Assembly: GCF_900104665.1 (NCBI RefSeq)
Contig: NZ_LT629967.1
Location: forward strand, 441,624 to 505,623
Direction of reading: 5' to 3'
Origin: Traorella massiliensis
Lineage (GTDB): Bacteria > Bacillota_I > Bacilli_A > Erysipelotrichales > Erysipelotrichaceae
Length of the DNA stretch: 64,000 bases
Positions within the stretch are counted from its first letter, which is position 1. Each line of letters begins with the position of its first letter. Of this stretch, positions 1-64,000 are shown in pieces. A program made the translations under genes and the position numbers. The notes beneath the pieces are model-generated. The model did no database searches. It saw nothing but the letters and a program-made list of their open reading frames with translations, and had not been told where the DNA came from.

Positions 1-1
1 C

Positions 2-710
2 GGAATGGATATCAACAGGGATCATATAGCGCTGGCAGAAACCGACAGAAAAGGGAATCTGGTAAAGGCATGGAGGATTCCGTTGAAAGAAAGAGGAACA
101 AGGAACCAGAGGGAATATGAAAGGTATGTGGCAGTGAAACGGATCGTAGAGGAATGTGCGGGCAAGAAAAAGAATCTGATCATGGAAGATTTAGAATTCG
201 AGAGGAAGAAAGAAGAGAGCCTGTACAGGGACAGGAACTATAACCGGATGCTGGGAACATTTGCATATAAGAGGCTGGAGGAGAAGATTGAAAGGAAATG
301 CATGGAAAAAGGAGTATATTTAAGGAAGGTGGATCCAAGGCACACAACGCAGATCGGGAAGCTGAAATATGCGAAGCGGCTAGGGCTAAGCATCCACCAC
401 AGTGCAGCGTATGTGATTGCAAGGAGGGGAGAAGGGTACCGGGAAAGGATACCGAACGAATATCATGAATACAGGGAATGGAAAGAAGTGATCAGGGATC
501 TGGGGAAAGCGACATTGGAGGAATGTCAGAGAACTCCCTATTTATGCCTGTTCAGATAGAAAAGAAGCAGGACCCGGCAGTCATGCGATTCACTGGAAGA
601 TGGAAGCATGGCAAAGGGATGGAATCCTGCCAGAAAAAAATAATAAGCTGACACTGGAACATTTCGCCAATGCCTTACGCTTCAGAGAGGAGCAAAAGAA
701 GGAGATGTGA
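2..710 (+). pseudogene. TnpB-like (IS605 OrfB-type) gene, 5' end outside window, frameshifted
   Basis: Resembles the IS200/IS605 OrfB/TnpB superfamily, RuvC-fold RNA-guided nucleases or their relatives. Visible motifs are an N-terminal DINRDHIAL block (RuvC-I Asp), LIMEDLEFE (RuvC-II Glu), and KYAKRLGLSIHHSAAYVIARR near the C-terminal third. No CxxC zinc ribbon is seen and no canonical RuvC-III Asp is obvious in that last block. The frame is open from nt 2 and closes at 559 with an unrelated-looking tail. The +1 frame then stays open from about nt 522 to the stop at 708-710 and reads NVRELPIYACSDRKEAG onward, which looks like the true C-terminus. I therefore infer a single-base frameshift near 520-530. 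Base composition is clearly richer in G+C than the neighbouring hypothetical gene, fitting a transferred element. The continuation past the frameshift is inferred by eye. Confidence 0.7.
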
Positions 711-891
711 AGGTGCCGGTGGAACCACGCCGCTAGAAAGGCAGGTGGGTATGCAGATAGGGAGTCGCTTATTTGCATATGATTTTGGTTACAAAATCAT
801 TTTCTTGATTATTTGCACTTATTGATAAAAATGTTATACTTAAATTAGGTTTACAAAATTCATAACATATAATAATCAAGGAGTAAAAATT

Positions 892-2433
892 ATGAAGATG
901 CATGATGAAGTAAAATATCTGAAAAAAGATTTTGTTTATGAACAATATACTCGGATCGTAGAAAATTTTAAAGACTACGAAAAGATATCTAGAGTAAAGA
1001 TGTTAGATGAAATTTATGATGTTTACAGCAATTATCATAATATAATTGATATATGCACTACAAAAGAATTAAAGTATTTAGAAATGCTCTTAAAAGATTC
1101 AAAACAGGTAATGAAGAAAAAATATGACGGGGAAAGAACTCAACTATATAAGAAGTTTTTAATATATTCCAGGAGGGATAACTATTCAATTCCGGAAGAA
1201 ATACTGGAAAATGTGAAAGAAGCTATTGATCATGTCAATTGGAATGAGAAAAAGAAAGTAGATGATCTGAATGAATTATTAGTGGGTTATTGTAAAATAC
1301 AGGGTTCTTCTTTACTTCAGACAGTTGCTTCGCTTGGATCGAGTATTACAGGCATAAAAGAGGAAGTATTATGGAATTTTATGTTATGTAATAAATTGTT
1401 TAATTATTATGTGCTTATTTACAGCAAAGATATTGAAAGTTTAGGCAAAGATATCTTGGTTGCGGTACATCAGGATTTTTATGAAATTGAAGATGAATTG
1501 GATCATCAAAGACAGTTGCAGGGTTTATCAGGTGGTAAGCAAATAGATTTAGGTATTTATAGAAGATTATTTTATAATGATTTTGATATTGAAAATCCTA
1601 AGATAAAGAAGTTTTTAGATGAATTGAATAACTTGCCTTTCTTTTCATTTTCAGCAATTCAGCCAATTCGAGAGTATGCCATGTTAAATCTTGATAGAAG
1701 TACTTTAAAAGAATCATTTCAAAATACACCTGCACTAAAACATATAGACTTAACTGATTTCTTTACACTTATGGATGAAGCCATGGATGAAATGCCTTCT
1801 GGAGCATTGAATGGGTTCACGCCTAATGAGGCTAGAAAAATTACTTCTAAGATTATTGAAATGAGAATAAAAAAAGATCAAAAATATAAAAAACAAAAGA
1901 ATGCCCGTTTATCGGAAAAAGACTCAGATCTATTTTATAAAATTTATTTTGCTTTACTTGAATTTACAAATAACAAATATAAAATAAAGCCATTCTTAAA
2001 AATATATAATCAAATGGGTAATGATTTATATGTGATGAATGATATCATTGAAAAATTTTGGGATAATAAAGAAGCGATTATTATAGAATTCTGTTTCAAA
2101 AATCCATTTAAATTTAGTAAAGAAGAATTAAAAACTACAAGTGAAATGGCAAAAGGTTTTAGAGATACATTTGTGATTGTCAAATATGATTTAGAATATA
2201 CAGCCTTTATGAATAGAGAGAAAGTGTATATGGTAAAAGGATTGAAAAGTAACATAGATGATATTATTTCATATAAACAATTACCATATATAGTTACTAC
2301 TTCAATTATGCCATTTAAGAACGTTTTAATTTATGATGGATTACTTATGAGTCATAGGATTGATTTTGGCTACAATTTTGAAGAAATAATAGAAAATGAT
2401 TTTAAACGTATGCCTAAGTGTTATCGGTTATAA
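892..2433 (+). CDS. Conserved-looking hypothetical protein, 513 aa
   Basis: I do not recognise a named family. The product is charged, soluble and largely helical by composition, with no signal peptide or membrane segment. A short motif SGALNGFTPNEARK lies at about residues 303-316. The last ~90 residues (from about 425) look more beta-rich, with VIVKYDLEYTAFMN and the end block PFKNVLIYDGLLMSHRIDFG; that arrangement resembles C-termini I associate with uncharacterised gut Firmicute proteins, but this is only an impression. The start is set by AAGGAG at 878-883, 8 nt before the ATG; a second ATG lies two codons downstream. A plausible promoter is TTGCAC (813-818), 16 nt, TATACT (835-840). The gene is very AT-rich and stands alone between the transposon remnant and mnmG. 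Function unknown. Confidence 0.75.
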   Translation: MKMHDEVKYLKKDFVYEQYTRIVENFKDYEKISRVKMLDEIYDVYSNYHNIIDICTTKELKYLEMLLKDSKQVMKKKYDGERTQLYKKFLIYSRRDNYSIPEEILENVKEAIDHVNWNEKKKVDDLNELLVGYCKIQGSSLLQTVASLGSSITGIKEEVLWNFMLCNKLFNYYVLIYSKDIESLGKDILVAVHQDFYEIEDELDHQRQLQGLSGGKQIDLGIYRRLFYNDFDIENPKIKKFLDELNNLPFFSFSAIQPIREYAMLNLDRSTLKESFQNTPALKHIDLTDFFTLMDEAMDEMPSGALNGFTPNEARKITSKIIEMRIKKDQKYKKQKNARLSEKDSDLFYKIYFALLEFTNNKYKIKPFLKIYNQMGNDLYVMNDIIEKFWDNKEAIIIEFCFKNPFKFSKEELKTTSEMAKGFRDTFVIVKYDLEYTAFMNREKVYMVKGLKSNIDDIISYKQLPYIVTTSIMPFKNVLIYDGLLMSHRIDFGYNFEEIIENDFKRMPKCYRL

Positions 2434-2569
2434 TGTAGAATAGTTTCATTAAAAAGTAGGAATATAAAGATTGTTCTATAATATAAGATCTATAGGATAG
2501 CTTTGTACTTCATACTTTTTTTTCTATTCTAAAAGTGGTATGATAGTTGAGCTAAGTTGAGGTGATTGG

Positions 2570-4423
2570 ATGGTTGATGTACTTGTATTAGGTGGTGGAC
2601 ATGCGGGAGTAGAAGCTGCATTAGCGTGTGCCCGTATGAAACAAAAGACAATGCTTTTAACGATGCATATCAATATGATTGCATCTATGCCTTGTAATCC
2701 AAGTGTAGGTGGACCTGCCAAAGGAATCGTTGTACGTGAAATTGATGCTTTAGGTGGGGAAATGGGTAAGGCAGCTGATCATACTGCTCTACAGCTAAAA
2801 ATGTTGAATACGAATAAAGGACCGGGTGTACAGTCATTGCGTGTACAGTCGGATAAGCTTGCATACCGGAAATATATGCAGGATGTTTGTCTACATACTG
2901 ACAACCTGGAAGTGAAGGAATGTATTGTTGAAAAAATAAATTTTAAAGATAAAAAAGTAACAGGTGTTACATTAAGTGATGGCAGTGTAATTGAATGTAA
3001 AGCACTTATTCTAACAAGCGGTACATTTATGAGCAGTAATATTTTAGTTGGACATACATCAACTGAATCAGGACCTGAAGATGAACCAACAACAAAAAAC
3101 TTATCTCAAAGCTTAAGAGATCAGGGAATCCGAACATTCCGTTTAAAAACAGGAACGCCAGCACGTGTATATACAGATTCCATAGATTTTTCAAAGACAG
3201 AGGTACAGCCGGGAACAAAAGACTTTGTTTGTTTTTCTTATGATACAAAAAAAGAAGATGTGCTTCCTTATGAGAAACAATGGAATTGTTATTTGACCTA
3301 TACAACTCCTTTAACACATCAGATCATTCAAGATAATTTACAGAAAAGTGCGATGTATTCAGGTTTAGTAAAAGGAGTGGGACCACGTTACTGTCCGTCT
3401 ATTGAAGACAAGATCGTACGTTTTGCCGATAAAGAAAGACACCAGATTTTTTTAGAACCTGAATCAAAAGATTTAGATACGACCTATATTCAAGGTTTTT
3501 CAACTTCTATGCCTCATGATGTTCAGGAAAGAATGCTGAAAAGCTTACCGGGTCTTGAGAATTGCCGCATCAAAAAATATGCCTATGCTATCGAATATGA
3601 TGCTATTGATCCTTTACAGTTAAAGCCAACATTGGAATTGAGAGAAATTGAAAATTTATTCTGTGCTGGACAGATCAATGGTACAAGTGGTTATGAAGAA
3701 GCGGCTGGACAAGGATTAATGGCTGGCATCAACTGTGCTTTAAAGCTACAAGGAAAAGAACCATTGATCTTAAACCGTGATGAAGCTTATATTGGAGTTT
3801 TGATTGATGATTTAGTTACCAAAGGAACAAAAGAACCTTATCGACTTTTAACTTCTAGGGCTGAATATCGTCTTCTATTACGTCATGATAATGCAGATGC
3901 CCGACTGAGTGAAAAGGGGTATGCCGTTGGTCTTTTGCCTAAGCATAGAATTGATGCTTATCGAAAGAAACAACAAGATATCCAGGAATATACTGAAAAA
4001 CTATCCATGATACGTTTTACACCTAAGTCCTCTGTATCTGAATATCTTCAGGAAAATGGTTTTGATGCCTTACATGATGGCATGAGTGCACTTGAACTGT
4101 TACGACGTCCTAATATTACGATTCGAGGCTTATCACCCTATATGGATTTAGAGATTTCTGATGAAGTAGCAAAGCAGATTGAAATTGAAGTAAAGTATGC
4201 TGGGTATATCGCAAAAGCAAAAAAGGAGGCAGCTCGTCTTCAATCCATGGAAAAAGTAAAGCTCATCAATATAAATTATGATGAAGTAGAAAACCTTTCA
4301 TTAGAAGGAAGAGCTAAGTTAAAGGCAATACAACCCTTCACTTTAGGACAGGCAAGTCGTATTTCAGGGGTGAATCCTGCTGATATAGCTGTATTAGCAA
4401 TTTATCTGAAGCAACGCAAATAA
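2570..4423 (+). CDS. mnmG: tRNA uridine-34 5-carboxymethylaminomethyl modification enzyme MnmG (GidA)
   Basis: FAD-dependent subunit that, with MnmE and tetrahydrofolate, installs the (carboxymethyl)aminomethyl group on the wobble uridine of tRNAs reading split codon boxes; cytoplasmic. The N-terminus carries the Rossmann dinucleotide motif LGGGHAGVEAAL (about residues 7-18). It is followed by MPCNPSVGGPAKGIVVREIDAL, the family signature ending KADHTALQLKMLN-like, and CAGQINGTSGYEEAAGQG in the FAD domain. The length of 617 aa is normal for the family. The start is the ATG behind a GAGGTG site; an extended -10 (TGgTATGAT) lies at about 2535-2543. mnmE is not adjacent, unlike the usual chromosomal arrangement near oriC, so the gene seems relocated or solitary here. 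Confidence 0.96.
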   Translation: MVDVLVLGGGHAGVEAALACARMKQKTMLLTMHINMIASMPCNPSVGGPAKGIVVREIDALGGEMGKAADHTALQLKMLNTNKGPGVQSLRVQSDKLAYRKYMQDVCLHTDNLEVKECIVEKINFKDKKVTGVTLSDGSVIECKALILTSGTFMSSNILVGHTSTESGPEDEPTTKNLSQSLRDQGIRTFRLKTGTPARVYTDSIDFSKTEVQPGTKDFVCFSYDTKKEDVLPYEKQWNCYLTYTTPLTHQIIQDNLQKSAMYSGLVKGVGPRYCPSIEDKIVRFADKERHQIFLEPESKDLDTTYIQGFSTSMPHDVQERMLKSLPGLENCRIKKYAYAIEYDAIDPLQLKPTLELREIENLFCAGQINGTSGYEEAAGQGLMAGINCALKLQGKEPLILNRDEAYIGVLIDDLVTKGTKEPYRLLTSRAEYRLLLRHDNADARLSEKGYAVGLLPKHRIDAYRKKQQDIQEYTEKLSMIRFTPKSSVSEYLQENGFDALHDGMSALELLRRPNITIRGLSPYMDLEISDEVAKQIEIEVKYAGYIAKAKKEAARLQSMEKVKLININYDEVENLSLEGRAKLKAIQPFTLGQASRISGVNPADIAVLAIYLKQRK

Positions 4424-4482
4424 CAAATATGTAATTCTATTTTCAAATGATTTTGTTATAATAAAATTATAGGAGATAGAGA

Positions 4483-4962
4483 ATGAAAAAATTGTATATT
4501 AAACAGAAATTTCTAACATTAACGGATACTTATGATATTTATGATGAATCGGGTTATCCAAAATATTTTGCCAAATGTGATTTTACATTTATCCTTCATC
4601 AATTGAGAATTTATGAGGGTGATGTTCAGTTTGGACATGTAGAACAGCATTTCAAATTTTTTGAACCAGAATTTTCCTTTTATTTAAATGATGAGAAAAT
4701 TGGAAATATCGTAAAAGAGATTTCTTTCTTTAGACCTAAATATTATTTAGATTTTAATGACTGGCGTATAGAAGGTGATTTATTCGGTCTGGATTATGAA
4801 GTATTTGATGGTCAGGGTAATACGATCATGACTTTTTCTAAGGAATTATTTCGATTTACAGATCAGTATTGTCTGACAATATATGATGACATAAATGAAA
4901 AATTATGTCTGTTGATAGCATTAGCTGTTGATATGGCTGTATGCTCTCAAAATAATAATTAA
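4483..4962 (+). CDS. LURP-one-related (YxjI-type) protein
   Basis: A 159-aa protein matching the LURP-one-related/YxjI family, beta-barrel proteins structurally like the tubby C-terminal domain. The opening KKLYIKQKFLTLTDTYDIYDESG and the repeated pattern of short strands (YFAKCDFTF, LRIYEGD, YLDFNDWRIEGD, DYEVFDGQG) are characteristic. No enzyme activity is established for bacterial members; membrane phosphoinositide or scaffold-type binding has been proposed for the fold, so function remains open. An extended -10 TGtTATAAT (TATAAT 4457-4462) and AGGAG at about 4471 place the start. It is monocistronic, followed at once by a terminator that overlaps the stop codon. Confidence 0.8.
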   Translation: MKKLYIKQKFLTLTDTYDIYDESGYPKYFAKCDFTFILHQLRIYEGDVQFGHVEQHFKFFEPEFSFYLNDEKIGNIVKEISFFRPKYYLDFNDWRIEGDLFGLDYEVFDGQGNTIMTFSKELFRFTDQYCLTIYDDINEKLCLLIALAVDMAVCSQNNN

Positions 4963-4984
4963 CTGCAGTTACCTGCAGTTTTTT
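4961..4984 (+). terminator. Rho-independent terminator
   Basis: AACTGCAG (4961-4968) pairs perfectly with CTGCAGTT (4973-4980) around a 4-nt loop, followed by TTTT. The stem begins inside the stop codon of the LURP-one gene. Confidence 0.8.
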
Positions 4985-5020
4985 AGTGATAGGAATTATA
5001 TTTTATATGAGAAAATTTAA

Positions 5021-5602
5021 TTAATATATTTTTTTCATATTGATTGCATCTATTAATAAAGTTATACCATCAATAATCAAATAAGCCGCTAAAACATAAT
5101 TAATAATAATGGCAGATGTCCATGGAAGGATAAGAAAGATAATTGAAAGAAGAATAGTAATGATACCACTGAAAGTATATGCACTTGTATTGATCATTCC
5201 AAAGAAACTAAATCTTCTTGAAAAAGCAATCTTCTCAGCTCCATAAAACATCAATATGATCGCAAACATAAATGTTAAAGTAACGGCAGTTATTGCTGAA
5301 GGTGTTTTCAGCAGTAAGATACCAAATAAAATATTGATGATGCCTGTAATAATACTGATAGGCTCTTTAAAATAGGAAGAAGTCAAACAATAATTAATAA
5401 TTGAGTAAATTCCAAATCCAATAATGATGACAGATACGATCGTTTTCATGACATCAAATGTTTGAATAGGATAAAAGATACAAGCTGCACCTATGGCAAT
5501 CATCACCAGACCTAGTAATAAACAGATCCAACGCATTCTTTTCACTTTTCTATTCCAATTTAATTTAAATTCTTCTTCAAAATCAAAATCCCGATAAAAC
5601 AT
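5021..5602 (-). CDS. DUF308 / HdeD-like membrane protein
   Basis: A 193-aa integral membrane protein of the DUF308 group, which includes E. coli HdeD (acid-stress membrane protein). A charged cytoplasmic N-terminus of about 25 residues is followed by six hydrophobic segments (about residues 26-46, 51-71, 78-98, 104-122, 138-160, 165-185). Segments are paired with GI/LL-rich repeats such as IIGFGIYSIINY and ITGIINILFGILLL, showing the internal duplication typical of DUF308. Its start is 45 nt downstream of hsp20 on the same strand, with a terminator-like hairpin between them and no obvious promoter of its own. Read-through from the heat-shock promoter is therefore plausible. A role in envelope stress is inference. 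Confidence 0.8.
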   Translation of the reverse strand: MFYRDFDFEEEFKLNWNRKVKRMRWICLLLGLVMIAIGAACIFYPIQTFDVMKTIVSVIIIGFGIYSIINYCLTSSYFKEPISIITGIINILFGILLLKTPSAITAVTLTFMFAIILMFYGAEKIAFSRRFSFFGMINTSAYTFSGIITILLSIIFLILPWTSAIIINYVLAAYLIIDGITLLIDAINMKKIY

Positions 5603-5621
5603 AAATGACGCCTCTTTTCAC

Positions 5622-5645
5622 AAAAAGCCAACATAAGTTGGCTTT
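5622..5645 (-). terminator. Terminator between hsp20 and the DUF308 gene
   Basis: AAAGCCAAC (5624-5632) and GTTGGCTTT (5637-5645) form a 9-bp stem with a 4-nt loop. On the minus strand it ends in a short T tract. It probably causes partial termination after hsp20. Confidence 0.7.
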
Positions 5646-5647
5646 AA

Positions 5648-6052
5648 TTACTGGATTTCAATATATTTCTTTTCCTCAGCTTTCTTAATGCCAGTCTTAG
5701 GAAGTGATACCTTTAATTCACCATTATTGAATGAAGCTTTGATATCCTCTTCTTTCATATCACCGACATAGAAGCTACGACTGCAGCTGCCTTGATAACG
5801 TTCACGACGAACGATATGACCTTCATCATCTTTGACATCATTATCAGTATTCTTATTAGCACTGATCATAAGATATCCGTCTTTCAATTCCATACGAATA
5901 TCTTCTTTGTTGAAGCCAGGCAATTCCATGCTTAATTCATATTCATTTTCTTTTTCTATAATATCAGTTCTCATGTTATTGCCAGAACGGCTCATAAACG
6001 GATCATAGAATAAATCATCAAATACAGTATTCATTGTTGGGTAGAATTTCAT
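5648..6052 (-). CDS. Hsp20 / alpha-crystallin small heat-shock protein
   Basis: ATP-independent holdase that binds unfolding proteins in the cytoplasm. The alpha-crystallin domain covers about residues 28-125, with DIIEKENEYELSMELPGF at its start and the diagnostic NNGELKVSLPKTG block near its end. The C-terminus carries an IEI (I-x-I) oligomerisation motif. At 134 aa it is slightly short, with a small N-terminal arm, but within the family range. The ATG follows an AGAGGCG site. The gene lies behind a CIRCE operator that overlaps its promoter, so it should be repressed by HrcA and induced by heat; CIRCE control of an hsp20 is less usual than of groE or dnaK. Confidence 0.94.
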   Translation of the reverse strand: MKFYPTMNTVFDDLFYDPFMSRSGNNMRTDIIEKENEYELSMELPGFNKEDIRMELKDGYLMISANKNTDNDVKDDEGHIVRRERYQGSCSRSFYVGDMKEEDIKASFNNGELKVSLPKTGIKKAEEKKYIEIQ

Positions 6053-6113
6053 AAAACATCGCCTCTTTCTTTTTGATCTCAGTGATAACGCTGGGATATA
6101 AAATTCATACCTG

Positions 6114-6134
6114 AGTTAAGGCTTTTCCTTAACT
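6114..6134 (-). promoter_or_regulatory. 5'-terminal stem-loop in hsp20 leader
   Basis: AGTTAAGG (6114-6121) and CCTTAACT (6127-6134) form a perfect 8-bp stem with a 5-nt loop. From the promoter, transcription should begin near 6136, so the hairpin sits at the extreme 5' end of an 84-nt leader. It may stabilise the mRNA; it does not cover the ribosome site, so a simple thermometer role is not supported. Confidence 0.6.
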
Positions 6135-6142
6135 ACGATTAT

Positions 6143-6184
6143 ATTATATCACACAATTTAGCACTGTCAATATAAGAGTGCTAA
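6143..6184 (-). promoter_or_regulatory. hsp20 promoter with embedded CIRCE (HrcA) operator
   Basis: On the plus strand TTAGCACTG (6158-6166), 9-nt spacer, GAGTGCTAA (6176-6184) match the CIRCE consensus TTAGCACTC-N9-GAGTGCTAA with one mismatch in one arm. Read on the minus strand, TTGACA (6165-6170), a 16-nt spacer and TATAAT (6143-6148) form a near-perfect sigma-A promoter. The mismatching CIRCE base belongs to the -35 hexamer, so promoter strength and operator symmetry share bases. Confidence 0.93.
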
Positions 6185-6258
6185 AAATTTTAAAATTTTC
6201 TCTTGCATAATTTCTTTCTTGATCTGCTTCCCCTGATCATCTTATTCGATAGTCTTGT

Positions 6259-6292
6259 AAAAAAGCAGGAAATCTGTTTTATGATTTCCTGC
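6259..6292 (-). terminator. Terminator downstream of VOC remnant / yigZ
   Basis: GCAGGAAATC (6265-6274) and GATTTCCTGC (6283-6292) form a perfect 10-bp stem; on the minus strand it is followed by six T (plus-strand A 6259-6264). Confidence 0.85.
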
Positions 6293-6315
6293 CTATGCTT
6301 GATTTAGTTGTATTA

Positions 6316-6498
6316 TTAGGGAAAGTAATGCCCTCTATTGAAACTGACAATTTCATATTCAATGCCTTCAGAATCTTTGAAAAAAAGAGCATAATAATCC
6401 GAACAGTATTCTGGATAATACTGTGGAGAATGAATGATTTGTGCGGGAAGTTCTTCAATAATAGGCTGCATATTTCCTTTTTGATGTTCAAAGTACAT
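6316..6498 (-). pseudogene. C-terminal remnant of a glyoxalase/VOC-family protein
   Basis: The 60-residue frame reads PIIEELPAQIIHSPQYYPEYCSD then YYALFFKDSEGIEYEIVSF. This is the typical last strand set of vicinal-oxygen-chelate (glyoxalase/bleomycin resistance) proteins, whose C-termini read like YYAvFFkDPdGIkyEIV. Complete members are about 120-130 aa with two beta-alpha-beta-beta-beta modules; here only the second half of the last module remains. No ribosome site suits its internal ATG, and the upstream neighbour (yigZ) ends 17 nt away. I read it as a decayed gene whose 5' part has been lost. Alternatively it could be a short translated protein, which I think unlikely. Confidence 0.6.
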
Positions 6499-6515
6499 TT
6501 GTTATATAAAAATAG

Positions 6516-7124
6516 CTATATTTCGCATTCAATGGTTCGTTCTTTTTGATATAGATTGATGATTTTTCCTTTGCTCATTTCCATGAGTTCATCTGTAATA
6601 TCATGTTCACAGATATAGGTATAGGAAACTTTTTCTTCATACTGTTTATCAAGTATCTGAATATTATTTTTAGAAAAGTAATAGTCTAAAGGTCCAATTA
6701 GATCATAAGAAAAAGTGCAAATGTATTCCTGCATCTTTTTAGCTTCAACAAGGATAGCATCTTCTAATGCGAGTGAGATGCTTTTAGAATAAGCACGGAT
6801 CAGACCACCAGCCCCAAGTTTGATACCGCCAAAATAGCGAACTACGACTGCTACGATATTCTGCATATCATTTTTTCTTAGACATTCAAGCATAGGAACA
6901 CCTGCTGTACCGCTGGGTTCACCATCATCACTGCTTCTTTGAAATTCATTGTGAGTGCCATAAATAAAGGCACTGCAGTGATGATTCGCATTAGGATGCA
7001 GCTTTTTGATTTTGGTGATGTACATTTTAGCCTCTTCTTCATTTTCAATCCGTTCCAGATATGTGATAAAGCGGCTTTTTTCGATTGTAAATTCATGAAT
7101 GACTTCTTTTTTGATTCTTGGCAT
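6516..7124 (-). CDS. yigZ: YigZ / IMPACT family protein
   Basis: Member of the UPF0029/Impact-N family (E. coli YigZ, B. subtilis YvyE), predicted nucleotide- or translation-associated protein; the biochemical role is not settled. The Impact domain spans about residues 10-120 with the signature SSDDGEPSGTAGVPML and VAVVVRYFGGIKLGAGGLIRAYS. The C-terminal ~70 residues match the DUF1949 ferredoxin-like domain. I place the start at the ATG ending at 7124 (MPRIKKEV, 202 aa) and not the upstream in-frame ATG at 7154, because a strong -10 (TATAAT, 7131-7136) lies between the two. Only 6 nt separate the -10 from this ATG, implying a leaderless or nearly leaderless mRNA. Confidence 0.88.
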   Translation of the reverse strand: MPRIKKEVIHEFTIEKSRFITYLERIENEEEAKMYITKIKKLHPNANHHCSAFIYGTHNEFQRSSDDGEPSGTAGVPMLECLRKNDMQNIVAVVVRYFGGIKLGAGGLIRAYSKSISLALEDAILVEAKKMQEYICTFSYDLIGPLDYYFSKNNIQILDKQYEEKVSYTYICEHDITDELMEMSKGKIINLYQKERTIECEI

Positions 7125-7130
7125 GTCCCT

Positions 7131-7158
7131 ATTATAACAAAATCTGCTCTTCATTCAA
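7131..7158 (-). promoter_or_regulatory. yigZ promoter, start codon at or beside the transcription start
   Basis: Minus strand TTGAAT (7153-7158), 16-nt spacer, TATAAT (7131-7136), then AGGGAC and ATG (7124). Transcription starting 6-7 nt after the -10 would begin on the ATG. Confidence 0.6.
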
Positions 7159-7227
7159 AGAGTTTAAAATTGCTTCATTTAAAGAAATGTTTGGTGTATA
7201 ATAAAGAGCAGAAACGAGGTAAATAGA

Positions 7228-8082
7228 ATGAAAGTTGCTTTTATTACAGATAGTTCATGTGGGGTTCATCCAGATAAGATGAAAGAAAAAGGAATTATCA
7301 GTCTGCCTTTGCAGATTGTACTTCCAGATCAGGAAAATGCATTATTAGATTTTGTTGATGCACCTTTAGAAAAGATTTATGAATATATTGAACAAGGAAT
7401 CATGATGAGTACATCAATTCCGCCATTGGGATTGATCAATCAGACATTCAAGGAATTAAAGAATGAGGGTTATGATGCTGTTTTCTGTATTCCTATCAAT
7501 CCAGGATTAAGCAGCTGTTACAATGCATTGCGTTTATCAGCTGAGGAAATGGGATTGGAATATATCCATGTAGATGTTCATACAACAGCTGAATTACAGC
7601 TTTATGCCATTACACGTGCAAAAGAAATGTATGATGAAGGAAAAGATATCTATGAAATTAAAAGTGTTATTCAAGAAATGGCGGATGCAGGTATGACTTT
7701 TGTCATTCCAAATGATTTAGATCATTTGAAAAAAGGTGGACGTCTAACACCATTGGCGGCTACATTAGCGGGGCTTTTAAAGATCAAACCAGTATTGAAA
7801 ATCGATGCCAGCTGTGATGGAAAGATTGATGTATTTGATAAGATCAGAACTTTTAATAAAGCTGTCGATCGTGTTGTGAAAGAGTTAAAGGATCGTGGTG
7901 TTGATGAAAGCTTTATTCTTCGTGTAGCTCAAAGTAATGGAATGGAACATGCACTTTTGACGAAAGAAAAGCTACAGGAAGCTTTCCCAAATCATGAAAT
8001 CAGGATCGTTCCTCTTGTAAGTGTCATTTCTGTTCATACAGGACTTGACTGTATTGGTATTCAAGCATTTAAGAGAATTTAA
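7228..8082 (+). CDS. DegV family protein (fatty-acid-binding, FakB-like), copy 1
   Basis: DegV proteins bind a single fatty acid; FakB members present it to the kinase FakA for phosphorylation and entry into phospholipid synthesis. The 284-aa sequence starts MKVAFITDSSCG, with the DSS fatty-acid carboxylate loop. It continues with MSTSIPPLG (second lipid-binding loop), PINPGLSSCYNALR and the domain-2 block DLDHLKKGGRLTPLAATLAGLLKIKP. GAGG precedes the ATG, and TATAAT lies at 7197-7202. It is 12 nt upstream of a paralogue of identical length with which it shares the same architecture, so the two arose by tandem duplication. fakA is not in the window. Which lipid each prefers cannot be told from sequence. 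Confidence 0.93.
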   Translation: MKVAFITDSSCGVHPDKMKEKGIISLPLQIVLPDQENALLDFVDAPLEKIYEYIEQGIMMSTSIPPLGLINQTFKELKNEGYDAVFCIPINPGLSSCYNALRLSAEEMGLEYIHVDVHTTAELQLYAITRAKEMYDEGKDIYEIKSVIQEMADAGMTFVIPNDLDHLKKGGRLTPLAATLAGLLKIKPVLKIDASCDGKIDVFDKIRTFNKAVDRVVKELKDRGVDESFILRVAQSNGMEHALLTKEKLQEAFPNHEIRIVPLVSVISVHTGLDCIGIQAFKRI

Positions 8083-8094
8083 AGGAGGGCAGTT

Positions 8095-8949
8095 ATGAAA
8101 GTAGCATTTGTATGTGACAGTGGTACAGGAAGGAATGTAGCACAGTTAAAGGAATTAGGGATTTACAGCTGTCCGCTGCAGATCAGTGATGAAAGTACGA
8201 ATTATCTTGAATTAGAAGATAAAAGTATTGAAGAAATTTATGATAAGGTTGCAAAACAGGAACCGTTAAAAACGAGTTTACCTCCATTGGGAATGATTCA
8301 TGATACGATTGAACAAATAAAAAAAGAAGGGTATGATACTGTTTTCTGTGTACCTATCTGTTCTGGATTATCCGGAACAGGGAATGCTTTTCGCTTAGCT
8401 TGTGAAGAGGCTGGATTGCAGTTTATCTTTGTTGATACGCATGTGACAGCAGAAGTAGAGTTTTATTGTGTAACACAGGCGAAGAAAATGTATGAAGAGG
8501 GTAAATCTATTGATGAAATTCTCAAAGAGTTGGATAAGGTGATTGCAAGTGCATCAACAATTTTAATGCCGATGGATCTTGATCATTTGGTGCGTGGCGG
8601 ACGATTGACACCAATGGCGGCAAAACTGGCAGGTTTATTGAAGATTCGTCCCATTTTAAGAATTGATCAGACAACAAACGGCAGAATTGATGTATTTGAT
8701 AAAGTAAGAACATTAAATAAAGCCATGGATCGTGTCATATCTTTTATGAAAGAACAGGGTGTTGGAGATTTCTATAATGTTTATGTTGCTTATGTAAAGG
8801 AAAAAAGTAATTGTGAAGTCATGCTGAATAAGATCAGAGAAGCTTTTCCAACTGCTTCTTCGCAATTAATTCCTTTAATTAGCACAGTTGGCTGTCATAC
8901 GGGTATTGGCTGTATTGCCATTCAATATTATAAACGTATAGGAGAATAA
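8095..8949 (+). CDS. DegV family protein (fatty-acid-binding, FakB-like), copy 2
   Basis: Tandem paralogue of the preceding gene, also 284 aa. It opens MKVAFVCDSGTGRN, where the usual DSS/DST loop is DSG, followed by KTSLPPLGM, PICSGLSGTGNAFR and DLDHLVRGGRLTPMAAKLAGLLKIRP. The C-terminal helix-strand block ends GCHTGIGCIAIQYYKRI. Its AAAGGAGGGC site sits 12 nt after the first copy's stop, so both should be co-transcribed and then joined by the membrane-protein gene 4 nt downstream. The altered DSG loop may change lipid selectivity relative to copy 1; that is inference. Confidence 0.92.
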   Translation: MKVAFVCDSGTGRNVAQLKELGIYSCPLQISDESTNYLELEDKSIEEIYDKVAKQEPLKTSLPPLGMIHDTIEQIKKEGYDTVFCVPICSGLSGTGNAFRLACEEAGLQFIFVDTHVTAEVEFYCVTQAKKMYEEGKSIDEILKELDKVIASASTILMPMDLDHLVRGGRLTPMAAKLAGLLKIRPILRIDQTTNGRIDVFDKVRTLNKAMDRVISFMKEQGVGDFYNVYVAYVKEKSNCEVMLNKIREAFPTASSQLIPLISTVGCHTGIGCIAIQYYKRIGE

Positions 8950-8953
8950 TATT

Positions 8954-9700
8954 ATGCAGGAAAATAAGGGGAACATTTTTAGTGGAATAGTTGGAGCGTT
9001 AATTGGCGGATTGATTGCGGCTATTCCATGGATCGTGGCATATGTATTCTTAAATCTGATTTCTTCATTAGCAGCCATTTTGATTGCAAGTGGAGCGTAC
9101 GCTGGCTATAAAAAGTTAAATGGTCCAGTAAATAAGAGTACGATTTGGATCATAGGTTTTATAACGCTTATTGTTGTAAGTGTTGCGAATTTTGTGATTA
9201 TTCCGCTTGTTTATCTTGCCAAAGACGGCTTTGCATTAAATATGACTTATTATAAGTGGTTTTTTAGTTCAGATGAATTAATTTTAGGAATGATCAAGGA
9301 TTATGTTATTTCGATTATTTTTGCTTTTATTGGAATACAAAGTGTTGTTCGTAATATTAGAAATGACAGAGGTATAGATGATCCGTCTTCTTATCAGAAT
9401 GTGGATGCGAAATTAGCAGATATCAAAAGCGTTTTTTCTAAATATCATGCTTTTGATAAAGATAATGCAATTCCTAAAGAGATGGTCTTGAGTGAAACCG
9501 GTAATACACAGTTATTTCGCAGTTTATGTGCTCAGCGGGTCATTCGTCGTTATCGGGGAAATTATTATTTTGATGAAAGAGCTGAAACAGATAGTTTTTA
9601 TCGTGCACGTAAAGTTCTGGTTTATGCCTTTTCAGTTGCTATTATCGTAGTAGTCGTTGTATTTATCCTGGCAGTACTTATTATAGCTTTAACAGAATAA
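8954..9700 (+). CDS. Membrane protein of unknown function
   Basis: A 248-aa protein I cannot assign. Hydrophobic segments lie at about residues 9-26 and 30-48 (IFSGIVGALIGGLIAAIPWIVAYVF onward), 62-85, 108-124 and 220-245. Between about residues 135 and 215 there is a soluble charged stretch that could form a small winged-helix-like unit (DAKLADIKSVFSKYHAF through VIRRYRGNYYFDERAE); this is a guess from pattern only. It begins 4 nt after the second DegV gene and ends 15 nt before the sirtuin gene, so it is probably co-transcribed with both. A link to lipid handling is suggested only by that position. Confidence 0.75.
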   Translation: MQENKGNIFSGIVGALIGGLIAAIPWIVAYVFLNLISSLAAILIASGAYAGYKKLNGPVNKSTIWIIGFITLIVVSVANFVIIPLVYLAKDGFALNMTYYKWFFSSDELILGMIKDYVISIIFAFIGIQSVVRNIRNDRGIDDPSSYQNVDAKLADIKSVFSKYHAFDKDNAIPKEMVLSETGNTQLFRSLCAQRVIRRYRGNYYFDERAETDSFYRARKVLVYAFSVAIIVVVVVFILAVLIIALTE

Positions 9701-9715
9701 GGGAAGCGATGATTT

Positions 9716-10474
9716 ATGGTTGAAAAAATTGAGCTGATAACAGAATGGATAAAAAACAGTAATAATATCGTTTTCTTTGGTGGTGCCGGTGTATCTACAG
9801 AATCAGGTATTCCTGATTTTAGAAGTGATCAGGGAATCTATAAAAAGCAGTATATGTGTAATGGACGAAATGTCAGTGCTGAAGAATGTCTAAGCATTGA
9901 TTTTGCTCGTCAGCATCCGGATATTTTCTATGATTACTATATTCATGAATTTATTCATCCGAATGCATTGCCGAATCGTGCACACAAAGTGTTAGCACAG
10001 CTTGAGAAATTAGGTAAATGCAAAGCAGTGATTACTCAAAATGTGGATTCACTGCATCAAATGGCAGGAAGTAAGAATGTGCTTGAACTGCATGGAACAA
10101 CAGCAGCCTATTCCTGTGATCACTGTCATTTACAATACAGTGAAAAACAAGTATTTGAGCTTTTAAAAAAAGAAAGGGTTCCAAGATGTACCTGTGGTGG
10201 CTTAATACGTCCTAATATCGTTTTTTATGGTGAAGCATTACCTTCAGGTGTCTTTGAAAAAGCCATTGATTATGTTTCAAAATGTGAAGTATTTATTGTT
10301 GCAGGAACTTCTTTAAATGTATATCCTGCCGCAAATCTGATGAATTATTATTTAGGAAATAAGTGTATCTTGATCAACTTGCAGAAGACACCTTATGATG
10401 ATATGGCAGATTGTGTAATTCATGAGAAATGTGGCGATGTATTGACACAGGTGTTTGAAAAGATAAAGATATAG
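9716..10474 (+). CDS. NAD-dependent protein deacylase, Sir2 family (CobB-like)
   Basis: Removes acyl groups from protein lysines, consuming NAD and releasing nicotinamide and O-acyl-ADP-ribose. Motifs in order: FFGGAGVSTESGIPDFRS (NAD-binding, about residues 20-37), TQNVDSLHQMAGS (about 107-119), catalytic His in ELHGT, a structural zinc site formed by CDHC and CTCGG, RPNIVFYGE, and AGTSLNVYPAANL. The length of 252 aa is standard for class U/III bacterial sirtuins. It is the last gene of the DegV-DegV-membrane protein group, followed by a terminator. A Lys/Arg pair selecting succinyl groups is not seen next to the active site, so I favour deacetylase activity. Confidence 0.94.
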   Translation: MVEKIELITEWIKNSNNIVFFGGAGVSTESGIPDFRSDQGIYKKQYMCNGRNVSAEECLSIDFARQHPDIFYDYYIHEFIHPNALPNRAHKVLAQLEKLGKCKAVITQNVDSLHQMAGSKNVLELHGTTAAYSCDHCHLQYSEKQVFELLKKERVPRCTCGGLIRPNIVFYGEALPSGVFEKAIDYVSKCEVFIVAGTSLNVYPAANLMNYYLGNKCILINLQKTPYDDMADCVIHEKCGDVLTQVFEKIKI

Positions 10475-10479
10475 AATTT

Positions 10480-10515
10480 AAATCCCATTACAAAAAGTTG
10501 TTAAAGGGATTTTTT
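10480..10515 (+). terminator. Terminator after sirtuin gene
   Basis: AAATCCC (10480-10486) pairs with GGGATTT (10506-10512) across a 19-nt loop, followed by T residues. The long loop makes it weaker than most here. Confidence 0.6.
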
Positions 10516-10616
10516 CTTTTTTATATTTGTATGTGCTTTGCAAATTTGACATAAGAATAACAAATGATGCATTTTTAATAAAGATAATGTATATGCTTAA
10601 CTAGAGAGGTACATAG

Positions 10617-11930
10617 ATGAAAGAAAGCTTAAAAATTGCTACGATTGGTGGAGGATCTTCTTATACACCAGAACTCATTGAAGGCTTTATAAAAAGAATT
10701 GATAGTTTGTCTGTAAAGGAATTATGGCTGGTGGATATTGAAGATGGTAAGGAAAAACTTGAAATCATTGCTGATTTAGCAAGAAGAATGGTAAGAAGAG
10801 CTCAAGCGGATATTGAAATTCATGCGACTTTGGATCGTAGAGAAGCACTAAAAGATGCTGATTTTGTGACGACTCAATTTCGTGTGGGATTGTTAGATGC
10901 CAGAGAAAAAGATGAATTGATTCCAGCCAAGTATGGTGTGCTTGGGCAGGAAACAAATGGTCCTGGTGGTATGTTCAATGCTTTAAGAACGATTCCTGTA
11001 TTATTGGATATTGTAAAAGATTGTGAAGAATTATGTCCGGATGCTTGGATCATCAGTTTCACAAATCCTGCTGGATTAAATGCTGAAGCGGTTCTTAGAT
11101 ATACGGGATGGAAAAAATTTATTGGTTTGTGTAATTCTCCAATTACGATTCGTCATCATGTATGTGAGCTTATGAACTTAGAACCATCGAAAGTGAGAAT
11201 TGATTTTGCAGGTTTAAATCATATGGTGTTTGGTTTAAAAACATATTATGAAGGACAGGATATATCTGATCAAGTGATTGAAGCTTTATGTAAATATAAT
11301 CAAGATAAGGCATTTGATGAAAGATTTGAATCTATTCCATACTTGCCTGAATTCATAAGAAAATTGAATTGTATACCTAGTCCCTATCTGCGTTATTACT
11401 TCTCAAAGGAAAAGATGCTTTCCCATGTACTGGAAGATGCGAAAGAACATCGTTGTCGTGCGCAGGTCGTTAAAAAGATTGAAGCAGATTTATTTAAAAA
11501 ATATGCTGATCCAGCATTAGATGTAAAACCTAAAGAGCTTGAAAAAAGAGGTGGGGCATATTATAGTGATGCCGCATGTAATCTTATCGATTCGATCTAT
11601 AATGATCGAAAGGATATACAGGTAGTAAATACTTTGAATAATGGTGGTTGTGCATCATTTGACGATGATGAAGTCGTAGAAATCAGCTGTGTGATCACAA
11701 AACAGGGACCTATTCCACTTACTATGAGAAGATTGCCAATACAGGTAGAAGGTATTTGCCGAGAAATCAAGACTTTTGAAAGATTAACAGCTGAAGCAGC
11801 TGTCAAGAAAGATAAAAATATTGCTTTAATGGCAATGACTGCAAATCCACAAGTACAGGATGTTGATAAAGCAAAAGTGATTTTAGATGAAATGATGGAA
11901 GCACATCAAAAATACTTGGGTGGATTTTAA
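10617..11930 (+). CDS. 6-phospho-beta-glucosidase, glycoside hydrolase family 4
   Basis: GH4 enzymes hydrolyse phosphorylated disaccharides delivered by PTS systems, using NAD and a divalent metal in a redox mechanism. The N-terminus IATIGGGSSYTPEL is the Rossmann NAD site. ETNGPGGMFNALRTIPV, ISFTNPAGLNAEAVLRY, the metal ligand Cys in FIGLCNSPI (about residue 171) and His in FAGLNHMVFGL (about 201) follow. The combination TNPAG..CNSP..GLNH is that of LicH/CelF-type 6-phospho-beta-glucosidases. At 437 aa it is full length. No PTS permease or regulator is adjacent, so it is an orphan here and its sugar must be supplied by a system encoded elsewhere. Confidence 0.92.
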   Translation: MKESLKIATIGGGSSYTPELIEGFIKRIDSLSVKELWLVDIEDGKEKLEIIADLARRMVRRAQADIEIHATLDRREALKDADFVTTQFRVGLLDAREKDELIPAKYGVLGQETNGPGGMFNALRTIPVLLDIVKDCEELCPDAWIISFTNPAGLNAEAVLRYTGWKKFIGLCNSPITIRHHVCELMNLEPSKVRIDFAGLNHMVFGLKTYYEGQDISDQVIEALCKYNQDKAFDERFESIPYLPEFIRKLNCIPSPYLRYYFSKEKMLSHVLEDAKEHRCRAQVVKKIEADLFKKYADPALDVKPKELEKRGGAYYSDAACNLIDSIYNDRKDIQVVNTLNNGGCASFDDDEVVEISCVITKQGPIPLTMRRLPIQVEGICREIKTFERLTAEAAVKKDKNIALMAMTANPQVQDVDKAKVILDEMMEAHQKYLGGF

Positions 11931-11935
11931 AAGAT

Positions 11936-11976
11936 AAAAAGCTATTAAGAAGTTCATTTTCTTAATAGCTTTTTTA
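11936..11976 (+). terminator. Strong terminator after the GH4 gene
   Basis: A perfect 16-bp stem (11936-11951 with 11959-11974) has a 7-nt loop and T tract. A group II intron remnant begins immediately after it, as expected for class C introns, which insert behind terminators. Confidence 0.9.
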
Positions 11977-11977
11977 T

Positions 11978-12731
11978 GTGTGTCGGGCATGGCATGAATT
12001 CAGTTGGAGATAAACCAACCACAGATATTTACCGCCAAGTGTAGTGAACCACAAGCTGTTGACAGTGATGTCATGGCTGGAAAGGAAACTATTCTTGAAG
12101 GTTAGTGCCACGAAAACAAAGGTTGTACGTCCAATGAAAGGACAGTTCCTGGGGTTTTCCTTTTATAAGGATAGTCAGGGGTGGAAATGCAGACCTACTG
12201 AAAATAGAAAGAAATGTTTATATGAGAAGATAAAAGTAGTCTTATCAAGAAAACAAGCTGTTTCAAGACGTCTATCAATTACATTTACAAAGGTCAATCA
12301 AATAGTAAGAGGATGGATAAACTGTTTTAAGATAGGAAGCATAAAGCTATTTCTTGAAAAATTCGGACAATGGTTACGCCATAAAATAAGATGTATTATC
12401 ATCAAGCAATGGAAAAGACCTATGACTATCTATAGAAATCTAAAGGTATTAAATATTAAATATAAATGCAGATTTAACGAAGAAGATATCTATAAATGCG
12501 CAAATTCAAGATTAGGATGGTACAGAAGAAGTGGATTAGATGTAGTCAATTTCATACTATCACCAGCAGTTCTAGGCAAAGAGAAAGGGGACAGACCGGG
12601 TTTAGTCAATCCCCTTAACTACTATCTTAAGAGTTTGTAGTTTCGATATAAATGTAGAGCCAAATACGAGGACCGTACGTTTGGTTCAACGGGAGGGGCA
12701 GTAAATCTGTGAATTTATTCCTCTACCCTAT
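11978..12731 (+). mobile_element. Internally deleted group IIC intron
   Basis: The right part contains a group II intron domain V. GAGCCAAA (12657-12664) pairs with TTTGGTTC (12680-12687), TACG (12665-12668) with CGTA (12674-12677), with a two-base CG bulge (12678-12679). Domain VI follows at 12691-12728 with a bulged A at 12725 as likely branch point; the 3' end is then near 12731. The left end is placed at GTGTG (11978-11982), a GUGYG-type 5' end, directly after the GH4 terminator. Only 754 bp remain instead of roughly 1.8-2 kb: domain I and the N-terminal two-thirds of the reverse transcriptase are missing. The 5' boundary is inferred. Confidence 0.75.
12044..12640 (+). pseudogene. Group II intron reverse transcriptase/maturase, C-terminal fragment
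   Basis: The frame retains the thumb/maturase (domain X) region of an LtrA-type intron-encoded protein. Visible blocks are SWLERKLFLKVSATKTKVVRP, GQFLGFSFY, a VNQIVRGWINCF helix and IKQWKRPMTIYRNLKVLNI. The C-terminal pattern (IKQWKR..YRNLK...NSRLGWYRRS) is that of class C intron proteins. A full protein is about 420-460 aa; about 199 remain, the RT catalytic YADD region is absent, and the frame opens at a GTG without a suitable ribosome site. The fragment cannot reverse transcribe; whether it keeps maturase activity is doubtful. Confidence 0.88.
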
Positions 12732-13894
12732 TATTTCATAAACGAAAGCAATTCCATCAGCTCATCATTCATCTTCCTGCTGAGATAATATCTGATAAGC
12801 GCATTCTTTGTTTCTGTATTCATAAATGCATAGAAATCACTTAAATCATCTTCTCTTTTCTCTTCGATATATCTTTTGACAAGCTCCTCTATCATATCCT
12901 CTTCCATATAATGTCCATAATCCGATATTTCATCGTACTCCATAGTTTCTATCGCCCATCTCAGCAGCTCTCTTCTCTGCACTGAATTTAAAAAAGGTAT
13001 GATCTCGTCCAGATCGGTTTCTTCCTTTTGCGATGTGATCCAGGATACGATCCGTGACTTCTCTTCCGAATTGAAAAACGGCAGATATTCCTCCAGATCA
13101 AATTCATTTAATTTTCCTTCTGTCAGAAAGTCAATCACGAGCTTTTTCCCTTCATGATTGATAAACGGCAGAAACTCTTCCATGTTCTCCAGTGTTTTCT
13201 GACGGTCTTCTTTCTCAAGATACGATTCAAGCAGACGGTTGATCTGAACCTTATTTAAAAACGGCAGCATCTCGCTGATATCCAGCCTTGTCATGTCGCT
13301 TTCTATGATCAGATCAAGGATCTTGTCCTTGCTCTCGCTATTGCATATCGGAAGCAGTTCCAGCAGCTGATCGAATACTTTTTCATCTACATTCCCGATC
13401 GAATCGATCATGTCGCTGATCGTATCGGAATCAAAGTACTCGTAGGCGTTTCTGGAAAAGGATCCCAGCTTGATCTTCCTTCTGTTCAGTACCTTGTGGA
13501 TCTTTTTAGGCTTCATAAAGGGAGCCAGATTCTCAAAAGCACTGGCAAAGGCATCATTCAGTTCCTTGTTGATATAGCTGGTCAGATCTTCTGAAAAACG
13601 CCCGGGATCAAACTTCTCTGTTTCATAAGGCTCGTCCTGTGTGGCTTCTTCTACGATCTCCTTGGCCTGTTCGACCTCTTCCTCTTTCATTTCAAAGCTG
13701 CCCCGCAACAGCTGGTCGATCGAAATATGGTAAAGATCGGCAATCTGCGGCAATAGGGCAATATCCGGAAGCGATTCATCTCTTTCCCATTTGCTGACAG
13801 CCTGATAGCTGACGCCCAGGATATCGGCTACTTCGCTTTGGGTCATATTATTGGCTTTTCTCAGATCAGCAATGGTTTTACCTATCTTGTTCAT
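12731..13894 (-). CDS. XRE-family regulator with C-terminal helical repeats
   Basis: An N-terminal HTH_3 domain (about residues 5-62: IGKTIADLRKANNMTQSEVA, then SYQAVSKWERDESLPD) is followed by an acidic linker and a repeat array. From about residue 175 to the end a 28-32-residue unit recurs seven times plus a partial copy, each led by a motif such as LLPICN, MLPFLN, FLPFIN, YLPFFN, IIPFLN and FYAFMN and followed by a basic amphipathic helix and an acidic one. This predicts an alpha-solenoid, probably a sensing or protein-binding surface. The stop codon touches the 3' end of the intron remnant. G+C and codon choice are visibly higher than in the flanking genes, suggesting transfer. It is probably autoregulatory through the palindromes upstream of the small gene with which it is co-transcribed. 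Confidence 0.88.
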   Translation of the reverse strand: MNKIGKTIADLRKANNMTQSEVADILGVSYQAVSKWERDESLPDIALLPQIADLYHISIDQLLRGSFEMKEEEVEQAKEIVEEATQDEPYETEKFDPGRFSEDLTSYINKELNDAFASAFENLAPFMKPKKIHKVLNRRKIKLGSFSRNAYEYFDSDTISDMIDSIGNVDEKVFDQLLELLPICNSESKDKILDLIIESDMTRLDISEMLPFLNKVQINRLLESYLEKEDRQKTLENMEEFLPFINHEGKKLVIDFLTEGKLNEFDLEEYLPFFNSEEKSRIVSWITSQKEETDLDEIIPFLNSVQRRELLRWAIETMEYDEISDYGHYMEEDMIEELVKRYIEEKREDDLSDFYAFMNTETKNALIRYYLSRKMNDELMELLSFMK

Positions 13895-13897
13895 CTC

Positions 13898-13993
13898 TTA
13901 TCTCCTCCTTGTCATATAAATAAAAGTTGTCACATCTTTGATCAGTTCATTTTTCATTTTTTCATATTCTCTTTCATCATAGTATTTGCTCAT
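13898..13993 (-). CDS. Small protein, 31 aa, upstream of the XRE gene
   Basis: Begins MSKYYDEREYEKMKNELI and ends TFIYMTRRR. It has an excellent ribosome site (GGGAGGAG, 6 nt before the ATG) and stops 3 nt before the XRE start codon, whose own AAGGAGGAG lies inside this frame's end. An in-frame upstream ATG at 14080 lies before the predicted promoter and is rejected. The peptide is very charged, without a signal or membrane segment. It may act as a co-regulator or a translational-coupling leader for the regulator; no family is recognised. Confidence 0.6.
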   Translation of the reverse strand: MSKYYDEREYEKMKNELIKDVTTFIYMTRRR

Positions 13994-14022
13994 GGTATCT
14001 CCTCCCTTGACTGGATACCTAT

Positions 14023-14093
14023 ATCGTAAATACAAAAGTCCTTTTTGCCAATAACCTGTTAGTTGAAAAGAGGTATTCAACTAATAGTTGAAT
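14023..14093 (-). promoter_or_regulatory. Promoter and palindromic operator of the small protein/XRE operon
   Basis: Minus strand TTGGCA (14046-14051), 17-nt spacer, TACGAT (14023-14028). Directly upstream is ATTCAACTA-A-TAGTTGAAT (14075-14093), a perfect 9-1-9 palindrome, plus a third half site TTAGTTGAA (14059-14067). Together they give three regularly placed half sites, a likely binding site for the XRE protein and a possible control point for the divergent Rpn-like gene. Confidence 0.7.
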
Positions 14094-14123
14094 GAAATTT
14101 ATGATAAAAATGAAAAATATTTT

Positions 14124-14163
14124 GGGAAAAATGAAGTTTTAGTGGATATAAAATAGTAGGAGG
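14124..14163 (+). promoter_or_regulatory. Upstream block shared with comFA (candidate competence promoter)
   Basis: Forty bases starting GGGAAAAATG and ending TATAAAATAGTAGGAGG match the block at 47538-47577 in front of comFA at 36 of 40 positions without gaps; each lies exactly 7 nt before its ATG. The last six bases are the ribosome site, but the match extends 34 bases further upstream. The conservation pattern (GGGAAAAATG, 14-nt variable part, ATATAAAATAGT) suggests a promoter for a dedicated sigma factor or activator. Confidence 0.7.
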
Positions 14164-14170
14164 AATTTTT

Positions 14171-14713
14171 ATGAAAAATTTAACTGAGGAAATTATTTTA
14201 AAATTATCTTGCAATACATTTATACAAAAAGAATGTATTGCGGCATTGATGTGTGAACATTTAGATGAATTTAATGATGTGTATTTTGAAGAAGTCATGG
14301 AGAAATACATTGATAAGATCATCAAAAAAGGTGAAGAAGGATGTACTGAAGATTATGATTTTTGTGTAGAGGCCCGCACTCCGAATATTGAAGAAAAACA
14401 TAAAATCGTAGTAGGTGTACAGATTAAGATGTGCCCACAAGAAGAGAGTGGGATGTTACCGACTGAATTAACGGATGCTTTCAATTTATTTCATGAAGAA
14501 AAGATGAGAATAGAAGATGATATGATCTTGCGTTGCTATGGTTTTTGCTTTTACTTAGATCCACCTAAAAAACTTCAAGATCAGACAATTCGTTTAAAAG
14601 CAAATCTTTGTAACGCTGATGGAAAAAATCTCATGGAACCGAATAAATGCAACGCATTTATTGTTTATTTAGGTGATCGGCCAAAAGAAGAGGTTTTAAG
14701 TAAGATTCATTAA
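14171..14713 (+). CDS. Small Rpn-like (PD-(D/E)XK fold) protein
   Basis: A 180-aa cytoplasmic protein. Blocks align by eye, in the same order, with the full-length Rpn-family protein encoded at 45591-46520. CNTFIQKECIAALMCEHLDEF corresponds to YDTFCKQILARPIFLSYILK. DYDFCVEARTPN..IVVGVQIKM corresponds to AVFDIFFMAHLP..YINIEIQDD. LRCYGFCFYLDPP corresponds to VYSIWICLNPP. The catalytic Asp seems kept, but the Glu of the E-x-Q pair is Gly here (VGVQ), and the helical C-terminus is missing, so nuclease activity is uncertain. The upstream block matches that of comFA, suggesting expression with the competence genes. The gene is single, ending 22 nt before feoB's stop on the other strand. The family assignment is my own reading and needs a profile search. 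Confidence 0.6.
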   Translation: MKNLTEEIILKLSCNTFIQKECIAALMCEHLDEFNDVYFEEVMEKYIDKIIKKGEEGCTEDYDFCVEARTPNIEEKHKIVVGVQIKMCPQEESGMLPTELTDAFNLFHEEKMRIEDDMILRCYGFCFYLDPPKKLQDQTIRLKANLCNADGKNLMEPNKCNAFIVYLGDRPKEEVLSKIH

Positions 14714-14735
14714 AAAAACAGGGTTTTAAACCCTG
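14712..14735 (-). terminator. Convergent terminator (feoB / Rpn-like gene)
   Basis: CAGGGTTT (14719-14726) and AAACCCTG (14728-14735) pair; on the minus strand the stem is followed by seven T (plus-strand A 14712-14718), right after the feoB stop. It can act weakly in the plus direction. Confidence 0.85.
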
Positions 14736-14736
14736 A

Positions 14737-16737
14737 TTATAATATGAGCGTAGCACTCTGATAGAAAATAAAGGCAACGATCCAGGCAATAGAACATTGC
14801 ATGATGATCATGATAAGCGTATATTTGATTCCCATTTCACGCTTAGCAGCAGCTATAGCTGCAATACATGGTGAATAAAGAAGGGTAAATAGTAAAAAGG
14901 CGTAAGCGCTAATTGGTGTAAACATCGTACCTAAAGCAGCAGGTAAGTTTTCACTTGTTGTCTGCATCAGAACAGCTAAAGAAGATACGACGGATTCTTT
15001 GGCTGTAAAGCCACTGATCAAAGCAGTAGCTGCACGCCAGTCACCAAATCCAAGGGGTTTAAAGATAAAGGAAATGGATTGACCGATGAGAGCAAGTATA
15101 GAATCAGCACTATCAGCTACCTGATTGAGATGCAGATCAAAGTTCTGCAGGAACCAGATGATGATACTGCCCAAAAAGATGATGGTAAAAGCTCTGGTAA
15201 TGAAATCTTTTGCTTTTTCCCACATCAGTAAAAGGACACTTTTAGGACTTGGGAGACGATAGTTAGGCATTTCCATGACAAATGGTATCGGAGCTCCGGT
15301 ATAAAGCGTTGATTTCATAATATAAGCAACGATGATCCCAACTAAAATTCCTGTTGTATATAATAAAATCATAACTTCTGCTGCATGATTTGGGAAAAAT
15401 GCCAGTGAAAATACTGCATAAATCGGAACCTTAGCCGTACAGCTCATAAAAGGTGTCAATAAAATTGTCATGATGCGGTCACGATTTGACGAAAGAGTTC
15501 TTGTTGACATGATAGCTGGAACACTGCATCCAAAGCCAATCAGCATAGGAACAAAACTTTTTCCAGAAAGTCCCAGCTTACGTAGAGGTTTATCCATGAT
15601 AAAAGCCACACGTGCCATATAACCACTATCTTCCAATATAGAAAGGAAAAAGAAAAGAACAACGATTACTGGCATAAAACTTAAGACTGAGCTGACTCCT
15701 GCAAATACGCCATCAACCAGTAAAGAATAGACAACATCATTTAAACCATAGTCCAATAAAAATTGTGAAATAAAAGTGACGATATATTCAATGATAATTG
15801 CAAAGCCATCACTTAAAAATGTACCAACCGGACCAAATGTCAAATAAAAAACAGCCGCCATGATCAATATGAAACTAGGAATAGCAAAATATTTACTTGT
15901 TAATACTGCATCTATTTTAACACTACGCAGATATTCCTTGCTTTCGTGAGCACGAATAACTGTATCCTTGCATAACTTTTCAATGAAAGTATAACGCATA
16001 TCAGCCATTGCAGCCTCACGATCCATATCACATTCACGTTCCATTTCTTTAACCGAATGTTCAATGAGATCGATTTCATTGTCTGTAAGCTTTAATTGCT
16101 TTTCAAGAGGCTTGTCACCTTCAATGAGTTTGCTTGCTGCAAAGCGGGCAGGCATATGAATCTCTTGTGCATGATCTTCGATCATCGTCGAAATACCATG
16201 GATGCAGCGATGAACAGCTCCACTGCAAAAATCAAGACGAGCAGGCTGTTTTTTCTGTTTCGCAACTTGAATGACACAATTGACTAAATCACTGATACCT
16301 TCATTTTTAGCTGCACTGATAGGAACACAGTCAACACCGATCATTTCTTTAAACCGGTTGATTTTGATCGTACCGCCATTTGTTTTCATTTCATCCATCA
16401 TATTGATTGCTAAGACCATAGGGATCTGCAGTTCAATAAGCTGTAATGTCAGATACAGATTTCTTTCGATATTTGTTGCATCAAGTATATTGATGATACA
16501 GTCGACTTCCCCGCTTAGAAGATAGTCACGGGTAACGATCTCTTCATTGGTATAAGGTGATAATGAATAAATTCCGGGTAAATCAACCAAAGTACAGTCT
16601 GAATGTCCGATAATCGTTCCTTCCTTTTTATCAACCGTAACACCTGGAAAATTACCAACGTGCTGGTTACTTCCTGTAAGCTGATTAAATAAAGTGGTCT
16701 TACCGCTATTTTGATTACCAATTAACGCAAAATTCAT
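14737..16737 (-). CDS. feoB: Ferrous iron transporter FeoB
   Basis: Inner-membrane Fe(II) permease with an N-terminal GTPase. G1 GNQNSGKTTLFNQLTG (residues 7-22), G2/G3 GNFPGVTVDKKEG and DLPGIYSLSPYTNEE, G4 NMMD, then a helical GDI region, followed by the membrane part with the Gate motif repeats. These are FVPMLIGFGCSVPAIMSTR (Cys-Ser pair) in the first half and GFTAKESVVSSLAVL in the second. The length of 666 aa is typical. Its start overlaps the feoA stop by 4 nt (ATGA), so the two are translationally coupled. No feoC follows. Confidence 0.96.
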   Translation of the reverse strand: MNFALIGNQNSGKTTLFNQLTGSNQHVGNFPGVTVDKKEGTIIGHSDCTLVDLPGIYSLSPYTNEEIVTRDYLLSGEVDCIINILDATNIERNLYLTLQLIELQIPMVLAINMMDEMKTNGGTIKINRFKEMIGVDCVPISAAKNEGISDLVNCVIQVAKQKKQPARLDFCSGAVHRCIHGISTMIEDHAQEIHMPARFAASKLIEGDKPLEKQLKLTDNEIDLIEHSVKEMERECDMDREAAMADMRYTFIEKLCKDTVIRAHESKEYLRSVKIDAVLTSKYFAIPSFILIMAAVFYLTFGPVGTFLSDGFAIIIEYIVTFISQFLLDYGLNDVVYSLLVDGVFAGVSSVLSFMPVIVVLFFFLSILEDSGYMARVAFIMDKPLRKLGLSGKSFVPMLIGFGCSVPAIMSTRTLSSNRDRIMTILLTPFMSCTAKVPIYAVFSLAFFPNHAAEVMILLYTTGILVGIIVAYIMKSTLYTGAPIPFVMEMPNYRLPSPKSVLLLMWEKAKDFITRAFTIIFLGSIIIWFLQNFDLHLNQVADSADSILALIGQSISFIFKPLGFGDWRAATALISGFTAKESVVSSLAVLMQTTSENLPAALGTMFTPISAYAFLLFTLLYSPCIAAIAAAKREMGIKYTLIMIIMQCSIAWIVAFIFYQSATLIL

Positions 16738-16958
16738 AATTTGCTCACCTCAATATTTTTAGCGTCTTCTACACGGAGCGTCAGAAGATAACCACGCAGA
16801 CGTATTTCAATAGGATCTTTCATAGGTGCTACTTTATGCAGCTGAACTCTGGTTTTAGGAATACATCCCATTCCCAAAAGATGTCTTCTTAAAGCCCCTT
16901 CACCATTTACAGCTGTAATAATGGCTTCTTCGCCAACTTCCAATTCATCTAAGGTCAT
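16734..16958 (-). CDS. feoA: Ferrous iron transport accessory protein FeoA
   Basis: A 74-aa SH3-like protein required with FeoB for Fe(II) uptake. The family pattern is clear: LDELEVGEEAIITAVNGEGA, LRRHLLGMGCIPKTRV, and DPIEIRLRGYLLTLRVEDAKNIEV at the C-terminus. The ATG is preceded by AAGGAGGAT. The pair feoA-feoB forms a two-gene operon behind its own promoter; I could not make out a convincing Fur or DtxR box. Confidence 0.95.
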   Translation of the reverse strand: MTLDELEVGEEAIITAVNGEGALRRHLLGMGCIPKTRVQLHKVAPMKDPIEIRLRGYLLTLRVEDAKNIEVSKL

Positions 16959-16993
16959 GCTTATCCTCCTTCTTGTTAACCAAATCTAACAGA

Positions 16994-17024
16994 ATTATAA
17001 TACTACGTAGAAAAGGAAAGTCAA
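16994..17024 (-). promoter_or_regulatory. feoAB promoter
   Basis: Minus strand TTGACT (17019-17024) and TATAAT (16994-16999) with a long 19-nt spacer; an alternative -10, TATTAT, would give a 16-nt spacer. Confidence 0.5.
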
Positions 17025-17037
17025 GAGGTTACTGAAT

Positions 17038-17063
17038 AAAAAAAGCATAGCTCAACTATGCTT
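17038..17063 (-). terminator. Terminator of the aro operon
   Basis: AAGCATAG (17043-17050) and CTATGCTT (17056-17063) form an 8-bp stem with a 5-nt loop, followed on the minus strand by a run of T. The stem overlaps the tyrA stop codon. Confidence 0.88.
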
Positions 17064-17910
17064 AAAGATCAAAATATTTTCTTCTCTGGGTAGAAGTAAT
17101 GAATTTTTGTTTCATCTTATTAATGTCTTCTTTTTCAAGAGCGTCTTTGAAATCATTTACTTCATTGACAAAACACTCGATTTCTTTGATGAGATTTTCT
17201 TTATTTAATAAGAATAACTCTGTCCATAGATTTTCATTGATTTTCGCAATTCTTGTAAGATCACGAAAGGAATCTCCCGTATATTCTTTTAAATGTGTAG
17301 AATCATTGGCGTTCATTAAGGAAACTGCAATGACATGGGTCAATTGTGAAAGATAACCAATCATTTCATCATGTTCCTCTACAGTTAATTGACAAATATG
17401 ATTAAATCGAAGTTCTTTGCCAAATTCAACCATGAAGTCAATAGCTTCTTGAGTATTTTGATGTGTAGGAGTAATGATCAGATTGGCAGGTAAAAAGATT
17501 GATGGATCAGCGTATTGTACACCGCTGACTTCTTTACCAGCCATTGGGTGAGCAGGAATAAATTCACAGTCTTCACGTAAAAAGCTTTGTATCTTATATA
17601 CGATAGCACCTTTGACTCCAGTAACATCACTAATCAGAGTATTTGGATGAAAAAGATGTTGATAATCACTGATCCAATTGATAAATGTAGTAGGATAAAG
17701 ACCGGAAATGATGACATCTGCTCTTTGAATTAATTCAGGATCAGTTTCGCAACTGCCTTCATCAATGATATGATGTTCTAAACCATAGGCAATAGCCTTT
17801 GGATCGATATCAATCGCATAAATTTCATGATTCCATTTCTTTAAACCAAGAGCAATGCTTCCGCCTAAAAGACCTAATCCAACAATTAGAAATTTTTTAT
17901 CTTTCATCAT
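17062..17910 (-). CDS. tyrA: Prephenate dehydrogenase
   Basis: Oxidises and decarboxylates prephenate to 4-hydroxyphenylpyruvate for tyrosine. The N-terminal Rossmann motif FLIVGLGLLGGSIALGLK (about residues 6-23) is followed by DVTGVKG, HPMAGKEVSGVQYADP (substrate-binding His) and LTVEEHDEMIGYLSQLTHVIAVSL in the helical dimerisation domain. At 282 aa it is the short monofunctional form without chorismate mutase or ACT domain; the mutase activity must come from PheA. The start (GAGGTG 7 nt upstream) overlaps the end of aroA by 14 nt. It is the last gene of the eight-gene operon and the reason Tyr codons make sense in the leader. Confidence 0.95.
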   Translation of the reverse strand: MMKDKKFLIVGLGLLGGSIALGLKKWNHEIYAIDIDPKAIAYGLEHHIIDEGSCETDPELIQRADVIISGLYPTTFINWISDYQHLFHPNTLISDVTGVKGAIVYKIQSFLREDCEFIPAHPMAGKEVSGVQYADPSIFLPANLIITPTHQNTQEAIDFMVEFGKELRFNHICQLTVEEHDEMIGYLSQLTHVIAVSLMNANDSTHLKEYTGDSFRDLTRIAKINENLWTELFLLNKENLIKEIECFVNEVNDFKDALEKEDINKMKQKFITSTQRRKYFDL

Positions 17911-19162
17911 AGAGTGACACCTCGATTCCTATAGATCTCAAATCTTCGAAAAAAGAAGGATAACTCTTAGAAACAGCTTCACAGCCTTCAATTTCACCGC
18001 CTAATACACTTAAAGCAATCGCACAAGCCATGACAATACGATGATCTTTCCATCCGGATAAAGGGAGCACAGGCTTATGATAGCCACCATGAATGATCAT
18101 TTCATCATGATAGGCTTCAATTGTACATCCCATCTTAGCACATTCGTTGACCATTGCTTCAATACGGTCGCTTTCTTTTAAGCGAAGGCGTGAAGCATTT
18201 TTAATGTGCGTAATTCCTTTTGAAAACATAGCTAGAATGCAAAGAATCGGTCCTAAATCAGGACAATTCTTTAAATCGATGTCATTTGCGATAAGAGAAG
18301 CAGGCTGGATATGATAAATACCATTATTCTCTTCTATACAGCCATTGAAATCGTGAAGAATATCTAAGATTTGTTTGTCTCCCTGTAAAGAAGCGGGATC
18401 CATACCTGCAATATCTAATTCTGCATTAATGGCACCTAGCACACCAAAGAAGGCAAACTGTGAGAAATCCCCCTCAATTATAACATTTTTCGGCTGATAT
18501 TTTTGACTTCCTTGAATAAATAATGTCAAATCATTTTCCCATTCAATGATGATACCAAATTTTTTCATCATTTGAATGGTCAAATCGATATAACTTTTAC
18601 TTTCAAATGGCGGAAGAATATGAATTCTTGAATTTCCTTTAAGCAAAGGAAGTGTAAATAAAAGACCACTGATAAACTGTGAACTGACATTTCCTTGAAG
18701 GGTGTAATCACCACTTACGAATGCTCCTTGGATTTCGATTCGCTCATCATTCTGATCAAAGTATGCACCTATTTTGGTAAAGAGATCCTCATAAATTTTT
18801 TGAGGACGTTTTAATAAACGATTTTTTCCTGTGAATGTAATTTTTTCATTAGTAAGTGAAAAGATCGGGATTAAAAAACGTAGCGTAGAACCAGATTCAT
18901 TACATTCGATATGATGATCCTGAAGGTGTGCAAAATCAGCAATTCCTTCAATAATAAGTGAATCTTTGAAACATTCAATTTTTGCTCCCAGCTTCTGCAT
19001 ACACTTTATCGTTGTTTGAATATCTACAGAATAGTCAATATTAGAAAGATAACTTTTCCCGTTTGCAAGTGAAGCGCAGATGATGGCACGGTGGGCCATG
19101 CTTTTGCTAGGAGGAATTTTTATCATCCCCTTACACTTGGAAGGGCGAATGATCGCTTTCAT
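17897..19162 (-). CDS. aroA: EPSP synthase (3-phosphoshikimate 1-carboxyvinyltransferase)
   Basis: Joins phosphoenolpyruvate to shikimate 3-phosphate, the sixth shikimate step. Seen: PPSKSMAHRAIICASLANG (substrate-binding Lys/Ser at the N-terminus), NESGSTLRFLIPIF (the usual N-x-G-T-x-x-R loop reads ESGSTLR, as in class II-like enzymes), SSQFISGLLF, LRLKESDRIEAM and GWKDHRIVMACAIA. The 421-aa length is normal. SGSTLRF instead of GNAGTALR is the pattern often associated with glyphosate-tolerant class II enzymes; this is inference. Its ATG overlaps the preceding aroF stop by one base (TAATG). Confidence 0.95.
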   Translation of the reverse strand: MKAIIRPSKCKGMIKIPPSKSMAHRAIICASLANGKSYLSNIDYSVDIQTTIKCMQKLGAKIECFKDSLIIEGIADFAHLQDHHIECNESGSTLRFLIPIFSLTNEKITFTGKNRLLKRPQKIYEDLFTKIGAYFDQNDERIEIQGAFVSGDYTLQGNVSSQFISGLLFTLPLLKGNSRIHILPPFESKSYIDLTIQMMKKFGIIIEWENDLTLFIQGSQKYQPKNVIIEGDFSQFAFFGVLGAINAELDIAGMDPASLQGDKQILDILHDFNGCIEENNGIYHIQPASLIANDIDLKNCPDLGPILCILAMFSKGITHIKNASRLRLKESDRIEAMVNECAKMGCTIEAYHDEMIIHGGYHKPVLPLSGWKDHRIVMACAIALSVLGGEIEGCEAVSKSYPSFFEDLRSIGIEVSLYDER

Positions 19163-20178
19163 TAGAGATCACGGCCCACTACATGGGCAATGTTTCTAGC
19201 TTTATCTATTAGTTGTTTGAACTTTTCTGGTTTTAGACACTGGGCGCCATCACTCCATGCACATTCAGGATGTTCATGTACTTCAATGATCAGACCATCA
19301 GCGCCTGCTGCAATAGCTGCCAATGACATAGATTCAATGTATTTCCAATTTCCTGTTGCATGTGAAGGATCAATGATGATAGGCAGGTGAGTTTTTTCTT
19401 TAATGATAGGTACGACACTTAAATCTAATGTATTACGAGTATATTTTTCAAAAGTACGAATCCCTCTTTCACAGAGAATAACATTTGGATTACCGCTTGC
19501 CATGATATATTCTGCGGACATGATCCATTCTTCAATTGTATTAGCTAACCCTCTTTTTAATAGAATGGGTTTATGACTCTTTCCAACAGCCTTCAGCAAA
19601 GAGAAATTCTGCATATTTCTGGCGCCAATTTGAATGACATCCACATATTCCTCAAATTCATCTAATTGATCACTATCCATCAATTCACTGACAATAGGCA
19701 ATCCTGTACGCTTTCTGGCTTCTACCATATCTAAAATTCCTTCTGTTCCTAATCCTTGAAAAGCATAAGGAGAAGTTCTTGGCTTATAAGCACCGCCACG
19801 TAACATACAGGCACCAGCCTCTTTGACATCTTGTGCTAATTGACAGATGTGGTCTAATCCTTCTACACTGCAAGGTCCGCCAATGACAACGATTTTTTCA
19901 TGTCCGCCAACTTTAATCCCATTCACATCAACGATCGTATCTTCCGGATGAAATAAACGATTCGCTTTTTTATATGGTGCAGCAATACGAGTAACGTTAT
20001 CAACGATCGGATTGGCTTTGATCTTTCTTTCATCTAAGGAGGTAGTATCACCAATCAAACCTAAAATATGATAATCGCTTCCTACTGAATCATTGACTTG
20101 GAAGCCTTGGCTTTCAAAATTTTGAATAAGTTCGCTGATCAATGCAGGATCAGCATTTTTCTTTACTGTAACGATCAT
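19162..20178 (-). CDS. aroF: DAHP synthase, second tandem copy
   Basis: Condenses PEP and erythrose 4-phosphate, the committing step. Type I-beta enzyme with an N-terminal ferredoxin/ACT-like regulatory domain of about 90 residues (MIVTVKKNADPALISELIQN). The catalytic barrel follows, with VVIGGPCSVEGL, RGGAYKPRTSPYAFQGLG, QIGARNMQNFSLLKAVG, LLKRGLANTIEEW, CERGIRTFEKYTRNTLD, IIDPSHATGNW and ADGLIIEVHEHPECAWSDG. It is clearly paralogous to the gene directly upstream, sharing nearly all barrel motifs while the N-terminal domains differ more. Two copies in tandem in one operon suggest separate feedback sensitivities (for example Phe and Tyr), which is inference. Confidence 0.95.
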   Translation of the reverse strand: MIVTVKKNADPALISELIQNFESQGFQVNDSVGSDYHILGLIGDTTSLDERKIKANPIVDNVTRIAAPYKKANRLFHPEDTIVDVNGIKVGGHEKIVVIGGPCSVEGLDHICQLAQDVKEAGACMLRGGAYKPRTSPYAFQGLGTEGILDMVEARKRTGLPIVSELMDSDQLDEFEEYVDVIQIGARNMQNFSLLKAVGKSHKPILLKRGLANTIEEWIMSAEYIMASGNPNVILCERGIRTFEKYTRNTLDLSVVPIIKEKTHLPIIIDPSHATGNWKYIESMSLAAIAAGADGLIIEVHEHPECAWSDGAQCLKPEKFKQLIDKARNIAHVVGRDL

Positions 20179-20180
20179 AA

Positions 20181-21197
20181 CTATAAATCCCTTCCTATTA
20201 CATGAGCAATGGCTCTTGCTTTATCTATCATTGCTTTAAACTTATCTGGTTTTAAACATTGCGCACCATCGCTCCAAGCACATTCCGGATTGCGATGAAC
20301 TTCTACGATCAATCCATCTGCACCTGCGGCAATCGCTGCCAGAGACATGCTTTCTACCAGTTCCCAGCTGCCTGTTGCATGTGATGGATCAATAATAATT
20401 GGCAAGTGAGTTTTCTTTTTAACGATCTGTACAACACTTAAATCCAGCGTATTACGAGTATATTTTTCAAAAGTACGAATCCCTCTTTCACAAAGAATGA
20501 CATTTTCATTTCCACCGGCCATGATATATTCAGCACTCATCAGCCATTCTTCGATAGTATTGCTTAAACCACGTTTTAAAAGAACTGGTTTGTTGATTTT
20601 TCCTAAGGCTTTCAGCAGCTCAAAATTCTGCATATTTCTTGCCCCTACCTGAATCAGATCAACATATTTTACGAATTCATCAATCTTGTTTTCACTCATG
20701 ATCTCACTAACGATTGGCAAGCCCGTACGTCTTTTTGCTTCTACCATATCCATGATGCCTTCTGTTCCTAGACCTTGAAAAGCATAAGGCGAAGTTCTTG
20801 GCTTATAAGCCCCGCCACGCAGCATACAGCCACCGGCATCTTTCACATCCTGTGCCAGCTCACAAATCTGATCCAATCCTTCCACACTGCAAGGCCCGCC
20901 AATAACAACAATTTTTTCATGACCTCCTACCTTGATGCCATCAACATCAATGATACTGTCTTCAGGATGAAACAAGCGATTCACCTTTTTATAAGGAGCA
21001 GCCACACGGGTAACATTTTCTACCCAAGGATTGCTCATCAGTCGACGATCATCAATGACAGTCGTATCACCCACGATACCAAAAACATTATAGCTTGTAC
21101 CGGTGATCAGATTAACTTCCAGTCCCTTTGTTTTAAATTCACTCAATATCTTATCAATTTCACTTTGTGGTGCACCCTTTTTACATGTGATGATCAT
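20181..21197 (-). CDS. aroF: DAHP synthase, first tandem copy
   Basis: Same type I-beta architecture as the following gene: ACT-like domain to about residue 90 (MIITCKKGAPQSEIDKILSE) and a barrel containing VVIGGPCSVEGLDQI, RGGAYKPRTSPYAFQGLG, CERGIRTFEKYTRNTLD and IIDPSHATGSW. I choose the ATG at 21197. GGGGG lies 7 nt upstream of it, against 1 nt for the in-frame ATG at 21203, and it forms an ATGA overlap with the aroQ stop. Only two bases separate it from the second copy. The metal-binding Cys (GGPCS), His and Glu residues are present in both copies, so both look active. Confidence 0.95.
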   Translation of the reverse strand: MIITCKKGAPQSEIDKILSEFKTKGLEVNLITGTSYNVFGIVGDTTVIDDRRLMSNPWVENVTRVAAPYKKVNRLFHPEDSIIDVDGIKVGGHEKIVVIGGPCSVEGLDQICELAQDVKDAGGCMLRGGAYKPRTSPYAFQGLGTEGIMDMVEAKRRTGLPIVSEIMSENKIDEFVKYVDLIQVGARNMQNFELLKALGKINKPVLLKRGLSNTIEEWLMSAEYIMAGGNENVILCERGIRTFEKYTRNTLDLSVVQIVKKKTHLPIIIDPSHATGSWELVESMSLAAIAAGADGLIVEVHRNPECAWSDGAQCLKPDKFKAMIDKARAIAHVIGRDL

Positions 21198-21646
21198 ATA
21201 CATTCCCCCTTGTACATTTCTAATTTATTTTTTAAAGCTTTGATACCCGTAACATATCCTTGTATCCCTTGACCGCTGATCGTTTTAAAGCACGCTTGCC
21301 GTACATAAGAAATCTGTCTGAAATCTTCTCTTTCTTCAACCTTAGAAATATGAACTTCTACAGCAGGAATACTGACTGCTTTTAACGCATCCAAAAGAGC
21401 AATTGAAGTATGGGTATAAGCTCCCGGATTGATGACGATGCCATCTACTTTCCCATAAGCCTGTTGGATCTTATCCACTAAATCCCCTTCATGGTTACTT
21501 TGATAACACTCTATCTCAATTTTTAACTCTTTGCCGCAATTCAAACAGGTTTGAATAAGTGTATCAAAAGTCTCACTTCCATAAATATGTTTTTCTCGTA
21601 TGCCCAGCATATTGATATTAGGACCATTAAGCACCAGTATTTTCAT
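21194..21646 (-). CDS. aroQ: 3-dehydroquinate dehydratase, type II
   Basis: Dehydrates 3-dehydroquinate to 3-dehydroshikimate. The sequence opens MKILVLNGPNINMLGIREKH (catalytic Asn/Arg/Tyr region, with HIYGSETFD), then CYQSNHEGDLVDKIQQAYG, VINPGAYTHTSIALLDAL and PAVEVHISKVEEREDFRQ with the catalytic His in the GAYTHTS block. About 150 aa, as usual for this dodecameric type. The start at 21646 follows GGAGGTG and gives the canonical N-terminus; an upstream in-frame codon would add MWRCG. It overlaps the end of the aroE-aroK fusion by 20 nt. Confidence 0.95.
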   Translation of the reverse strand: MKILVLNGPNINMLGIREKHIYGSETFDTLIQTCLNCGKELKIEIECYQSNHEGDLVDKIQQAYGKVDGIVINPGAYTHTSIALLDALKAVSIPAVEVHISKVEEREDFRQISYVRQACFKTISGQGIQGYVTGIKALKNKLEMYKGECI

Positions 21647-22868
21647 TCCACACCTCCACAAGCTTATTTATAGTATTTTCTATAGAATGATTATTTTCAA
21701 TACAAACATCACTATATTTTATATAATAAGGCTCTCGCTCTTTTTCCATCTTACATAAAGTCTCATAGTCTTTGCTTAGCGGTCGTCCATTACCAACACT
21801 AAGCTGACTGACATCACGTTTGATATAAACGATCCATGAATTTAAAGACAAAGCTTTCATATTGATTTCCTTTTTTATGACTCCGCCACCACAGCTGATC
21901 ACAGTATGATTTAATAAACTTGCTTTTAAACATACCTGTGTTTCTAAATCACGAAAAGCTTCTTCACTCTCTTCAAAGATCTCAGGGATCGTTTTTTGGG
22001 CCAATTTTTCAATTTCATGATCCAGATCCATAAAATCATAACCTATTTTCTCACTTAAACATTTGCCAATGGTTGTCTTGCCACAGCTAGGCATACCAAT
22101 CAAAACGATGTTCTGTTTATCATGATAGATTTGTTTTGTCAATTCATCGATTTTAGAAGGATCAATCTGATTTCCAATAAAGAATTCACAGGCACTTACT
22201 GCTTGTGCAACAAGCATTTCTAATCCGTTGACATAAGGAATATGTTTCTTTTTTGCTTGATAACATAAAGCTGTCAGCAACGGATTATAAACGACATCAA
22301 TGACACCTTCACAGTTTTCAAAATCATCAAGATCCACGATCTGAGAAAGAATATCCGGACTCATGCCAACACTGGTCGTATTAATAATGATTTGAATATC
22401 ATACCGTTTTTTCATTTGTTCATAGGTGATATAAGGTGTATTTCGATTTCTGGCTACCTGAATAATTTCTTTGACCTTCAATGCTTCACAAACCGCATAA
22501 GCAGTTTTGCTCGTACCGCCACTGCCGCATATAGCAACTATTTTATTTTCGATATTAAAATGATGCTCGATCATTCTTTTTAAGCCATCAAAATCCGTGT
22601 TTGTAGCAATGAGCTTACCATTGACATTTTTAATGGTATTAATGGCATGAATCTTTTTGGCTTTATCATCAATCTCATCACAATATTCAATGACTTTTTC
22701 TTTATAAGGAATCGTAACATTGATTGCATCAAAGTCTTTTTTCTTCATGAAATGATGAAATTCATCCTCACTTAAGGGAATCAGATCATAATGATAAGGA
22801 GCAATCTGTTCATGAATGATCTTAGAAAAGCTATGTCCTAATTTTCCGCCAATCAGTCCAACTTTCAT
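21627..22868 (-). CDS. aroEK: Shikimate dehydrogenase - shikimate kinase fusion
   Basis: Two consecutive shikimate steps in one polypeptide of about 413 aa. Residues 1 to about 250 are AroE: GLIGGKLGHSFSKIIHEQ, NVTIPYKEKV (catalytic Lys), NTDFDGLKRM (Asp) and an NADPH-binding CGSGGTSKTAYAV. Residues from about 256 are AroK: IVLIGMPSCGKTTIGKCLSE (Walker A), FMDLDHEIE, FRDLE, SCGGGVIKK and NGRPLSKD (lid). The kinase part has all expected motifs, so both activities should be present. AroE-AroK fusions are uncommon. The chosen ATG (22868) makes an ATGA overlap with aroC; an upstream ATG at 22874, closer to GGAGAGGAG, is an alternative that adds two residues. Confidence 0.93.
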   Translation of the reverse strand: MKVGLIGGKLGHSFSKIIHEQIAPYHYDLIPLSEDEFHHFMKKKDFDAINVTIPYKEKVIEYCDEIDDKAKKIHAINTIKNVNGKLIATNTDFDGLKRMIEHHFNIENKIVAICGSGGTSKTAYAVCEALKVKEIIQVARNRNTPYITYEQMKKRYDIQIIINTTSVGMSPDILSQIVDLDDFENCEGVIDVVYNPLLTALCYQAKKKHIPYVNGLEMLVAQAVSACEFFIGNQIDPSKIDELTKQIYHDKQNIVLIGMPSCGKTTIGKCLSEKIGYDFMDLDHEIEKLAQKTIPEIFEESEEAFRDLETQVCLKASLLNHTVISCGGGVIKKEINMKALSLNSWIVYIKRDVSQLSVGNGRPLSKDYETLCKMEKEREPYYIKYSDVCIENNHSIENTINKLVEVWNENTGA

Positions 22869-23950
22869 AAACATAGCCACTCCTCTCCAAAATGCTCAAC
22901 ACATAAATCTAATAGTGCTAAGGCAATCATACTATCTACAACGACTCTTGCACGATGAAAGATGGCAGGATCATGACGTCCGGTTAAGGTCAGGGTATCA
23001 TTTTCCATTGTGCCCAGATTAACGGTATTTTGTTTCTTAAAGATAGAAGCAGTAGGTTTGATTACCAGTTTGATCAAGATTGGCATGCCATTTGAAATAC
23101 CACCGTTGATACCGCCATTATGATTTGTACGTGTTGTTATCTTATCTTTTTCGATCTGCCATTCATCATTGATTTCGCTGCCTTTATAATTTACAAAATC
23201 AAAGCCTAGACCAAATTCAATACCTTTTACAGCAGGAATAGAAAATAAATAACTGCTTAGCTGACTTTCAATTGAATGAAAAAAAGGTTCACCAATGCCA
23301 ACAGGCATATTCAAAACACAGCTTTCAAGAATGCCTCCGACACTATCATGATCTTTCGCAATGTCTTCAATTCGCTGGATCATCTGCTGACCGATAGGAT
23401 CATCTAATGTTGCGAAATCTAACGCATTACACTTTTCTATATCTAAGGCATGATCTACAAAAGAGCGATCTTTAATTTCCTGGCACTGCAAGATATGCGT
23501 ACCAATCAGAATCTTTTTTCTTTTTAAAAGATCTAAAGCAATCGCTCCGGCTGCAACAAGCGGTGCTGTCAGTCTTCCTGAAAAATGTCCGCCTCCACGA
23601 TAATCTTCATATCCCTTATATTTAACATGGGCGACATAATCGGCATGACTAGGGCGAGGAAGTTCAGGATGATAGTCTTTACTACGCTGATTTTTATTTT
23701 CGATCTCAATATGGATCGGAGTTCCGGTAGTATAACCATTGAAAACACCACTCGTAATCTTAAAATCATCAGCTTCATGACGCTGCGTAGATATTTTCCC
23801 TTTAGGCTTACGTTTTTCTAATTGTGCCTGTATAAATTCACGATCAATGACAATACCGGCAGGAAGTCCGTCAATCACAACCCCCATTGCTTCACAATGG
23901 CTTTCACCATATAAAGCAATCGTTATATTTTTTCCAATGACACTTTTCAT
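22865..23950 (-). CDS. aroC: Chorismate synthase
   Basis: Converts EPSP to chorismate using reduced FMN. The 361-aa sequence shows GESHCEAMGVVIDGLPAG (signature 1), RPSHADYVAHVKYKG, DYRGGGHFSGRLTAPLVAAGAIA (signature 2 with FMN contacts), DSVGGILESCV, the EFGLGFDFVNYKGSEIND block and RTNHNGGINGGISNGMPI. GRHDPAIFHRA is present near the end. It begins with an ATGA overlap with the aroB stop, its AGGAGG site lying inside aroB. No flavin reductase is encoded nearby, so reduced FMN must come from elsewhere. Confidence 0.96.
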   Translation of the reverse strand: MKSVIGKNITIALYGESHCEAMGVVIDGLPAGIVIDREFIQAQLEKRKPKGKISTQRHEADDFKITSGVFNGYTTGTPIHIEIENKNQRSKDYHPELPRPSHADYVAHVKYKGYEDYRGGGHFSGRLTAPLVAAGAIALDLLKRKKILIGTHILQCQEIKDRSFVDHALDIEKCNALDFATLDDPIGQQMIQRIEDIAKDHDSVGGILESCVLNMPVGIGEPFFHSIESQLSSYLFSIPAVKGIEFGLGFDFVNYKGSEINDEWQIEKDKITTRTNHNGGINGGISNGMPILIKLVIKPTASIFKKQNTVNLGTMENDTLTLTGRHDPAIFHRARVVVDSMIALALLDLCVEHFGEEWLCL

Positions 23951-24972
23951 AAAGACCTCCTGATATATTGACGAAGATCATCAATTTTAACTTTTTCGAT
24001 GACAGCTTTGCCAAGCTCATTTACTTTGACGATATCAATTTCATTCCCTTTTGCTTTTTTATCATTCTTAATGAAGCGAATGCATTCTTCACAATCAAGA
24101 GAAGTTACAAAAGGAATGTTCATCTTTTTAAGAATTTCAATTAAATCATGACGTATCTGTTCATTTTCCTCGATCATGATCATCCCATTTGCGACACATT
24201 CGCCATGATAATAATCATGAAGATGATAGATACTCTCAATGGCATGACCGATCGTATGTCCAAAATTCAAGATCTTTCGAATATTTTGTTCCTTTTCATC
24301 TTTTTCGACCACTCTTTTTTTCATGAATAAAGATCGTTCGATGATTTCTTCTAAATAAGGACTTTCAACATCGATTTCATCAATATGTTCTTTAAACAAA
24401 TCAAAAATAACAGGGTCCTGGATACATCCGGCTTTTAAAGCCTCAACCAGACCATTATAGAAATGACGCTTGGATAAAGTTTTTAACGTATCAACATCAA
24501 CGATCACAGTTTCAGGATGATAGAAACAGCCTACACAATTTTTAATGCCGTTTAAGTTGATCGCCACTTTGCCGCCAATGCTGGAATCAATCTGCGAAAG
24601 TGTCGTTGTAGGAATAGAAACAAAACGACATCCTCTTTTATATGTACCCGCTACAAAACCTGCAAGATCACCAATGACACCGCCTCCTAAAGCAAGTACC
24701 ATATCTTTTCTTGAAAAATGAAGTGAAAGGAGTTTTTCTAAAAGCATCTGATAAGTATCAAATCCTTTGGAAACCTCACCTTCTGCCACTTCTACTAATG
24801 TAGCATTCTCTAATTGTGCCATTACTTCTTCTTTTAAAGAAAGTGGTATCTGTGTATCGCTGACTACCATGACTTTACAGTTAAAATTGATATAGTCTTT
24901 TAAATGAAGATGACTTTCTCTTTCAATAATGACACGGCTTGACGCATCTTTAAGCTGTACAGTAAATTCCAT
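23947..24972 (-). CDS. aroB: 3-dehydroquinate synthase
   Basis: NAD- and metal-dependent cyclisation of DAHP to 3-dehydroquinate, first gene of the operon. Motifs: EGEVSKGFDTYQMLLEKLL, LALGGGVIGDLAGFVAGTYKRG (NAD-binding), VSIPTTTLSQIDSSIGGKVAINL, the metal ligands in GLVEALKAG, and LNFGHTIGHAIE with a later HGECVANGM. I favour the ATG at 24972 (GGGGG 7 nt upstream); the one at 24975 is possible, and the further upstream frame runs into the terminator of the leader. Expression should depend on read-through of that terminator. Confidence 0.95.
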   Translation of the reverse strand: MEFTVQLKDASSRVIIERESHLHLKDYINFNCKVMVVSDTQIPLSLKEEVMAQLENATLVEVAEGEVSKGFDTYQMLLEKLLSLHFSRKDMVLALGGGVIGDLAGFVAGTYKRGCRFVSIPTTTLSQIDSSIGGKVAINLNGIKNCVGCFYHPETVIVDVDTLKTLSKRHFYNGLVEALKAGCIQDPVIFDLFKEHIDEIDVESPYLEEIIERSLFMKKRVVEKDEKEQNIRKILNFGHTIGHAIESIYHLHDYYHGECVANGMIMIEENEQIRHDLIEILKKMNIPFVTSLDCEECIRFIKNDKKAKGNEIDIVKVNELGKAVIEKVKIDDLRQYIRRSL

Positions 24973-24991
24973 CATATGACCCCCAATGAAT

Positions 24992-25070
24992 AAAAAAAGC
25001 ATCACTTTACTGATGCCGCTTGCCCCATATAAACAAAAGTACCAATCAATGAATTGGCTTGTTTAGGGGC
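24992..25070 (-). promoter_or_regulatory. Attenuator in the aro operon leader
   Basis: On the minus strand the leader-peptide stop is followed by a long hairpin. GCCCC (25066-25070) pairs with GGGGC (25022-25026), and CCAAT with ATTGG forms an inner stem. A terminator then follows: GCATCA (25011-25016) pairs with TGATGC (24999-25004), with seven T (24992-24998), 17 nt before aroB. The exact competing pairing is not clear to me by eye, but peptide, hairpin and terminator occur in the order expected for ribosome-mediated attenuation. Confidence 0.75.
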
Positions 25071-25115
25071 TTAACGATAAAAGTAAAAGCTAGATGCTTG
25101 TTTAAATGTATTCAT
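25071..25115 (-). CDS. Phe/Tyr-rich leader peptide of the aro operon
   Basis: The frame reads MNTFKQASSFYFYR and stop: 5 of 14 residues are Phe or Tyr, with four consecutive codons TTT TAC TTT TAT just before Arg-stop. There is no Trp codon. This matches the end products of the locus (tyrA at the operon end, pheA divergent). A ribosome stalled at the FYFY run for lack of charged tRNA-Phe or tRNA-Tyr would alter folding of the downstream hairpins and allow read-through. Only 6 nt separate the predicted -10 from this ATG, so the peptide may be read from a leaderless 5' end. I know of Phe leaders (pheA, pheST) and Trp leaders in enterics; a Phe/Tyr leader on a full shikimate operon in this lineage I have not seen described. 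Confidence 0.85.
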   Translation of the reverse strand: MNTFKQASSFYFYR

Positions 25116-25121
25116 GGTTTT

Positions 25122-25150
25122 AGTTTACTCGTTTTTTCACATAAAATCAA
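25122..25150 (-). promoter_or_regulatory. aro operon promoter
   Basis: Minus strand TTGATT (25145-25150), 17-nt spacer, TAAACT (25122-25127), then AAAACC and the leader ATG. Confidence 0.65.
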
Positions 25151-25174
25151 GCCCTTTTGAAAGAAATATTACGA

Positions 25175-25216
25175 TTTTCATGAAAAGCTAATTCGCATTT
25201 TCAATCTATTCATGAA
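25175..25216. promoter_or_regulatory. Two TTCATGAA palindromes between the divergent aro and pheA promoters
   Basis: TTTTCATGAAAA (25175-25186) and TTCATGAA (25209-25216, flanked by AT-rich bases, TTCATGAAAAT) share the core TTCATGAA. Their centres are 32 bp apart, close to three helical turns, and they lie between the two divergent promoters. A dimeric regulator could bind both sites on one face of the DNA. Confidence 0.5.
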
Positions 25217-25244
25217 AATGAATGCTACTCTTTTTAAATCGTGC

Positions 25245-25250
25245 TATAAT
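25245..25250 (+). promoter_or_regulatory. Extended -10 of pheA promoter
   Basis: TGcTATAAT (TATAAT at 25245-25250) lies 18 nt before the pheA start; no good -35 is seen, as is usual for extended -10 promoters. Confidence 0.65.
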
Positions 25251-25268
25251 AAGGGCAATGAGGTGACT

Positions 25269-26339
25269 ATGAACGAATTAGAAAAAGCAAGAATAAAGAT
25301 TAATGAAGCAGATCAGAAGATTGCGGAAAGCTTTGAGAAAAGAATGAAAGCTGTAGAAGAAGTTATTGGTTATAAGATGAAGCATGATCTGCCTATCTAT
25401 GATGAAAAAAGAGAAAAACAGGTAATTGAAAGAAATCTTTCTTTCCTTCATGATGAAAAATTAAAGCCTTATTTTAAAGATTGTCTCAATCAGATGATGC
25501 GCATATCAAAAGAATATCAGAATGCCATACTTCATCAAGGCATTTATGGATATCAGGGAGTCAGAGGTGCTTTTAGCCAGATTGCGACTTCACGTTTATT
25601 CCCTAGCGGTCAGCAAAAAAGCTATTTGCGTTTTGAAGATGTTGTTCTAGGAGTTAAAAATCATGAAATTGAAAAAGGCGTCTTACCTTTTGAAAATTCT
25701 ACAACCGGTGAAGTAGGCGAGGTTTTTGATCTATTATATAAGTATGATGTGAAAATAACTTCCTTTTATGATCTTAAGGTTGATCAGAATCTAATGGGGA
25801 TCAAGGGCAGCCGTTTAAGTGATATCAAGAAGGTGTATTCAAAGCTTCAGGCTTTGGAACAATGTGCTGAAACATTAAAGCCTTTTGATTTTGAATTGAT
25901 TCCTTATGCGAATACCGCATTGGCGGCACGATATGTCAGTGAATGTGCTGATCCAAGCATAGGAGCGATTGCTGCTAAGGAAAGTGCTGAAGAATATGGA
26001 TTAGAGATTCTAATGGAAAATATCAATTCCAGCAGTGATAATGTGACCCGTTTTATCGTAATAGAAAATGAATGCTTAAAATCAGGCGATTTAATTATGA
26101 TCATGTTCACGGTCAATCATGAATCAGGAGCTCTGGCAAAAATCATGCAGATCATTGCGGATTATTCATTAAATATGACAAGCATTAAATCAAGAGCATG
26201 TCGTAATCAGTCATGGCAATATTATTTCTATGTAGAGATCGAAGGTGATCTTGCAGATGAAAGAGTGCAAGCCTGCTTTAGAGAATGTGGGAAACACTGT
26301 GAGTTAAAGATTATCGGATGTGTGAAAGGAGAGAGTTAA
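25269..26339 (+). CDS. pheA: Bifunctional chorismate mutase / prephenate dehydratase (P-protein)
   Basis: Residues 1-85 form an AroQ-type chorismate mutase (ELEKARIKINEADQKIAESFEKRMKAV, a helix with Arg and Lys ligands; YKMKHDLPIYDEKREK). Residues ~95-270 are prephenate dehydratase: YQGVRGAFSQIA, VLPFENSTTGEVGEVFDLL, and SSSDNVTRFIVIE (catalytic Thr-Arg). The end is an ACT domain with ESGALAKIMQIIADYSLNMTSIKSR, the ESRP-like Phe-binding loop. This order matches enteric P-proteins and is not usual in Bacilli. The start at 25269 follows GAGGTG and begins the mutase helix; the upstream extension is rejected because it crosses the promoter. It is the only chorismate mutase in the locus, so it also supplies tyrA. 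Confidence 0.94.
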   Translation: MNELEKARIKINEADQKIAESFEKRMKAVEEVIGYKMKHDLPIYDEKREKQVIERNLSFLHDEKLKPYFKDCLNQMMRISKEYQNAILHQGIYGYQGVRGAFSQIATSRLFPSGQQKSYLRFEDVVLGVKNHEIEKGVLPFENSTTGEVGEVFDLLYKYDVKITSFYDLKVDQNLMGIKGSRLSDIKKVYSKLQALEQCAETLKPFDFELIPYANTALAARYVSECADPSIGAIAAKESAEEYGLEILMENINSSSDNVTRFIVIENECLKSGDLIMIMFTVNHESGALAKIMQIIADYSLNMTSIKSRACRNQSWQYYFYVEIEGDLADERVQACFRECGKHCELKIIGCVKGES

Positions 26340-27584
26340 ATGAATTTTATTAAAGAAAGTGCTGACAAAAAACCGATTGTGGATACTGTGTTTGCGATTG
26401 TCGCAAAAGCAAAAGAAGCAAAGGAAAAGTATGGGGATGAAAACGTCATAGATGCAACCATAGGTTCATTATATGATGAACAGGGACATATCGTTGCATT
26501 CCATAGTGTATTTGAAAGCTTTGATCAGATACCTGCTGCACAGAAGGCTGCCTATGCCGATAGTTTCAGAGGCAATCCTGATTTTAGAGAATTAGTAAAG
26601 AAATGGACGTTAGGTCAGGGTAAGGTCAATCTGGAAAGCAGTGTGATCGCAACTCCGGGCGGTACAGGTGCCGTATCCTTAGTGATGAGTGAATTTTTAG
26701 AAACCGATGAAACAGTGATCCTTCCAGATATCGCATGGGGAAGTTATTCTTTGATGGCAAAGGATAAACAATTGAAAGCAGTCACTTATGAAATGTTTGA
26801 AAATGATCATTTCAACTTAAACTCATTAAAGAAACAGGTTAATGCCTTAGCTGGCAAGCAGAATCGTATTGTTGTGGTCATTAATGATCCTTGTCACAAT
26901 CCAACAGGCTATACGATGACAAAGCAAGAATGGCATGAATTGATTGCTTTTCTAAATGAAGTGGCTAAGACAACGCCATGTATCATCTTGAATGATATTG
27001 CTTATATCGATTATGCTTATGATCTTGAACATTCAAGAGATTATATGCGTGAGTTTGAAGGTATGAGCGATCAGGTCATGGCGGTAATTGCTATGAGCTG
27101 TTCCAAGACATTAACAAGTTATGGATTGCGCTGTGGAGCAGCCGTGATCTGTGCTCATTCTAAAGAAAGCGTAAGAGAAGCTGAAATTGTTTTTGAAAAG
27201 AGTGCTCGTGCCCTTTGGAGCAATGTCAATAATGCGGCTATGATCAATTTTGTCAATGTAGTAAAAGATCATAAAGAAGAATTTTTAAATGAAAAGAAAG
27301 AATATATTCATTTATTAAAAAAGAGAAGTTCTATTTTCATGGAAGAAGCTAAAGCTTGTAATTTACCGGTATATCCATATAAGGAAGGTTTCTTTGTCAC
27401 GATCAAAATAGAAAATAATGACTTAAAAGAAAAATACCATACTCTTTTAATGGAAAATAATATTTTTACAGTTCAAGTCAATAAAGGAATTCGTGTAGGT
27501 ATCTGTTCATTAAGTGTTGAGAAGGCTAAAGGATTAGCTTTGAAGATGAAGCTTCTATTGGATCAGGTTGTTACCACAGAATAA
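26340..27584 (+). CDS. Aminotransferase class I/II, probably aromatic aminotransferase
   Basis: A 414-aa PLP-dependent aminotransferase (AspC/TyrB superfamily). Seen: TPGGTGAVSLVMSEFL, INDPCHNPTGYTMTKQEW (Asn-Pro contacts), ILNDIAYIDYAY (Asp/Tyr to the pyridine ring), SCSKTLTSYGLRCG with the Schiff-base Lys, and a C-terminal IRVGICSLS (substrate carboxylate Arg). It starts directly at the pheA stop (TAAATG) with GGAGAG just upstream. It probably transaminates phenylpyruvate and 4-hydroxyphenylpyruvate, completing Phe and Tyr synthesis. Aspartate use cannot be excluded from sequence. Confidence 0.88.
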   Translation: MNFIKESADKKPIVDTVFAIVAKAKEAKEKYGDENVIDATIGSLYDEQGHIVAFHSVFESFDQIPAAQKAAYADSFRGNPDFRELVKKWTLGQGKVNLESSVIATPGGTGAVSLVMSEFLETDETVILPDIAWGSYSLMAKDKQLKAVTYEMFENDHFNLNSLKKQVNALAGKQNRIVVVINDPCHNPTGYTMTKQEWHELIAFLNEVAKTTPCIILNDIAYIDYAYDLEHSRDYMREFEGMSDQVMAVIAMSCSKTLTSYGLRCGAAVICAHSKESVREAEIVFEKSARALWSNVNNAAMINFVNVVKDHKEEFLNEKKEYIHLLKKRSSIFMEEAKACNLPVYPYKEGFFVTIKIENNDLKEKYHTLLMENNIFTVQVNKGIRVGICSLSVEKAKGLALKMKLLLDQVVTTE

Positions 27585-27598
27585 AATAAAATGCAAAT

Positions 27599-27645
27599 AA
27601 AAATTCACGTGAATTTCTAATGAAAGAATTCACGTGAATTTTTTT
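27599..27645. terminator. Bidirectional terminator between aminotransferase and HAD genes
   Basis: A perfect 17-bp stem (27599-27615 with 27627-27643; AAAAATTCACGTGAATT) with an 11-nt loop and T tracts on both strands serves the two convergent genes. Confidence 0.92.
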
Positions 27646-27653
27646 AATCTAGA

Positions 27654-28382
27654 TTATAACAGTTTTAACTGATTCTCATTCATCTGATAAATGACATTTT
27701 TTCTTTCTACAATAATTGATATTTTCTTTGATACCTCTTTGGAGGCTTTTATTTTCTCTAACAACTCTTTTGTAGGATTCATGGCATAAGGGTGACCTAC
27801 CAGCTCAAACATCGTAAAATCACCGGTCGTATCCCCATAGGCATAACTTTGACTTAAATCAATATCATAATCTTCAACAAGCTCTAATATAGCTTTCTTT
27901 TTACTTTTGTGATCCCACATAGGAATGACATCTCCTGTATAACGTCCATGCTCATCCGTCACATAAATCGTACCTCTACAATCGGTAAACTCATATTTAC
28001 GAGCCATAGCCTCTACTAATTCAAGGGGTGAACCAGAAACAGCAAATACAAGATGTCCTTCTTTCTTATGATTGAGGATTTCATCACGAGTAAATGTATA
28101 AACACGTTCCCCTTTTTGTTTGATGACCGTATCAGCAATATGCAGAATATGTTCATTGGATAAACCAATAAGTGTTGACTTATATATATCAACCATTTTA
28201 TTGAGATAATCATCATATTCTCCCTGACGACGATCATATTTCATAAACGTTGGTTTTACTTCATCATGCCAAAGTCTTTCATCTACTAATTCATGTGTGA
28301 TAAATTTTTTAAATACTTCAGTAATCAATCCTTCACGATATAAAGTTCCATCAATATCAAAAAAAGCCGCAATTTTTCCCAT
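27654..28382 (-). CDS. HAD-superfamily IB hydrolase (SerB-like phosphatase)
   Basis: Phosphomonoesterase of the HAD subclass IB. Motif I FFDIDGTLYREG (DxD nucleophile, residues 8-19), motif II FAVSGSPLELVEAMARK (Ser), and motif III/IV YGDTTGDFTMFELVGHPYAMNP with Lys at the preceding HKSKKKAIL. At 242 aa it has a helical cap of the IB type, which often handles phosphoserine-like or small phosphorylated metabolites; substrate not assignable. It is single, convergent with the aromatic aminotransferase, and I see no operon partner. Confidence 0.88.
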   Translation of the reverse strand: MGKIAAFFDIDGTLYREGLITEVFKKFITHELVDERLWHDEVKPTFMKYDRRQGEYDDYLNKMVDIYKSTLIGLSNEHILHIADTVIKQKGERVYTFTRDEILNHKKEGHLVFAVSGSPLELVEAMARKYEFTDCRGTIYVTDEHGRYTGDVIPMWDHKSKKKAILELVEDYDIDLSQSYAYGDTTGDFTMFELVGHPYAMNPTKELLEKIKASKEVSKKISIIVERKNVIYQMNENQLKLL

Positions 28383-28517
28383 GTTTAGTACCTCATTTAT
28401 TAATTATTATCTTATCAACTTTGAAAGATGAAGTAAAGACTCAATTTTTTGACAAAAATTAAGAAAATAACCAAACTTTTTTCATGGTAGAATTGTTATA
28501 TAAGTGAAGGGACAAAT

Positions 28518-29084
28518 ATGAACAGACGAAAGCTTATCTTACAAATAAAAAATGGCAATCAGGAAGCATTAGAAACAATTATCACCGAAATGTATCCACA
28601 GGTGTATGCTTTTCTGTATCGCAAGATGAAACAGAATGATCGAGCCAAAGATATTACCCAAGAGGTATTCTTAAAATTTGTGGAAAATATCGATCAATAT
28701 AATGAAGAAGATAAGCTGCTCAACTATCTATTTCGCATTGGTATCAATCTTGCCAACAATTATTATAAAAGCTTGAATTATTTGGATGATCGAGAATTGG
28801 ATGAATCAAGGATCATTATAGAAGAAGATCCTCATGCGATCGTAATGAAAAAAGCGAATCACGATATCATGATGAGATATATCTCACAGTTAAGTGAAAT
28901 TTCCCGGGAAATTATCATTCTTCGCTATTATCATGAGATGAAATTTAAAGATATTGCTGATATTTTAAAAATACCGGAATCAACAGCTAAATCAAGACAT
29001 CGACAAGCATTGATGAAATTAGAGGAATTGATGAAAGGAGGCGTGCTGGATGAAAGAAAAAGCGAAATACAAACAGTTTATTGA
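28518..29084 (+). CDS. ECF-type RNA polymerase sigma factor
   Basis: A 188-aa sigma-70 family protein. Sigma-2 region at about residues 20-90 (YPQVYAFLYRKMKQNDRAKDITQEVFLKFVENIDQY, the region 2.2-2.4 block). Sigma-4 at about 120-178 (LSEISREIIILRYYHEMKFKDIADILKIPESTAKSRHRQALMKLEELM, HTH). No region 3 is present, as in extracytoplasmic-function sigmas. It overlaps the following membrane-protein gene by 35 nt and heads an operon with an ABC transporter. It probably drives its own operon under envelope or peptide-antibiotic stress; the -10/-35 it recognises could not be defined here. Confidence 0.93.
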   Translation: MNRRKLILQIKNGNQEALETIITEMYPQVYAFLYRKMKQNDRAKDITQEVFLKFVENIDQYNEEDKLLNYLFRIGINLANNYYKSLNYLDDRELDESRIIIEEDPHAIVMKKANHDIMMRYISQLSEISREIIILRYYHEMKFKDIADILKIPESTAKSRHRQALMKLEELMKGGVLDERKSEIQTVY

Positions 29085-29787
29085 AATTGATGAAGAACAT
29101 ATGAAAAAAACGATTGAACTTTCAAAGCTAAAACTTTCTAAACGAAAGGTCATGTATGAAGAAAATACACATCAGATCTGGCTGAGCTTCTTTAAGATGG
29201 AAAGCATGAAATTTTGCGGGTTATCTGTTTTATCAACGCTTTTCTTCTGTTTTATTTCATTTATTCAGCCAATGAATGGCTACAGTATTTGTCTTATAAA
29301 TGCTGGTGTTTTAGGAACACTGATCTTATATGATTATATACACGGAAGCATCATGGGAATGGACGAACTGTTGAAATGTGTTAAGTATAACTCATCCAAG
29401 ATTTTTGTTTATAAATCAAATATATATCTTCTGGTCAGCATTGTATGTACATTATTTTTGAATGTGATATTTTGTGTTCAAAACAACTTTTCTTTTTTAC
29501 CAACGCTTTTATATAGCTTGATTCCTCTTTATTTTATTAGTGGTTTGGCTCTTTTGATCGTAGACAGGATCAGTAATAAAATGACATTGATCATTACTTA
29601 TGCCTGCAGTTATTTAGTTGTGTTGTTGTTTTTAAATCAATATGATGTAAGAATCATCAGCAATGCTTTTATTCTTTTTCTTTTATTCATATCGTTTGGT
29701 ATATACTGCATAAGCATTTATGTTCATTCAACACGAATTTCAATTGAGAAAGGAAATAATTTATGGAACTTATTCTTGAAGGATTAA
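29050..29787 (+). CDS. Membrane protein, probable anti-sigma or transporter partner
   Basis: A 245-aa protein I cannot assign to a named family. A cytoplasmic N-terminus of about 55 residues rich in Lys/Glu (KYKQFIEIDEEHMKKTIELSK) precedes six hydrophobic segments (about 57-75, 80-97, 120-140, 146-165, 172-192, 200-220). Location directly after, and overlapping, an ECF sigma gene and before the ABC ATPase suggests a membrane anti-sigma factor whose N-terminal part holds the sigma. No zinc HxxxCxxC anti-sigma motif is present, which weakens this. AAAGGAGG lies 8 nt before the ATG and confirms the start inside the sigma gene. Confidence 0.75.
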   Translation: MKEKAKYKQFIEIDEEHMKKTIELSKLKLSKRKVMYEENTHQIWLSFFKMESMKFCGLSVLSTLFFCFISFIQPMNGYSICLINAGVLGTLILYDYIHGSIMGMDELLKCVKYNSSKIFVYKSNIYLLVSIVCTLFLNVIFCVQNNFSFLPTLLYSLIPLYFISGLALLIVDRISNKMTLIITYACSYLVVLLFLNQYDVRIISNAFILFLLFISFGIYCISIYVHSTRISIEKGNNLWNLFLKD

Positions 29788-30650
29788 CAAAACAATATTC
29801 AAAAACAGTAGCGGTCGATCATGTAGATCTAAAACTCAACAAAGGGGTGATCGGTCTTTTAGGTGCGAATGGGAGCGGTAAGACGACGATCATGAAAATG
29901 ATTTGTGGGATACTGTCACCAACAACAGGTCATGTTTATTATGATAATCAGGAAATTTTAAAAAATTATGACAGTTATGTGACAAACTTAGGCTATATGC
30001 CACAGCAGCTAGGGTTTTATCCATCTTTTACCGTACAGGAATTTTTAGAATATATGAGCGTAGTCAAAGGATTAAAAAAGGAATTTTATAAAAAGAAGAT
30101 TGATGAGCTTTTGGTACGGTTGAATTTAGAGGATAAGAGAAAGGCTAAGATCAAAAGCTTATCGGGAGGCATGCTTAGACGTTTAGGAATTGCCCAGGCA
30201 TTATTAAATGAACCAAAGATCCTGATTTTAGATGAACCAACGGCAGGGCTTGATCCAAAAGAAAGGATCGTGCTGCGAAATATGATTTCTCGTATTGGTG
30301 AAGAAGCTATTGTTTTACTTTCTACACATATTGTAAGTGATGTAGAGTCCATTGCTGATCAGATTATTTTAATGAAAAAAGGAAAAGTATTATATTATGA
30401 TGAGCCGGATAAGCTTCTGTTAGAAATGGAAAACAAAGTCTTTGAAGCAAGCTGTAATCGAAAGCAGGCAGAAGAATATATGATGAATCATATTGTTGTC
30501 AATGTGAAAAAACATCAGGACGAATATGTTTTACGTATCGTATCAGATAAGCCAATTGAAAATGCTCAAACGGTTGAACCTGGACTAGATGACTTGTATT
30601 TATATCATTTCCAGGATGAGGCGATGGAACGTTTAAGTGATCAATTATAA
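29763..30650 (+). CDS. ABC transporter ATP-binding protein
   Basis: A 295-aa ATPase of the drug/bacteriocin-export or lantibiotic-immunity class. Walker A GLLGANGSGKTTIMKMICG (about residues 31-49), Q-loop YMPQQLGFYP, signature LSGGMLRRLGIAQALLNEPK, Walker B ILILDEPTAGLDP and the H-loop STHIVSDVESIADQ. A ~75-residue C-terminal extension follows (NKVFEASCNRKQAEEYMMNH onward), as in CcmA-type exporters. It overlaps the upstream membrane gene by 25 nt. It should energise the three permease-like proteins that follow. Confidence 0.93.
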   Translation: MELILEGLTKQYSKTVAVDHVDLKLNKGVIGLLGANGSGKTTIMKMICGILSPTTGHVYYDNQEILKNYDSYVTNLGYMPQQLGFYPSFTVQEFLEYMSVVKGLKKEFYKKKIDELLVRLNLEDKRKAKIKSLSGGMLRRLGIAQALLNEPKILILDEPTAGLDPKERIVLRNMISRIGEEAIVLLSTHIVSDVESIADQIILMKKGKVLYYDEPDKLLLEMENKVFEASCNRKQAEEYMMNHIVVNVKKHQDEYVLRIVSDKPIENAQTVEPGLDDLYLYHFQDEAMERLSDQL

Positions 30651-30707
30651 ATGGAAGATAGAGTAGAGTGAAATGGGAAAATTTGAAACATGAAAGGGGG
30701 GAATGCA

Positions 30708-32165
30708 TTGGGGAAGCTTGTTTATTTTGAAATAAAAAAACTAATGAAGATTAAATTTAATTGTTTTTTGATCTTATTAACATTTATTCTTTGCTTAGGA
30801 ATTTTATTTATAAAAAATACAAATAGATTATCTTCTAGCAGGCAATATGCTTCTTTTGAGGGAGAAACTCTAAATAATAAAGAAGTTTATCGATATGTAG
30901 ATACTTTCTTTCATGAACATAGAGGTATTGTTAATGATGAATATATCAATAATTTAAAAGAAGCAGAAAATTTAATCATTCAAGAATATCAGCTTGATGA
31001 AATTGATGAAGAAAAAATGATCATGACGTATGGTAAAAACTATCAAGAGATCATACAGGCAGGTATTGATGGAAGCATGAGTGATCATGAAATTTTCGCA
31101 ATCAATGAGAAAGCAAAAGAAAATAATGAAATTTGTAAATCGGAATCATGTATTTTGACATCCAATGAGGTTGCTTATGAAAAATATGGAATAGAAGAAG
31201 TCAATGAAGAAGATCATACATTTACGATAAGATATTTTTATGAAAAAGAAGAAAGCCGAAATCTATTAAATCTTCTTTTATATGGAAGCCAATCTTATAC
31301 AAATGAATATACAGTAGAATTACTTCATCATAAAGAAGAGAAGGTTGCTGATACAAAGAATTATATCGTAGGAGGAAATGCTAGTAATACGAATTATTGG
31401 CGTGTAAGTGAAGATATCGAAGAAGAATATATTGAATGGCAGAATCAGAAATATTTAAATGCTCCAGAGCGAACTGATTCTGGAGTAGGTGCGACGATGT
31501 TTGTACAAGCATTAACTACTCAAAATAATCCACTTTTAGTTGTACTGCTTCTATGTATTGTCATCCTTGTTTGTCAGGTTTTTACAATTGATCATGACTA
31601 TGAAATGGAGTCAATGCTTTTATGTTCAAAAAAAGGCTACAGCAGTGTTATGATCGCTAAAATTATAACGGCGTGCTTAATTCCTTTAGCACTGCTTCTG
31701 ATCTATCTTTTTTTAGCGTGGATAACTGTCAGCGTGATCGTTCCTATAAGAAATCTGGATATTGTTTATGTTGAGTGGATTGAAAATCGTCCGTTTATAT
31801 TTGAAGGTATTTATACATATAAAGAAATTTTGTTTACTGAGATGTCTTTGATATTTATGTCATTTTTGGCTGCTTCTGGTATTGCTGCATTTGTTTCGAC
31901 GCTTTTCAAAAATAAATTTATAGGGCTCATGCTAGTTTCATCTATAATTGTTGTGATGACTTTATATAAAAATATCTTTACTCCAGGTATGATGTTAACA
32001 ACGATGAATTATCTAAGCTGGAATGGTGTCATGGGTATCAATATGATGAAAGTGGGCACTATGATCGTATCTAAAGCCTTCTGTGCATGTGTACTTTGGT
32101 GTCTGATAGATGCAGTATTGTGTATCTTATGTCTTTTAAATCAACGAAGACATATCGTGAGGTAA
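30708..32165 (+). CDS. ABC-2 type permease-like protein, paralogue 1
   Basis: A 485-aa membrane protein. I choose the TTG at 30708 over the ATG at 30690. GGGGGG sits 6 nt before the TTG, and the protein then starts (M)GKLVYFEIKKLMKIKFN, aligned with both paralogues (MVKLIQFELKKIFKSKFN, MIKLIQFELKKIFKSKFN). Topology: one N-terminal membrane helix (about 18-36), an extracellular region of about 230 residues with the conserved block YGKNYQEIIQAGIDGSMS, then six C-terminal helices from about 260. It ends QRRHIVR like its neighbours. Substrate unknown; export of or defence against an extracellular peptide is a likely role. Confidence 0.85.
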   Translation: MGKLVYFEIKKLMKIKFNCFLILLTFILCLGILFIKNTNRLSSSRQYASFEGETLNNKEVYRYVDTFFHEHRGIVNDEYINNLKEAENLIIQEYQLDEIDEEKMIMTYGKNYQEIIQAGIDGSMSDHEIFAINEKAKENNEICKSESCILTSNEVAYEKYGIEEVNEEDHTFTIRYFYEKEESRNLLNLLLYGSQSYTNEYTVELLHHKEEKVADTKNYIVGGNASNTNYWRVSEDIEEEYIEWQNQKYLNAPERTDSGVGATMFVQALTTQNNPLLVVLLLCIVILVCQVFTIDHDYEMESMLLCSKKGYSSVMIAKIITACLIPLALLLIYLFLAWITVSVIVPIRNLDIVYVEWIENRPFIFEGIYTYKEILFTEMSLIFMSFLAASGIAAFVSTLFKNKFIGLMLVSSIIVVMTLYKNIFTPGMMLTTMNYLSWNGVMGINMMKVGTMIVSKAFCACVLWCLIDAVLCILCLLNQRRHIVR

Positions 32166-32167
32166 CT

Positions 32168-33625
32168 ATGGTAAAACTAATACAATTTGAATTAAAGAAA
32201 ATATTTAAAAGTAAATTTAATTTGATATTACTGATCATAGCGATTGTTTTTCAATGTGTTATGCTAAATAAATATGTATTTAATTCTGAATATCCTACTC
32301 TTCAAATGAAAGATAATACTGTTCTGTCAGGAATTGATATGTATCTTTATTATGATAATTTTTATATCCAGCATCAAGGTACTGTAAATGATGAATATAT
32401 CAATGAATGGAAACATGAATATTATGATAAATTAGATGAAGTTCTTGATAAGGAAAAAATGATTCAAATATATGGTGATAACTATAAAGAAATGATGATC
32501 GCAGGAGAAAATGGAACATTGAATAAGGAAGAAGTACAAGCCTATGTTGATTTTGTAAAAGAAAGGAGTCAGAAATTGAATTTAGAGTATGCTCCGATAT
32601 CTTTTTCTGAAGAAAATCCTCATAATTTTCATATTGATCTATATTTTGAGTCTGAAATGGAAGAATATGTATATACCTTAAAAGAATTATACTTTGGTTC
32701 CAACTTTGAAAATGAAAATAACTATTTGAATATTCTTAACCAATCAAAAGATCATAAAATAATAGCTTCCGAGATTGACGGTGAAGTAGAAATCAAAGAT
32801 TTAGGTTTCTTGGAATATTTGGATCATCCTGAATATGAACTTATTTCTCAGCTGAATATGAATCAAATAAACTGGTTAAATGTAAAATGTGAAAATGTAC
32901 CATCTCTGATGGATACTACAATAGGGGCAGGAATTCTTAATCATGCATTTGGTGAATTTATAATTAATTTAATTTATTTTTTATGGCTCATTGTAGTATG
33001 CTCGAATTTATTTGTGTGTGAAAATGATAAGCAAACGGATGCGCTCTTAGCATGTTCCAAAGGGTATAAAAAAATAACAATGGCTAAAATTTTGACGATG
33101 TTTCTGTTAAGCCTCACAGTATTCTTGTTAAGCATATTTATAAACTCTATTTCTGTTTTAACATCATTTCAAATCAAAAATCTTCATCTTGCATCTTATG
33201 GTTTTTCTATCATTTATTCTGGATTGACAGTAATCTTGTATACTTGTTATGAATTATTAGCAAGGCAAATGGGATTGATATTTTGTAGCTTTTTGTGTGT
33301 GGCAGGATTGAGTGCTTTTCTATCATGTTTTACGAAAAGTCGCTTTATAAGTGCGGTGTTCATGATGATGTTTGTAGTATTACCGATGTTTTTACCAATG
33401 TTCACAAACGGAAACATATTGTTTTCCCTTATGCCGTTAATTATGAATCATACCACAACGTATTTTAGTTTGAACTATGGTATGGCTGGTTTAATTTCTC
33501 CCATTGTTGATCTAGGCGGTACAATCATTCATACCGCAACCCTTGTCTGTCTATTCTGGATCATTGTTTCAATTATTCTTATGATTGGCTGTTATATAAA
33601 ACAACAAAGACACATCGTGAGGTAA
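32168..33625 (+). CDS. ABC-2 type permease-like protein, paralogue 2
   Basis: 485 aa, starting MVKLIQFELKKIFKSKFN at the ATG behind GAGG; the longer upstream reading overlaps paralogue 1 and has no ribosome site. Same plan as the first: an N-terminal helix, an extracellular domain with IYGDNYKEMMIAGENGTLN, then helices around ILNHAFGEFIINLIYFLWLIVV, and the final IKQQRHIVR. The first ~75 nt are nearly identical to those of paralogue 3, including the ribosome-site region, indicating recent duplication or gene conversion at this junction. The extracellular domains have diverged much more than the ends. Confidence 0.85.
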   Translation: MVKLIQFELKKIFKSKFNLILLIIAIVFQCVMLNKYVFNSEYPTLQMKDNTVLSGIDMYLYYDNFYIQHQGTVNDEYINEWKHEYYDKLDEVLDKEKMIQIYGDNYKEMMIAGENGTLNKEEVQAYVDFVKERSQKLNLEYAPISFSEENPHNFHIDLYFESEMEEYVYTLKELYFGSNFENENNYLNILNQSKDHKIIASEIDGEVEIKDLGFLEYLDHPEYELISQLNMNQINWLNVKCENVPSLMDTTIGAGILNHAFGEFIINLIYFLWLIVVCSNLFVCENDKQTDALLACSKGYKKITMAKILTMFLLSLTVFLLSIFINSISVLTSFQIKNLHLASYGFSIIYSGLTVILYTCYELLARQMGLIFCSFLCVAGLSAFLSCFTKSRFISAVFMMMFVVLPMFLPMFTNGNILFSLMPLIMNHTTTYFSLNYGMAGLISPIVDLGGTIIHTATLVCLFWIIVSIILMIGCYIKQQRHIVR

Positions 33626-33627
33626 CT

Positions 33628-35061
33628 ATGATAAAATTAATACAATTCGAATTAAAGAAAATATTTAAAAGTAAATTTAATCTGTTATTGTTGATTTTGA
33701 TATTTGGTACATGTTTCTATATGATAAGAGAACAGTCATCTCGTCATTATTATCCTTTTGAAGGAGAAAATATTTCATTAGAAGGAGAAACTTTAAGTGA
33801 TATCGAAACAATGCGATATTTAGATGAGTTCAAACATCTTCATGCTGGAAATGTAGATGAAAATTATCTTAAAGAAATGCAGGATTTATATAACTCTTAT
33901 ATTGAAAAGTTCCAAATGGATGAATTGGATGATGAATTGATGAAAAAGGCATATGGAGATAATTATCTTGAAATCATAGAAGCTGGAATGAATGGTAGCA
34001 TGTCTGAAAGTGAAATTGAAGAGTTACGACAAAAAATATATGATGCACAAGATAGTTCTGAAATCCAATATGGTGTATATTGGCCAGATATTTATTATAA
34101 TGAAGATGGAACATTTTCATTAAATATATTCTATAAGAATCAGGATAAATCTAGAATATTGTCGATGTTATTTAGTCCTTCTTATGAAATGCTGGCAAAT
34201 AAAGAAGAACATCTTATTAATTATAATGATATAAAAAATAAAAATTATGAGATGCATGAATATGATAGTAGTCGTATTGACTTTCATTCAGGTTTTCTAC
34301 GGGCAGAGTATATAACAGAAGATGAGCTTGCCTTATTAAATGAAGATTACGTAAACTGGTTGAACCATAAGTTCTTATCAAATTCTACTTATGCTGATTC
34401 AGAGGTTGGTTTAGAAACATTAAATAGGATGATTGGTGATTCGAGCATGGTATTGAGCCGGTTACTGCTGATCTTGTTGATAGTTGTTTTATGTGCAGAT
34501 GTATTTTCTATTGAAAGATCAAATTATGTCGATCAGCTATTAGCTTGTTCACAAAAAGGAAATCGACAGGTGTATGTTGCGAAATGGATCACAATGCTGA
34601 TTCTATCCATATTAATTTGTATTGGGTATGTGATCATGGCAGTAGGCTATGTAAGATATCTTGTACCAATAAGAAACTGGAATTTAGTTTCAGAATCACA
34701 GTTCTTTCTTTTTACTTATAAAGAGCTGATCTTAAACAATATAGGTGTACTTTTGACAGCTTTATTGGCAACGGCATCTATGACAGGCTTTTTATCTTGT
34801 GTTACTAAAAATCGCTTTGCAAGTGCTATTGTCAGTCTGTGTATTCTTTTATTTCCGTTTTTTACAGGAAATTGGCCAGGTCCATATAAAAATATTCCAA
34901 GTATGATTGTTTATGGTACTGACCTTTGGTGGGGTGAATTTAAAAGCATAGGTGGTGTTATGGCGTCGTCGCTGATTTTGACAGCCTCACTTTGGCTAAT
35001 AATAAGTTTAGTCATATTTGTGATTGGCTATATTAAAGAAAGAAGGCATGTTGTTAGTTAG
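33628..35061 (+). CDS. ABC-2 type permease-like protein, paralogue 3
   Basis: 477 aa, start MIKLIQFELKKIFKSKFN two bases after the previous stop. Extracellular part contains DENYLKEMQDLYNSYIE and AYGDNYLEIIEAGMNGSMS, aligned with the same block in the other two. C-terminal helices start near residue 275 (VLSRLLLILLIVVLCADVF) and end in YIKERRHVVS. With the ATPase, the three permease genes make an unusually large ABC-2 set: one ATPase for three different permease chains, possibly working as alternative or mixed dimers. The terminator at 35178 closes the operon. Confidence 0.85.
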   Translation: MIKLIQFELKKIFKSKFNLLLLILIFGTCFYMIREQSSRHYYPFEGENISLEGETLSDIETMRYLDEFKHLHAGNVDENYLKEMQDLYNSYIEKFQMDELDDELMKKAYGDNYLEIIEAGMNGSMSESEIEELRQKIYDAQDSSEIQYGVYWPDIYYNEDGTFSLNIFYKNQDKSRILSMLFSPSYEMLANKEEHLINYNDIKNKNYEMHEYDSSRIDFHSGFLRAEYITEDELALLNEDYVNWLNHKFLSNSTYADSEVGLETLNRMIGDSSMVLSRLLLILLIVVLCADVFSIERSNYVDQLLACSQKGNRQVYVAKWITMLILSILICIGYVIMAVGYVRYLVPIRNWNLVSESQFFLFTYKELILNNIGVLLTALLATASMTGFLSCVTKNRFASAIVSLCILLFPFFTGNWPGPYKNIPSMIVYGTDLWWGEFKSIGGVMASSLILTASLWLIISLVIFVIGYIKERRHVVS

Positions 35062-35177
35062 AGGTGAAATAGAAAGGTGTGTCTTTATGCTCGCCTAAAT
35101 TTGATTTCACTAAGTATCATCGTAACGCCATTGGTAGTTGATGAATTTTGTGACTGGGAAATTAATTCTATAAATTT

Positions 35178-35203
35178 AGGATCATTTTTGATCCTTTTCT
35201 TTT
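35178..35203 (+). terminator. Terminator of the ECF/ABC operon
   Basis: AGGATCA (35178-35184) and TGATCCT (35189-35195) with a 4-nt loop and a T-rich tail. Between 35062 and 35177 I see no gene or other clear structure. Confidence 0.82.
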
Positions 35204-35269
35204 AGATATAACACTGATGAAACAATAACACTTTTGTCATTTCAAATAGTATTTGAATTTTATTTTTGA

Positions 35270-35296
35270 TATAATTGATTCATAAAAATGGAGGTG
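35270..35296 (+). promoter_or_regulatory. Extended -10 and ribosome site that decide a TTG start
   Basis: TGaTATAAT (TATAAT 35270-35275) places transcription near 35282. GGAGGTGATG follows at about 35289-35298, so the ATG at 35275 lies upstream of the mRNA start and the TTG at 35302 is the likely start. Confidence 0.75.
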
Positions 35297-35301
35297 ATGT
35301 T

Positions 35302-36321
35302 TTGGGCAGAAGTGGTGGAGGCCGCAGTGGCGGCGGGTCCCGAAGCGGAGGCGGATTTAGAGGAGGTCGTTCTTCTGGAGGCTTCAGAGGAGGCGGACGT
35401 TCATCCTTTGGAAGGTCATCTTTTGGAAGATCTTCAAATAGTTATCATCATTCACCGCCACCGCCAAGACCAAGAGGACCGGTATTTATAAGGGGGCCAC
35501 GATATCGGGGACCACGTTATTATCGTTCTGGCGGTTCGATATTTGGCACGATTCTAGCATTTATCATACTTGGTTTTATCATCATAACGTTATTTGGCAC
35601 TTTAACAATAGGCGGATTGTTCAATTCTTCATCTGATATACCAGAGAATACAACACAAAGAGAGCCATTGGCTGGAGTTGTCAACAAAACAGACTGGTAT
35701 GAAGATGAACTAGGATGGATACGAAGCAGTAATGTGCTTATTGATGGTCTGGAAGATTTCTATACTGATACAGGTATTCAGCCTTATGTCGTTCTACTTG
35801 GGTACAGTGATGAATATTGGAACGGAAGTACATTTGATCCTACAGCGGCAGATAATTATCTGGAAACTTTATATGATGAAAGATTTACAGATGAAGGGCA
35901 TTTCATTTTTGCCTATTTCTCTTGTCCTAATGATTCAGAATATGAAATGGATGGAGAATTCCGTTATCTAAGTGGCTATGCTGCTGACAGCATTATGGAT
36001 AATGAAGCTATTTCAATTTTATGGGGAAATTTTGAAAAGAACTATTATAATACTTCCTTATCAATTGAAGAAATGATTGGTGAAACTTTTAAAGATACTG
36101 GAGAATCTATCATGAGTCGTCCTACTAATGGCTGGGATGTTATGAAAATTGTGGTGATTGCCGGTGGAGCTGTTCTTGTTGTCTTTATAATTTATAAGAT
36201 CATCAAGAGCAAGCATCAAAGAGAAAAAGAAAAAGAGGAATATACAAAGGAAATTTTAGAGAAACCTTTGGAAACATTCGGTACAGATACAAGTGATCTG
36301 GAAGAAAAATATGGTGAGTGA
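35302..36321 (+). CDS. TPM-domain-like membrane protein with Gly/Arg/Ser-rich N-terminus
   Basis: 339 aa from the TTG at 35302. The first ~45 residues are low complexity with repeated RSGGG, FRGG and SSFGR units, followed by His/Pro-rich HHSPPPPRPRGP and YRGPRYYRSG. A membrane helix (about 75-98, IFGTILAFIILGFIIITLFG) leads to an extracytoplasmic domain. Its LIDGLEDFYTDTGIQPYVVLLGY resembles the TPM (TPM_phosphatase/Psb32-type) fold. A second helix (VMKIVVIAGGAVLVVFIIYK) ends in a charged cytoplasmic tail. PspA is encoded next to it, as in the Bacillus ydjFGHI group, where a Gly-rich TPM protein also neighbours PspA. Function probably in envelope stress; domain call by pattern only. Confidence 0.72.
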   Translation: MGRSGGGRSGGGSRSGGGFRGGRSSGGFRGGGRSSFGRSSFGRSSNSYHHSPPPPRPRGPVFIRGPRYRGPRYYRSGGSIFGTILAFIILGFIIITLFGTLTIGGLFNSSSDIPENTTQREPLAGVVNKTDWYEDELGWIRSSNVLIDGLEDFYTDTGIQPYVVLLGYSDEYWNGSTFDPTAADNYLETLYDERFTDEGHFIFAYFSCPNDSEYEMDGEFRYLSGYAADSIMDNEAISILWGNFEKNYYNTSLSIEEMIGETFKDTGESIMSRPTNGWDVMKIVVIAGGAVLVVFIIYKIIKSKHQREKEKEEYTKEILEKPLETFGTDTSDLEEKYGE

Positions 36322-36337
36322 AAGGAGAACATACACT

Positions 36338-37009
36338 ATGGGAATACTTGCAAGATTTAAAGATATTATGTCTGCCAACATTAATGCGCTTTTGGATAAG
36401 TGCGAAGATCCGGCAAAAATGATTGATGAATATATGCGTCAGTTAACAGAAGAATTAGCTGATGTGAAAAAAGAAACAGCAGGTGTCATGGCCGAAGAAA
36501 AGCGTACAAAGCGTATGCTGGATGAAAATAATGAACAAATTGAAAAATATGATACAATGGCTAGAAAGGCATTGGCTGCTGGAAATGAAGATGATGCACG
36601 CATTCTTCTAACAAAGAAGCAAGAATATGTAACAAATGGTGCGGATATTCAAAAGTCATATGATATAGCTCATGCGAACGCTACAAAGATGCGTGAAATG
36701 CATGATAAACTGACAAAAGATATTCAGACACTTGAACAGCGCAGAGCAAATGTAAAGGCTAAGGTAGCTGTTGCGAAGACACAGGAAAAGATCAATAAGG
36801 TTACAGGTTCAATGGATGCTGCAAGCAGTTCTATGAGAGCTTTTGAAAGAATGGAAGAAAAAGCCGATCGTATGTTGGATCAGGCAAATGCTATGGCTGA
36901 ATTAAATGAAGAATTAGATCCTGTGGAAGATCTGGAAGCAAAATATTCAGGTGCATCTGCAACTGTTGAAGATGAACTTGAAAAAATGAAAAAAGAAATG
37001 GGACTGTAG
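36338..37009 (+). CDS. pspA: PspA/IM30 family envelope-stress protein
   Basis: A 223-aa, almost entirely helical coiled-coil protein that binds stressed membranes and forms ESCRT-III-like assemblies. MGILARFKDIMSANINALLDKCEDPAKMIDEYMRQL is the diagnostic N-terminus, with the membrane-binding amphipathic helix in the first 20 residues. The long coiled coil continues to about 160 and the C-terminal helix ends VEDELEKMKKEMGL. The ATG at 36338 follows AAAGGAG, 14 nt after the end of the TPM-like gene, so the two form an operon. No pspC or LiaRS-type regulator is adjacent. Confidence 0.94.
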   Translation: MGILARFKDIMSANINALLDKCEDPAKMIDEYMRQLTEELADVKKETAGVMAEEKRTKRMLDENNEQIEKYDTMARKALAAGNEDDARILLTKKQEYVTNGADIQKSYDIAHANATKMREMHDKLTKDIQTLEQRRANVKAKVAVAKTQEKINKVTGSMDAASSSMRAFERMEEKADRMLDQANAMAELNEELDPVEDLEAKYSGASATVEDELEKMKKEMGL

Positions 37010-37012
37010 TAA

Positions 37013-37050
37013 AAAATCCTGTTATTGGAATAAACCAATAGCAGGATTTT
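37013..37050 (+). terminator. Terminator after pspA
   Basis: A 16-bp stem with one G-T pair (37013-37028 with 37035-37050), 6-nt loop, ending TTTT. The ISL3 element begins about 20 bp downstream. Confidence 0.88.
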
Positions 37051-37068
37051 ATGGTATATTAAATTATC

Positions 37069-38663
37069 GTGGGAAATGATCCCTGCTTTAAATTTTGAGT
37101 GGGATAAGACTTTCCTCGCTTTAAATTTTAGATGGGGTTAAAAAAACTACCTCGCTTTGATAGAATTTTACTGGTCTATTTCATTCTTATCAAAGGAGGT
37201 AGCTATGAATCATTCTATCATTAATGCTTTAAATTTAAAAGAGGAAGAAATTGATTCCATTGAGTCTGTTTCTTCCTTTCATAATGAGGATTTCCTCATC
37301 ACTCTGAATCTCAAAGACCATATCTGTCCGAATTGCGGCTCTCTGACTCGTTCCATCAAGGACTATAAGATCCGCAAGCTCCACATGAAGATCTTTATTC
37401 GCTTCAATTCTATTGTCTATTATAAGCGAAGACGTCTGAAATGCGAACACTGTGGAAAGTCTTTTGTGGAAAACCATCCTTTCGGTTCCACCCGCAAGTC
37501 GGTGGCTCCTTCCACGATCATCAGCGTGCTGGAAGCTCTGAAGCCTTACAACTCTACGTTTTCCTCTGTTGCGTCCACTTACGGACTCTCGGTCGGAACG
37601 GTTGTCGATATCTTTGATAAACATGTCCAAATCCCAAGAAAACACTTAACAGATATCCTGTGCTGGGATGAATTCTATTTCAACCGGCGCTCACGCTATA
37701 AATATGCTTTCATCATGATGGATTTCCATAAGAAAGTCATCCTCGATATTTTTGAATCCAGACATGTCCAACATTTAAGTGACTATTTCTATTCCATCCC
37801 TTTGCAGGAAAGAAAAGCTGTAAAGTATATCATCATCGATATGTACCGCAACTACAGGGATATTGCCTCTGTGTATTTCCCCGATGCTGCTGTCTGCATC
37901 GATCCGTTCCACGCTGCTAAAAGAGTCAATGATGCACTGAACACTCTGAGAAAACGGATCATGCGCAGGAAGAAAGAAAACGGTGATATGTTTTCCTACA
38001 GCCTTCTGAAAAACAGATACGAGCTGTTACTGAAGAATCGAAATGAACTGGAATTCGAAAAGAAGAAAAAGGATATGATTCTGGGTTATTCCATCACAGA
38101 AAGGGATCTGGCTGATCTGCTTCTTCAAATGGATAGCCATTTAAAAACAGCTTATTTTCTAAAGGAAAGATTTATTCGCTTCAACAGCAGCGACAGGAAG
38201 CGTTTCACCAATCGGAAGACAAAAGAAGAAGAGCTGAATAAACTTTTCAAGGATATGCTCGATTCAGGCATTGAGGAAATGAAGGGATGTGCGGGGACTC
38301 TTCGAAGCTGGAAGGAGGAAATCCTAAATTCATTTGTATGGATTGATGAAAGGCGTTTATCAAACGGACCTATCGAAGGAAAGAATACTTATATAAAAAA
38401 GATCATCAGCAATGCCAACGGATTTACTAATTTTGAGAGAGCAAGGAACAAGTTTCTTTATTCGCAGAACCTATATGAAACTTACTCTATTACTGAAAAG
38501 AAGACAAAAGTCAAAAGAAAAGGCGCCAAAAGAGGCACCTATAGGAAACATAAATAACCTTTAATTAATGATTGATTTTTAGAATGAAAGTAGGCTCCTT
38601 TAAAATTTCAGCGGGGTAAATTCACCCCGCTAATATTTAAAGGTTTTTTTATTTTTCCCCGCT
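37069..38663 (+). mobile_element. ISL3-family insertion sequence, apparently complete
   Basis: About 1.6 kb with one transposase gene. The left end GTGGGAAATG (37069) and the reverse complement of the right end (GCGGGGAAAAAT, ending 38663) are imperfect inverted repeats. Both are followed by a subterminal CTTTAAAT..TTGAGTGGG / CTTTAAATATTAGCGGGG block. On the left this block is repeated twice (about 37084-37107 and 37114-37137). A GC-rich hairpin AGCGGGGT / ACCCCGCT (38610-38617, 38624-38631) lies inside the right end and may stop read-through. The ends are set by eye and I found no clean 8-bp target duplication. Confidence 0.75.
37205..38557 (+). CDS. ISL3-family transposase
   Basis: 450 aa from the ATG behind AAAGGAGGTAGCT. 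N-terminal zinc finger CPNCGS...CEHCGKSFVENHPFG, an HTH (SVLEALKPYNSTFSSVASTYGLSVGTVVD), then the DDE domain: DEFYFNRRSRYKYAFIMMD (D), DMYRNYRDIASVYFPDAAVCIDPFHAAKRVNDALN (D) and GPIEGKNTYIKKIISNANGF (E). These match DDE_Tnp_ISL3. The ending is strongly basic (KTKVKRKGAKRGTYRKHK). All motifs are intact, so the element may be active. G+C is above its neighbours, consistent with recent arrival. Confidence 0.95.
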   Translation: MNHSIINALNLKEEEIDSIESVSSFHNEDFLITLNLKDHICPNCGSLTRSIKDYKIRKLHMKIFIRFNSIVYYKRRRLKCEHCGKSFVENHPFGSTRKSVAPSTIISVLEALKPYNSTFSSVASTYGLSVGTVVDIFDKHVQIPRKHLTDILCWDEFYFNRRSRYKYAFIMMDFHKKVILDIFESRHVQHLSDYFYSIPLQERKAVKYIIIDMYRNYRDIASVYFPDAAVCIDPFHAAKRVNDALNTLRKRIMRRKKENGDMFSYSLLKNRYELLLKNRNELEFEKKKKDMILGYSITERDLADLLLQMDSHLKTAYFLKERFIRFNSSDRKRFTNRKTKEEELNKLFKDMLDSGIEEMKGCAGTLRSWKEEILNSFVWIDERRLSNGPIEGKNTYIKKIISNANGFTNFERARNKFLYSQNLYETYSITEKKTKVKRKGAKRGTYRKHK

Positions 38664-38682
38664 ATTTTTTAAAGCGCCGATT

Positions 38683-39705
38683 TTATTTTAGAAGCAAATA
38701 ATAGAGACAACTAGCAATATCCGGATAAACATAGTTTTTGTCAGAAGGTGTCAAGCCAAATAATTGATCATAAGAATAATTTTTTAGATGAATATGACTA
38801 CTGTCATAGTAGTTAGGTTTAGCTTGTAGAATCGACTGAAGAATTTCTTCAGATGTTAAATCATTAAGGTTACCGATAAGTTGTGAAGTAGCACCAGTAT
38901 TGCCATAATAGAAGTTAAGCTGCTGATCAACTTTGAAAAAGGCCTGTTTAGGTTCATTTTCAAAGAAATCTTTTAAATACTCTTCACTTAGTGATGCCAA
39001 TATTTTCTTTTCATTAAAGTTTGTTACTTGTTTTTTGATTTCACTGCTGTCAATATGCCTTTGATCCATGAAATCGAATAAAATAGGATAATCTTCATGT
39101 GCAAGACGTAATTTCTGATAGTTTATCATACGAGTCGTAGGCATAAAATTAGGAATCACAAAGAAAAAATCATCATAAGGTATTTCATGAAGAAGCTGAT
39201 CGATAGCATCAAGATCTTCGATTAGATATTGGCTGATCATAAAGCTTAAAAAGACTTTGATCCCTTTATTATGCAAATAAATAGCTGTCTCTTTTAATAC
39301 ATCAAATCCTTGTTCGTTATGAACGATTTCATTGTGATGTTTCTTTCCACCATGGAAAGTTAAACCAGCATAGGGTGTACCGTATTTGACTAATAATGAT
39401 AAAATATCATCTTTATCTTTTCTTTTCATTAAGGCAATTCCCGTTGTTGAACCATGATGATAATAATAATCATGAACTTCTTGATGGGTGAATTGCAGTA
39501 TTTCTAGAGCTTGTGGATGATTATATAACTCATTATCTAAAGTAAAAGAACAAGATTTATTTAATTTTTCAAAAACTGGTCTTAGTTTTTGAATACATTT
39601 CTGATAATCGCTGAAGGACATGATTTTTTCATAGCCTCCATTTACATAGCAGTGCTGGCAACTCGTATTACATCCAGCAACTAAAATATCAATATTATAT
39701 TCCAT
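38683..39705 (-). CDS. Radical SAM protein of unknown substrate
   Basis: 340 aa with the radical SAM cluster motif C12-x3-C16-x2-C19 (VAGCNTSCQHCYVNGG), placed at the N-terminus as usual. It is followed by SFTLDNELYNHPQALEILQFT, which resembles the glycine-rich/ribose region in position only, and by GLTFHGGKKHHNEIV. No SPASM-type Cys cluster is obvious in the C-terminal part. It starts 17 nt after the ABC-F gene, with AAGGAGATG, so they form an operon. The pairing suggests that the radical SAM enzyme works on the same problem (translation inhibitor or ribosome), but it lacks Cfr-like features I could recognise. Substrate unknown. Confidence 0.85.
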   Translation of the reverse strand: MEYNIDILVAGCNTSCQHCYVNGGYEKIMSFSDYQKCIQKLRPVFEKLNKSCSFTLDNELYNHPQALEILQFTHQEVHDYYYHHGSTTGIALMKRKDKDDILSLLVKYGTPYAGLTFHGGKKHHNEIVHNEQGFDVLKETAIYLHNKGIKVFLSFMISQYLIEDLDAIDQLLHEIPYDDFFFVIPNFMPTTRMINYQKLRLAHEDYPILFDFMDQRHIDSSEIKKQVTNFNEKKILASLSEEYLKDFFENEPKQAFFKVDQQLNFYYGNTGATSQLIGNLNDLTSEEILQSILQAKPNYYDSSHIHLKNYSYDQLFGLTPSDKNYVYPDIASCLYYLLLK

Positions 39706-39722
39706 AATACATCTCCTTGTTA

Positions 39723-41255
39723 TTATTCCAATAGAATTAGTCTTTCATTTTTTATCTGATAAACCTTGTCACAGACCTCATCAATATATTTACGATCATG
39801 GCTTACAGAAATAATAGCCCCATCAAAATCATTTAAAATATTTCTTAATATTGGATTACTGAGTGGTGATAAGTTACGGGTTGGCTCATCCAGGATAAGA
39901 ACGTTACACTTTTCCATGATAAAACGAATTAAAAATAGTTTAGCTTTTTGTCCTTCACTACACTCTTGAATCTTTTGAACCATTTCATCACGAGTAAATT
40001 TCATTCTTCCTAACATCGTACGAGCTTGAGTAATTTGTTCACTTGTCTTTTCAAAAGCTAAAAAGGATAGGGGTGAATCATCAGGATTCATCTTTTCAAT
40101 ATAGTTTTGTGGCATATAGCCAATCTTTAAATCCTTTCTATCTTTTAAATCTTCATAGATTTTTCTTAAGAGCGTTGTTTTACCACAGCCATTATCACCA
40201 ATGATCACAACTTTTTCATTTCCTTTGACAAATAAATTGACATCTTGAATTAAAAGATGCTCATCAGCATGAATAGAGTCATAATGTAGATCACAGATGA
40301 TTTTCTGTTTATTCCAATCGAAAGGATCAAAGTAGACATCGATTGCTTCTTCTAATGTATCCAGCTTTGTGTAACCTTCTTTTTCATAACGCTTTTCCAT
40401 AGATTTTAAGGAATGCATCTTCTTTTTTAAGAGTCGTCCTTTTGCTGGATTCTGACGAGTGATCGTATTTTGATAATGATGAACACTATTCATGATATCA
40501 TTGAGCTTTCGTTGTTTCTCAAGATATTCCTGCTTCTCTTTATGAGCTAACTGTTCTTCTCTTTCAATCGATCTTTGTCTTGTTTCTAAAAAAGAAGAAT
40601 AGGATCCATGATAAAAGGAATGCCGAACCTTTGTTTTCTTATTGACCTGTTCCAGTAAGAGAATATCAGTCGCACATCTTTCAAGCAAGGTTTCATCATG
40701 AGAGATAAACAAGATACCATGTTCATATTCAATCATAAAATTTTCCAGCCATTCTAATGTTGATATATCTAAATCATTGGTAGGTTCATCTAAAAACAGC
40801 ATCGTTACAGGCTCCATTAGTATTTTTAATAGCTGTAGCTTAACTTTTTCACCACCGCTTAAATGCTGAATCAATGTTTCTCTTTCCACAAAATCACTTG
40901 ATAAATGTAGTTTTATACATAATTCTTTGATTTTTTGAAGTTCATTATATTTTTCTGGCGCAATGATGTCATTCACATTTTCTTTTAAACAATATTCATA
41001 AGGTGTGCTTTGATTCCATGAAGGATCAAACACTTGTGAAAGATAACCGATATTTTCATGTGTCCGATCAATTCTTCCACTTATATTGACATAAGATAGC
41101 TCCATACCTAAAAGAGCCTTCATAAGCGTACTTTTTCCATTACCTTCTTCTCCGATAATAGCCATCTTGTCTTTATCGTTAAGAACCATATCAAAATGAT
41201 CAAGTAATGTTTTTCCTAAATGATTTGTAATCGTTAAATTTTTAACAGTGAGCAT
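39723..41255 (-). CDS. ABC-F protein (ribosomal-protection type)
   Basis: About 510 aa, two ABC domains without membrane parts. First domain: Walker A IIGEEGNGKSTLMKALLG, LSGGEKVKLQLLKIL, FLDEPTNDLDISTLEWLE. A charged linker of about 80 residues follows (RQRSIEREEQLAHKEKQEYL and a basic KGRLLKKKMHSLKSMEKRY), the P-site tRNA-contacting part in ABC-F proteins. Second domain: GDNGCGKTTLLRKI, CSEGQKAKLFLIRF, DEPTRNLSPLSNPI. The second-domain motif is one I associate with antibiotic-resistance (Lsa/Vga-like) ABC-F proteins. The start at 41255 has AGGAGG 7 nt upstream. Antibiotic specificity cannot be read from sequence. Confidence 0.9.
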   Translation of the reverse strand: MLTVKNLTITNHLGKTLLDHFDMVLNDKDKMAIIGEEGNGKSTLMKALLGMELSYVNISGRIDRTHENIGYLSQVFDPSWNQSTPYEYCLKENVNDIIAPEKYNELQKIKELCIKLHLSSDFVERETLIQHLSGGEKVKLQLLKILMEPVTMLFLDEPTNDLDISTLEWLENFMIEYEHGILFISHDETLLERCATDILLLEQVNKKTKVRHSFYHGSYSSFLETRQRSIEREEQLAHKEKQEYLEKQRKLNDIMNSVHHYQNTITRQNPAKGRLLKKKMHSLKSMEKRYEKEGYTKLDTLEEAIDVYFDPFDWNKQKIICDLHYDSIHADEHLLIQDVNLFVKGNEKVVIIGDNGCGKTTLLRKIYEDLKDRKDLKIGYMPQNYIEKMNPDDSPLSFLAFEKTSEQITQARTMLGRMKFTRDEMVQKIQECSEGQKAKLFLIRFIMEKCNVLILDEPTRNLSPLSNPILRNILNDFDGAIISVSHDRKYIDEVCDKVYQIKNERLILLE

Positions 41256-41332
41256 CTTCATACCTCCTTTGGTATGAATGACAAAGTGCGCAATAAAAAA
41301 CATCTAAACAAAGATTCAACTTTCATGTTTTC

Positions 41333-41399
41333 TTACGCATTCTTCATCTTCTCACTCCTTTGCTTCTTCAATCATATCACAAAGATGAAGCTGTTTCAA
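41333..41399 (-). promoter_or_regulatory. ABC-F promoter and possible leader frame
   Basis: Minus strand TTGAAA (41394-41399), 17-nt spacer, TATGAT (41371-41376): a good promoter giving about a 110-nt leader. Within it AAAGGAGTGAGAAG is followed by ATG AAG AAT GCG TAA (41333-41347), a possible 4-codon leader peptide. Short leaders of this kind control some resistance ABC-F genes by attenuation; here no convincing terminator is visible. Confidence 0.5.
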
Positions 41400-41515
41400 T
41401 CATTGGAAAGCCCTTTATTTCCATTGATTTTACATATTCTTTGCAAAAGGATACTGTTTAAAAATAAATGAATATGATAAAATTAAAAAGTATTATGTGA
41501 ATAGAGGTAGAAAAT

Positions 41516-42814
41516 ATGTTTATAAAACTATTGAAAAAGATGGGGTTTAATTTACAAGAAAGCAGCTGGATTCTTTATGATGTTGCCAATTCAGCACAGA
41601 CATTGACAACGATGACAGTGCTATTCCCACTTCTGATTGGATTTATTGCTCCTGAAAATGAAGGAAGTATCTGGGTCGGATGGGGAAATACGATTTATGC
41701 GTTGATTCTGGCTTTTCTTTCTCCGGTATTAGGAACGATTGCTGATTATAAGGACAAGAAGATGAAATTCTTCAAGTTTTTCTTAGCGGTAGGAATTATT
41801 GGAGGTTTCTTATTAGCCTTACCAATCTTTGATTATCGCACATGTGTTGTTATTTATGTCATTGCGATGATTGGTTATACTGCTGCTAATATTTTCTATG
41901 ATGCATTTTTAGTGGATGTTACTACAGATGAAAGAATGCATAAGGTGAGCAGTGCAGGATATGCATGGGGTTATATTGGCAGTGCTATTCCATTCTGTAT
42001 TTTCATCATTCCATTTGCAATCGTAACTTTTTTTGGAGATGCGAATGGTGATTTGGTGCTAGGTGGCTTTACGCTGACGTATCGTATGGCTATCATGATT
42101 TCAATGCTGGCGGCAGTATTCTGGTGGGCTTATCATTCCCGTCCGTTTATTAAAAATGTGAAACAGCTTCATTATCATGAGGAAGAAGACCATTTTGTTC
42201 GCAAGAGTTTCCAGCGTCTGGCAGATTCTTTTAGAAATATTAAGAAAAATAGAAATATCTTTATTTTCTGTATTGCTTATTTCTTCTATATCGATGCGGT
42301 TAATACGGTTATATCCATGGCTGTTTCTTTAGTTACAGATATGGGTGTCAGTGATGTCGTATCGCTTATGGTCGTTATCTTCATTAATATCATCGCTTGT
42401 CCGGGAGCCATTATTTTTGGTAAGCTGACGGATAAATTTGGTGGAAAACCAATGATCTTTACGGCAATTGCCGGATATTTTATCGTCGTACTTGTTGGTT
42501 CACAAATTTATAGAAATACGAATTTAATTTGGGCATTGGGCTTTTTAGTAGGCTGTTTCCAAGGCGGTATTCAGGCTGTATCTCGTTCTTACTACACGCT
42601 ATTGATTCCAAGTAAAGAAGATACAAATGAGTACTTTGGGTTTTTTGAAATCTTTTCTAAGTTCTCAGCTATTCTGGGACCATTCATTATTACGATCGTA
42701 GTTACGATTACAGAAAGAGCAGAGTATGGTATTTTAGGATTGATTCCATCATTGGTGATTGGTGCACTTCTTTTAGCCTTTGTAAAGGATCCGAAAAAAC
42801 AGGTGAAGGGTTAA
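41516..42814 (+). CDS. MFS transporter, UMF1/Atg22-like
   Basis: A 432-aa multi-pass transporter with about 12 membrane helices. The first helices run from SSWILYDVANSAQTLTTMTVLFPLL, whose YDxANSA opening is typical of the UMF1/vacuole-effluxer (Atg22) family. The loop-2 motif GTIADYKDKKMKFF, FYDAFLVDVTTDERMHKVSSAGYAWGYIGSA and, in the second half, FGKLTDKFGGKPMIF and GCFQGGIQAVSRSYYTLLIP follow. Bacterial members are poorly characterised; amino-acid or small organic solute efflux is the usual guess. Monocistronic, between the ABC-F promoter and a convergent small gene. Confidence 0.87.
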   Translation: MFIKLLKKMGFNLQESSWILYDVANSAQTLTTMTVLFPLLIGFIAPENEGSIWVGWGNTIYALILAFLSPVLGTIADYKDKKMKFFKFFLAVGIIGGFLLALPIFDYRTCVVIYVIAMIGYTAANIFYDAFLVDVTTDERMHKVSSAGYAWGYIGSAIPFCIFIIPFAIVTFFGDANGDLVLGGFTLTYRMAIMISMLAAVFWWAYHSRPFIKNVKQLHYHEEEDHFVRKSFQRLADSFRNIKKNRNIFIFCIAYFFYIDAVNTVISMAVSLVTDMGVSDVVSLMVVIFINIIACPGAIIFGKLTDKFGGKPMIFTAIAGYFIVVLVGSQIYRNTNLIWALGFLVGCFQGGIQAVSRSYYTLLIPSKEDTNEYFGFFEIFSKFSAILGPFIITIVVTITERAEYGILGLIPSLVIGALLLAFVKDPKKQVKG

Positions 42815-43218
42815 TCTTCACCTTTTAATATGTCTACGATTTTTTGAATTTCATGATATCCTTTGGTGTTTAATTCAATATGCAGGATGACTAAAGATAT
42901 GGGCTGTTGATTTTTATAGCCGATACATAGATATTGGTTTTCGAATATACATAAAGCTTCAAAATGTACATCTTTGATTTTCTTTGTAGCTTGATTAAAG
43001 GCAATTTGCTGATTTTCATTGGGTTTTTGCCAGTCAGGGAAAATGGTAATTGGATGGATAGGTTTGATGTTTAATGGAAGCAGACTGATTTTTTGACCTG
43101 CTAATACAAGAAATGACTGATGGGACATTTGAATATGGATAAAAGGTGTTTGATTATGAAACCTTATTTCAGATTCAAAAGGGTATGTAATTTGATATTT
43201 TCTTTGTAGATATTTCAT
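42811..43218 (-). CDS. Hypothetical protein, 135 aa
   Basis: I do not recognise the family. The predicted protein is beta-rich and soluble, beginning MKYLQRKYQITYPFESEIRF and with HEIQKIVDILKGED at the end; no signal peptide, membrane helix, or Cys/His metal cluster. The gene is convergent with the MFS transporter and overlaps its stop by 4 nt. There is no strong ribosome site before the ATG, so the start is uncertain. Codon usage looks like the neighbouring genes, which favours a real gene over chance. Confidence 0.6.
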   Translation of the reverse strand: MKYLQRKYQITYPFESEIRFHNQTPFIHIQMSHQSFLVLAGQKISLLPLNIKPIHPITIFPDWQKPNENQQIAFNQATKKIKDVHFEALCIFENQYLCIGYKNQQPISLVILHIELNTKGYHEIQKIVDILKGED

Positions 43219-43319
43219 AGTACCATCATAACTGATTTGTGGATAAAGTAAAGTAAAACGATTTATATTGATTGCAAAGTAGGCAAGTGTTAAAATGGAA
43301 ACGTAAAGCGAGGGAATTT

Positions 43320-44324
43320 ATGAAAATATTAGTTACTGGAGGCTGCGGTTTTATTGGTTCACATACCGTAGTAGAACTTTTGAATCAAAATTTTGAGGTT
43401 GTCATTGTGGATAATTTCTATAATTCACAAAAAGATGTTGTAGATAAAATCAAAGAGATCACAAAAAAAGATTTTAAATTTTATGAAGATGATTGCTGTG
43501 ATGAAGCAGCTATGAGAAAGATCTTTAGTGAAAATAAGATTGATGCAGTCATTCACTTTGCTGGTTATAAGGCTGTGGGTGAAAGTGTCGCAAAACCTTT
43601 GATGTATTATCAGAATAATCTGGATAGTACTTTGATTCTTGCAAAGGTAATGAAGGAATTTGGCTGTCATAAGATCGTATTCTCATCAAGTGCAACGGTT
43701 TATGGTGATCCGGCAAGCTTACCAATTAAGGAAGACTTCCCATTGTCAACAACCAACCCTTATGGTACGACAAAGCTGTTTATTGAACGTATATTAAAAG
43801 ATCTGGCTTATGCTGATAAAGATTTAGGGGTGGTTCTTTTAAGATATTTTAATCCTATAGGAGCTCATGAATCAGGTTTGATTGGTGAAAATCCAAATGA
43901 TATTCCTAATAATTTGATGCCTTATATCATGAAGGTAGCGATTAAGGAATTGCCACAAGTAAATGTTTTTGGAAATGATTATGATACGAAAGATGGAACA
44001 GGAGTCAGAGATTATATTCATGTCGTAGATTTAGCGTTAGGGCATATCAAGGCTATTGAAAAGATCAAAGATGAAACAGGGGTCTTAGTTTATAATCTAG
44101 GAACAGGTAAAGGAACAAGCGTACTTGAACTCATTGAGACATTTGCGGAAGTAAATCATGTAGATGTGCCATATCAGATTACAGAACGTCGTCCAGGAGA
44201 TATTGCAGCATGTTATGCAGATGCGACAAAGGCAAAGGAAGAACTTGGCTGGGAGGCTACAAAAAACTTGGAAGATATGTGTAAAGATGCTTATCATTTT
44301 GTAAAGAGGGTGAAAAATCTATGA
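43320..44324 (+). CDS. galE: UDP-glucose 4-epimerase
   Basis: Interconverts UDP-glucose and UDP-galactose (Leloir pathway, cell-surface sugars); NAD-dependent short-chain dehydrogenase. MKILVTGGCGFIGSHTVVELL is the NAD-binding GxxGxxG start. AVIHFAGYKAVGESV, the catalytic Ser in VFSSSATVYGDP and YxxxK in YGTTKLFIE follow, then RYFNPIGAHESGLIGE and VRDYIHVVDLALGH. The 334-aa length is normal. I select the ATG at 43320 (AGCGAGGG upstream) since it begins at the family N-terminus. No galK/galT nearby. It overlaps the next gene by 4 nt. Confidence 0.95.
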   Translation: MKILVTGGCGFIGSHTVVELLNQNFEVVIVDNFYNSQKDVVDKIKEITKKDFKFYEDDCCDEAAMRKIFSENKIDAVIHFAGYKAVGESVAKPLMYYQNNLDSTLILAKVMKEFGCHKIVFSSSATVYGDPASLPIKEDFPLSTTNPYGTTKLFIERILKDLAYADKDLGVVLLRYFNPIGAHESGLIGENPNDIPNNLMPYIMKVAIKELPQVNVFGNDYDTKDGTGVRDYIHVVDLALGHIKAIEKIKDETGVLVYNLGTGKGTSVLELIETFAEVNHVDVPYQITERRPGDIAACYADATKAKEELGWEATKNLEDMCKDAYHFVKRVKNL

Positions 44325-44809
44325 TCGATATGATTAAAAGCAGAAGAAGCATTCGTAGTTATACTGAAGAAAAAGTAAAAGAAGAAGATTTAAAAGAAAT
44401 CGTTGAATGTGGTTTATTGGCACCAAGTGGAATGAATACGCAGAGAATCCAGCTTTGTGTAATTACAGACCAAGAAATTTTAACACAACTGGAAAAGCTG
44501 ATGGGACGAGAATTCTTTTATCATGCACCTGCTTTAATTGTTGTTTACAGTGATCCTGATAATAAATATGCGGCTCATGATGGCAGCTGTGCGATGACAC
44601 AGATGTATCTGGCAGCACATGCATTGGGCCTTGGCAGCTGTTGGATCAATCAGCTGAAAGATGTTGTGGATGATCCTGCATTTGATGAGCTGTTCCAGAA
44701 ACTTTCCCTCAAAGGTAAGATCATTGTGGGAGCACTGGCTGTAGGTCATGCAAATGAAGTGCCAAAAGAAAAAGAAATTAAAGAAGGAAGAGTACATTGG
44801 TTTAAATAA
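44321..44809 (+). CDS. Nitroreductase family protein
   Basis: A 162-aa FMN-dependent oxidoreductase-like protein. MIDMIKSRRSIRSYTEEKVKEEDL and LLAPSGMNTQRIQLCVI are the FMN-contacting N-terminal motifs. Near the C-terminus is AAHALGLGSCWINQL, then IIVGALAVGHANEVPKEK with the usual end. Short for the family (about 180-200 aa) but not obviously truncated. Its ATG overlaps the galE stop (ATGA), so the two are co-transcribed; no functional link between them is evident. Confidence 0.9.
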   Translation: MIDMIKSRRSIRSYTEEKVKEEDLKEIVECGLLAPSGMNTQRIQLCVITDQEILTQLEKLMGREFFYHAPALIVVYSDPDNKYAAHDGSCAMTQMYLAAHALGLGSCWINQLKDVVDDPAFDELFQKLSLKGKIIVGALAVGHANEVPKEKEIKEGRVHWFK

Positions 44810-44812
44810 AAG

Positions 44813-44845
44813 AAGGCTGACAGTCAGATGACTGAGCCTTTTTTT
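44813..44845 (+). terminator. Terminator of the galE operon
   Basis: AAGGCT (44813-44818) and AGCCTT (44835-44840) enclose an inner AGTC/GACT stem, followed by a T run. It contains the in-frame ATG at 44828, which excludes that codon as start of the next gene. Confidence 0.85.
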
Positions 44846-44866
44846 GAAATGAGTAAGGAGAATTTT

Positions 44867-45418
44867 ATGAATGATATAAGAATCAGAAATGCAACGCTTG
44901 AAGATGCAAAACAGATATTAGAGATATATGCCTATTATGTAGAATATACTGCTATCACATTTGAATATGATGTTCCAACACTAGCTAATTTTCAAAACCG
45001 CATGGAAAATATCATGCAGCGTTATCCTTATCTAGTTATTGAAAAAGATGGAAAAATTCAAGGATATGCATATGCAGAACCCTTTAAAGAAAGAGATGCT
45101 TATGACTGGTCATGTGAAACAACGATTTACCTTGATCCTGCTGTTCAAAAAGGTGGTCTAGGCAGGAAATTATATGAAGAACTAGAAAAACGATTACAGG
45201 ATATGGGCATCTTAAACCTTTATGCCTGTATTGCTTATCCAATGGTTGAAGATAAATATTTGAATAAAAACAGTGCTGAGTTTCATGCTCATTTAGGATT
45301 TAAAAAGGCAGGAACCTTTCATCAATGTGGTTATAAATTTGGGCATTGGTATGATATGATCTGGATGGAGAAAATAATTGGTCATCATGAAAAAGAACAG
45401 CCTTCTGTAAAGTTTTGA
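44867..45418 (+). CDS. GNAT acetyltransferase, phosphinothricin N-acetyltransferase-like
   Basis: 183 aa from the ATG at 44867 behind AAGGAG; it begins NDIRIRNATLEDAKQILEIY, the GNAT N-terminal strand. YYVEYTAITFEYDVPTLANFQNR and YLVIEKDGKIQGYAYAEPFKERDAYDWSCETTIYLDP follow. The acetyl-CoA P-loop-like QKGGLGRKLYEELEKRLQDMG and FHAHLGFKKAGTFHQCGYKFGHWYDMIWMEK complete the fold. This pattern (Y..E.T.ITFE; HxxLGF) is that of the PAT/methionine-sulfoximine acetyltransferase group, which detoxifies glutamine-synthetase inhibitors. The actual substrate in a gut bacterium is unknown. Confidence 0.9.
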   Translation: MNDIRIRNATLEDAKQILEIYAYYVEYTAITFEYDVPTLANFQNRMENIMQRYPYLVIEKDGKIQGYAYAEPFKERDAYDWSCETTIYLDPAVQKGGLGRKLYEELEKRLQDMGILNLYACIAYPMVEDKYLNKNSAEFHAHLGFKKAGTFHQCGYKFGHWYDMIWMEKIIGHHEKEQPSVKF

Positions 45419-45569
45419 AGCTTATACTAACGAGTACATTGGATATAACCATATTCATCTTCTGTTAACTGAGGAAAACCAGGACAAGTGGTTTTATAGT
45501 GCTCATCGTGATATAAAAAAAGATAAGATCTCTAAAACTCAGATATCAGTCTTACAGATCTTATTCTAA
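45411..45569 (+). other. Open frame remnant, unidentified
   Basis: An open frame with no start codon reads SFEAYTNEYIGYNHIHLLL, then TEENQDKWFYSAHRDIKKDK and ends in a stop at 45567-45569. It lacks a ribosome site and begins just after an in-frame stop. It has the look of the 3' end of a lost gene, but I cannot name it. Confidence 0.35.
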
Positions 45570-45590
45570 AAAATATTTAAAAGAGAATGA

Positions 45591-46520
45591 TTATGAAGGA
45601 TTTTTTAAATATTGACGATATTTCTTTCTTTTTTCTTCTGGAATTTGCATCATATCAAATACTTCCTCAGCAGTGAAATGATGCTGATTCATCATATTCT
45701 GAATAAAAGATGCAAATTCTGCTGTTGTTTCTTCAATGCCCTTGGCTATACCTTTTGCCAGCCCTTTTTCAATGCCCTTATTCTCTACATAATCACCTAA
45801 GTTGCACATCTCTCTGATCTCCTTTCTAGTTTTGCTATCCATGACGATGCCATAGTCTTTTTCTAGAATTTCCAGCTTTCTCTCGCTTTGAATCGTTTCA
45901 TCCAGCAGTGTCTGCAGGAATCCCAGGATCTCTTCCTCGCTTTCCCTGCTTAAATAAAGCAGGATCACTGACAGCTTATCGTAGTCTTCTTTTCTAATTC
46001 TATTGTAGCCAACATGAACCTTTTTGTCCAGTGAGATTTCTGTTATGCTGCCTCTTTCTTCTTTGGGAGGATTGAGGCAGATCCAGATCGAATAGACCTT
46101 CTTGAGATTTTCATAATGGGAACCTTTGATCTGATCCTCATACTGCATGGAAAGCATCCTTCCGCCATAATAGACCCCTCTTGCCGATAAAGGATAGCCG
46201 GGATAGAAGTCATCCTGAATTTCGATATTGATGTAGAAGTCAATATCCTGATCACTCTCAGGCAGATGTGCCATAAAGAAGATATCAAAGACAGCTTTTC
46301 CTTCTTCCAGAGTATCATCTTCAAACTGGGTAATGAAAGGTGACAGACGATGGACTTCTTTCTGATTGACAGAGATATCATGGATACACTTGCTGGCAAT
46401 GATAAAGACATCAACATTACTGAATTCATGAATACAGCGTTTAAGGATATATGAGAGAAAGATAGGACGAGCGAGGATCTGTTTACAAAATGTATCATAC
46501 TGTTTGTTGAGATTGCTCAT
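45591..46520 (-). CDS. Rpn family (PD-(D/E)XK nuclease, 'transposase 31') protein
   Basis: 309 aa from the ATG at 46520 (MSNLNKQYDTFC). The Rpn (recombination-promoting nuclease) core is seen: FDIFFMAHLPESDQDIDFYINIEIQDDFYPGYPLSARGVYYGGRMLSMQ, with Asp and an E-x-Q pair. It is followed by YSIWICLNPPKEERGSI, a family hallmark. The C-terminal ~100 residues are helical with a KGIEKGLAKGIAKGIEE repeat, as in many Rpn proteins. Codon usage is richer in G+C than the neighbours, suggesting mobility. Rpn proteins cut DNA and, in some species, act in phage defence or recombination. No element ends were found around it. Confidence 0.88.
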   Translation of the reverse strand: MSNLNKQYDTFCKQILARPIFLSYILKRCIHEFSNVDVFIIASKCIHDISVNQKEVHRLSPFITQFEDDTLEEGKAVFDIFFMAHLPESDQDIDFYINIEIQDDFYPGYPLSARGVYYGGRMLSMQYEDQIKGSHYENLKKVYSIWICLNPPKEERGSITEISLDKKVHVGYNRIRKEDYDKLSVILLYLSRESEEEILGFLQTLLDETIQSERKLEILEKDYGIVMDSKTRKEIREMCNLGDYVENKGIEKGLAKGIAKGIEETTAEFASFIQNMMNQHHFTAEEVFDMMQIPEEKRKKYRQYLKNPS

Positions 46521-46588
46521 ACACACACCCACTCTTATATATCCATCAAATCGGTAAATTTCCCAAAAAAATTAATATTTTCAAAAAT

Positions 46589-46629
46589 GTAAAAAAAAAG
46601 CACAATGCTCAATTTTGGATTGTGCTTTT
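46589..46629 (-). terminator. Terminator of mntP
   Basis: AAAAGCACAAT (46596-46606) and ATTGTGCTTTT (46619-46629) form an 11-bp stem; on the minus strand it is followed by T residues. It overlaps the mntP stop. Confidence 0.88.
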
Positions 46630-47195
46630 TATAATATCCCTAAATGTTCTAACAATATTTTAACACCTAATAAAATTAATACGATTCCCCCAGCAAGCTC
46701 AGCCTTTGATTTAAAGCGGGAACCAAAAACATGTCCAACTTTAACTCCGATTGCAGAAAGAACAAAGGTAATGATCCCGATAGAAGATACTGCAGTAACG
46801 ATATTTACTTCTAAAAAGGCAAAAGTGATACCGACAGCTAAAGCATCAATACTCGTTGCGATTGCTAGAATAAGCATGCTTTTAAAAGAAAGAGAATCAT
46901 CACCACATTCTTCACATTCATCCTTTTGCAAAGATTCCTTGATCATGTTTAACCCGATAAACCCTAAAAGAATAAAGGCAATCCAGTGATCGATCGAAGT
47001 AATGTAATCTGTGAAATTGATTCCTAAAAGATAGCCGATCAAAGGCATCAATGCCTGAAAACCACCAAACCATAAGCCTACTAAAAGCTGTTTCTTAAAA
47101 TCGATTTTTTTTAAGGCAAGTCCTTTGCAGATTGAAACCGCAAAAGCATCCATTGATAATCCAAGTGCGCAAGTAATTAAAGTAAATGTGTCCAT
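46629..47195 (-). CDS. mntP: Manganese efflux pump MntP
   Basis: A 188-aa, six-helix membrane exporter that removes excess Mn(II). It shows the duplicated signature: [16 protein letters not shown] (helix 1) and [15 protein letters not shown] (helix 4), each with the Asp in the membrane that characterises MntP/YebN, plus [19 protein letters not shown] and [15 protein letters not shown]. The ATG follows GGGAGG. It lies behind a yybP-ykoY riboswitch, the standard Mn-responsive control of this gene, so Mn excess should induce it. Confidence 0.95.
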
Positions 47196-47202
47196 GTAAA
47201 CC

Positions 47203-47329
47203 TCCCAAAATAAAACTCATGAACAATAGAAAAGAACCATTGTCCATGAGTCTTGTCGTTTAAGATAACACCAGATTTTCATCAGTATGTTGATATTACC
47301 GCTAAATAGCCAACTACTCCCTCAAAGGA
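47203..47329 (-). promoter_or_regulatory. yybP-ykoY (Mn) riboswitch of mntP with terminator platform
   Basis: On the minus strand GAGGGAGTAG (about 47312-47324), CAACATACT (47284-47292) and GACAAGACTC (47249-47258) appear in the order and approximate spacing of yybP-ykoY aptamers. The expression platform is a terminator formed by ACTCATGGACAATGG (about 47237-47251) and CTATTGTTCATGAG (about 47216-47229) followed by T-rich sequence. Aptamer bases overlap the terminator's 5' arm. A -10 TATACT is at 47331-47336. Mn binding should favour read-through. Upstream, TAAATT-N5-AATTTA (about 47335-47351) could be a metal-regulator box; the -35 is unclear. Confidence 0.85.
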
Positions 47330-47537
47330 TAGTATAAATTTACCTAATTTAGGGGTCTTTGTCAATAGAAACTAATGAATTATATGGATTTTATCTTGAT
47401 CCTATACCTAACTAAAAAATTCATTCTAAAATTTTATTAACATGCAATTATAAATAAGTTATAAAAACATATAAGCCAGTTTATGGGGCATATTTAGTTG
47501 CGAAAAAACATTTTAGTAAAAATTTTTAAAGAAAAGT

Positions 47538-47577
47538 GGGAAAAATGACGATTGAGTGCATATAAAATAGTAGGAGG
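47538..47577 (+). promoter_or_regulatory. comFA upstream block shared with the Rpn-like gene
   Basis: Forty bases beginning GGGAAAAATG and ending TATAAAATAGTAGGAGG, 7 nt before the comFA ATG. It matches 14124-14163 at 36 of 40 positions. The 190-nt stretch between it and the mntP riboswitch region (about 47345-47537) holds no gene I can support. Confidence 0.72.
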
Positions 47578-47584
47578 TGAATAA

Positions 47585-48748
47585 ATGCAGTGCCCTCGCT
47601 GCAAGAATGAAGATCCAAAATATTTTTATCGGGACGAAAATCAGATTTACTGTCGTAAATGCATTCAATTTGGCAGGGTCAATATTGATGAAGTCATTCA
47701 GCCTAAAACCTATAAGTGTAAGAAACACCGTGTAAAAGCTCATTTAAATTTTGAATTAACAGATGCCCAAAAGAAGGCTTCTGTTCAGCTGAAAGAGAAT
47801 GCGCTTAAAGGAATTGATTCTTTGGTATATGCCTGTTGTGGGGCGGGTAAAACAGAAATCTGTTTTGAGACGATCACAGCTTTTCTTAATGCAGGTAAGA
47901 AAATCGGTTTTGCGATTCCTCGAAGACAGGTCGTGCTGGAAATCTGCGAAAGACTAAAGAAAGCTTATCCAAGGCTGAAAGTGATTGCAGTCTGTCAAGG
48001 TCATACGGATGTTGATGATGGTGATCTGATCGTTTGTACGATGCACCAGCTTTATCGTTATCATCAGACTTTCGATCTTCTCATTCTTGATGAAGTAGAT
48101 GCTTTTCCTTATAAAAATAACGATATGCTGGAAGCAATAGCTTTAAATGCTTGTAAAGGTGTCAAAGTGATGTTAAGTGCTACTCCCTCTAGGCAATTGC
48201 TTCTAAAAGCAGAAAACGGTCAGCTTTCAATAATAGAATTATTTGTTCGACCGCATGGGCATCCGTTAATCGTTCCTCGATGTATTATTCTTGCAGACTT
48301 TTTTCAATTGATACATTTATTGTTCTTTATGAAAAGGCATGGTGGTCAGTGGCTTGTTTTTGTGCCTACGATCGCAATGGCTGATGCTTATGGAAAATGG
48401 TTATCTGTTTTCATGCCTTGTTCTTCATTTACTTCAAAAACATTGTGTAAAGAAGAAATATTGGATCGTTTTAAAAATCATCAGCTGACTGTATTATTTA
48501 CCTCCACCATTCTTGAAAGAGGTGTTACTTTTAAAGGAGTTCATGTTGCTGTCTTACAAAGTTCTCATCCGGTATTTGATGAGTCGAGCCTGATACAGAT
48601 CGTCGGGCGTGTCGGTAGAGATCCAAATAATCCAACAGGACATGCACTTCTATATGCTGACAAGAAAAATCATGCGATAAAAAGATGTATCTATGCATTG
48701 CAGAAAATGAATGAATCGTTGCTTGATTTGCATGAATGCTCTGGATGA
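47585..48748 (+). CDS. comFA: Competence helicase ComFA
   Basis: ATP-driven DNA translocase needed for uptake of transforming single-stranded DNA, at the cytoplasmic membrane. N-terminal zinc motif CPRCKNED..YCRKC (residues 3-26), Walker A YACCGAGKTEICFETI (about 82-97), Walker B LLILDEVDAFPY (DEVD box), SATPS motif III, and helicase C-domain motifs TSTILERGVTFKG and QIVGRVGR. The 387-aa length is slightly short (about 420-460 in Bacillus) but complete in motifs. It overlaps comFC by 38 nt. Presence of comFA and comFC suggests natural transformability, though comE/comG genes are outside the window. Confidence 0.94.
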   Translation: MQCPRCKNEDPKYFYRDENQIYCRKCIQFGRVNIDEVIQPKTYKCKKHRVKAHLNFELTDAQKKASVQLKENALKGIDSLVYACCGAGKTEICFETITAFLNAGKKIGFAIPRRQVVLEICERLKKAYPRLKVIAVCQGHTDVDDGDLIVCTMHQLYRYHQTFDLLILDEVDAFPYKNNDMLEAIALNACKGVKVMLSATPSRQLLLKAENGQLSIIELFVRPHGHPLIVPRCIILADFFQLIHLLFFMKRHGGQWLVFVPTIAMADAYGKWLSVFMPCSSFTSKTLCKEEILDRFKNHQLTVLFTSTILERGVTFKGVHVAVLQSSHPVFDESSLIQIVGRVGRDPNNPTGHALLYADKKNHAIKRCIYALQKMNESLLDLHECSG

Positions 48749-49331
48749 AGGAGTCACTTTGAAAGAATATCTTTTTGAAGAAGATATCATTTGCGGACAT
48801 TGCCGCCATCGCTTTATAAAAAATGATCGCATCTATACATATAAAAATTTAAAAGTTCATGCGTTCTATCAGTATGATGATTTTATGGAAAGTCTTTTAT
48901 ATCAGTTCAAAGAAGGACGAGATGTGGCTTTGGCGGATGTCTTCTTGTGGAAACAAAGGAAAAAAATGGTTGACATATTTCGACAGCATCAATGTGTTAT
49001 CATGCCCAGCAGTAAAGAGAAGCTGGAAAGCAGAGGATTTCATCATCTTAAAAAAATACTGGCATGCAGCAAAGTTGAGATATGCGATTGTTTCATCAAA
49101 ACGAAAAATTACAAGCAAAGCTTACAACGTGCACAAAACAGGGAAAAGATTCATTCAGTTATGCAGTTATCATTTTTTCCATGTAAAGATTTTTATTTAT
49201 TTGATGATGTGGTTACAAGTGGGAATACGCTGTTAGCAGCGGCTTCTTTATTAAAGAAAAAAGAAGAAATGATTGAAGCATATGTGTTAAGCGTACATCC
49301 TCGTTTTGTCGAAATATGCGATAAACAATAG
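48711..49331 (+). CDS. comFC: ComF family phosphoribosyltransferase-like protein ComFC
   Basis: Partner of ComFA in DNA import, with a PRTase fold. N-terminal zinc ribbon CLICMNAL..CGHCRHRF (residues 4-32), then HAFYQYDDFMESLLYQFKEGRDVALADVF, LESRGFHHLKKILA, the ComF-type block NYKQSLQRAQNREKI and the PRPP-binding loop FYLFDDVVTSGNTLLAAASLL (Asp-Asp, T-S-G). 206 aa. The ATG lies inside the end of comFA (38-nt overlap), implying translational coupling. In many Firmicutes an hpf gene would follow before secA; here cold-shock genes take that place. Confidence 0.94.
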   Translation: MNRCLICMNALDEGVTLKEYLFEEDIICGHCRHRFIKNDRIYTYKNLKVHAFYQYDDFMESLLYQFKEGRDVALADVFLWKQRKKMVDIFRQHQCVIMPSSKEKLESRGFHHLKKILACSKVEICDCFIKTKNYKQSLQRAQNREKIHSVMQLSFFPCKDFYLFDDVVTSGNTLLAAASLLKKKEEMIEAYVLSVHPRFVEICDKQ

Positions 49332-49382
49332 TTGTAAGTGAAATCGGAATTTTCTATACTGAAAGTGCAGAAAGGAGTAAAT

Positions 49383-49595
49383 ATGCAAGGCAAAGTGAAA
49401 TGGTTTAACCAGGAAAAAGGATTTGGATTTATTGTAGGAGATGACAATAAGGAATATTTTGTACATTATACACAGATTCAAATTATAGGTTTTAAAACTC
49501 TTGAAGAGGGTGCTTTGGTAGAGTTTGATCCGATTGAAATTGAAAAAGGTCTGCAAGCTAAAAATGTAGTAAAAAAAGAAATAAGTGTTGTCTGA
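49383..49595 (+). CDS. Cold-shock domain protein 1
   Basis: 70 aa OB-fold single-strand RNA/DNA-binding protein. MQGKVKWFNQEKGFGFIVGDDNKEYFVHYTQIQIIGFKTL shows RNP1 (KGFGFI) and RNP2 (YFVHY, normally VFVHF). Start at 49383 behind AAAGGAG. TATACT at about 49357-49362 may be its -10. It is a tandem partner of the next gene (65 aa), with about half of residues alike, and ends in a VKKEISVV extension. Lies between comFC and secA. Confidence 0.93.
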   Translation: MQGKVKWFNQEKGFGFIVGDDNKEYFVHYTQIQIIGFKTLEEGALVEFDPIEIEKGLQAKNVVKKEISVV

Positions 49596-49669
49596 ATTTT
49601 GTTTGCAAAAGAATTAAAAAACATTTATAATGATGAGTATGAAGTTGCTTCATAGAAAGGTATAAGATT

Positions 49670-49867
49670 ATGCAAGGAAAAGTAAAGATGTTTAACCAGG
49701 AAAAGGGGTATGGTTTCATTACTGTTGAAGGCGGCAAAGATGTATTTTTTCATTATTCACAGCTGGTAATGGAAGGATACAAGACAATTGAAAATGATAC
49801 GGCCGTTGAATTTGAGCTCGTTGAGACAGATCGTGGTCCGCAAGCTCACAATATTGTTAAACTATAA
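49670..49867 (+). CDS. Cold-shock domain protein 2
   Basis: 65 aa, [43 protein letters not shown]1 KGYGFI and RNP2 VFFHYS match CspA-family proteins; it has the typical ending [10 protein letters not shown]. Spaced 74 nt from the first cold-shock gene and followed by its own terminator, so it is likely separately controlled. A further role as an RNA chaperone in translation at low temperature or stationary phase is established for the family. Confidence 0.94.
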
Positions 49868-49886
49868 AAAAATGAGAAATAACTGA

Positions 49887-49917
49887 AAAAAAGTGGGCAT
49901 TGTCTCACTTTTTTGTT
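49887..49917 (+). terminator. Terminator after second cold-shock gene
   Basis: AAAAAAGTGGG (49887-49897) pairs with CTCACTTTTTT (49904-49914; one wobble), ending in T residues. Confidence 0.82.
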
Positions 49918-49986
49918 TAATTGCGTTTATAATTTTGATATAATAAATTAGTAATGCTATATCTATATAGACATGGAGGTATAAAG

Positions 49987-52332
49987 ATGGGATTTTTAAC
50001 CAATATATTTAATGAAGAAAAACGTATAATGAAACAATACGAAAAGAAGGCAGATGAAGTTGTTGCCTATGAAGGAGCTATGGCTGCTTTAAGTGATGAT
50101 GAACTAAAAGCAAAAACAGCTGAATTTAAAGAAAGATTAAAGAATGGTGAAACAAAGGATGATATCCTTCCTGAAGCTTTCGCAACGATTCGTGAAGCTG
50201 CTAAGAGAGTCTTAGGAGAATTCCCTTTCTATGTGCAGATTTTAGGTGCCTTGATTTTAAATGGCGGTGATATTGCCGAGATGAAAACTGGTGAAGGTAA
50301 AACATTAACATCAATTATGTGTGTGTATTTGAATGCACTTGAAGGTAAGGGTGTTCATGTCATTACTGTCAATGATTATCTGGCAGGACGTGATGCTGCA
50401 TGGATGGGACAGATTTATGAATTTTTAGGTTTAACGGTAGGTGTTAATAAAAGAGAACTGAATATCTATCAGAAGCAGGATATTTATAACTGTGATATTA
50501 CATATACGACTAATGCAGAATTAGGATTTGATTATCTTCGTGATAATATGGTGACACGTCCACAGGATCGTGTCATGCGTGGTCTGCATTTTGCAATCAT
50601 TGATGAGGTTGACTCTATTTTAATTGATGAAGCACGTACACCACTCATTATTTCTGGTGGTAAGAAACAGACGGCTGACTATTATCGCCAGGCAGATATT
50701 TTTGCTAAGTCATTATCTCCGGAAGACTATGCAATTGATGTTCAGTCAAAGGCAATCAATTTGACGGATTCAGGCGTTGATCATGCAGAAAAGATGTTTA
50801 AGATCAATAACTTGTATGATCTGAAGCATGTTCAGCTGGTACATCATATTCAGCAGGCATTAAAAGCTAATTATATCATGACTAAAGATGTAGAATATGT
50901 GGTTAGCAATGGTGAGATCGTAATCGTTGATCAGTTTACAGGACGTATCATGAAAGGACGTGCTTTCTCTGATGGTTTACATCAGGCTTTGGAAGCAAAA
51001 GAAGGCTGCAAGATCAGAGAAGAAACAGCAACTCTTGCAACGATCACTTATCAGAACTTCTTCCGTCTTTATGAGAAGCTTGCTGGTATGACAGGTACAG
51101 CTAAAACTGAAGAAGAAGAATTCCTGGATACATATAACATGCGTGTATTGGTTGTGCCTACAAACCGTCCAATTCAGCGAATTGATTATCCAGATGTAGT
51201 TTATCGTACACCAAAACTTAAATTTGATGCATTGATGGCAGAAGCCAAGCAGCTGCATGAAAAAGGTCAGCCGGTTTTGATTGGTACGATTTCTGTAGAA
51301 GTTTCAGAAAAATTGTCTGAAATGTTTACGAAAGAAGGAATCAAACATCAGGTATTGAATGCGAAAAATCATGCTCGTGAAGCTGAGATCATCAAGCATG
51401 CCGGTGAAAAGGGAGCTGTTACGATTGCTACCAATATGGCCGGACGTGGTACCGATATTAAGATCGATGATGAAGTGCGTGCCTTAGGAGGATTAGCTGT
51501 TTTAGGAAGCGAAAGACATGAATCACGCCGTATTGATAATCAGCTTCGTGGACGAAGCGGACGTCAGGGAGATCCTGGATTCTCACGTTTCTATGTTTCA
51601 TTGAAAGATGAATTGATGGTGCGTTTCGGTAGTGAAAGACTGGAAGGACTATTTGAAAAAATGGGCGATGAGCAGATTGAATCAAATATGGTAACAAAAG
51701 CTATTTCAAGTGCTCAGAAACGTGTTGAAGGTCAAAACTATGATATTCGTAAGTCATTGCTGGAATATGATGATGTCTTAAGACAGCAGCGTGAAGTTAT
51801 GTATGAACAAAGAGATTATGTTTTAAATAATGATGATGTTCATTCTGTTGTATATGAAATGTTTACAAGAGTCTTCAACCAGGTTGTCGCCAATAATTCC
51901 GATCCAAAATCTTCAAAGGTCATTGGTGAACAGCTTCTGGCTGGTTTAAAGGTACTGGGATGTCCTGAAGGTATGGTAACATTGGAAGAGATCAATGGTA
52001 AGGATCAGAAGAGTGTTGTGGATTTATGTCTTGAAAGAGACTGGAAGTTCTACAATGATAAAATTGAAGATGTAAAGGAGAATTACCTTCCTTTTGAAAA
52101 AACGATCGTATTGAAGAATATGGATCGTAATTGGATCGATCATATTGATTCTATGGATAAATTAAGAAGTGGTATTTACTTGCGTTCTTATGCGCAAAAT
52201 CGTCCATTGCAGGCTTATGTAGAAGAAGGTTATGCAATGTTTGAAGAAATGATGGAAAATATTGCTCGTGAAGTTGTATTCTTTGCCAATAGAATGAAAA
52301 TTGAAGTAAGACATAGAGAGTATAAAAAATAA
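49987..52332 (+). CDS. secA: Preprotein translocase ATPase SecA
   Basis: 781 aa motor of the SecYEG export channel. [29 protein letters not shown] is the normal N-terminus; the start at 49987 is set by GGAGGTA 5 nt upstream. NBD1 has [11 protein letters not shown] (Walker A), [11 protein letters not shown] and [23 protein letters not shown]2 has [38 protein letters not shown]. The helical scaffold domain includes [23 protein letters not shown]. It lacks a C-terminal linker with the SecB/zinc motif (CxCxSGK..C): it ends EVRHREYKK. This shortened form is known among Firmicutes. Next gene is prfB at TAATG overlap. Confidence 0.96.
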
Positions 52333-53432
52333 TGGAATTATTTGAGATTAGGCAAGGAATCGATCATTATTGTTCACGTTTAAAACAGCTGGGCGAATCC
52401 TTAGATCTTGAAAAAAAAGAGGCAAAGATATCACAGCTTCAAATGCAGATGGAACAAGAAGGCTTTTGGGATGATCCTAAAGCAGCCCAGAAAGTCATCA
52501 ATGAGTGTAACCATTTAAAAGACTTAGTAAATGCTTATAAAAAGTTAGATGAGACATTTGAGTCATTTTCTCAGACGGCAGCTATTTTAAAAGAAGAGAT
52601 GGATCAGGATCTGATGGATCTTTTGGAAGAGGAATATACCGAAAGTATACAGAGTTTTGAGAATTTTGAAATCAAGGTGCTGCTTTCACATGAATATGAT
52701 CATTCTAATGCCATCTTAGAAATTCATCCAGGAGCTGGAGGTACTGAGAGTCAGGATTGGGCGGAAATGTTGTATCGTATGTATTCACGTTATGCTGCCA
52801 GCCATAACTATAAAGTAACCGTTTTAGATTATTTAGCGGGAGATGAAGCCGGCATCAAATCAGTTTCAATGCTTATAGAAGGCGATTTAGCCTATGGCTA
52901 TTTAAAAGCAGAAAAAGGGGTGCATCGTTTGGTTCGTATTTCACCGTTTGATAGTGGCGGAAGGAGACATACTTCATTTGCAAGTGTTGATGTCGTACCA
53001 CAGTTCAATAATGAAATTGAAATTGAAATCAATCCAAATGATTTAGAAATTGATACCCATCGTGCTTCAGGTGCCGGTGGACAGCATGTTAATAAAACAG
53101 ATTCTGCTGTACGTATCGTTCATAAGCCGACGGGTATTACTGCCACCTGTCAGGCAGGAAGAAGCCAGCATGAAAATAGAGAACAGGCAATGCTGATATT
53201 AAAATCAAGGTTATATCAGCTTCAAATTGAAGAGCAGGAAGCTAAGCTTGCTTCTATTAAGGGTGAACAAAAGAGAATTGAATGGGGTTCACAAATTCGT
53301 TCGTATGTATTTCAGCCTTATCGAATGGTAAAAGATTTAAGAACCGGCTATGAAGCTGGAAATGTTCAGGCTGTCATGGACGGTGATTTGGATGGCTTTA
53401 TTTTCGCATATTTGAAATCGCAGATTGAGTAG
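52332..53432 (+). CDS. prfB: Peptide chain release factor 2
   Basis: Recognises UGA and UAA stop codons and triggers peptide release. The 366-aa protein is continuous: the region around residues 18-30 ([14 protein letters not shown]), where most RF2 genes have an in-frame UGA and +1 programmed frameshift (CUU UGA), has no stop. Later motifs: the SPF codon-recognition tripeptide ([17 protein letters not shown]), GGQ ([19 protein letters not shown]), and [15 protein letters not shown]. Its ATG overlaps the secA stop by one base (TAATG). Loss of the autoregulatory frameshift means expression is not tied to RF2 level. Confidence 0.96.
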
Positions 53433-53465
53433 ACGATGTCTACTCTTTTTAAAGGAGGAAAGTCG

Positions 53466-54350
53466 ATGAAAGATACAATTGTAAATGTTATATTAATTTT
53501 AGCGGGTAATTTTTTTGTGGCATTATCTGTTGCGTGTTTCATTGTTCCCAATGAAATCTTGTCAGGAGGCGTTGCCGGAGTTGCCGTTGCTTTACATCCG
53601 ATTTTTCCTTTTGTCGATACAACTCTGTTAATTAATATCATAACGATCTCTTTGTTTTTAGTGGGATCTCTATTATTAGGGAAATCATTCTTCTTAAAAA
53701 CATTGCTAAGTACTCTTTGTTACCCTGTTTTCTTAAGTTTACTGACTTATTTGGTACAGGGAAGACCTTTGACCGATAGTCCTATCATAGCTTCATTATA
53801 TTCTGGTATATTTGTAGGATTAGGCGTTGGTATTGTTTTTAGGACCGGATCAAGTACAGGCGGTATGGATATTCCGGCTTTATTAATGGAAAAATATTTA
53901 CATATTCCTTTATCTACAGCTTGTCTGATCATTGATGGACTGACAGTGATTTTAGGTATTTCCACATATTCGCTGGAAGCTGCGCTTGTTGGTTTGATCT
54001 CAGTTTATGCAAGTTCATTTATGATTGATAAGGCTATTAGTTTTGGTGGCCAGAAGACCAAATCGGTGATGATCATTTCAAGTCATTATGAGGCCATGCT
54101 GAAAGCAATCATAGCGGAAATTGATCGTGGTGCTACATTGCTTCATGCACAAGGCGGTTATACACGAGAAGATCGGGAAGTTGTTTTGGTCGTTATTGAT
54201 AACAAACAATATCCAAAATTAAATAAACTTATAAATGAAATTGACCCTAATGCTTTCTTAGTGGTACAGGATGCACAAGAGGTTACGGGAAATGGATTTA
54301 CATATTATAAAGAACTTGAAAAAATTGCTCCTCATCATAAAGAACAATGA
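53466..54350 (+). CDS. YitT family membrane protein
   Basis: 294 aa. Five to six N-terminal membrane helices (VNVILILAGNFFVALSVACFIVP, LLINIITISLFLVGSLLLGKSFFLK) with the family signature IVPNEILSGGVAGVAVALH and GTGSSTGGMDIPALLMEKYL-like FRTGSSTGGMDIPALL. The last ~90 residues form the cytoplasmic DUF2179 domain (SVMIISSHYEAMLKAIIAEIDRGATLLHAQGGYTREDREV). Proteins of the YitT/DUF161 group have no settled substrate. The start at 53466 has AAAGGAGG 7 nt upstream. The spacing to prfB is 33 nt, so read-through from secA-prfB is possible. Confidence 0.9.
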   Translation: MKDTIVNVILILAGNFFVALSVACFIVPNEILSGGVAGVAVALHPIFPFVDTTLLINIITISLFLVGSLLLGKSFFLKTLLSTLCYPVFLSLLTYLVQGRPLTDSPIIASLYSGIFVGLGVGIVFRTGSSTGGMDIPALLMEKYLHIPLSTACLIIDGLTVILGISTYSLEAALVGLISVYASSFMIDKAISFGGQKTKSVMIISSHYEAMLKAIIAEIDRGATLLHAQGGYTREDREVVLVVIDNKQYPKLNKLINEIDPNAFLVVQDAQEVTGNGFTYYKELEKIAPHHKEQ

Positions 54351-54363
54351 AAGTAAAGGGATA

Positions 54364-54387
54364 AGCATCTGTATGATGCTTTTTTTC
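54364..54387 (+). terminator. Terminator after the YitT gene
   Basis: AGCATC (54364-54369) and GATGCT (54375-54380) with a 5-nt loop followed by seven T. Confidence 0.82.
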
Positions 54388-54531
54388 ATTTTTTAATATA
54401 AATAAAGATAAAAAATTAACTATTAGAACAATTTATCACAAATCTATCCCACAATTTACCACGAAAAAAGTTCGCTTTAAGAATTCATGAAAATAGAATA
54501 TATGTTATAATAACCTGGAGGATGTGATAGA

Positions 54532-55221
54532 GTGATATTATTAGAGAATGTTTCCAAGTCGTATAAAAACGGTGTGAATGCTCTTAAGAATATTTCATTA
54601 TATATTGATGAAGGTGAGTTCGTTTATATTATTGGTCCTACTGGATCGGGAAAATCAACATTGATCAAACTTTTAGATGGTGAGGAAATTCCTGATGAAG
54701 GAAAAGTTGTTGTAGCAAATACGGATGTAGGAAGTTTAAAGCATAAACATGTACCATTATATAGAAGGAATTTAGGAATTGTTTTTCAGGATTATCGTCT
54801 GTTGCCAAGTCTGACAGTTTTTGAAAATATTGCTTTTGCGATGGAATGCATTGGTGAAGATAAACTAACGATTCGCAGACGTGTAAGAGAAGTTTTGGAA
54901 CTAGTTTCGCTGGAAGATAAAGCAAAGTCATTTCCAAATGAATTATCTGGCGGACAGCAACAGCGTGTGACGATTGGACGTGCAATAGCCAATCATCCAA
55001 AAGTATTGATTGCTGATGAACCAACGGGGAATCTTGATCCGGAAATGTCAAAGGAAATCATGGAACTTTTGGAGAAGATCAATGAAAAAGAAAAAACAAC
55101 GATCGTTATGGTTACACATGATTCAACAATCGTAAACAATATCAAGAAAAGAACGATTGCACTTGAAGAAGGGTATATCGTAGCTGATATTAAGAAAGGA
55201 GGATATTTAAAAAATGATTAA
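54532..55221 (+). CDS. ftsE: Cell-division ATPase FtsE
   Basis: ATPase of the FtsEX complex that activates peptidoglycan hydrolases at the septum or cell wall. 229 aa: Walker A IIGPTGSGKSTLIKLLDG, Q-loop FQDYRLLPSLTVFENIAF, signature LSGGQQQRVTIGRAIAN, Walker B LIADEPTGNLDPEMS, H-loop VTHDSTIV. GTG start at 54532, with GGAGG 10 nt upstream, giving MILLENVSKSYKNG. Promoter TGtTATAAT (TATAAT 54506-54511). Overlaps ftsX by 8 nt. Confidence 0.95.
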   Translation: MILLENVSKSYKNGVNALKNISLYIDEGEFVYIIGPTGSGKSTLIKLLDGEEIPDEGKVVVANTDVGSLKHKHVPLYRRNLGIVFQDYRLLPSLTVFENIAFAMECIGEDKLTIRRRVREVLELVSLEDKAKSFPNELSGGQQQRVTIGRAIANHPKVLIADEPTGNLDPEMSKEIMELLEKINEKEKTTIVMVTHDSTIVNNIKKRTIALEEGYIVADIKKGGYLKND

Positions 55222-56128
55222 ATTTTTTAAATCACTTCCTTATCACACAAAAACGGCATTAAAAAGCATTGCCCGACACTTAGCGCTGACTTTTTCAAGT
55301 GCAAGTGCAGTAAGTGTGACATTGACTTTATTGATGGTGTTTTTAGTGTTGGCGGGCAACGTGTCGAGCTTTACATATAGTATTGAGGATTCTTTACAGA
55401 TTTATGCGACGATTGAAGATACAGTGAGTGAAGAAGAAATAAGCGTACTGCAGTCTGAAATAGAAGCGATGGATCATGTAGTAAATGTTACTTTTTCAGA
55501 TAAAGAACAAGAACTAGAAAATTATATTGGAAATAATGAAGATGAGGCTTCACAACGATTGTTTGAAGCTTATAGCGGAGAGGGGAATCCACTAAAAAAT
55601 GCTTTTATCATAGAAGTTGATAGTGGAAATAACCTGGAAGAGGTCAGTGCAGCTTTACAAGAAAGAGAAGAAATTCTAGAAGCAGCCTATGGCGGTGACA
55701 GTGTTATCATGCTGGTAAGAGCGATGGATGGTATCCGTATCGCTGGCGGTATCTTTGTGATTGCTTTAAGTGTTTTGGCAATATTCTTGATTTCAAATAC
55801 AATAAAAAGTGCTATTTATTCAAGAAATAATGAAATTTCTATTATGCGTAATGTAGGCGCTACAAATGGTTTTATTAAGATGCCATTTATGATAGAGGGA
55901 ATGGTCATCGGTATGATTGGAGCCATCGTGCCCATTCTTATTACATTGTTTGGATATAGTTATTTATATAATGCATTGAATGGTGTGTTGCTGATTTCCA
56001 TGTTTAAGATGCAGCCGGTCATACCATTTGCAATCTATGTCTCTGTAGCCCTTTTGGCAACAGGAATGATTGTTGGAATGTTAGGAAGTTTCTTTGCGGT
56101 AAATAAGTATTTGAGGTGGAAGCGATGA
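55214..56128 (+). CDS. ftsX: Cell-division protein FtsX
   Basis: 304-aa permease-like partner of FtsE. First helix at about residues 27-52 (SASAVSVTLTLLMVFLVLAGNVSSFTYS), an extracellular domain of about 110 residues (IEDSLQIYATIEDTVSEEEIS to about 165) that contacts the hydrolase, then three helices in the FtsX/ABC3-type end (IFVIALSVLAIFLISNTIKSAIYSRNNEISIMRNVGATNGFIKMPFMIEG). The RNNEISIMRNVGAT motif is diagnostic. Overlaps both neighbours; the hydrolase gene starts in an ATGA overlap with its stop. Confidence 0.95.
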   Translation: MIKFFKSLPYHTKTALKSIARHLALTFSSASAVSVTLTLLMVFLVLAGNVSSFTYSIEDSLQIYATIEDTVSEEEISVLQSEIEAMDHVVNVTFSDKEQELENYIGNNEDEASQRLFEAYSGEGNPLKNAFIIEVDSGNNLEEVSAALQEREEILEAAYGGDSVIMLVRAMDGIRIAGGIFVIALSVLAIFLISNTIKSAIYSRNNEISIMRNVGATNGFIKMPFMIEGMVIGMIGAIVPILITLFGYSYLYNALNGVLLISMFKMQPVIPFAIYVSVALLATGMIVGMLGSFFAVNKYLRWKR

Positions 56129-57474
56129 AAAAAAAGATCAGTATATTAGTTGTTGGTGCAATGCTTTTATGTTCACTTTCAAAGGTATATGCCGTTGATT
56201 ATAGTGAGGATGAGGATTACTGGTACAGTGTATGTAATGGCCGGATTACAGAGGATCTAATTGCATCTTGTCAGGGATTTAATGCATATTTGACGCAAAA
56301 AGCCAATAATGTAGAAAGCAGCATGGATAGTCTTGATGAACAAATAGCTGCTATTCAGGGAGATATTGATCGTTTATTTGAAGTTTTGCAAGGAATCCAA
56401 AGTCAGATTGCTGATAAGGATAGTGAAATTCAGACGCTTCAAAATCAGATCGATGAGTTGGAAAGCAATATCGCTGTTCTAGAAGAAGAAATCGTTGTGA
56501 AACAGCAAGATATTGAACAGCGTGATGCACAGATCAAAGAAACAATGGTTGAAACACAAACATTCAAAAGAACTTTTGGTTTTATTGATTTTTTGATGGG
56601 AGCTACTGATTTTGTAGATCTGATTCGCAGATTCAGCATCATGAATCAGATTACAGCTTCAGAACAGGAGCAAATTGATTTATTAAGTGCGGATATTGCC
56701 CAGCTTGAACTGGATCAAAGCCAGCTTGAGGTACAAAAAGAAGGAGTTGAAGCACAAAAATCTGTTTTGGATAGTGAAAGAAGTGAGCTTGCTGCTCTTG
56801 AATCCTATCAGAATCAGCTGATAGCTGAACAACATGAAAAAGAAGCTGATTTGATGGATGAATATAGCCGGTTAGAATCAACGGTAAATTCAATACGTAA
56901 CAGTATGCCATCTTTTAGTGTTGGAGATGGTGATATTTCAGACACTACTGGATTTGGTATGGTGGTTTCAGGTTATCGTTCAGCCGGAACATGGTATTAT
57001 CCAGCAAGTTTTGGTGGTGCCAGACACTCTGGAATGGATATTGCAGGTTCTCGAGGAACACCTGTCTATGCCTCTTTTAATGGTATTGTTGCGATCGCAC
57101 AGAACATAACTTCAGTAGAAGGTACGAAAAATCCAGCTACAGGAAATAATGTCATGATCATTGGTACAGTGAATGGCACGACATATGCCATCCATATGCT
57201 GCATCTGCAGTATAATTCAATTACCGTATCACCAGGACAGGTCGTAACCCAGGGGCAGGTTGTGGCAGCAAGAGGTTCAACAGGAAATTCAACGGGACCA
57301 CACGTACATATAGACTTATATAATCTTGGTTCTATGACTGTCGAAGAAGCGTACAATTATGTGCGTAATACAGGTAATTATACCTTTGGTATGAGTTATC
57401 ATGCTTATGGATGGGAATGCAGCAATAAAGCACCTATCTGCCGTGAAAGGCCTGAAGATTATATTCCATATTAA
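56125..57474 (+). CDS. FtsEX-linked murein hydrolase / activator with M23 domain (EnvC/PcsB-position protein)
   Basis: 449 aa. Signal peptide MKKKISILVVGAMLLCSLSKVYA (cleavage likely after VYA), then two long coiled coils (about residues 50-145 and 175-255). The C-terminal LytM/M23 domain has HSGMDIAGSRGTPVYAS (H-x3-D) and GPHVHIDLYN (HxH), all metal ligands present, so it is likely an active endopeptidase and not just an activator. Coiled coil plus peptidase directly after ftsEX is the arrangement of PcsB/CwlO-type hydrolases controlled by FtsEX, though PcsB uses a CHAP domain. Start at 56125 in an ATGA overlap with ftsX. Confidence 0.92.
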   Translation: MKKKISILVVGAMLLCSLSKVYAVDYSEDEDYWYSVCNGRITEDLIASCQGFNAYLTQKANNVESSMDSLDEQIAAIQGDIDRLFEVLQGIQSQIADKDSEIQTLQNQIDELESNIAVLEEEIVVKQQDIEQRDAQIKETMVETQTFKRTFGFIDFLMGATDFVDLIRRFSIMNQITASEQEQIDLLSADIAQLELDQSQLEVQKEGVEAQKSVLDSERSELAALESYQNQLIAEQHEKEADLMDEYSRLESTVNSIRNSMPSFSVGDGDISDTTGFGMVVSGYRSAGTWYYPASFGGARHSGMDIAGSRGTPVYASFNGIVAIAQNITSVEGTKNPATGNNVMIIGTVNGTTYAIHMLHLQYNSITVSPGQVVTQGQVVAARGSTGNSTGPHVHIDLYNLGSMTVEEAYNYVRNTGNYTFGMSYHAYGWECSNKAPICRERPEDYIPY

Positions 57475-57475
57475 A

Positions 57476-57507
57476 AAGATTTCGCAATTTTGCGAAATCT
57501 TATTTTT
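57476..57507. terminator. Bidirectional terminator
   Basis: AAGATTTCGCA (57476-57486) and TGCGAAATCTT (57491-57501), 4-nt loop, T-rich on both sides; ends the ftsEX operon and the convergent degV gene. Confidence 0.88.
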
Positions 57508-58333
57508 TAATACATTGAACTGCTAAACATCCGGGGCCGCCTTGTGTAACAAAAACAGGACTTAACTCATAAACTTCTATTTCAGTATGAGGAAATTCAT
57601 TTTGGAAATAGTTTTTTGTTTCCATTACTTGTTTTTCAGTAGTTACGTGTGAAATAGTGATGATATAATTTTCATCCACTCCTTTTTCTTTGAAGGCTTC
57701 CGCAATACTTGCAAGAGCTTTCTTATAAGTTCTTGCGACAGCATGCTTTTCTAAGATCTTACCGTCATCAGATTGTTTCATTACGATGGTCAATCTTAAT
57801 AAACCGCCAACAGATGCAGATAAAGCAGAACAACGACCGCCTCTTTTCAAAAATTCAAAATTCTGTGGTATCAAAAAAGAAATACTGTTATTGATCGAAG
57901 GCATGAGTTCAGCAACGATCTCATCGCTGCTTTTTCCTTCTTCAGCAAGCTTTAATGCTTTATTGACAAGATAACGATGTGGTCCGCAAAGAGTTTTAGA
58001 ATTCAATACGGTGATATCTTGTTTTGGACATTGCTGTTGGGCCATGACGGCATTTTGATAAGTACCACTTAAACCATCCGCCATCGTAATATTCAATAAT
58101 GGCTGATCAGGGTTTGATTCATAAGCGTTTAATACATCGCCGATAGAAGGCTGAGATGAAGAAGGGATAGCACCATTTTCAATTCTTTCAAGAAGCTGTG
58201 GTGTAGTAATTTCTTCATACTCATAATAAGTTTTCTGATCAATGGCAATCTGTAAAGGTAGAATGATTAAATTTTTTTCTTTACCTTCGCTAACACTATA
58301 AAGAGTTGAGGTATCGCTGATTATTTGTGTCAT
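57500..58333 (-). CDS. DegV family protein (third copy in the window)
   Basis: 277-aa fatty-acid-binding protein. IISDTSTLYSVSEG replaces the usual DSS loop with DTS, GAIPSSSQPSIGDVLNAYE is the second lipid loop, TMADGLSGTYQNAVMAQQ and NFEFLKRGGRCSALSASVGGLLRL follow. It diverges more from the two tandem copies at 7-9 kb than they do from each other. It is expressed divergently from a DUF1836 gene; the two promoters overlap a single operator. A FakB-type role is expected; substrate not known. Confidence 0.92.
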   Translation of the reverse strand: MTQIISDTSTLYSVSEGKEKNLIILPLQIAIDQKTYYEYEEITTPQLLERIENGAIPSSSQPSIGDVLNAYESNPDQPLLNITMADGLSGTYQNAVMAQQQCPKQDITVLNSKTLCGPHRYLVNKALKLAEEGKSSDEIVAELMPSINNSISFLIPQNFEFLKRGGRCSALSASVGGLLRLTIVMKQSDDGKILEKHAVARTYKKALASIAEAFKEKGVDENYIITISHVTTEKQVMETKNYFQNEFPHTEIEVYELSPVFVTQGGPGCLAVQCIKK

Positions 58334-58354
58334 AAGTTCTCCTTACTATACTAT

Positions 58355-58371
58355 CTAGTATTCAATACTAG
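58355..58371. repeat. 17-bp palindrome in the degV leader
   Basis: CTAGTATT-C-AATACTAG (58355-58371) is a perfect 8-1-8 palindrome located between the degV -10 (minus strand TATTCT, 58370-58375) and its start codon. It could block elongation or bind the same regulator as the upstream operator, but its sequence is different. Confidence 0.65.
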
Positions 58372-58386
58372 AATAACTTGTAAATG

Positions 58387-58413
58387 TTCTATTGTCAATA
58401 GTTGACAATAGAA
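58387..58413. promoter_or_regulatory. Operator overlapping both -35 boxes of the divergent degV/DUF1836 promoters
   Basis: TTCTATTGTCAA (58387-58398), TAG, TTGACAATAGAA (58402-58413) is a perfect 12-bp inverted repeat. Each arm contains a -35 TTGACA: for the DUF1836 gene on plus at 58402-58407 (with TAAAAT at 58424-58429, spacer 16) and for degV on minus at 58393-58398 (with TATTCT at 58370-58375, spacer 17). One bound dimer would shut off or switch both promoters. Confidence 0.85.
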
Positions 58414-58448
58414 AAGTCTATGATAAAATATCAAAAGAGGGTGAAATC

Positions 58449-58946
58449 ATGGAAAAACCGATACATTTACCACGGTGGGAAGAATTACCAGTGATTGATT
58501 TATATATCGATCAAGTAGTGACTTTGTTAGAAGAATGGCTCGATTTTATCCCCCACAGTGATGAAAAATTAATTACGAAATCAATGATCAACAATTACGT
58601 TAAGCATGGGATTGTTGAAGCACCAAAAAAAAGAAGATATACGACAACACATTTAGCTTATTTGATTGTAGTATGTATTTTTAAACAGGTTTATTCAATG
58701 AATGAAATTACACAGATGATACGTCTGCAAGTTCATGCATATCCGATCGAACAAGCTTATAATTATTATATTGAAGATTTAGAAGCATGTATCTTATCGA
58801 TTTATAATGGAGAAGCAGTGACTCATCAAAAGGTAGATACGAATGATCCGCTGACTAAAATATTACATTCAGTTAATGAATCACTCGTTAATAAGTTTAA
58901 TGTTCAAAGATTAATTAAAGAAGTAAAAGAAAAGAATGTGGAATGA
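58449..58946 (+). CDS. DUF1836 protein, probable HTH transcription regulator
   Basis: 165 aa; PIHLPRWEELPVIDLYIDQVVTLLEEWL and LITKSMINNYVKHGIVEAPKKRRYTTTHLAYLIVVCIFKQVYSMNEI are the DUF1836 block, whose TxxMINNYVK helix resembles MerR-like HTH proteins. I select the ATG at 58449 (GAGGGTG upstream); the earlier in-frame codon lies before the promoter. Its divergent arrangement with degV, and the shared inverted repeat, suggest it controls degV and itself. A ligand related to fatty acids is possible but unproven. Followed by terminator hairpin AAAGAATGT / ACATTCTTT (58931-58954). Confidence 0.86.
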   Translation: MEKPIHLPRWEELPVIDLYIDQVVTLLEEWLDFIPHSDEKLITKSMINNYVKHGIVEAPKKRRYTTTHLAYLIVVCIFKQVYSMNEITQMIRLQVHAYPIEQAYNYYIEDLEACILSIYNGEAVTHQKVDTNDPLTKILHSVNESLVNKFNVQRLIKEVKEKNVE

Positions 58947-58956
58947 CATTCTTTTT
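58931..58956 (+). terminator. Terminator of the DUF1836 gene
   Basis: AAAGAATGT (58931-58939) pairs with ACATTCTTT (58946-58954), 6-nt loop, followed by T; overlaps the stop codon. Confidence 0.78.
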
Positions 58957-59017
58957 ATGTATGGATGTAATAATTAGATATTTCGTGGTATAATACAAAA
59001 GTTATAGGAGTATGGTT

Positions 59018-60481
59018 ATGAGCGAAGAAAAAAAAGTAGTAAAAGTAAAATTAGTAAAACACGAATGGCCGGATGAAAGACAGGCTAGACATAGAAAATA
59101 TATAAAGAGAGCACTTGGTGTCGTCTTAGCGGTTGTTTTATTTTTAAGTGGAATGACAGCAGGAGCACTTATAGCACAGCCTCAAGAGTCTAAGAGCCTT
59201 ACAAGCAGCAAATTAAATATGATTCTCAAAATTATGAATGAATTATGGTACTTCGGAGATGAGATCGATGATCTTTCTACAGAATTGCTTGATGATGCGA
59301 TTTATGGTATTACTACACAAGAAATTGATATTCACACTCAATATTTAGATAGTGAATATGCACAGCAGTTTCTTTCAAGCATGGAAGGTGCGTTTGTAGG
59401 CATAGGTGTTCAATATTCAACAGCAACCCAAGACTATATTATTTTAAGAGTGTTTAAAGATTCTCCTGCTGAGAATGCAGGAATGAGAGTAGGCGATATT
59501 ATTCGCAAAGTGGATGGTGTTGCCGTTGAAGAGATTGAAGACATTTCAGGAGCAGTAAAAGGTGAAGCGGGAAGTCAGGTAACGATAACTGTACAGCGTG
59601 GAAATGAAATGCTTGATCTTGAGTGTACTCGTGGTGATGTAAATTCAAGTGCGAATGGTTATGTCAGCGGAGATGTCGGTGTATTGGAAATTTTGACAGT
59701 TGCGGATAATACAGCCTCTGTTGTCGGAGAGATACTTGCTGATTTTGAGGAACAGGGAATCAAAAAAATATTGATTGATCTGCGAGATAATGGCGGCGGC
59801 TATTTAACTTCGGTCGTTGATATCGCATCTTATTTCCTTCCAAAAGGAAGTATTGTCTTACAGGAACAGGATAAAGATAAGAATATTATTGAAGATAGAA
59901 CAAATTCAGATATAGAGCCCTATGAATATGATCAGATTGAAGTTTTGATCAATCAGGATACAGCTAGTGCTGCTGAAGTTTTAGCGCTTGCCTTAAAAGA
60001 AACGTTAAATGCAACCATTATCGGAGATGTTTCTTATGGTAAAGGAACGGTTCAGACAACGATTCCATTTAGTGATGGAAGCATGCTGAAGTATACAAAA
60101 GCAATCTGGCTGTCACCAAATGGTAATTCAATCAACAATGTTGGAATTACTCCGGATATTCTGGTAGAAACAGAAGAAGCTCTTTTAACCGCTGCTCCTC
60201 AGGATTTTGAGGCAGTAAGTGTAGATAGCGTATCCACAGCCTGCCAAGTAATGCAAATTTATTTAGATTATTTAGGCTATGATATTGATCGTCAAGATGG
60301 TTATTTCTCTACACAAACACTACAGGCAATGCGACAGTTCGAGGCAGATTATGGATTAGAAGCTCAGGATGAATTGGATGATGAACTTCTAACAGTGATT
60401 CTCTCTAAGGTTATTTATGTCAGCCGTGTAGATGAAAGCAAAGATATACAGAAAATAAGAGCACTTGAAGAATTTAAATAA
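59018..60481 (+). CDS. ctpA: C-terminal processing peptidase, S41 family
   Basis: 487 aa. N-terminal cytoplasmic segment, one membrane anchor (about residues 30-52), PDZ domain ([42 protein letters not shown]), then the S41 protease core with [12 protein letters not shown], catalytic Ser in [15 protein letters not shown] and Lys in [14 protein letters not shown]-terminal PG_binding_1 module ([23 protein letters not shown] onward, YGLEAQ) follows; this is the CtpA/CtpB layout. The start at 59018 has AGGAG 9 nt upstream against 3 nt for the ATG at 59012. In the same gene cluster, FtsEX-linked hydrolases are plausible targets. Confidence 0.94.
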
Positions 60482-60534
60482 ATAAAACGGGCATAGATTT
60501 AATCTATGCCTCATTCATCAGAAAGGAGCGTTAT

Positions 60535-62502
60535 ATGGATTTTCAACTCGTGTCCAATTACAAGCCTCAAGGGGATCAGCCTCAGGCAATCGAAAAACTC
60601 GTAGAAGGTATAAAATCGGGAAAGAAAAGTCAGGTTTTATTAGGAGCGACAGGAACTGGTAAGACATTTACAGTCAGCAATGTCATACAAGCGGTTAATA
60701 AACCAACATTGGTATTTGCTCATAATAAAACCTTGGCAGGACAGCTTTATGCGGAATTAAAAGAGTTTTTTCCACATAATCGTGTAGAATATTTCGTATC
60801 AAATTTTGATTATTATCAGCCTGAAGCTTATATTCCAAGCAGTGATATATATATTGATAAAACAGCAACTACAAATCAGGAGCTGGATATGCTTAGAATG
60901 GCTGCAACGAATGCAGTTTTGGAAAGAAGAGATACGATCATCGTAGCTTCGGTTGCTTGTATTTATGGTGCCAGCAATCCTGCACAGTATAAGGATATGT
61001 TTTTTACGATAAGAGTAGGAGAAACGATCGATCGTAAAGAATTATTAAAAAAATTAGTAGACAGACAGTATCATCGAAATGATATTGATTTAGAAAGAGC
61101 CAGCTTTCGTGTAAGAGGTGATTCTATTGAAATTGCACCAGGGCATACAGATAGCTATGTATTGCGTATTGAGCTATTTGATGATGAGATCGAACGCATC
61201 TGCGAAGTTGAGCCTGTGAGCGGCAAAGTATTAAATGCTTATACCGTATATGTTGTTTATCCTGCAAGTGGTTATGCAACTGAAAAAAGCATCATTCTTC
61301 ACGCCTGTGATACGATTGAGGAAGAACTTGAGGAAAGACTGGATGAACTTGAAAAGCAAGGTAAGCTTTTAGAAAAACAGCGTTTGGAACAGCGTACCCG
61401 TTATGATGTAGAAGCTTTACGAGAGTTTGGGTTTTGTTCAGGAATTGAAAATTATTCAAGACATATCGATGGCCGGAAGGCAGGAGAACGTCCTTACACG
61501 CTATTAGATTATTTTCCGGATGATTATTTGTTGATCATTGATGAAAGTCATGTTTCATTACCACAGATACGAGGTATGTATAATGGTGATCGTGCCCGTA
61601 AAGAAACACTTGTAAATTATGGTTTCCGCTTACCAAGTGCTTTAGATAATCGTCCAATGCGCTTTGAGGAATTTCAGGAAAAGATCAATCAGGTCATCTA
61701 TGTATCGGCAACTCCAGGAGATTATGAGCTTGAACAGACGCATGGAGAAGTCATCGAACAAATTATTCGTCCAACAGGACTTTTAGATCCAATTGTAGAG
61801 GTTCGTCCAACTCAACATCAGATTGATGATCTGGTAGATGAAATCAACGAAAGAATCCAGAAGAATGAAAGAGTTCTGATCACTGCTTTGACTGTTAGAA
61901 TGGCTGAAGAACTTACAAATTATTTAAAACAGTTAGATTTAAAAGTAGCTTGGCTACATCATGAAATCAAAACGATCGAGAGAAGTGAAATTATTCGTGA
62001 TCTTCGTTTAGGGAAAATTGATGTTTTAATTGGTATCAATTTATTAAGAGAAGGTCTAGATATTCCTGAAGTGTCGCTCATTGCCATCTTAGATGCCGAT
62101 AAAGAAGGTTTCTTACGAAGTGAACGCTCTTTGATTCAGATCATTGGACGTGCAGCCCGTAATGCGCAGGGTAAAGTTATCATGTATGCAGATACTATGA
62201 CTGAAAGTATGCGCAAAGCAATTGAGGAAACAAATCGTCGTCGTTCAATTCAAGAGGCGTTCAATGAAGAACATCATATTACACCACAGACAATTGTGAA
62301 ACCTGTACAGGAAGTCATGCATTCAAAAGAAACTCAGCAGATGAGTGCAAATTATTTGAAGAAGAAAAGTAAGATGAGCAAGAAAGAGAAGGATAAACTG
62401 TTAGCTTCACTGGAAAAAGAAATGAAGCAGGCAGCGAAGGATCTTGATTTTGAAAGAGCTGCAGAACTACGTGATATGTTAATAGAATTAAGAAATGAAT
62501 AA
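60535..62502 (+). CDS. uvrB: Excinuclease ABC subunit B
   Basis: Helicase-like subunit that verifies DNA lesions in nucleotide excision repair. 655 aa: Walker [18 protein letters not shown] (residues 36-52), the beta-hairpin [22 protein letters not shown] (DNA insertion), [14 protein letters not shown], helicase motif [34 protein letters not shown], and a C-terminal UVR/UvrC-binding coiled coil [32 protein letters not shown] precedes the ATG. uvrA, often adjacent, does not follow here. A GGCATAGATT / AATCTATGCC hairpin between ctpA and uvrB (about 60489-60509) lacks a T tract. Confidence 0.97.
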
Positions 62503-62554
62503 AGAATAGAATTAACATCGTACTATAAGTGAGGGAGAAATTCATTTCCCTAAG

Positions 62555-62578
62555 ACGCATAATAAATGCGTTTTTTTT
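62555..62578 (+). terminator. Terminator after uvrB
   Basis: ACGCAT (62555-62560) and ATGCGT (62566-62571) with a 5-nt loop and eight T in the tail. Confidence 0.85.
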
Positions 62579-62668
62579 GCTTATTTCAATTTATTGTGAC
62601 AAATTATACAGATTTTATCTTTTTAAAATAAATGGTGCTATAATGGGAGCAGTAAAAGGAGTAATCTT

Positions 62669-63064
62669 ATGAGGACATTTAAAGGGAAAAATGCTGTTTG
62701 GTTTTATTTCACTTTTATCTTATATAATGTGATTCCTTTTGCTTCTTGGCCATGGGATCTTGGGTTACTGATTATACTTGTTATTTATTATTTGATTGGT
62801 GATTTGATTTTTATTCCATGTATGATAAATAATAAAATTGAATTATATGATGATTATTTTATTTTTCATTATATGTTCAGTAAGCAAAAGGTTATGTTGA
62901 AGGATATAAAAACGATTAAGAAAAGTCATAGTTTTATCGCATCCAGCGCAAATTCGTTAGATAGGATCTATATAGAAACAAAAAATCAGTCAATGTATAT
63001 TTCATTAAAAGAAAATGATGAATTTATCAGACTTGTGAATGAAAAAAGAGAACATATCCTATAA
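62669..63064 (+). CDS. Small membrane protein with PH-like domain
   Basis: 131 aa: two N-terminal hydrophobic segments (about residues 10-28 and 30-50, ending LIFIPCMINNKIELYDDYFIFHYMF) followed by a beta-rich cytoplasmic region KQKVMLKDIKTIKKSHSFIASSANSLDRIYIETKNQSMYISLKENDEFI. The pattern resembles bacterial PH-like (bPH/YyaB-type) proteins. Start ATG follows AAAGGAG. Stands alone; function unknown. Confidence 0.7.
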   Translation: MRTFKGKNAVWFYFTFILYNVIPFASWPWDLGLLIILVIYYLIGDLIFIPCMINNKIELYDDYFIFHYMFSKQKVMLKDIKTIKKSHSFIASSANSLDRIYIETKNQSMYISLKENDEFIRLVNEKREHIL

Positions 63065-63142
63065 AATGTATCTTTAAACTGTACTTTGGTAGTTTACCGC
63101 TATATAAAATAAGTTTATAATAGCATTATTGGAGGTAGTATC

Positions 63143-64000
63143 ATGGAAAGCAAAGAATATAAATTATTAGAAAAGTTATATTTTGAAAGAATAGGTGGCA
63201 CTGACAAAGAACTGGAGGCTTGTCATATCATTCAAGATGAATTGAAACAATTAGGATTAGAAAGTTATATCGAGGATTTTGATGTAGTAACCAATCATGT
63301 ATCAAAGGTTTCTTTAGAGGTGTTAAAACCATATCAAAAAACATATGAAGCAACGGCTTATATGGGCTGTGTCAATACGCAAGGGCTTGTTGGAGAACTT
63401 TGTTATTTTGAAAGCGATAACGCAGTCAGTAAGAAACAGGTTTGTGGTAAGATAGCTTTGGTAAATGGATATTTAGGTATGAAAACTTTTAAAGCTATTA
63501 CAGAAGCAAAAGCTGTTGGCTTTATTACTTATAATGGTAATATTGATAGAGAAGAAAATGATCTTGATCCAAGAGAATTGCGTGAATCTTTACAAGAGTT
63601 TGGCAACCTGCCAGGTGTCAATATCAGGGTAGAAGATGCAATGGAAATGGTAGCTAAGGGAGCTAGTGAAGTTCGTATCGTAGTGGAACAGACGATTGAA
63701 AAAGTATCTTCGCACAATTTGATTTGTGATATTACAAAAGAAAGCGAGGATATGATCGTTTGTACTGCCCACTATGATTCTGTGCCACATTCAAAGGGAG
63801 CCTATGATAATGCGACGGGTAGTGTTTGTCTGTATGGACTTGCGAAAGAATTAAAAGATAAAAAATTAGCACATAATCTACGTCTTATCTGGTGTGGCAG
63901 CGAAGAGAGAGGTCTTTTAGGATCAAAAGCATATGTAGCAGCTCACCAGGAAGAAATGGAAAATATCAAGTTATGTGTCAATGTTGATATGATTGGTTCT
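63143..64000 (+). CDS. M28 family metallopeptidase, 3' end outside window
   Basis: At least 286 codons. An N-terminal cap (LLEKLYFERIGGTDKELEACHIIQDELKQLG) leads to a PA-like insert (VNGYLGMKTFKAITEAKAVGFITYNG...) and then the zinc-peptidase core. CTAHYDSVPHSKGAYDNATGSV supplies His and Asp ligands, RLIWCGSEERGLLGSKAYV the Glu-Glu pair, and VNVDMIG the next Asp. Typical of Firmicute M28 aminopeptidase-like proteins with a PA insert. No signal peptide, so probably cytoplasmic. Start ATG follows GGAGGTAG; TATAAT at about 63115-63120 is a likely -10. The C-terminal part is cut by the window end. Confidence 0.9.
   Translation, partial: MESKEYKLLEKLYFERIGGTDKELEACHIIQDELKQLGLESYIEDFDVVTNHVSKVSLEVLKPYQKTYEATAYMGCVNTQGLVGELCYFESDNAVSKKQVCGKIALVNGYLGMKTFKAITEAKAVGFITYNGNIDREENDLDPRELRESLQEFGNLPGVNIRVEDAMEMVAKGASEVRIVVEQTIEKVSSHNLICDITKESEDMIVCTAHYDSVPHSKGAYDNATGSVCLYGLAKELKDKKLAHNLRLIWCGSEERGLLGSKAYVAAHQEEMENIKLCVNVDMIGS

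Follow-up and report, generated by a model that had tools for sequence, protein, structure and literature searches.

A probable Phe/Tyr leader-peptide attenuator in front of the shikimate operon of Traorella massiliensis and related Erysipelotrichaceae

Organization of the aro locus

The window analysed here, a stretch of 64,000 nucleotides from the gut bacterium Traorella massiliensis (Erysipelotrichaceae), carries on its reverse strand an operon of eight genes in the order aroB-aroC-aroE/K-aroQ-aroF-aroF-aroA-tyrA (NCBIfam names). The gene identities bear out the first-pass annotation of this DNA, which had described a shikimate operon ending in tyrA and lying opposite pheA. Two tandem DAHP synthase paralogues are present in this one operon (19162–21203), and shikimate dehydrogenase and shikimate kinase are fused as aroE-aroK (21627–22880). 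The features of the locus are as follows.

25145–25150, (−) strand: −35 box TTGATT, predicted from sequence
25122–25127, (−) strand: −10 box TAAACT, predicted, its end exactly 6 nt upstream of the leader ATG
25071–25115, (−) strand: leader ORF of 14 codons encoding MNTFKQASSFYFYR, from the ATG at 25115 to the TAA at 25071 (sequence and genus conservation)
25093–25099, (−) strand: region 1, AAGCATC, complement of the terminator 3' arm GATGCTT (25003–24997), from RNA folding
25077–25088, (−) strand: sensor codons TTT TAC TTT TAT (Phe-Tyr-Phe-Tyr), conserved in 5/5 genus genomes
25022–25070, (−) strand: hairpin P, GCCCC...GGGGC, 49 nt, starting at the first nucleotide past the stop codon (folding, z −3.7)
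25033–25058, (−) strand: inner hairpin GCCAAT..ATTGGT and U-rich bulge ACTTTTGT within P, conserved in the alignment
24992–25017, (−) strand: intrinsic terminator GGCATCA-GTAAAG-TGATGCT followed by U7 (stem-loop 25017–24998, U7 24998–24992)
23947–24975, (−) strand: aroB, first gene of the operon, downstream of the leader (NCBIfam)
17062–23950, (−) strand: aroC, the aroE-aroK fusion, aroQ, two DAHP synthases, aroA and a tyrA-type prephenate dehydrogenase (NCBIfam)
25269–27584, (+) strand: divergent pheA (chorismate mutase/prephenate dehydratase) and an aminotransferase, outside the control of this leader (NCBIfam)

The order of the elements is thus promoter, leader, hairpin, terminator and aroB. 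The Phe-Tyr-Phe-Tyr leader, the large hairpin and the terminator reported in the first-pass annotation are all present in the sequence, and the codons do match the pathway products, the leader ORF ending in TTT TAC TTT TAT CGT TAA with its run of end-product codons placed before the first gene. The terminator lies directly before aroB as described, but the gap between its U7 and the aroB ATG (24975) is 16 nt and not 17 nt; a G-rich ribosome site precedes aroB. The spacer between hairpin P and the terminator is AAGC. Folding of the 134-nt leader RNA gives −40.1 kcal/mol compared to −21.6 kcal/mol in shuffles (z = −5.7). The inner hairpin and the U-rich bulge inside P look like an RNA polymerase pause site. 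Two features, the TTGATT-17-TAAACT promoter 6 nt from the leader ATG and the pairing of AAGCATC with the terminator 3' arm, lie outside what had been annotated earlier.

Elsewhere in the window, inspection by eye revealed a candidate sigma-factor-like gene (28518–29084) ahead of a cluster formed by a candidate ABC ATPase and three paralogous membrane proteins of ~480–510 aa (29763–35061). A candidate ISL3-like transposase is located at 37157–38557, and an ORF at 12044–12640 is, again as a candidate by eye, similar to the C-terminal portion of maturase/reverse transcriptases of group II introns.

Promoter and start of the leader transcript

No Shine-Dalgarno sequence precedes the leader ATG in the window. 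The same type of promoter (TTGATT or TTGCAA, 17 nt, TAAACT) is also present in all four other members of the genus and in G024, a genome outside the genus. Among the 46 leaders taken into the promoter and codon-run analyses, 13 leaders from six genera, including that of the window, have 17-nt promoter spacing, a −10 box whose end is exactly 6 nt from the ATG, and no Shine-Dalgarno sequence. In the remaining leaders the best promoter is mostly 15–24 nt upstream and the ATG is usually preceded by GGAG or GAGG. If +1 lies seven nucleotides past the −10 box, the transcript would start with the AUG itself, and judging from these positions the 13 transcripts should be leaderless. Leaderless leaders of this kind would, if real, be unusual in Bacillota.

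Conservation of the leader peptide

The leader is found in 5/5 genomes of the genus, at one site per genome and only upstream of aroB. The N-termini of the five peptides (MNTFKQASSFYFYR, MNRLRQASCFYFYR, MNMKANASYFYFYR, MKNVASYFYFYC and MKIVNNAFFYFYR) differ while FYFY is constant, the C-terminus being FYFYR or FYFYC with a strict stop position in all five. The Tyr codons are exchanged synonymously between TAC and TAT, and the leader of G024 also ends in FYFYC. When 149 genomes of the class were searched with the motif of the genus, only two sites besides that in the window, both pyrimidine-rich, were recovered. His-codon runs, with 36 sites in the genome, are uninformative.

The leader recurs throughout the family. 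Mini-ORFs ending in F/Y occur in 48 of 90 aroB upstream regions (window included) under a strict rule, by which a short ORF must have four or more aromatic residues among its last seven. Ten dinucleotide shuffles gave 1–9 such regions and the reverse strand gave 6. The F/Y frame, whose lack in relatives had been named earlier as the finding that would speak against a leader peptide, is therefore conserved in the genus through synonymous changes and recurs family-wide. As relatives throughout the family have this arrangement of leader and terminator, it is very probable that the speed at which ribosomes read the F/Y codons switches the operon. We accordingly regard it as highly probable that the Phe/Tyr leader is a ribosome-mediated transcription attenuator which senses charged tRNA-Phe and tRNA-Tyr.

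In such an attenuator RNA polymerase would start at or adjoining the leader AUG and would transcribe, in order, the 14-codon leader, the large hairpin starting at the stop codon and the terminator ahead of aroB. The supply of charged tRNA-Phe and tRNA-Tyr would determine where on the terminal Phe/Tyr codons the ribosome stands, and this position would govern whether the hairpin forms, and hence whether transcription stops before aroB or reads through into the eight genes. Translation of the leader, termination of transcription and the response to Phe/Tyr are all predicted from the sequence here. The composition of the aromatic run agrees with sensing of both amino acids. In the 46 leaders 231 of 252 codons of the run (92%) are F/Y in frame, with 143 Tyr, 88 Phe and no Trp; both F and Y are present in 42 leaders, and the first two aromatic codons cover both in 30. 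Since F and Y alternate, the first two codons of the run contain both sensors, and a shortage of either amino acid would be read.

The strictness of the last residues (FYFYR/C) and of the stop position in the genus would also be expected of an arrest peptide, the FYFYR C-terminus of which stalls the ribosome on free Phe, Tyr or a pathway intermediate, just as TnaC is an arrest peptide responding to Trp. However, C-termini vary freely across the family (YYYYE, FYYYL, FYFYF, YFYFTFR, YYYCG) and only the F/Y content is retained, which makes an arrest peptide extremely unlikely compared to the sensing of charged tRNAs by the reading ribosome.

By the strict rule, 42 of the 90 upstream regions have no leader, a point against attenuation, although several of them do contain a weaker or decayed ORF. 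In the regions classed as leader-free aroB often follows directly behind pheA, or a decayed ORF stands before a retained terminator. Four of the aroB upstreams (L008, L009, L017 and L018) retain the terminator without a recognisable ORF, the leader apparently having been lost. These four would suit a constitutive leader, with a relic ORF and a terminator that merely reduces basal expression, but conservation at the codon level in the genus and recurrence in the family with different hairpin sequences argue against it, and we consider this explanation highly improbable. Attenuation by the ribosome, on the other hand, is consistent with both of these patterns of conservation.

Structural classes of the leaders

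Class A/B comprises 24 leaders, with that of the window among them. In all 24 hairpin P begins 0–2 nt past the stop codon (9.4 expected from shuffles), with a median z of −3.2. The arms of P (GCCCC/GGGGC, ATCGTTATAA/TTATAACGAT, TCCCAGATCAA/TTGATTTGGGA, CCCCGAT/ATCGGGG, GCCAAACA/TGTTTGGC and others) differ in sequence between genera and yet pair, which means that complementarity has been kept while the sequence has changed. Nearly all class A/B leaders have a small hairpin and then a U-rich bulge inside P. Class C leaders possess a GGGC..GCCC hairpin and three copies of an element similar to GAUAAUGCC, present at the leader end, in the hairpin loop and in the terminator, all of which match the complementary segment GGCAUUAUC.

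The position of P bears on whether the tract is read as codons at all. As F/Y codons are rich in U, any U-rich tract could give F/Y by chance, and the tract might then be a pyrimidine-rich binding site for a protein or an sRNA. However, the other two frames of the run encode mostly Ile, Leu and Thr as against 92% F/Y in frame, and the class A/B frame always ends at a stop 0–2 nt before P. A binding site is thus very unlikely, and these data favour a tract translated as Phe/Tyr codons.

T-boxes and Rfam motifs

No Rfam family reaches its threshold in the window and no T-box (RF00230) is matched there. The genome as a whole has 18 T-box candidates, 16 of them strong, and none of the 18 is located at the aro operon. 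Strong T-boxes precede serS, ileS, trpS, valS, hisS, tyrS, thrS, alaS, leuS, asnS, cysS, pheS and others (gene names read from the translations). In a sister family of the order, a T-box above the gathering score precedes the aroF-aroB operon in 9/9 regions (L155–L162 and L164), with a UUC (Phe) specifier by alignment, read by eye. Among 20 upstreams of members of the family without the leader, no T-box was found.

Class C leaders match RF04312, the trpB motif, at 35–50 bits, which is under its gathering score of 59 (L012, 2502–2599; L007, 2501–2596; L024, 1354–1447). The window leader (L001), L002 and L006 gave no match to this family. In 196 genomes of the order and 392 of the phylum, RF04312 matched only two aroB leaders and one other leader, situated before an ammonium-transporter-like gene, all sub-threshold and none of them a true member of the family. 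The orphan trpB motif (SRC-39-1, RF04312) has been described as a riboswitch candidate, possibly an attenuator, with no leader peptide described (PMC11109978). It resembles the class C aro leaders in being a two-hairpin leader with an antiterminator in the right shoulder of P1. The match of the class C leaders leads to a concrete hypothesis for this orphan RNA, namely that the trpB motif may represent the 3' half of an attenuator with a leader peptide.

The abundance of T-boxes in this genome, their control of the equivalent operon in the sister family and the sub-threshold trpB matches in class C might suggest that the aro leader is itself a riboswitch or a T-box-type tRNA sensor, the short ORF being incidental. 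We find this very improbable given that the window has no Rfam match at threshold and that conservation is focused on the F/Y codons with their third positions free, a pattern which points instead to codons read by a ribosome.

Alternative folding and direction of the switch

For folding, the ribosome was modelled as occluding the RNA between positions 15 nt before and 12 nt after the start of the A-site codon, and terminators (or upstreams) swapped between relatives served as control. In class C, sequestration of the terminator 5' arm by its own upstream exceeds that by swapped upstreams when the ribosome is placed on the first F/Y codon (p = 0.0014). Own-upstream sequestration is also above swapped in the absence of the ribosome (p = 0.0014), and with the ribosome at the stop codon own and swapped are alike (p = 0.71). 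Pairing between spacer and terminator is −10.9 kcal/mol for own and −8.7 kcal/mol for swapped combinations (p = 0.0006). In this model the folding of class C fits the textbook logic for starvation, with an antiterminator that would be specific in sequence and linked to the stalled ribosome.

In class A/B, comparison of own with swapped combinations identified no upstream element with specific pairing to the 5' arm of the terminator, whatever the ribosome state. In the genus and G024 the strong alternative fold is a pairing of the leader with the terminator (AAGCATC:GATGCTT in the window, GGCATC:GATGCC, AAAGCGTC:GGATGCTTT and so on). Equilibrium folding of the window and five relatives gives terminator probabilities of 0.84–0.97 when a ribosome occupies the first F/Y codon; without a ribosome they are 0.00–0.06 in four of the six, 0.47 in L003 and 0.9 in L002. 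For the naked RNA of the window the terminator probability is 0.01 with its own terminator and 0.69 with swapped ones, and it is 0.87–0.96 with a ribosome on the F/Y codons. Mean pairing of the leader segment with the terminator arm is −7.8 kcal/mol in nine leaderless leaders, −3.6 kcal/mol in class A/B leaders with a Shine-Dalgarno sequence and −4.0 kcal/mol in class C; own versus swapped gives p = 0.07, a value that is modest partly because the relatives have common sequence.

Taken at face value, the folds of the window genus predict that transcription reads through when no ribosome is present and terminates when one occupies the F/Y codons, which is the reverse of feedback under starvation. 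Equilibrium folding is unable to settle a kinetic switch, and both this direction and the choice of antiterminator in the genus are tentative. The alternative hairpins anticipated in the first-pass annotation do not give the textbook switch in the genus: a fold that blocks the terminator is predicted there, but for RNA free of ribosomes, and it is in class C that such a fold is supported for the stalled state.

One reading of these folds, which we regard as doubtful, is that in the leaderless class the leader RNA is itself the antiterminator, its first codons bridging hairpin P to pair with the 3' arm of the terminator. If true, such an attenuator would be ON by default, with read-through for as long as no ribosome has loaded on the AUG at the 5' end, and would be gated by leaderless initiation plus the F/Y codons; in the textbook case an untranslated leader terminates instead.

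Two further candidates were rejected. An extension of P, pairing the last sense codon and stop with the 5' side of the terminator (UCG:CGG, UGCU:GGCA, GAAUAG:CUAUUC), seemed plausible on inspection but could be ruled out as an antiterminator because own pairs are not stronger than swapped ones (p = 0.49–1.0). Sequestration of the terminator by the freed 3' arm of P in the stop state is seen in the folds but is equal in the swapped controls.

Relation to known systems

Leader-peptide attenuators are well known from the pheA, trp and his operons of enterobacteria, the pheL peptide of E. coli being rich in Phe. The leader described here resembles them in having a short ORF rich in codons for pathway products and a hairpin and terminator before the first gene. 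However, its single run joins two amino acids and occupies the very end of the ORF, it would govern the entire shikimate trunk together with tyrA, it has no Rfam match and it is predicted to be leaderless in the genus. Leaderless poly-Cys attenuator ORFs in mycobacteria have reportedly been described by Canestrari and colleagues in 2020; these are likewise leaderless codon-run ORFs reporting amino-acid supply, but for cysteine and in Actinobacteria, whereas the Erysipelotrichaceae leaders would sense Phe/Tyr.

Candidate His leader peptides with alternative hairpins have been proposed for his operons of Erysipelotrichales (Ashniev et al. 2022, PMC9413887). These belong to the same order and are also predicted leader peptides in genomes without a T-box at the operon, but in the parts of that study available to us they concern His codons and the his operon, and aro genes are not treated. 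The uORFC-13-1 motif before aroF in Acholeplasma has a predicted uORF with Phe codon(s) and a terminator (PMC8632094). It is similar in placing a Phe-codon uORF and a terminator upstream of a shikimate-pathway gene, and differs in having only at least one Phe codon, in preceding aroF and in comprising 24 sequences, with no Tyr alternation described. The earlier view that control of the whole shikimate pathway by a Phe/Tyr leader peptide is unusual in a Firmicute needs a qualification, since candidate leader peptides in Erysipelotrichales and Acholeplasma have been described; the aro F/Y case is apparently undescribed. F/Y leader peptides before aroB in Erysipelotrichaceae were not found in the literature searched, which covered few subscription papers and is not proof. 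Dual F/Y control of an entire shikimate operon in this family thus appears to be undescribed, although leader-peptide attenuators as such are known.

In the host genome T-boxes serve tyrS and pheS and not aro. At the shikimate operon this family has a leader peptide for two amino acids and the sister family a Phe T-box, which would be a clear instance of one RNA control device standing in for another.
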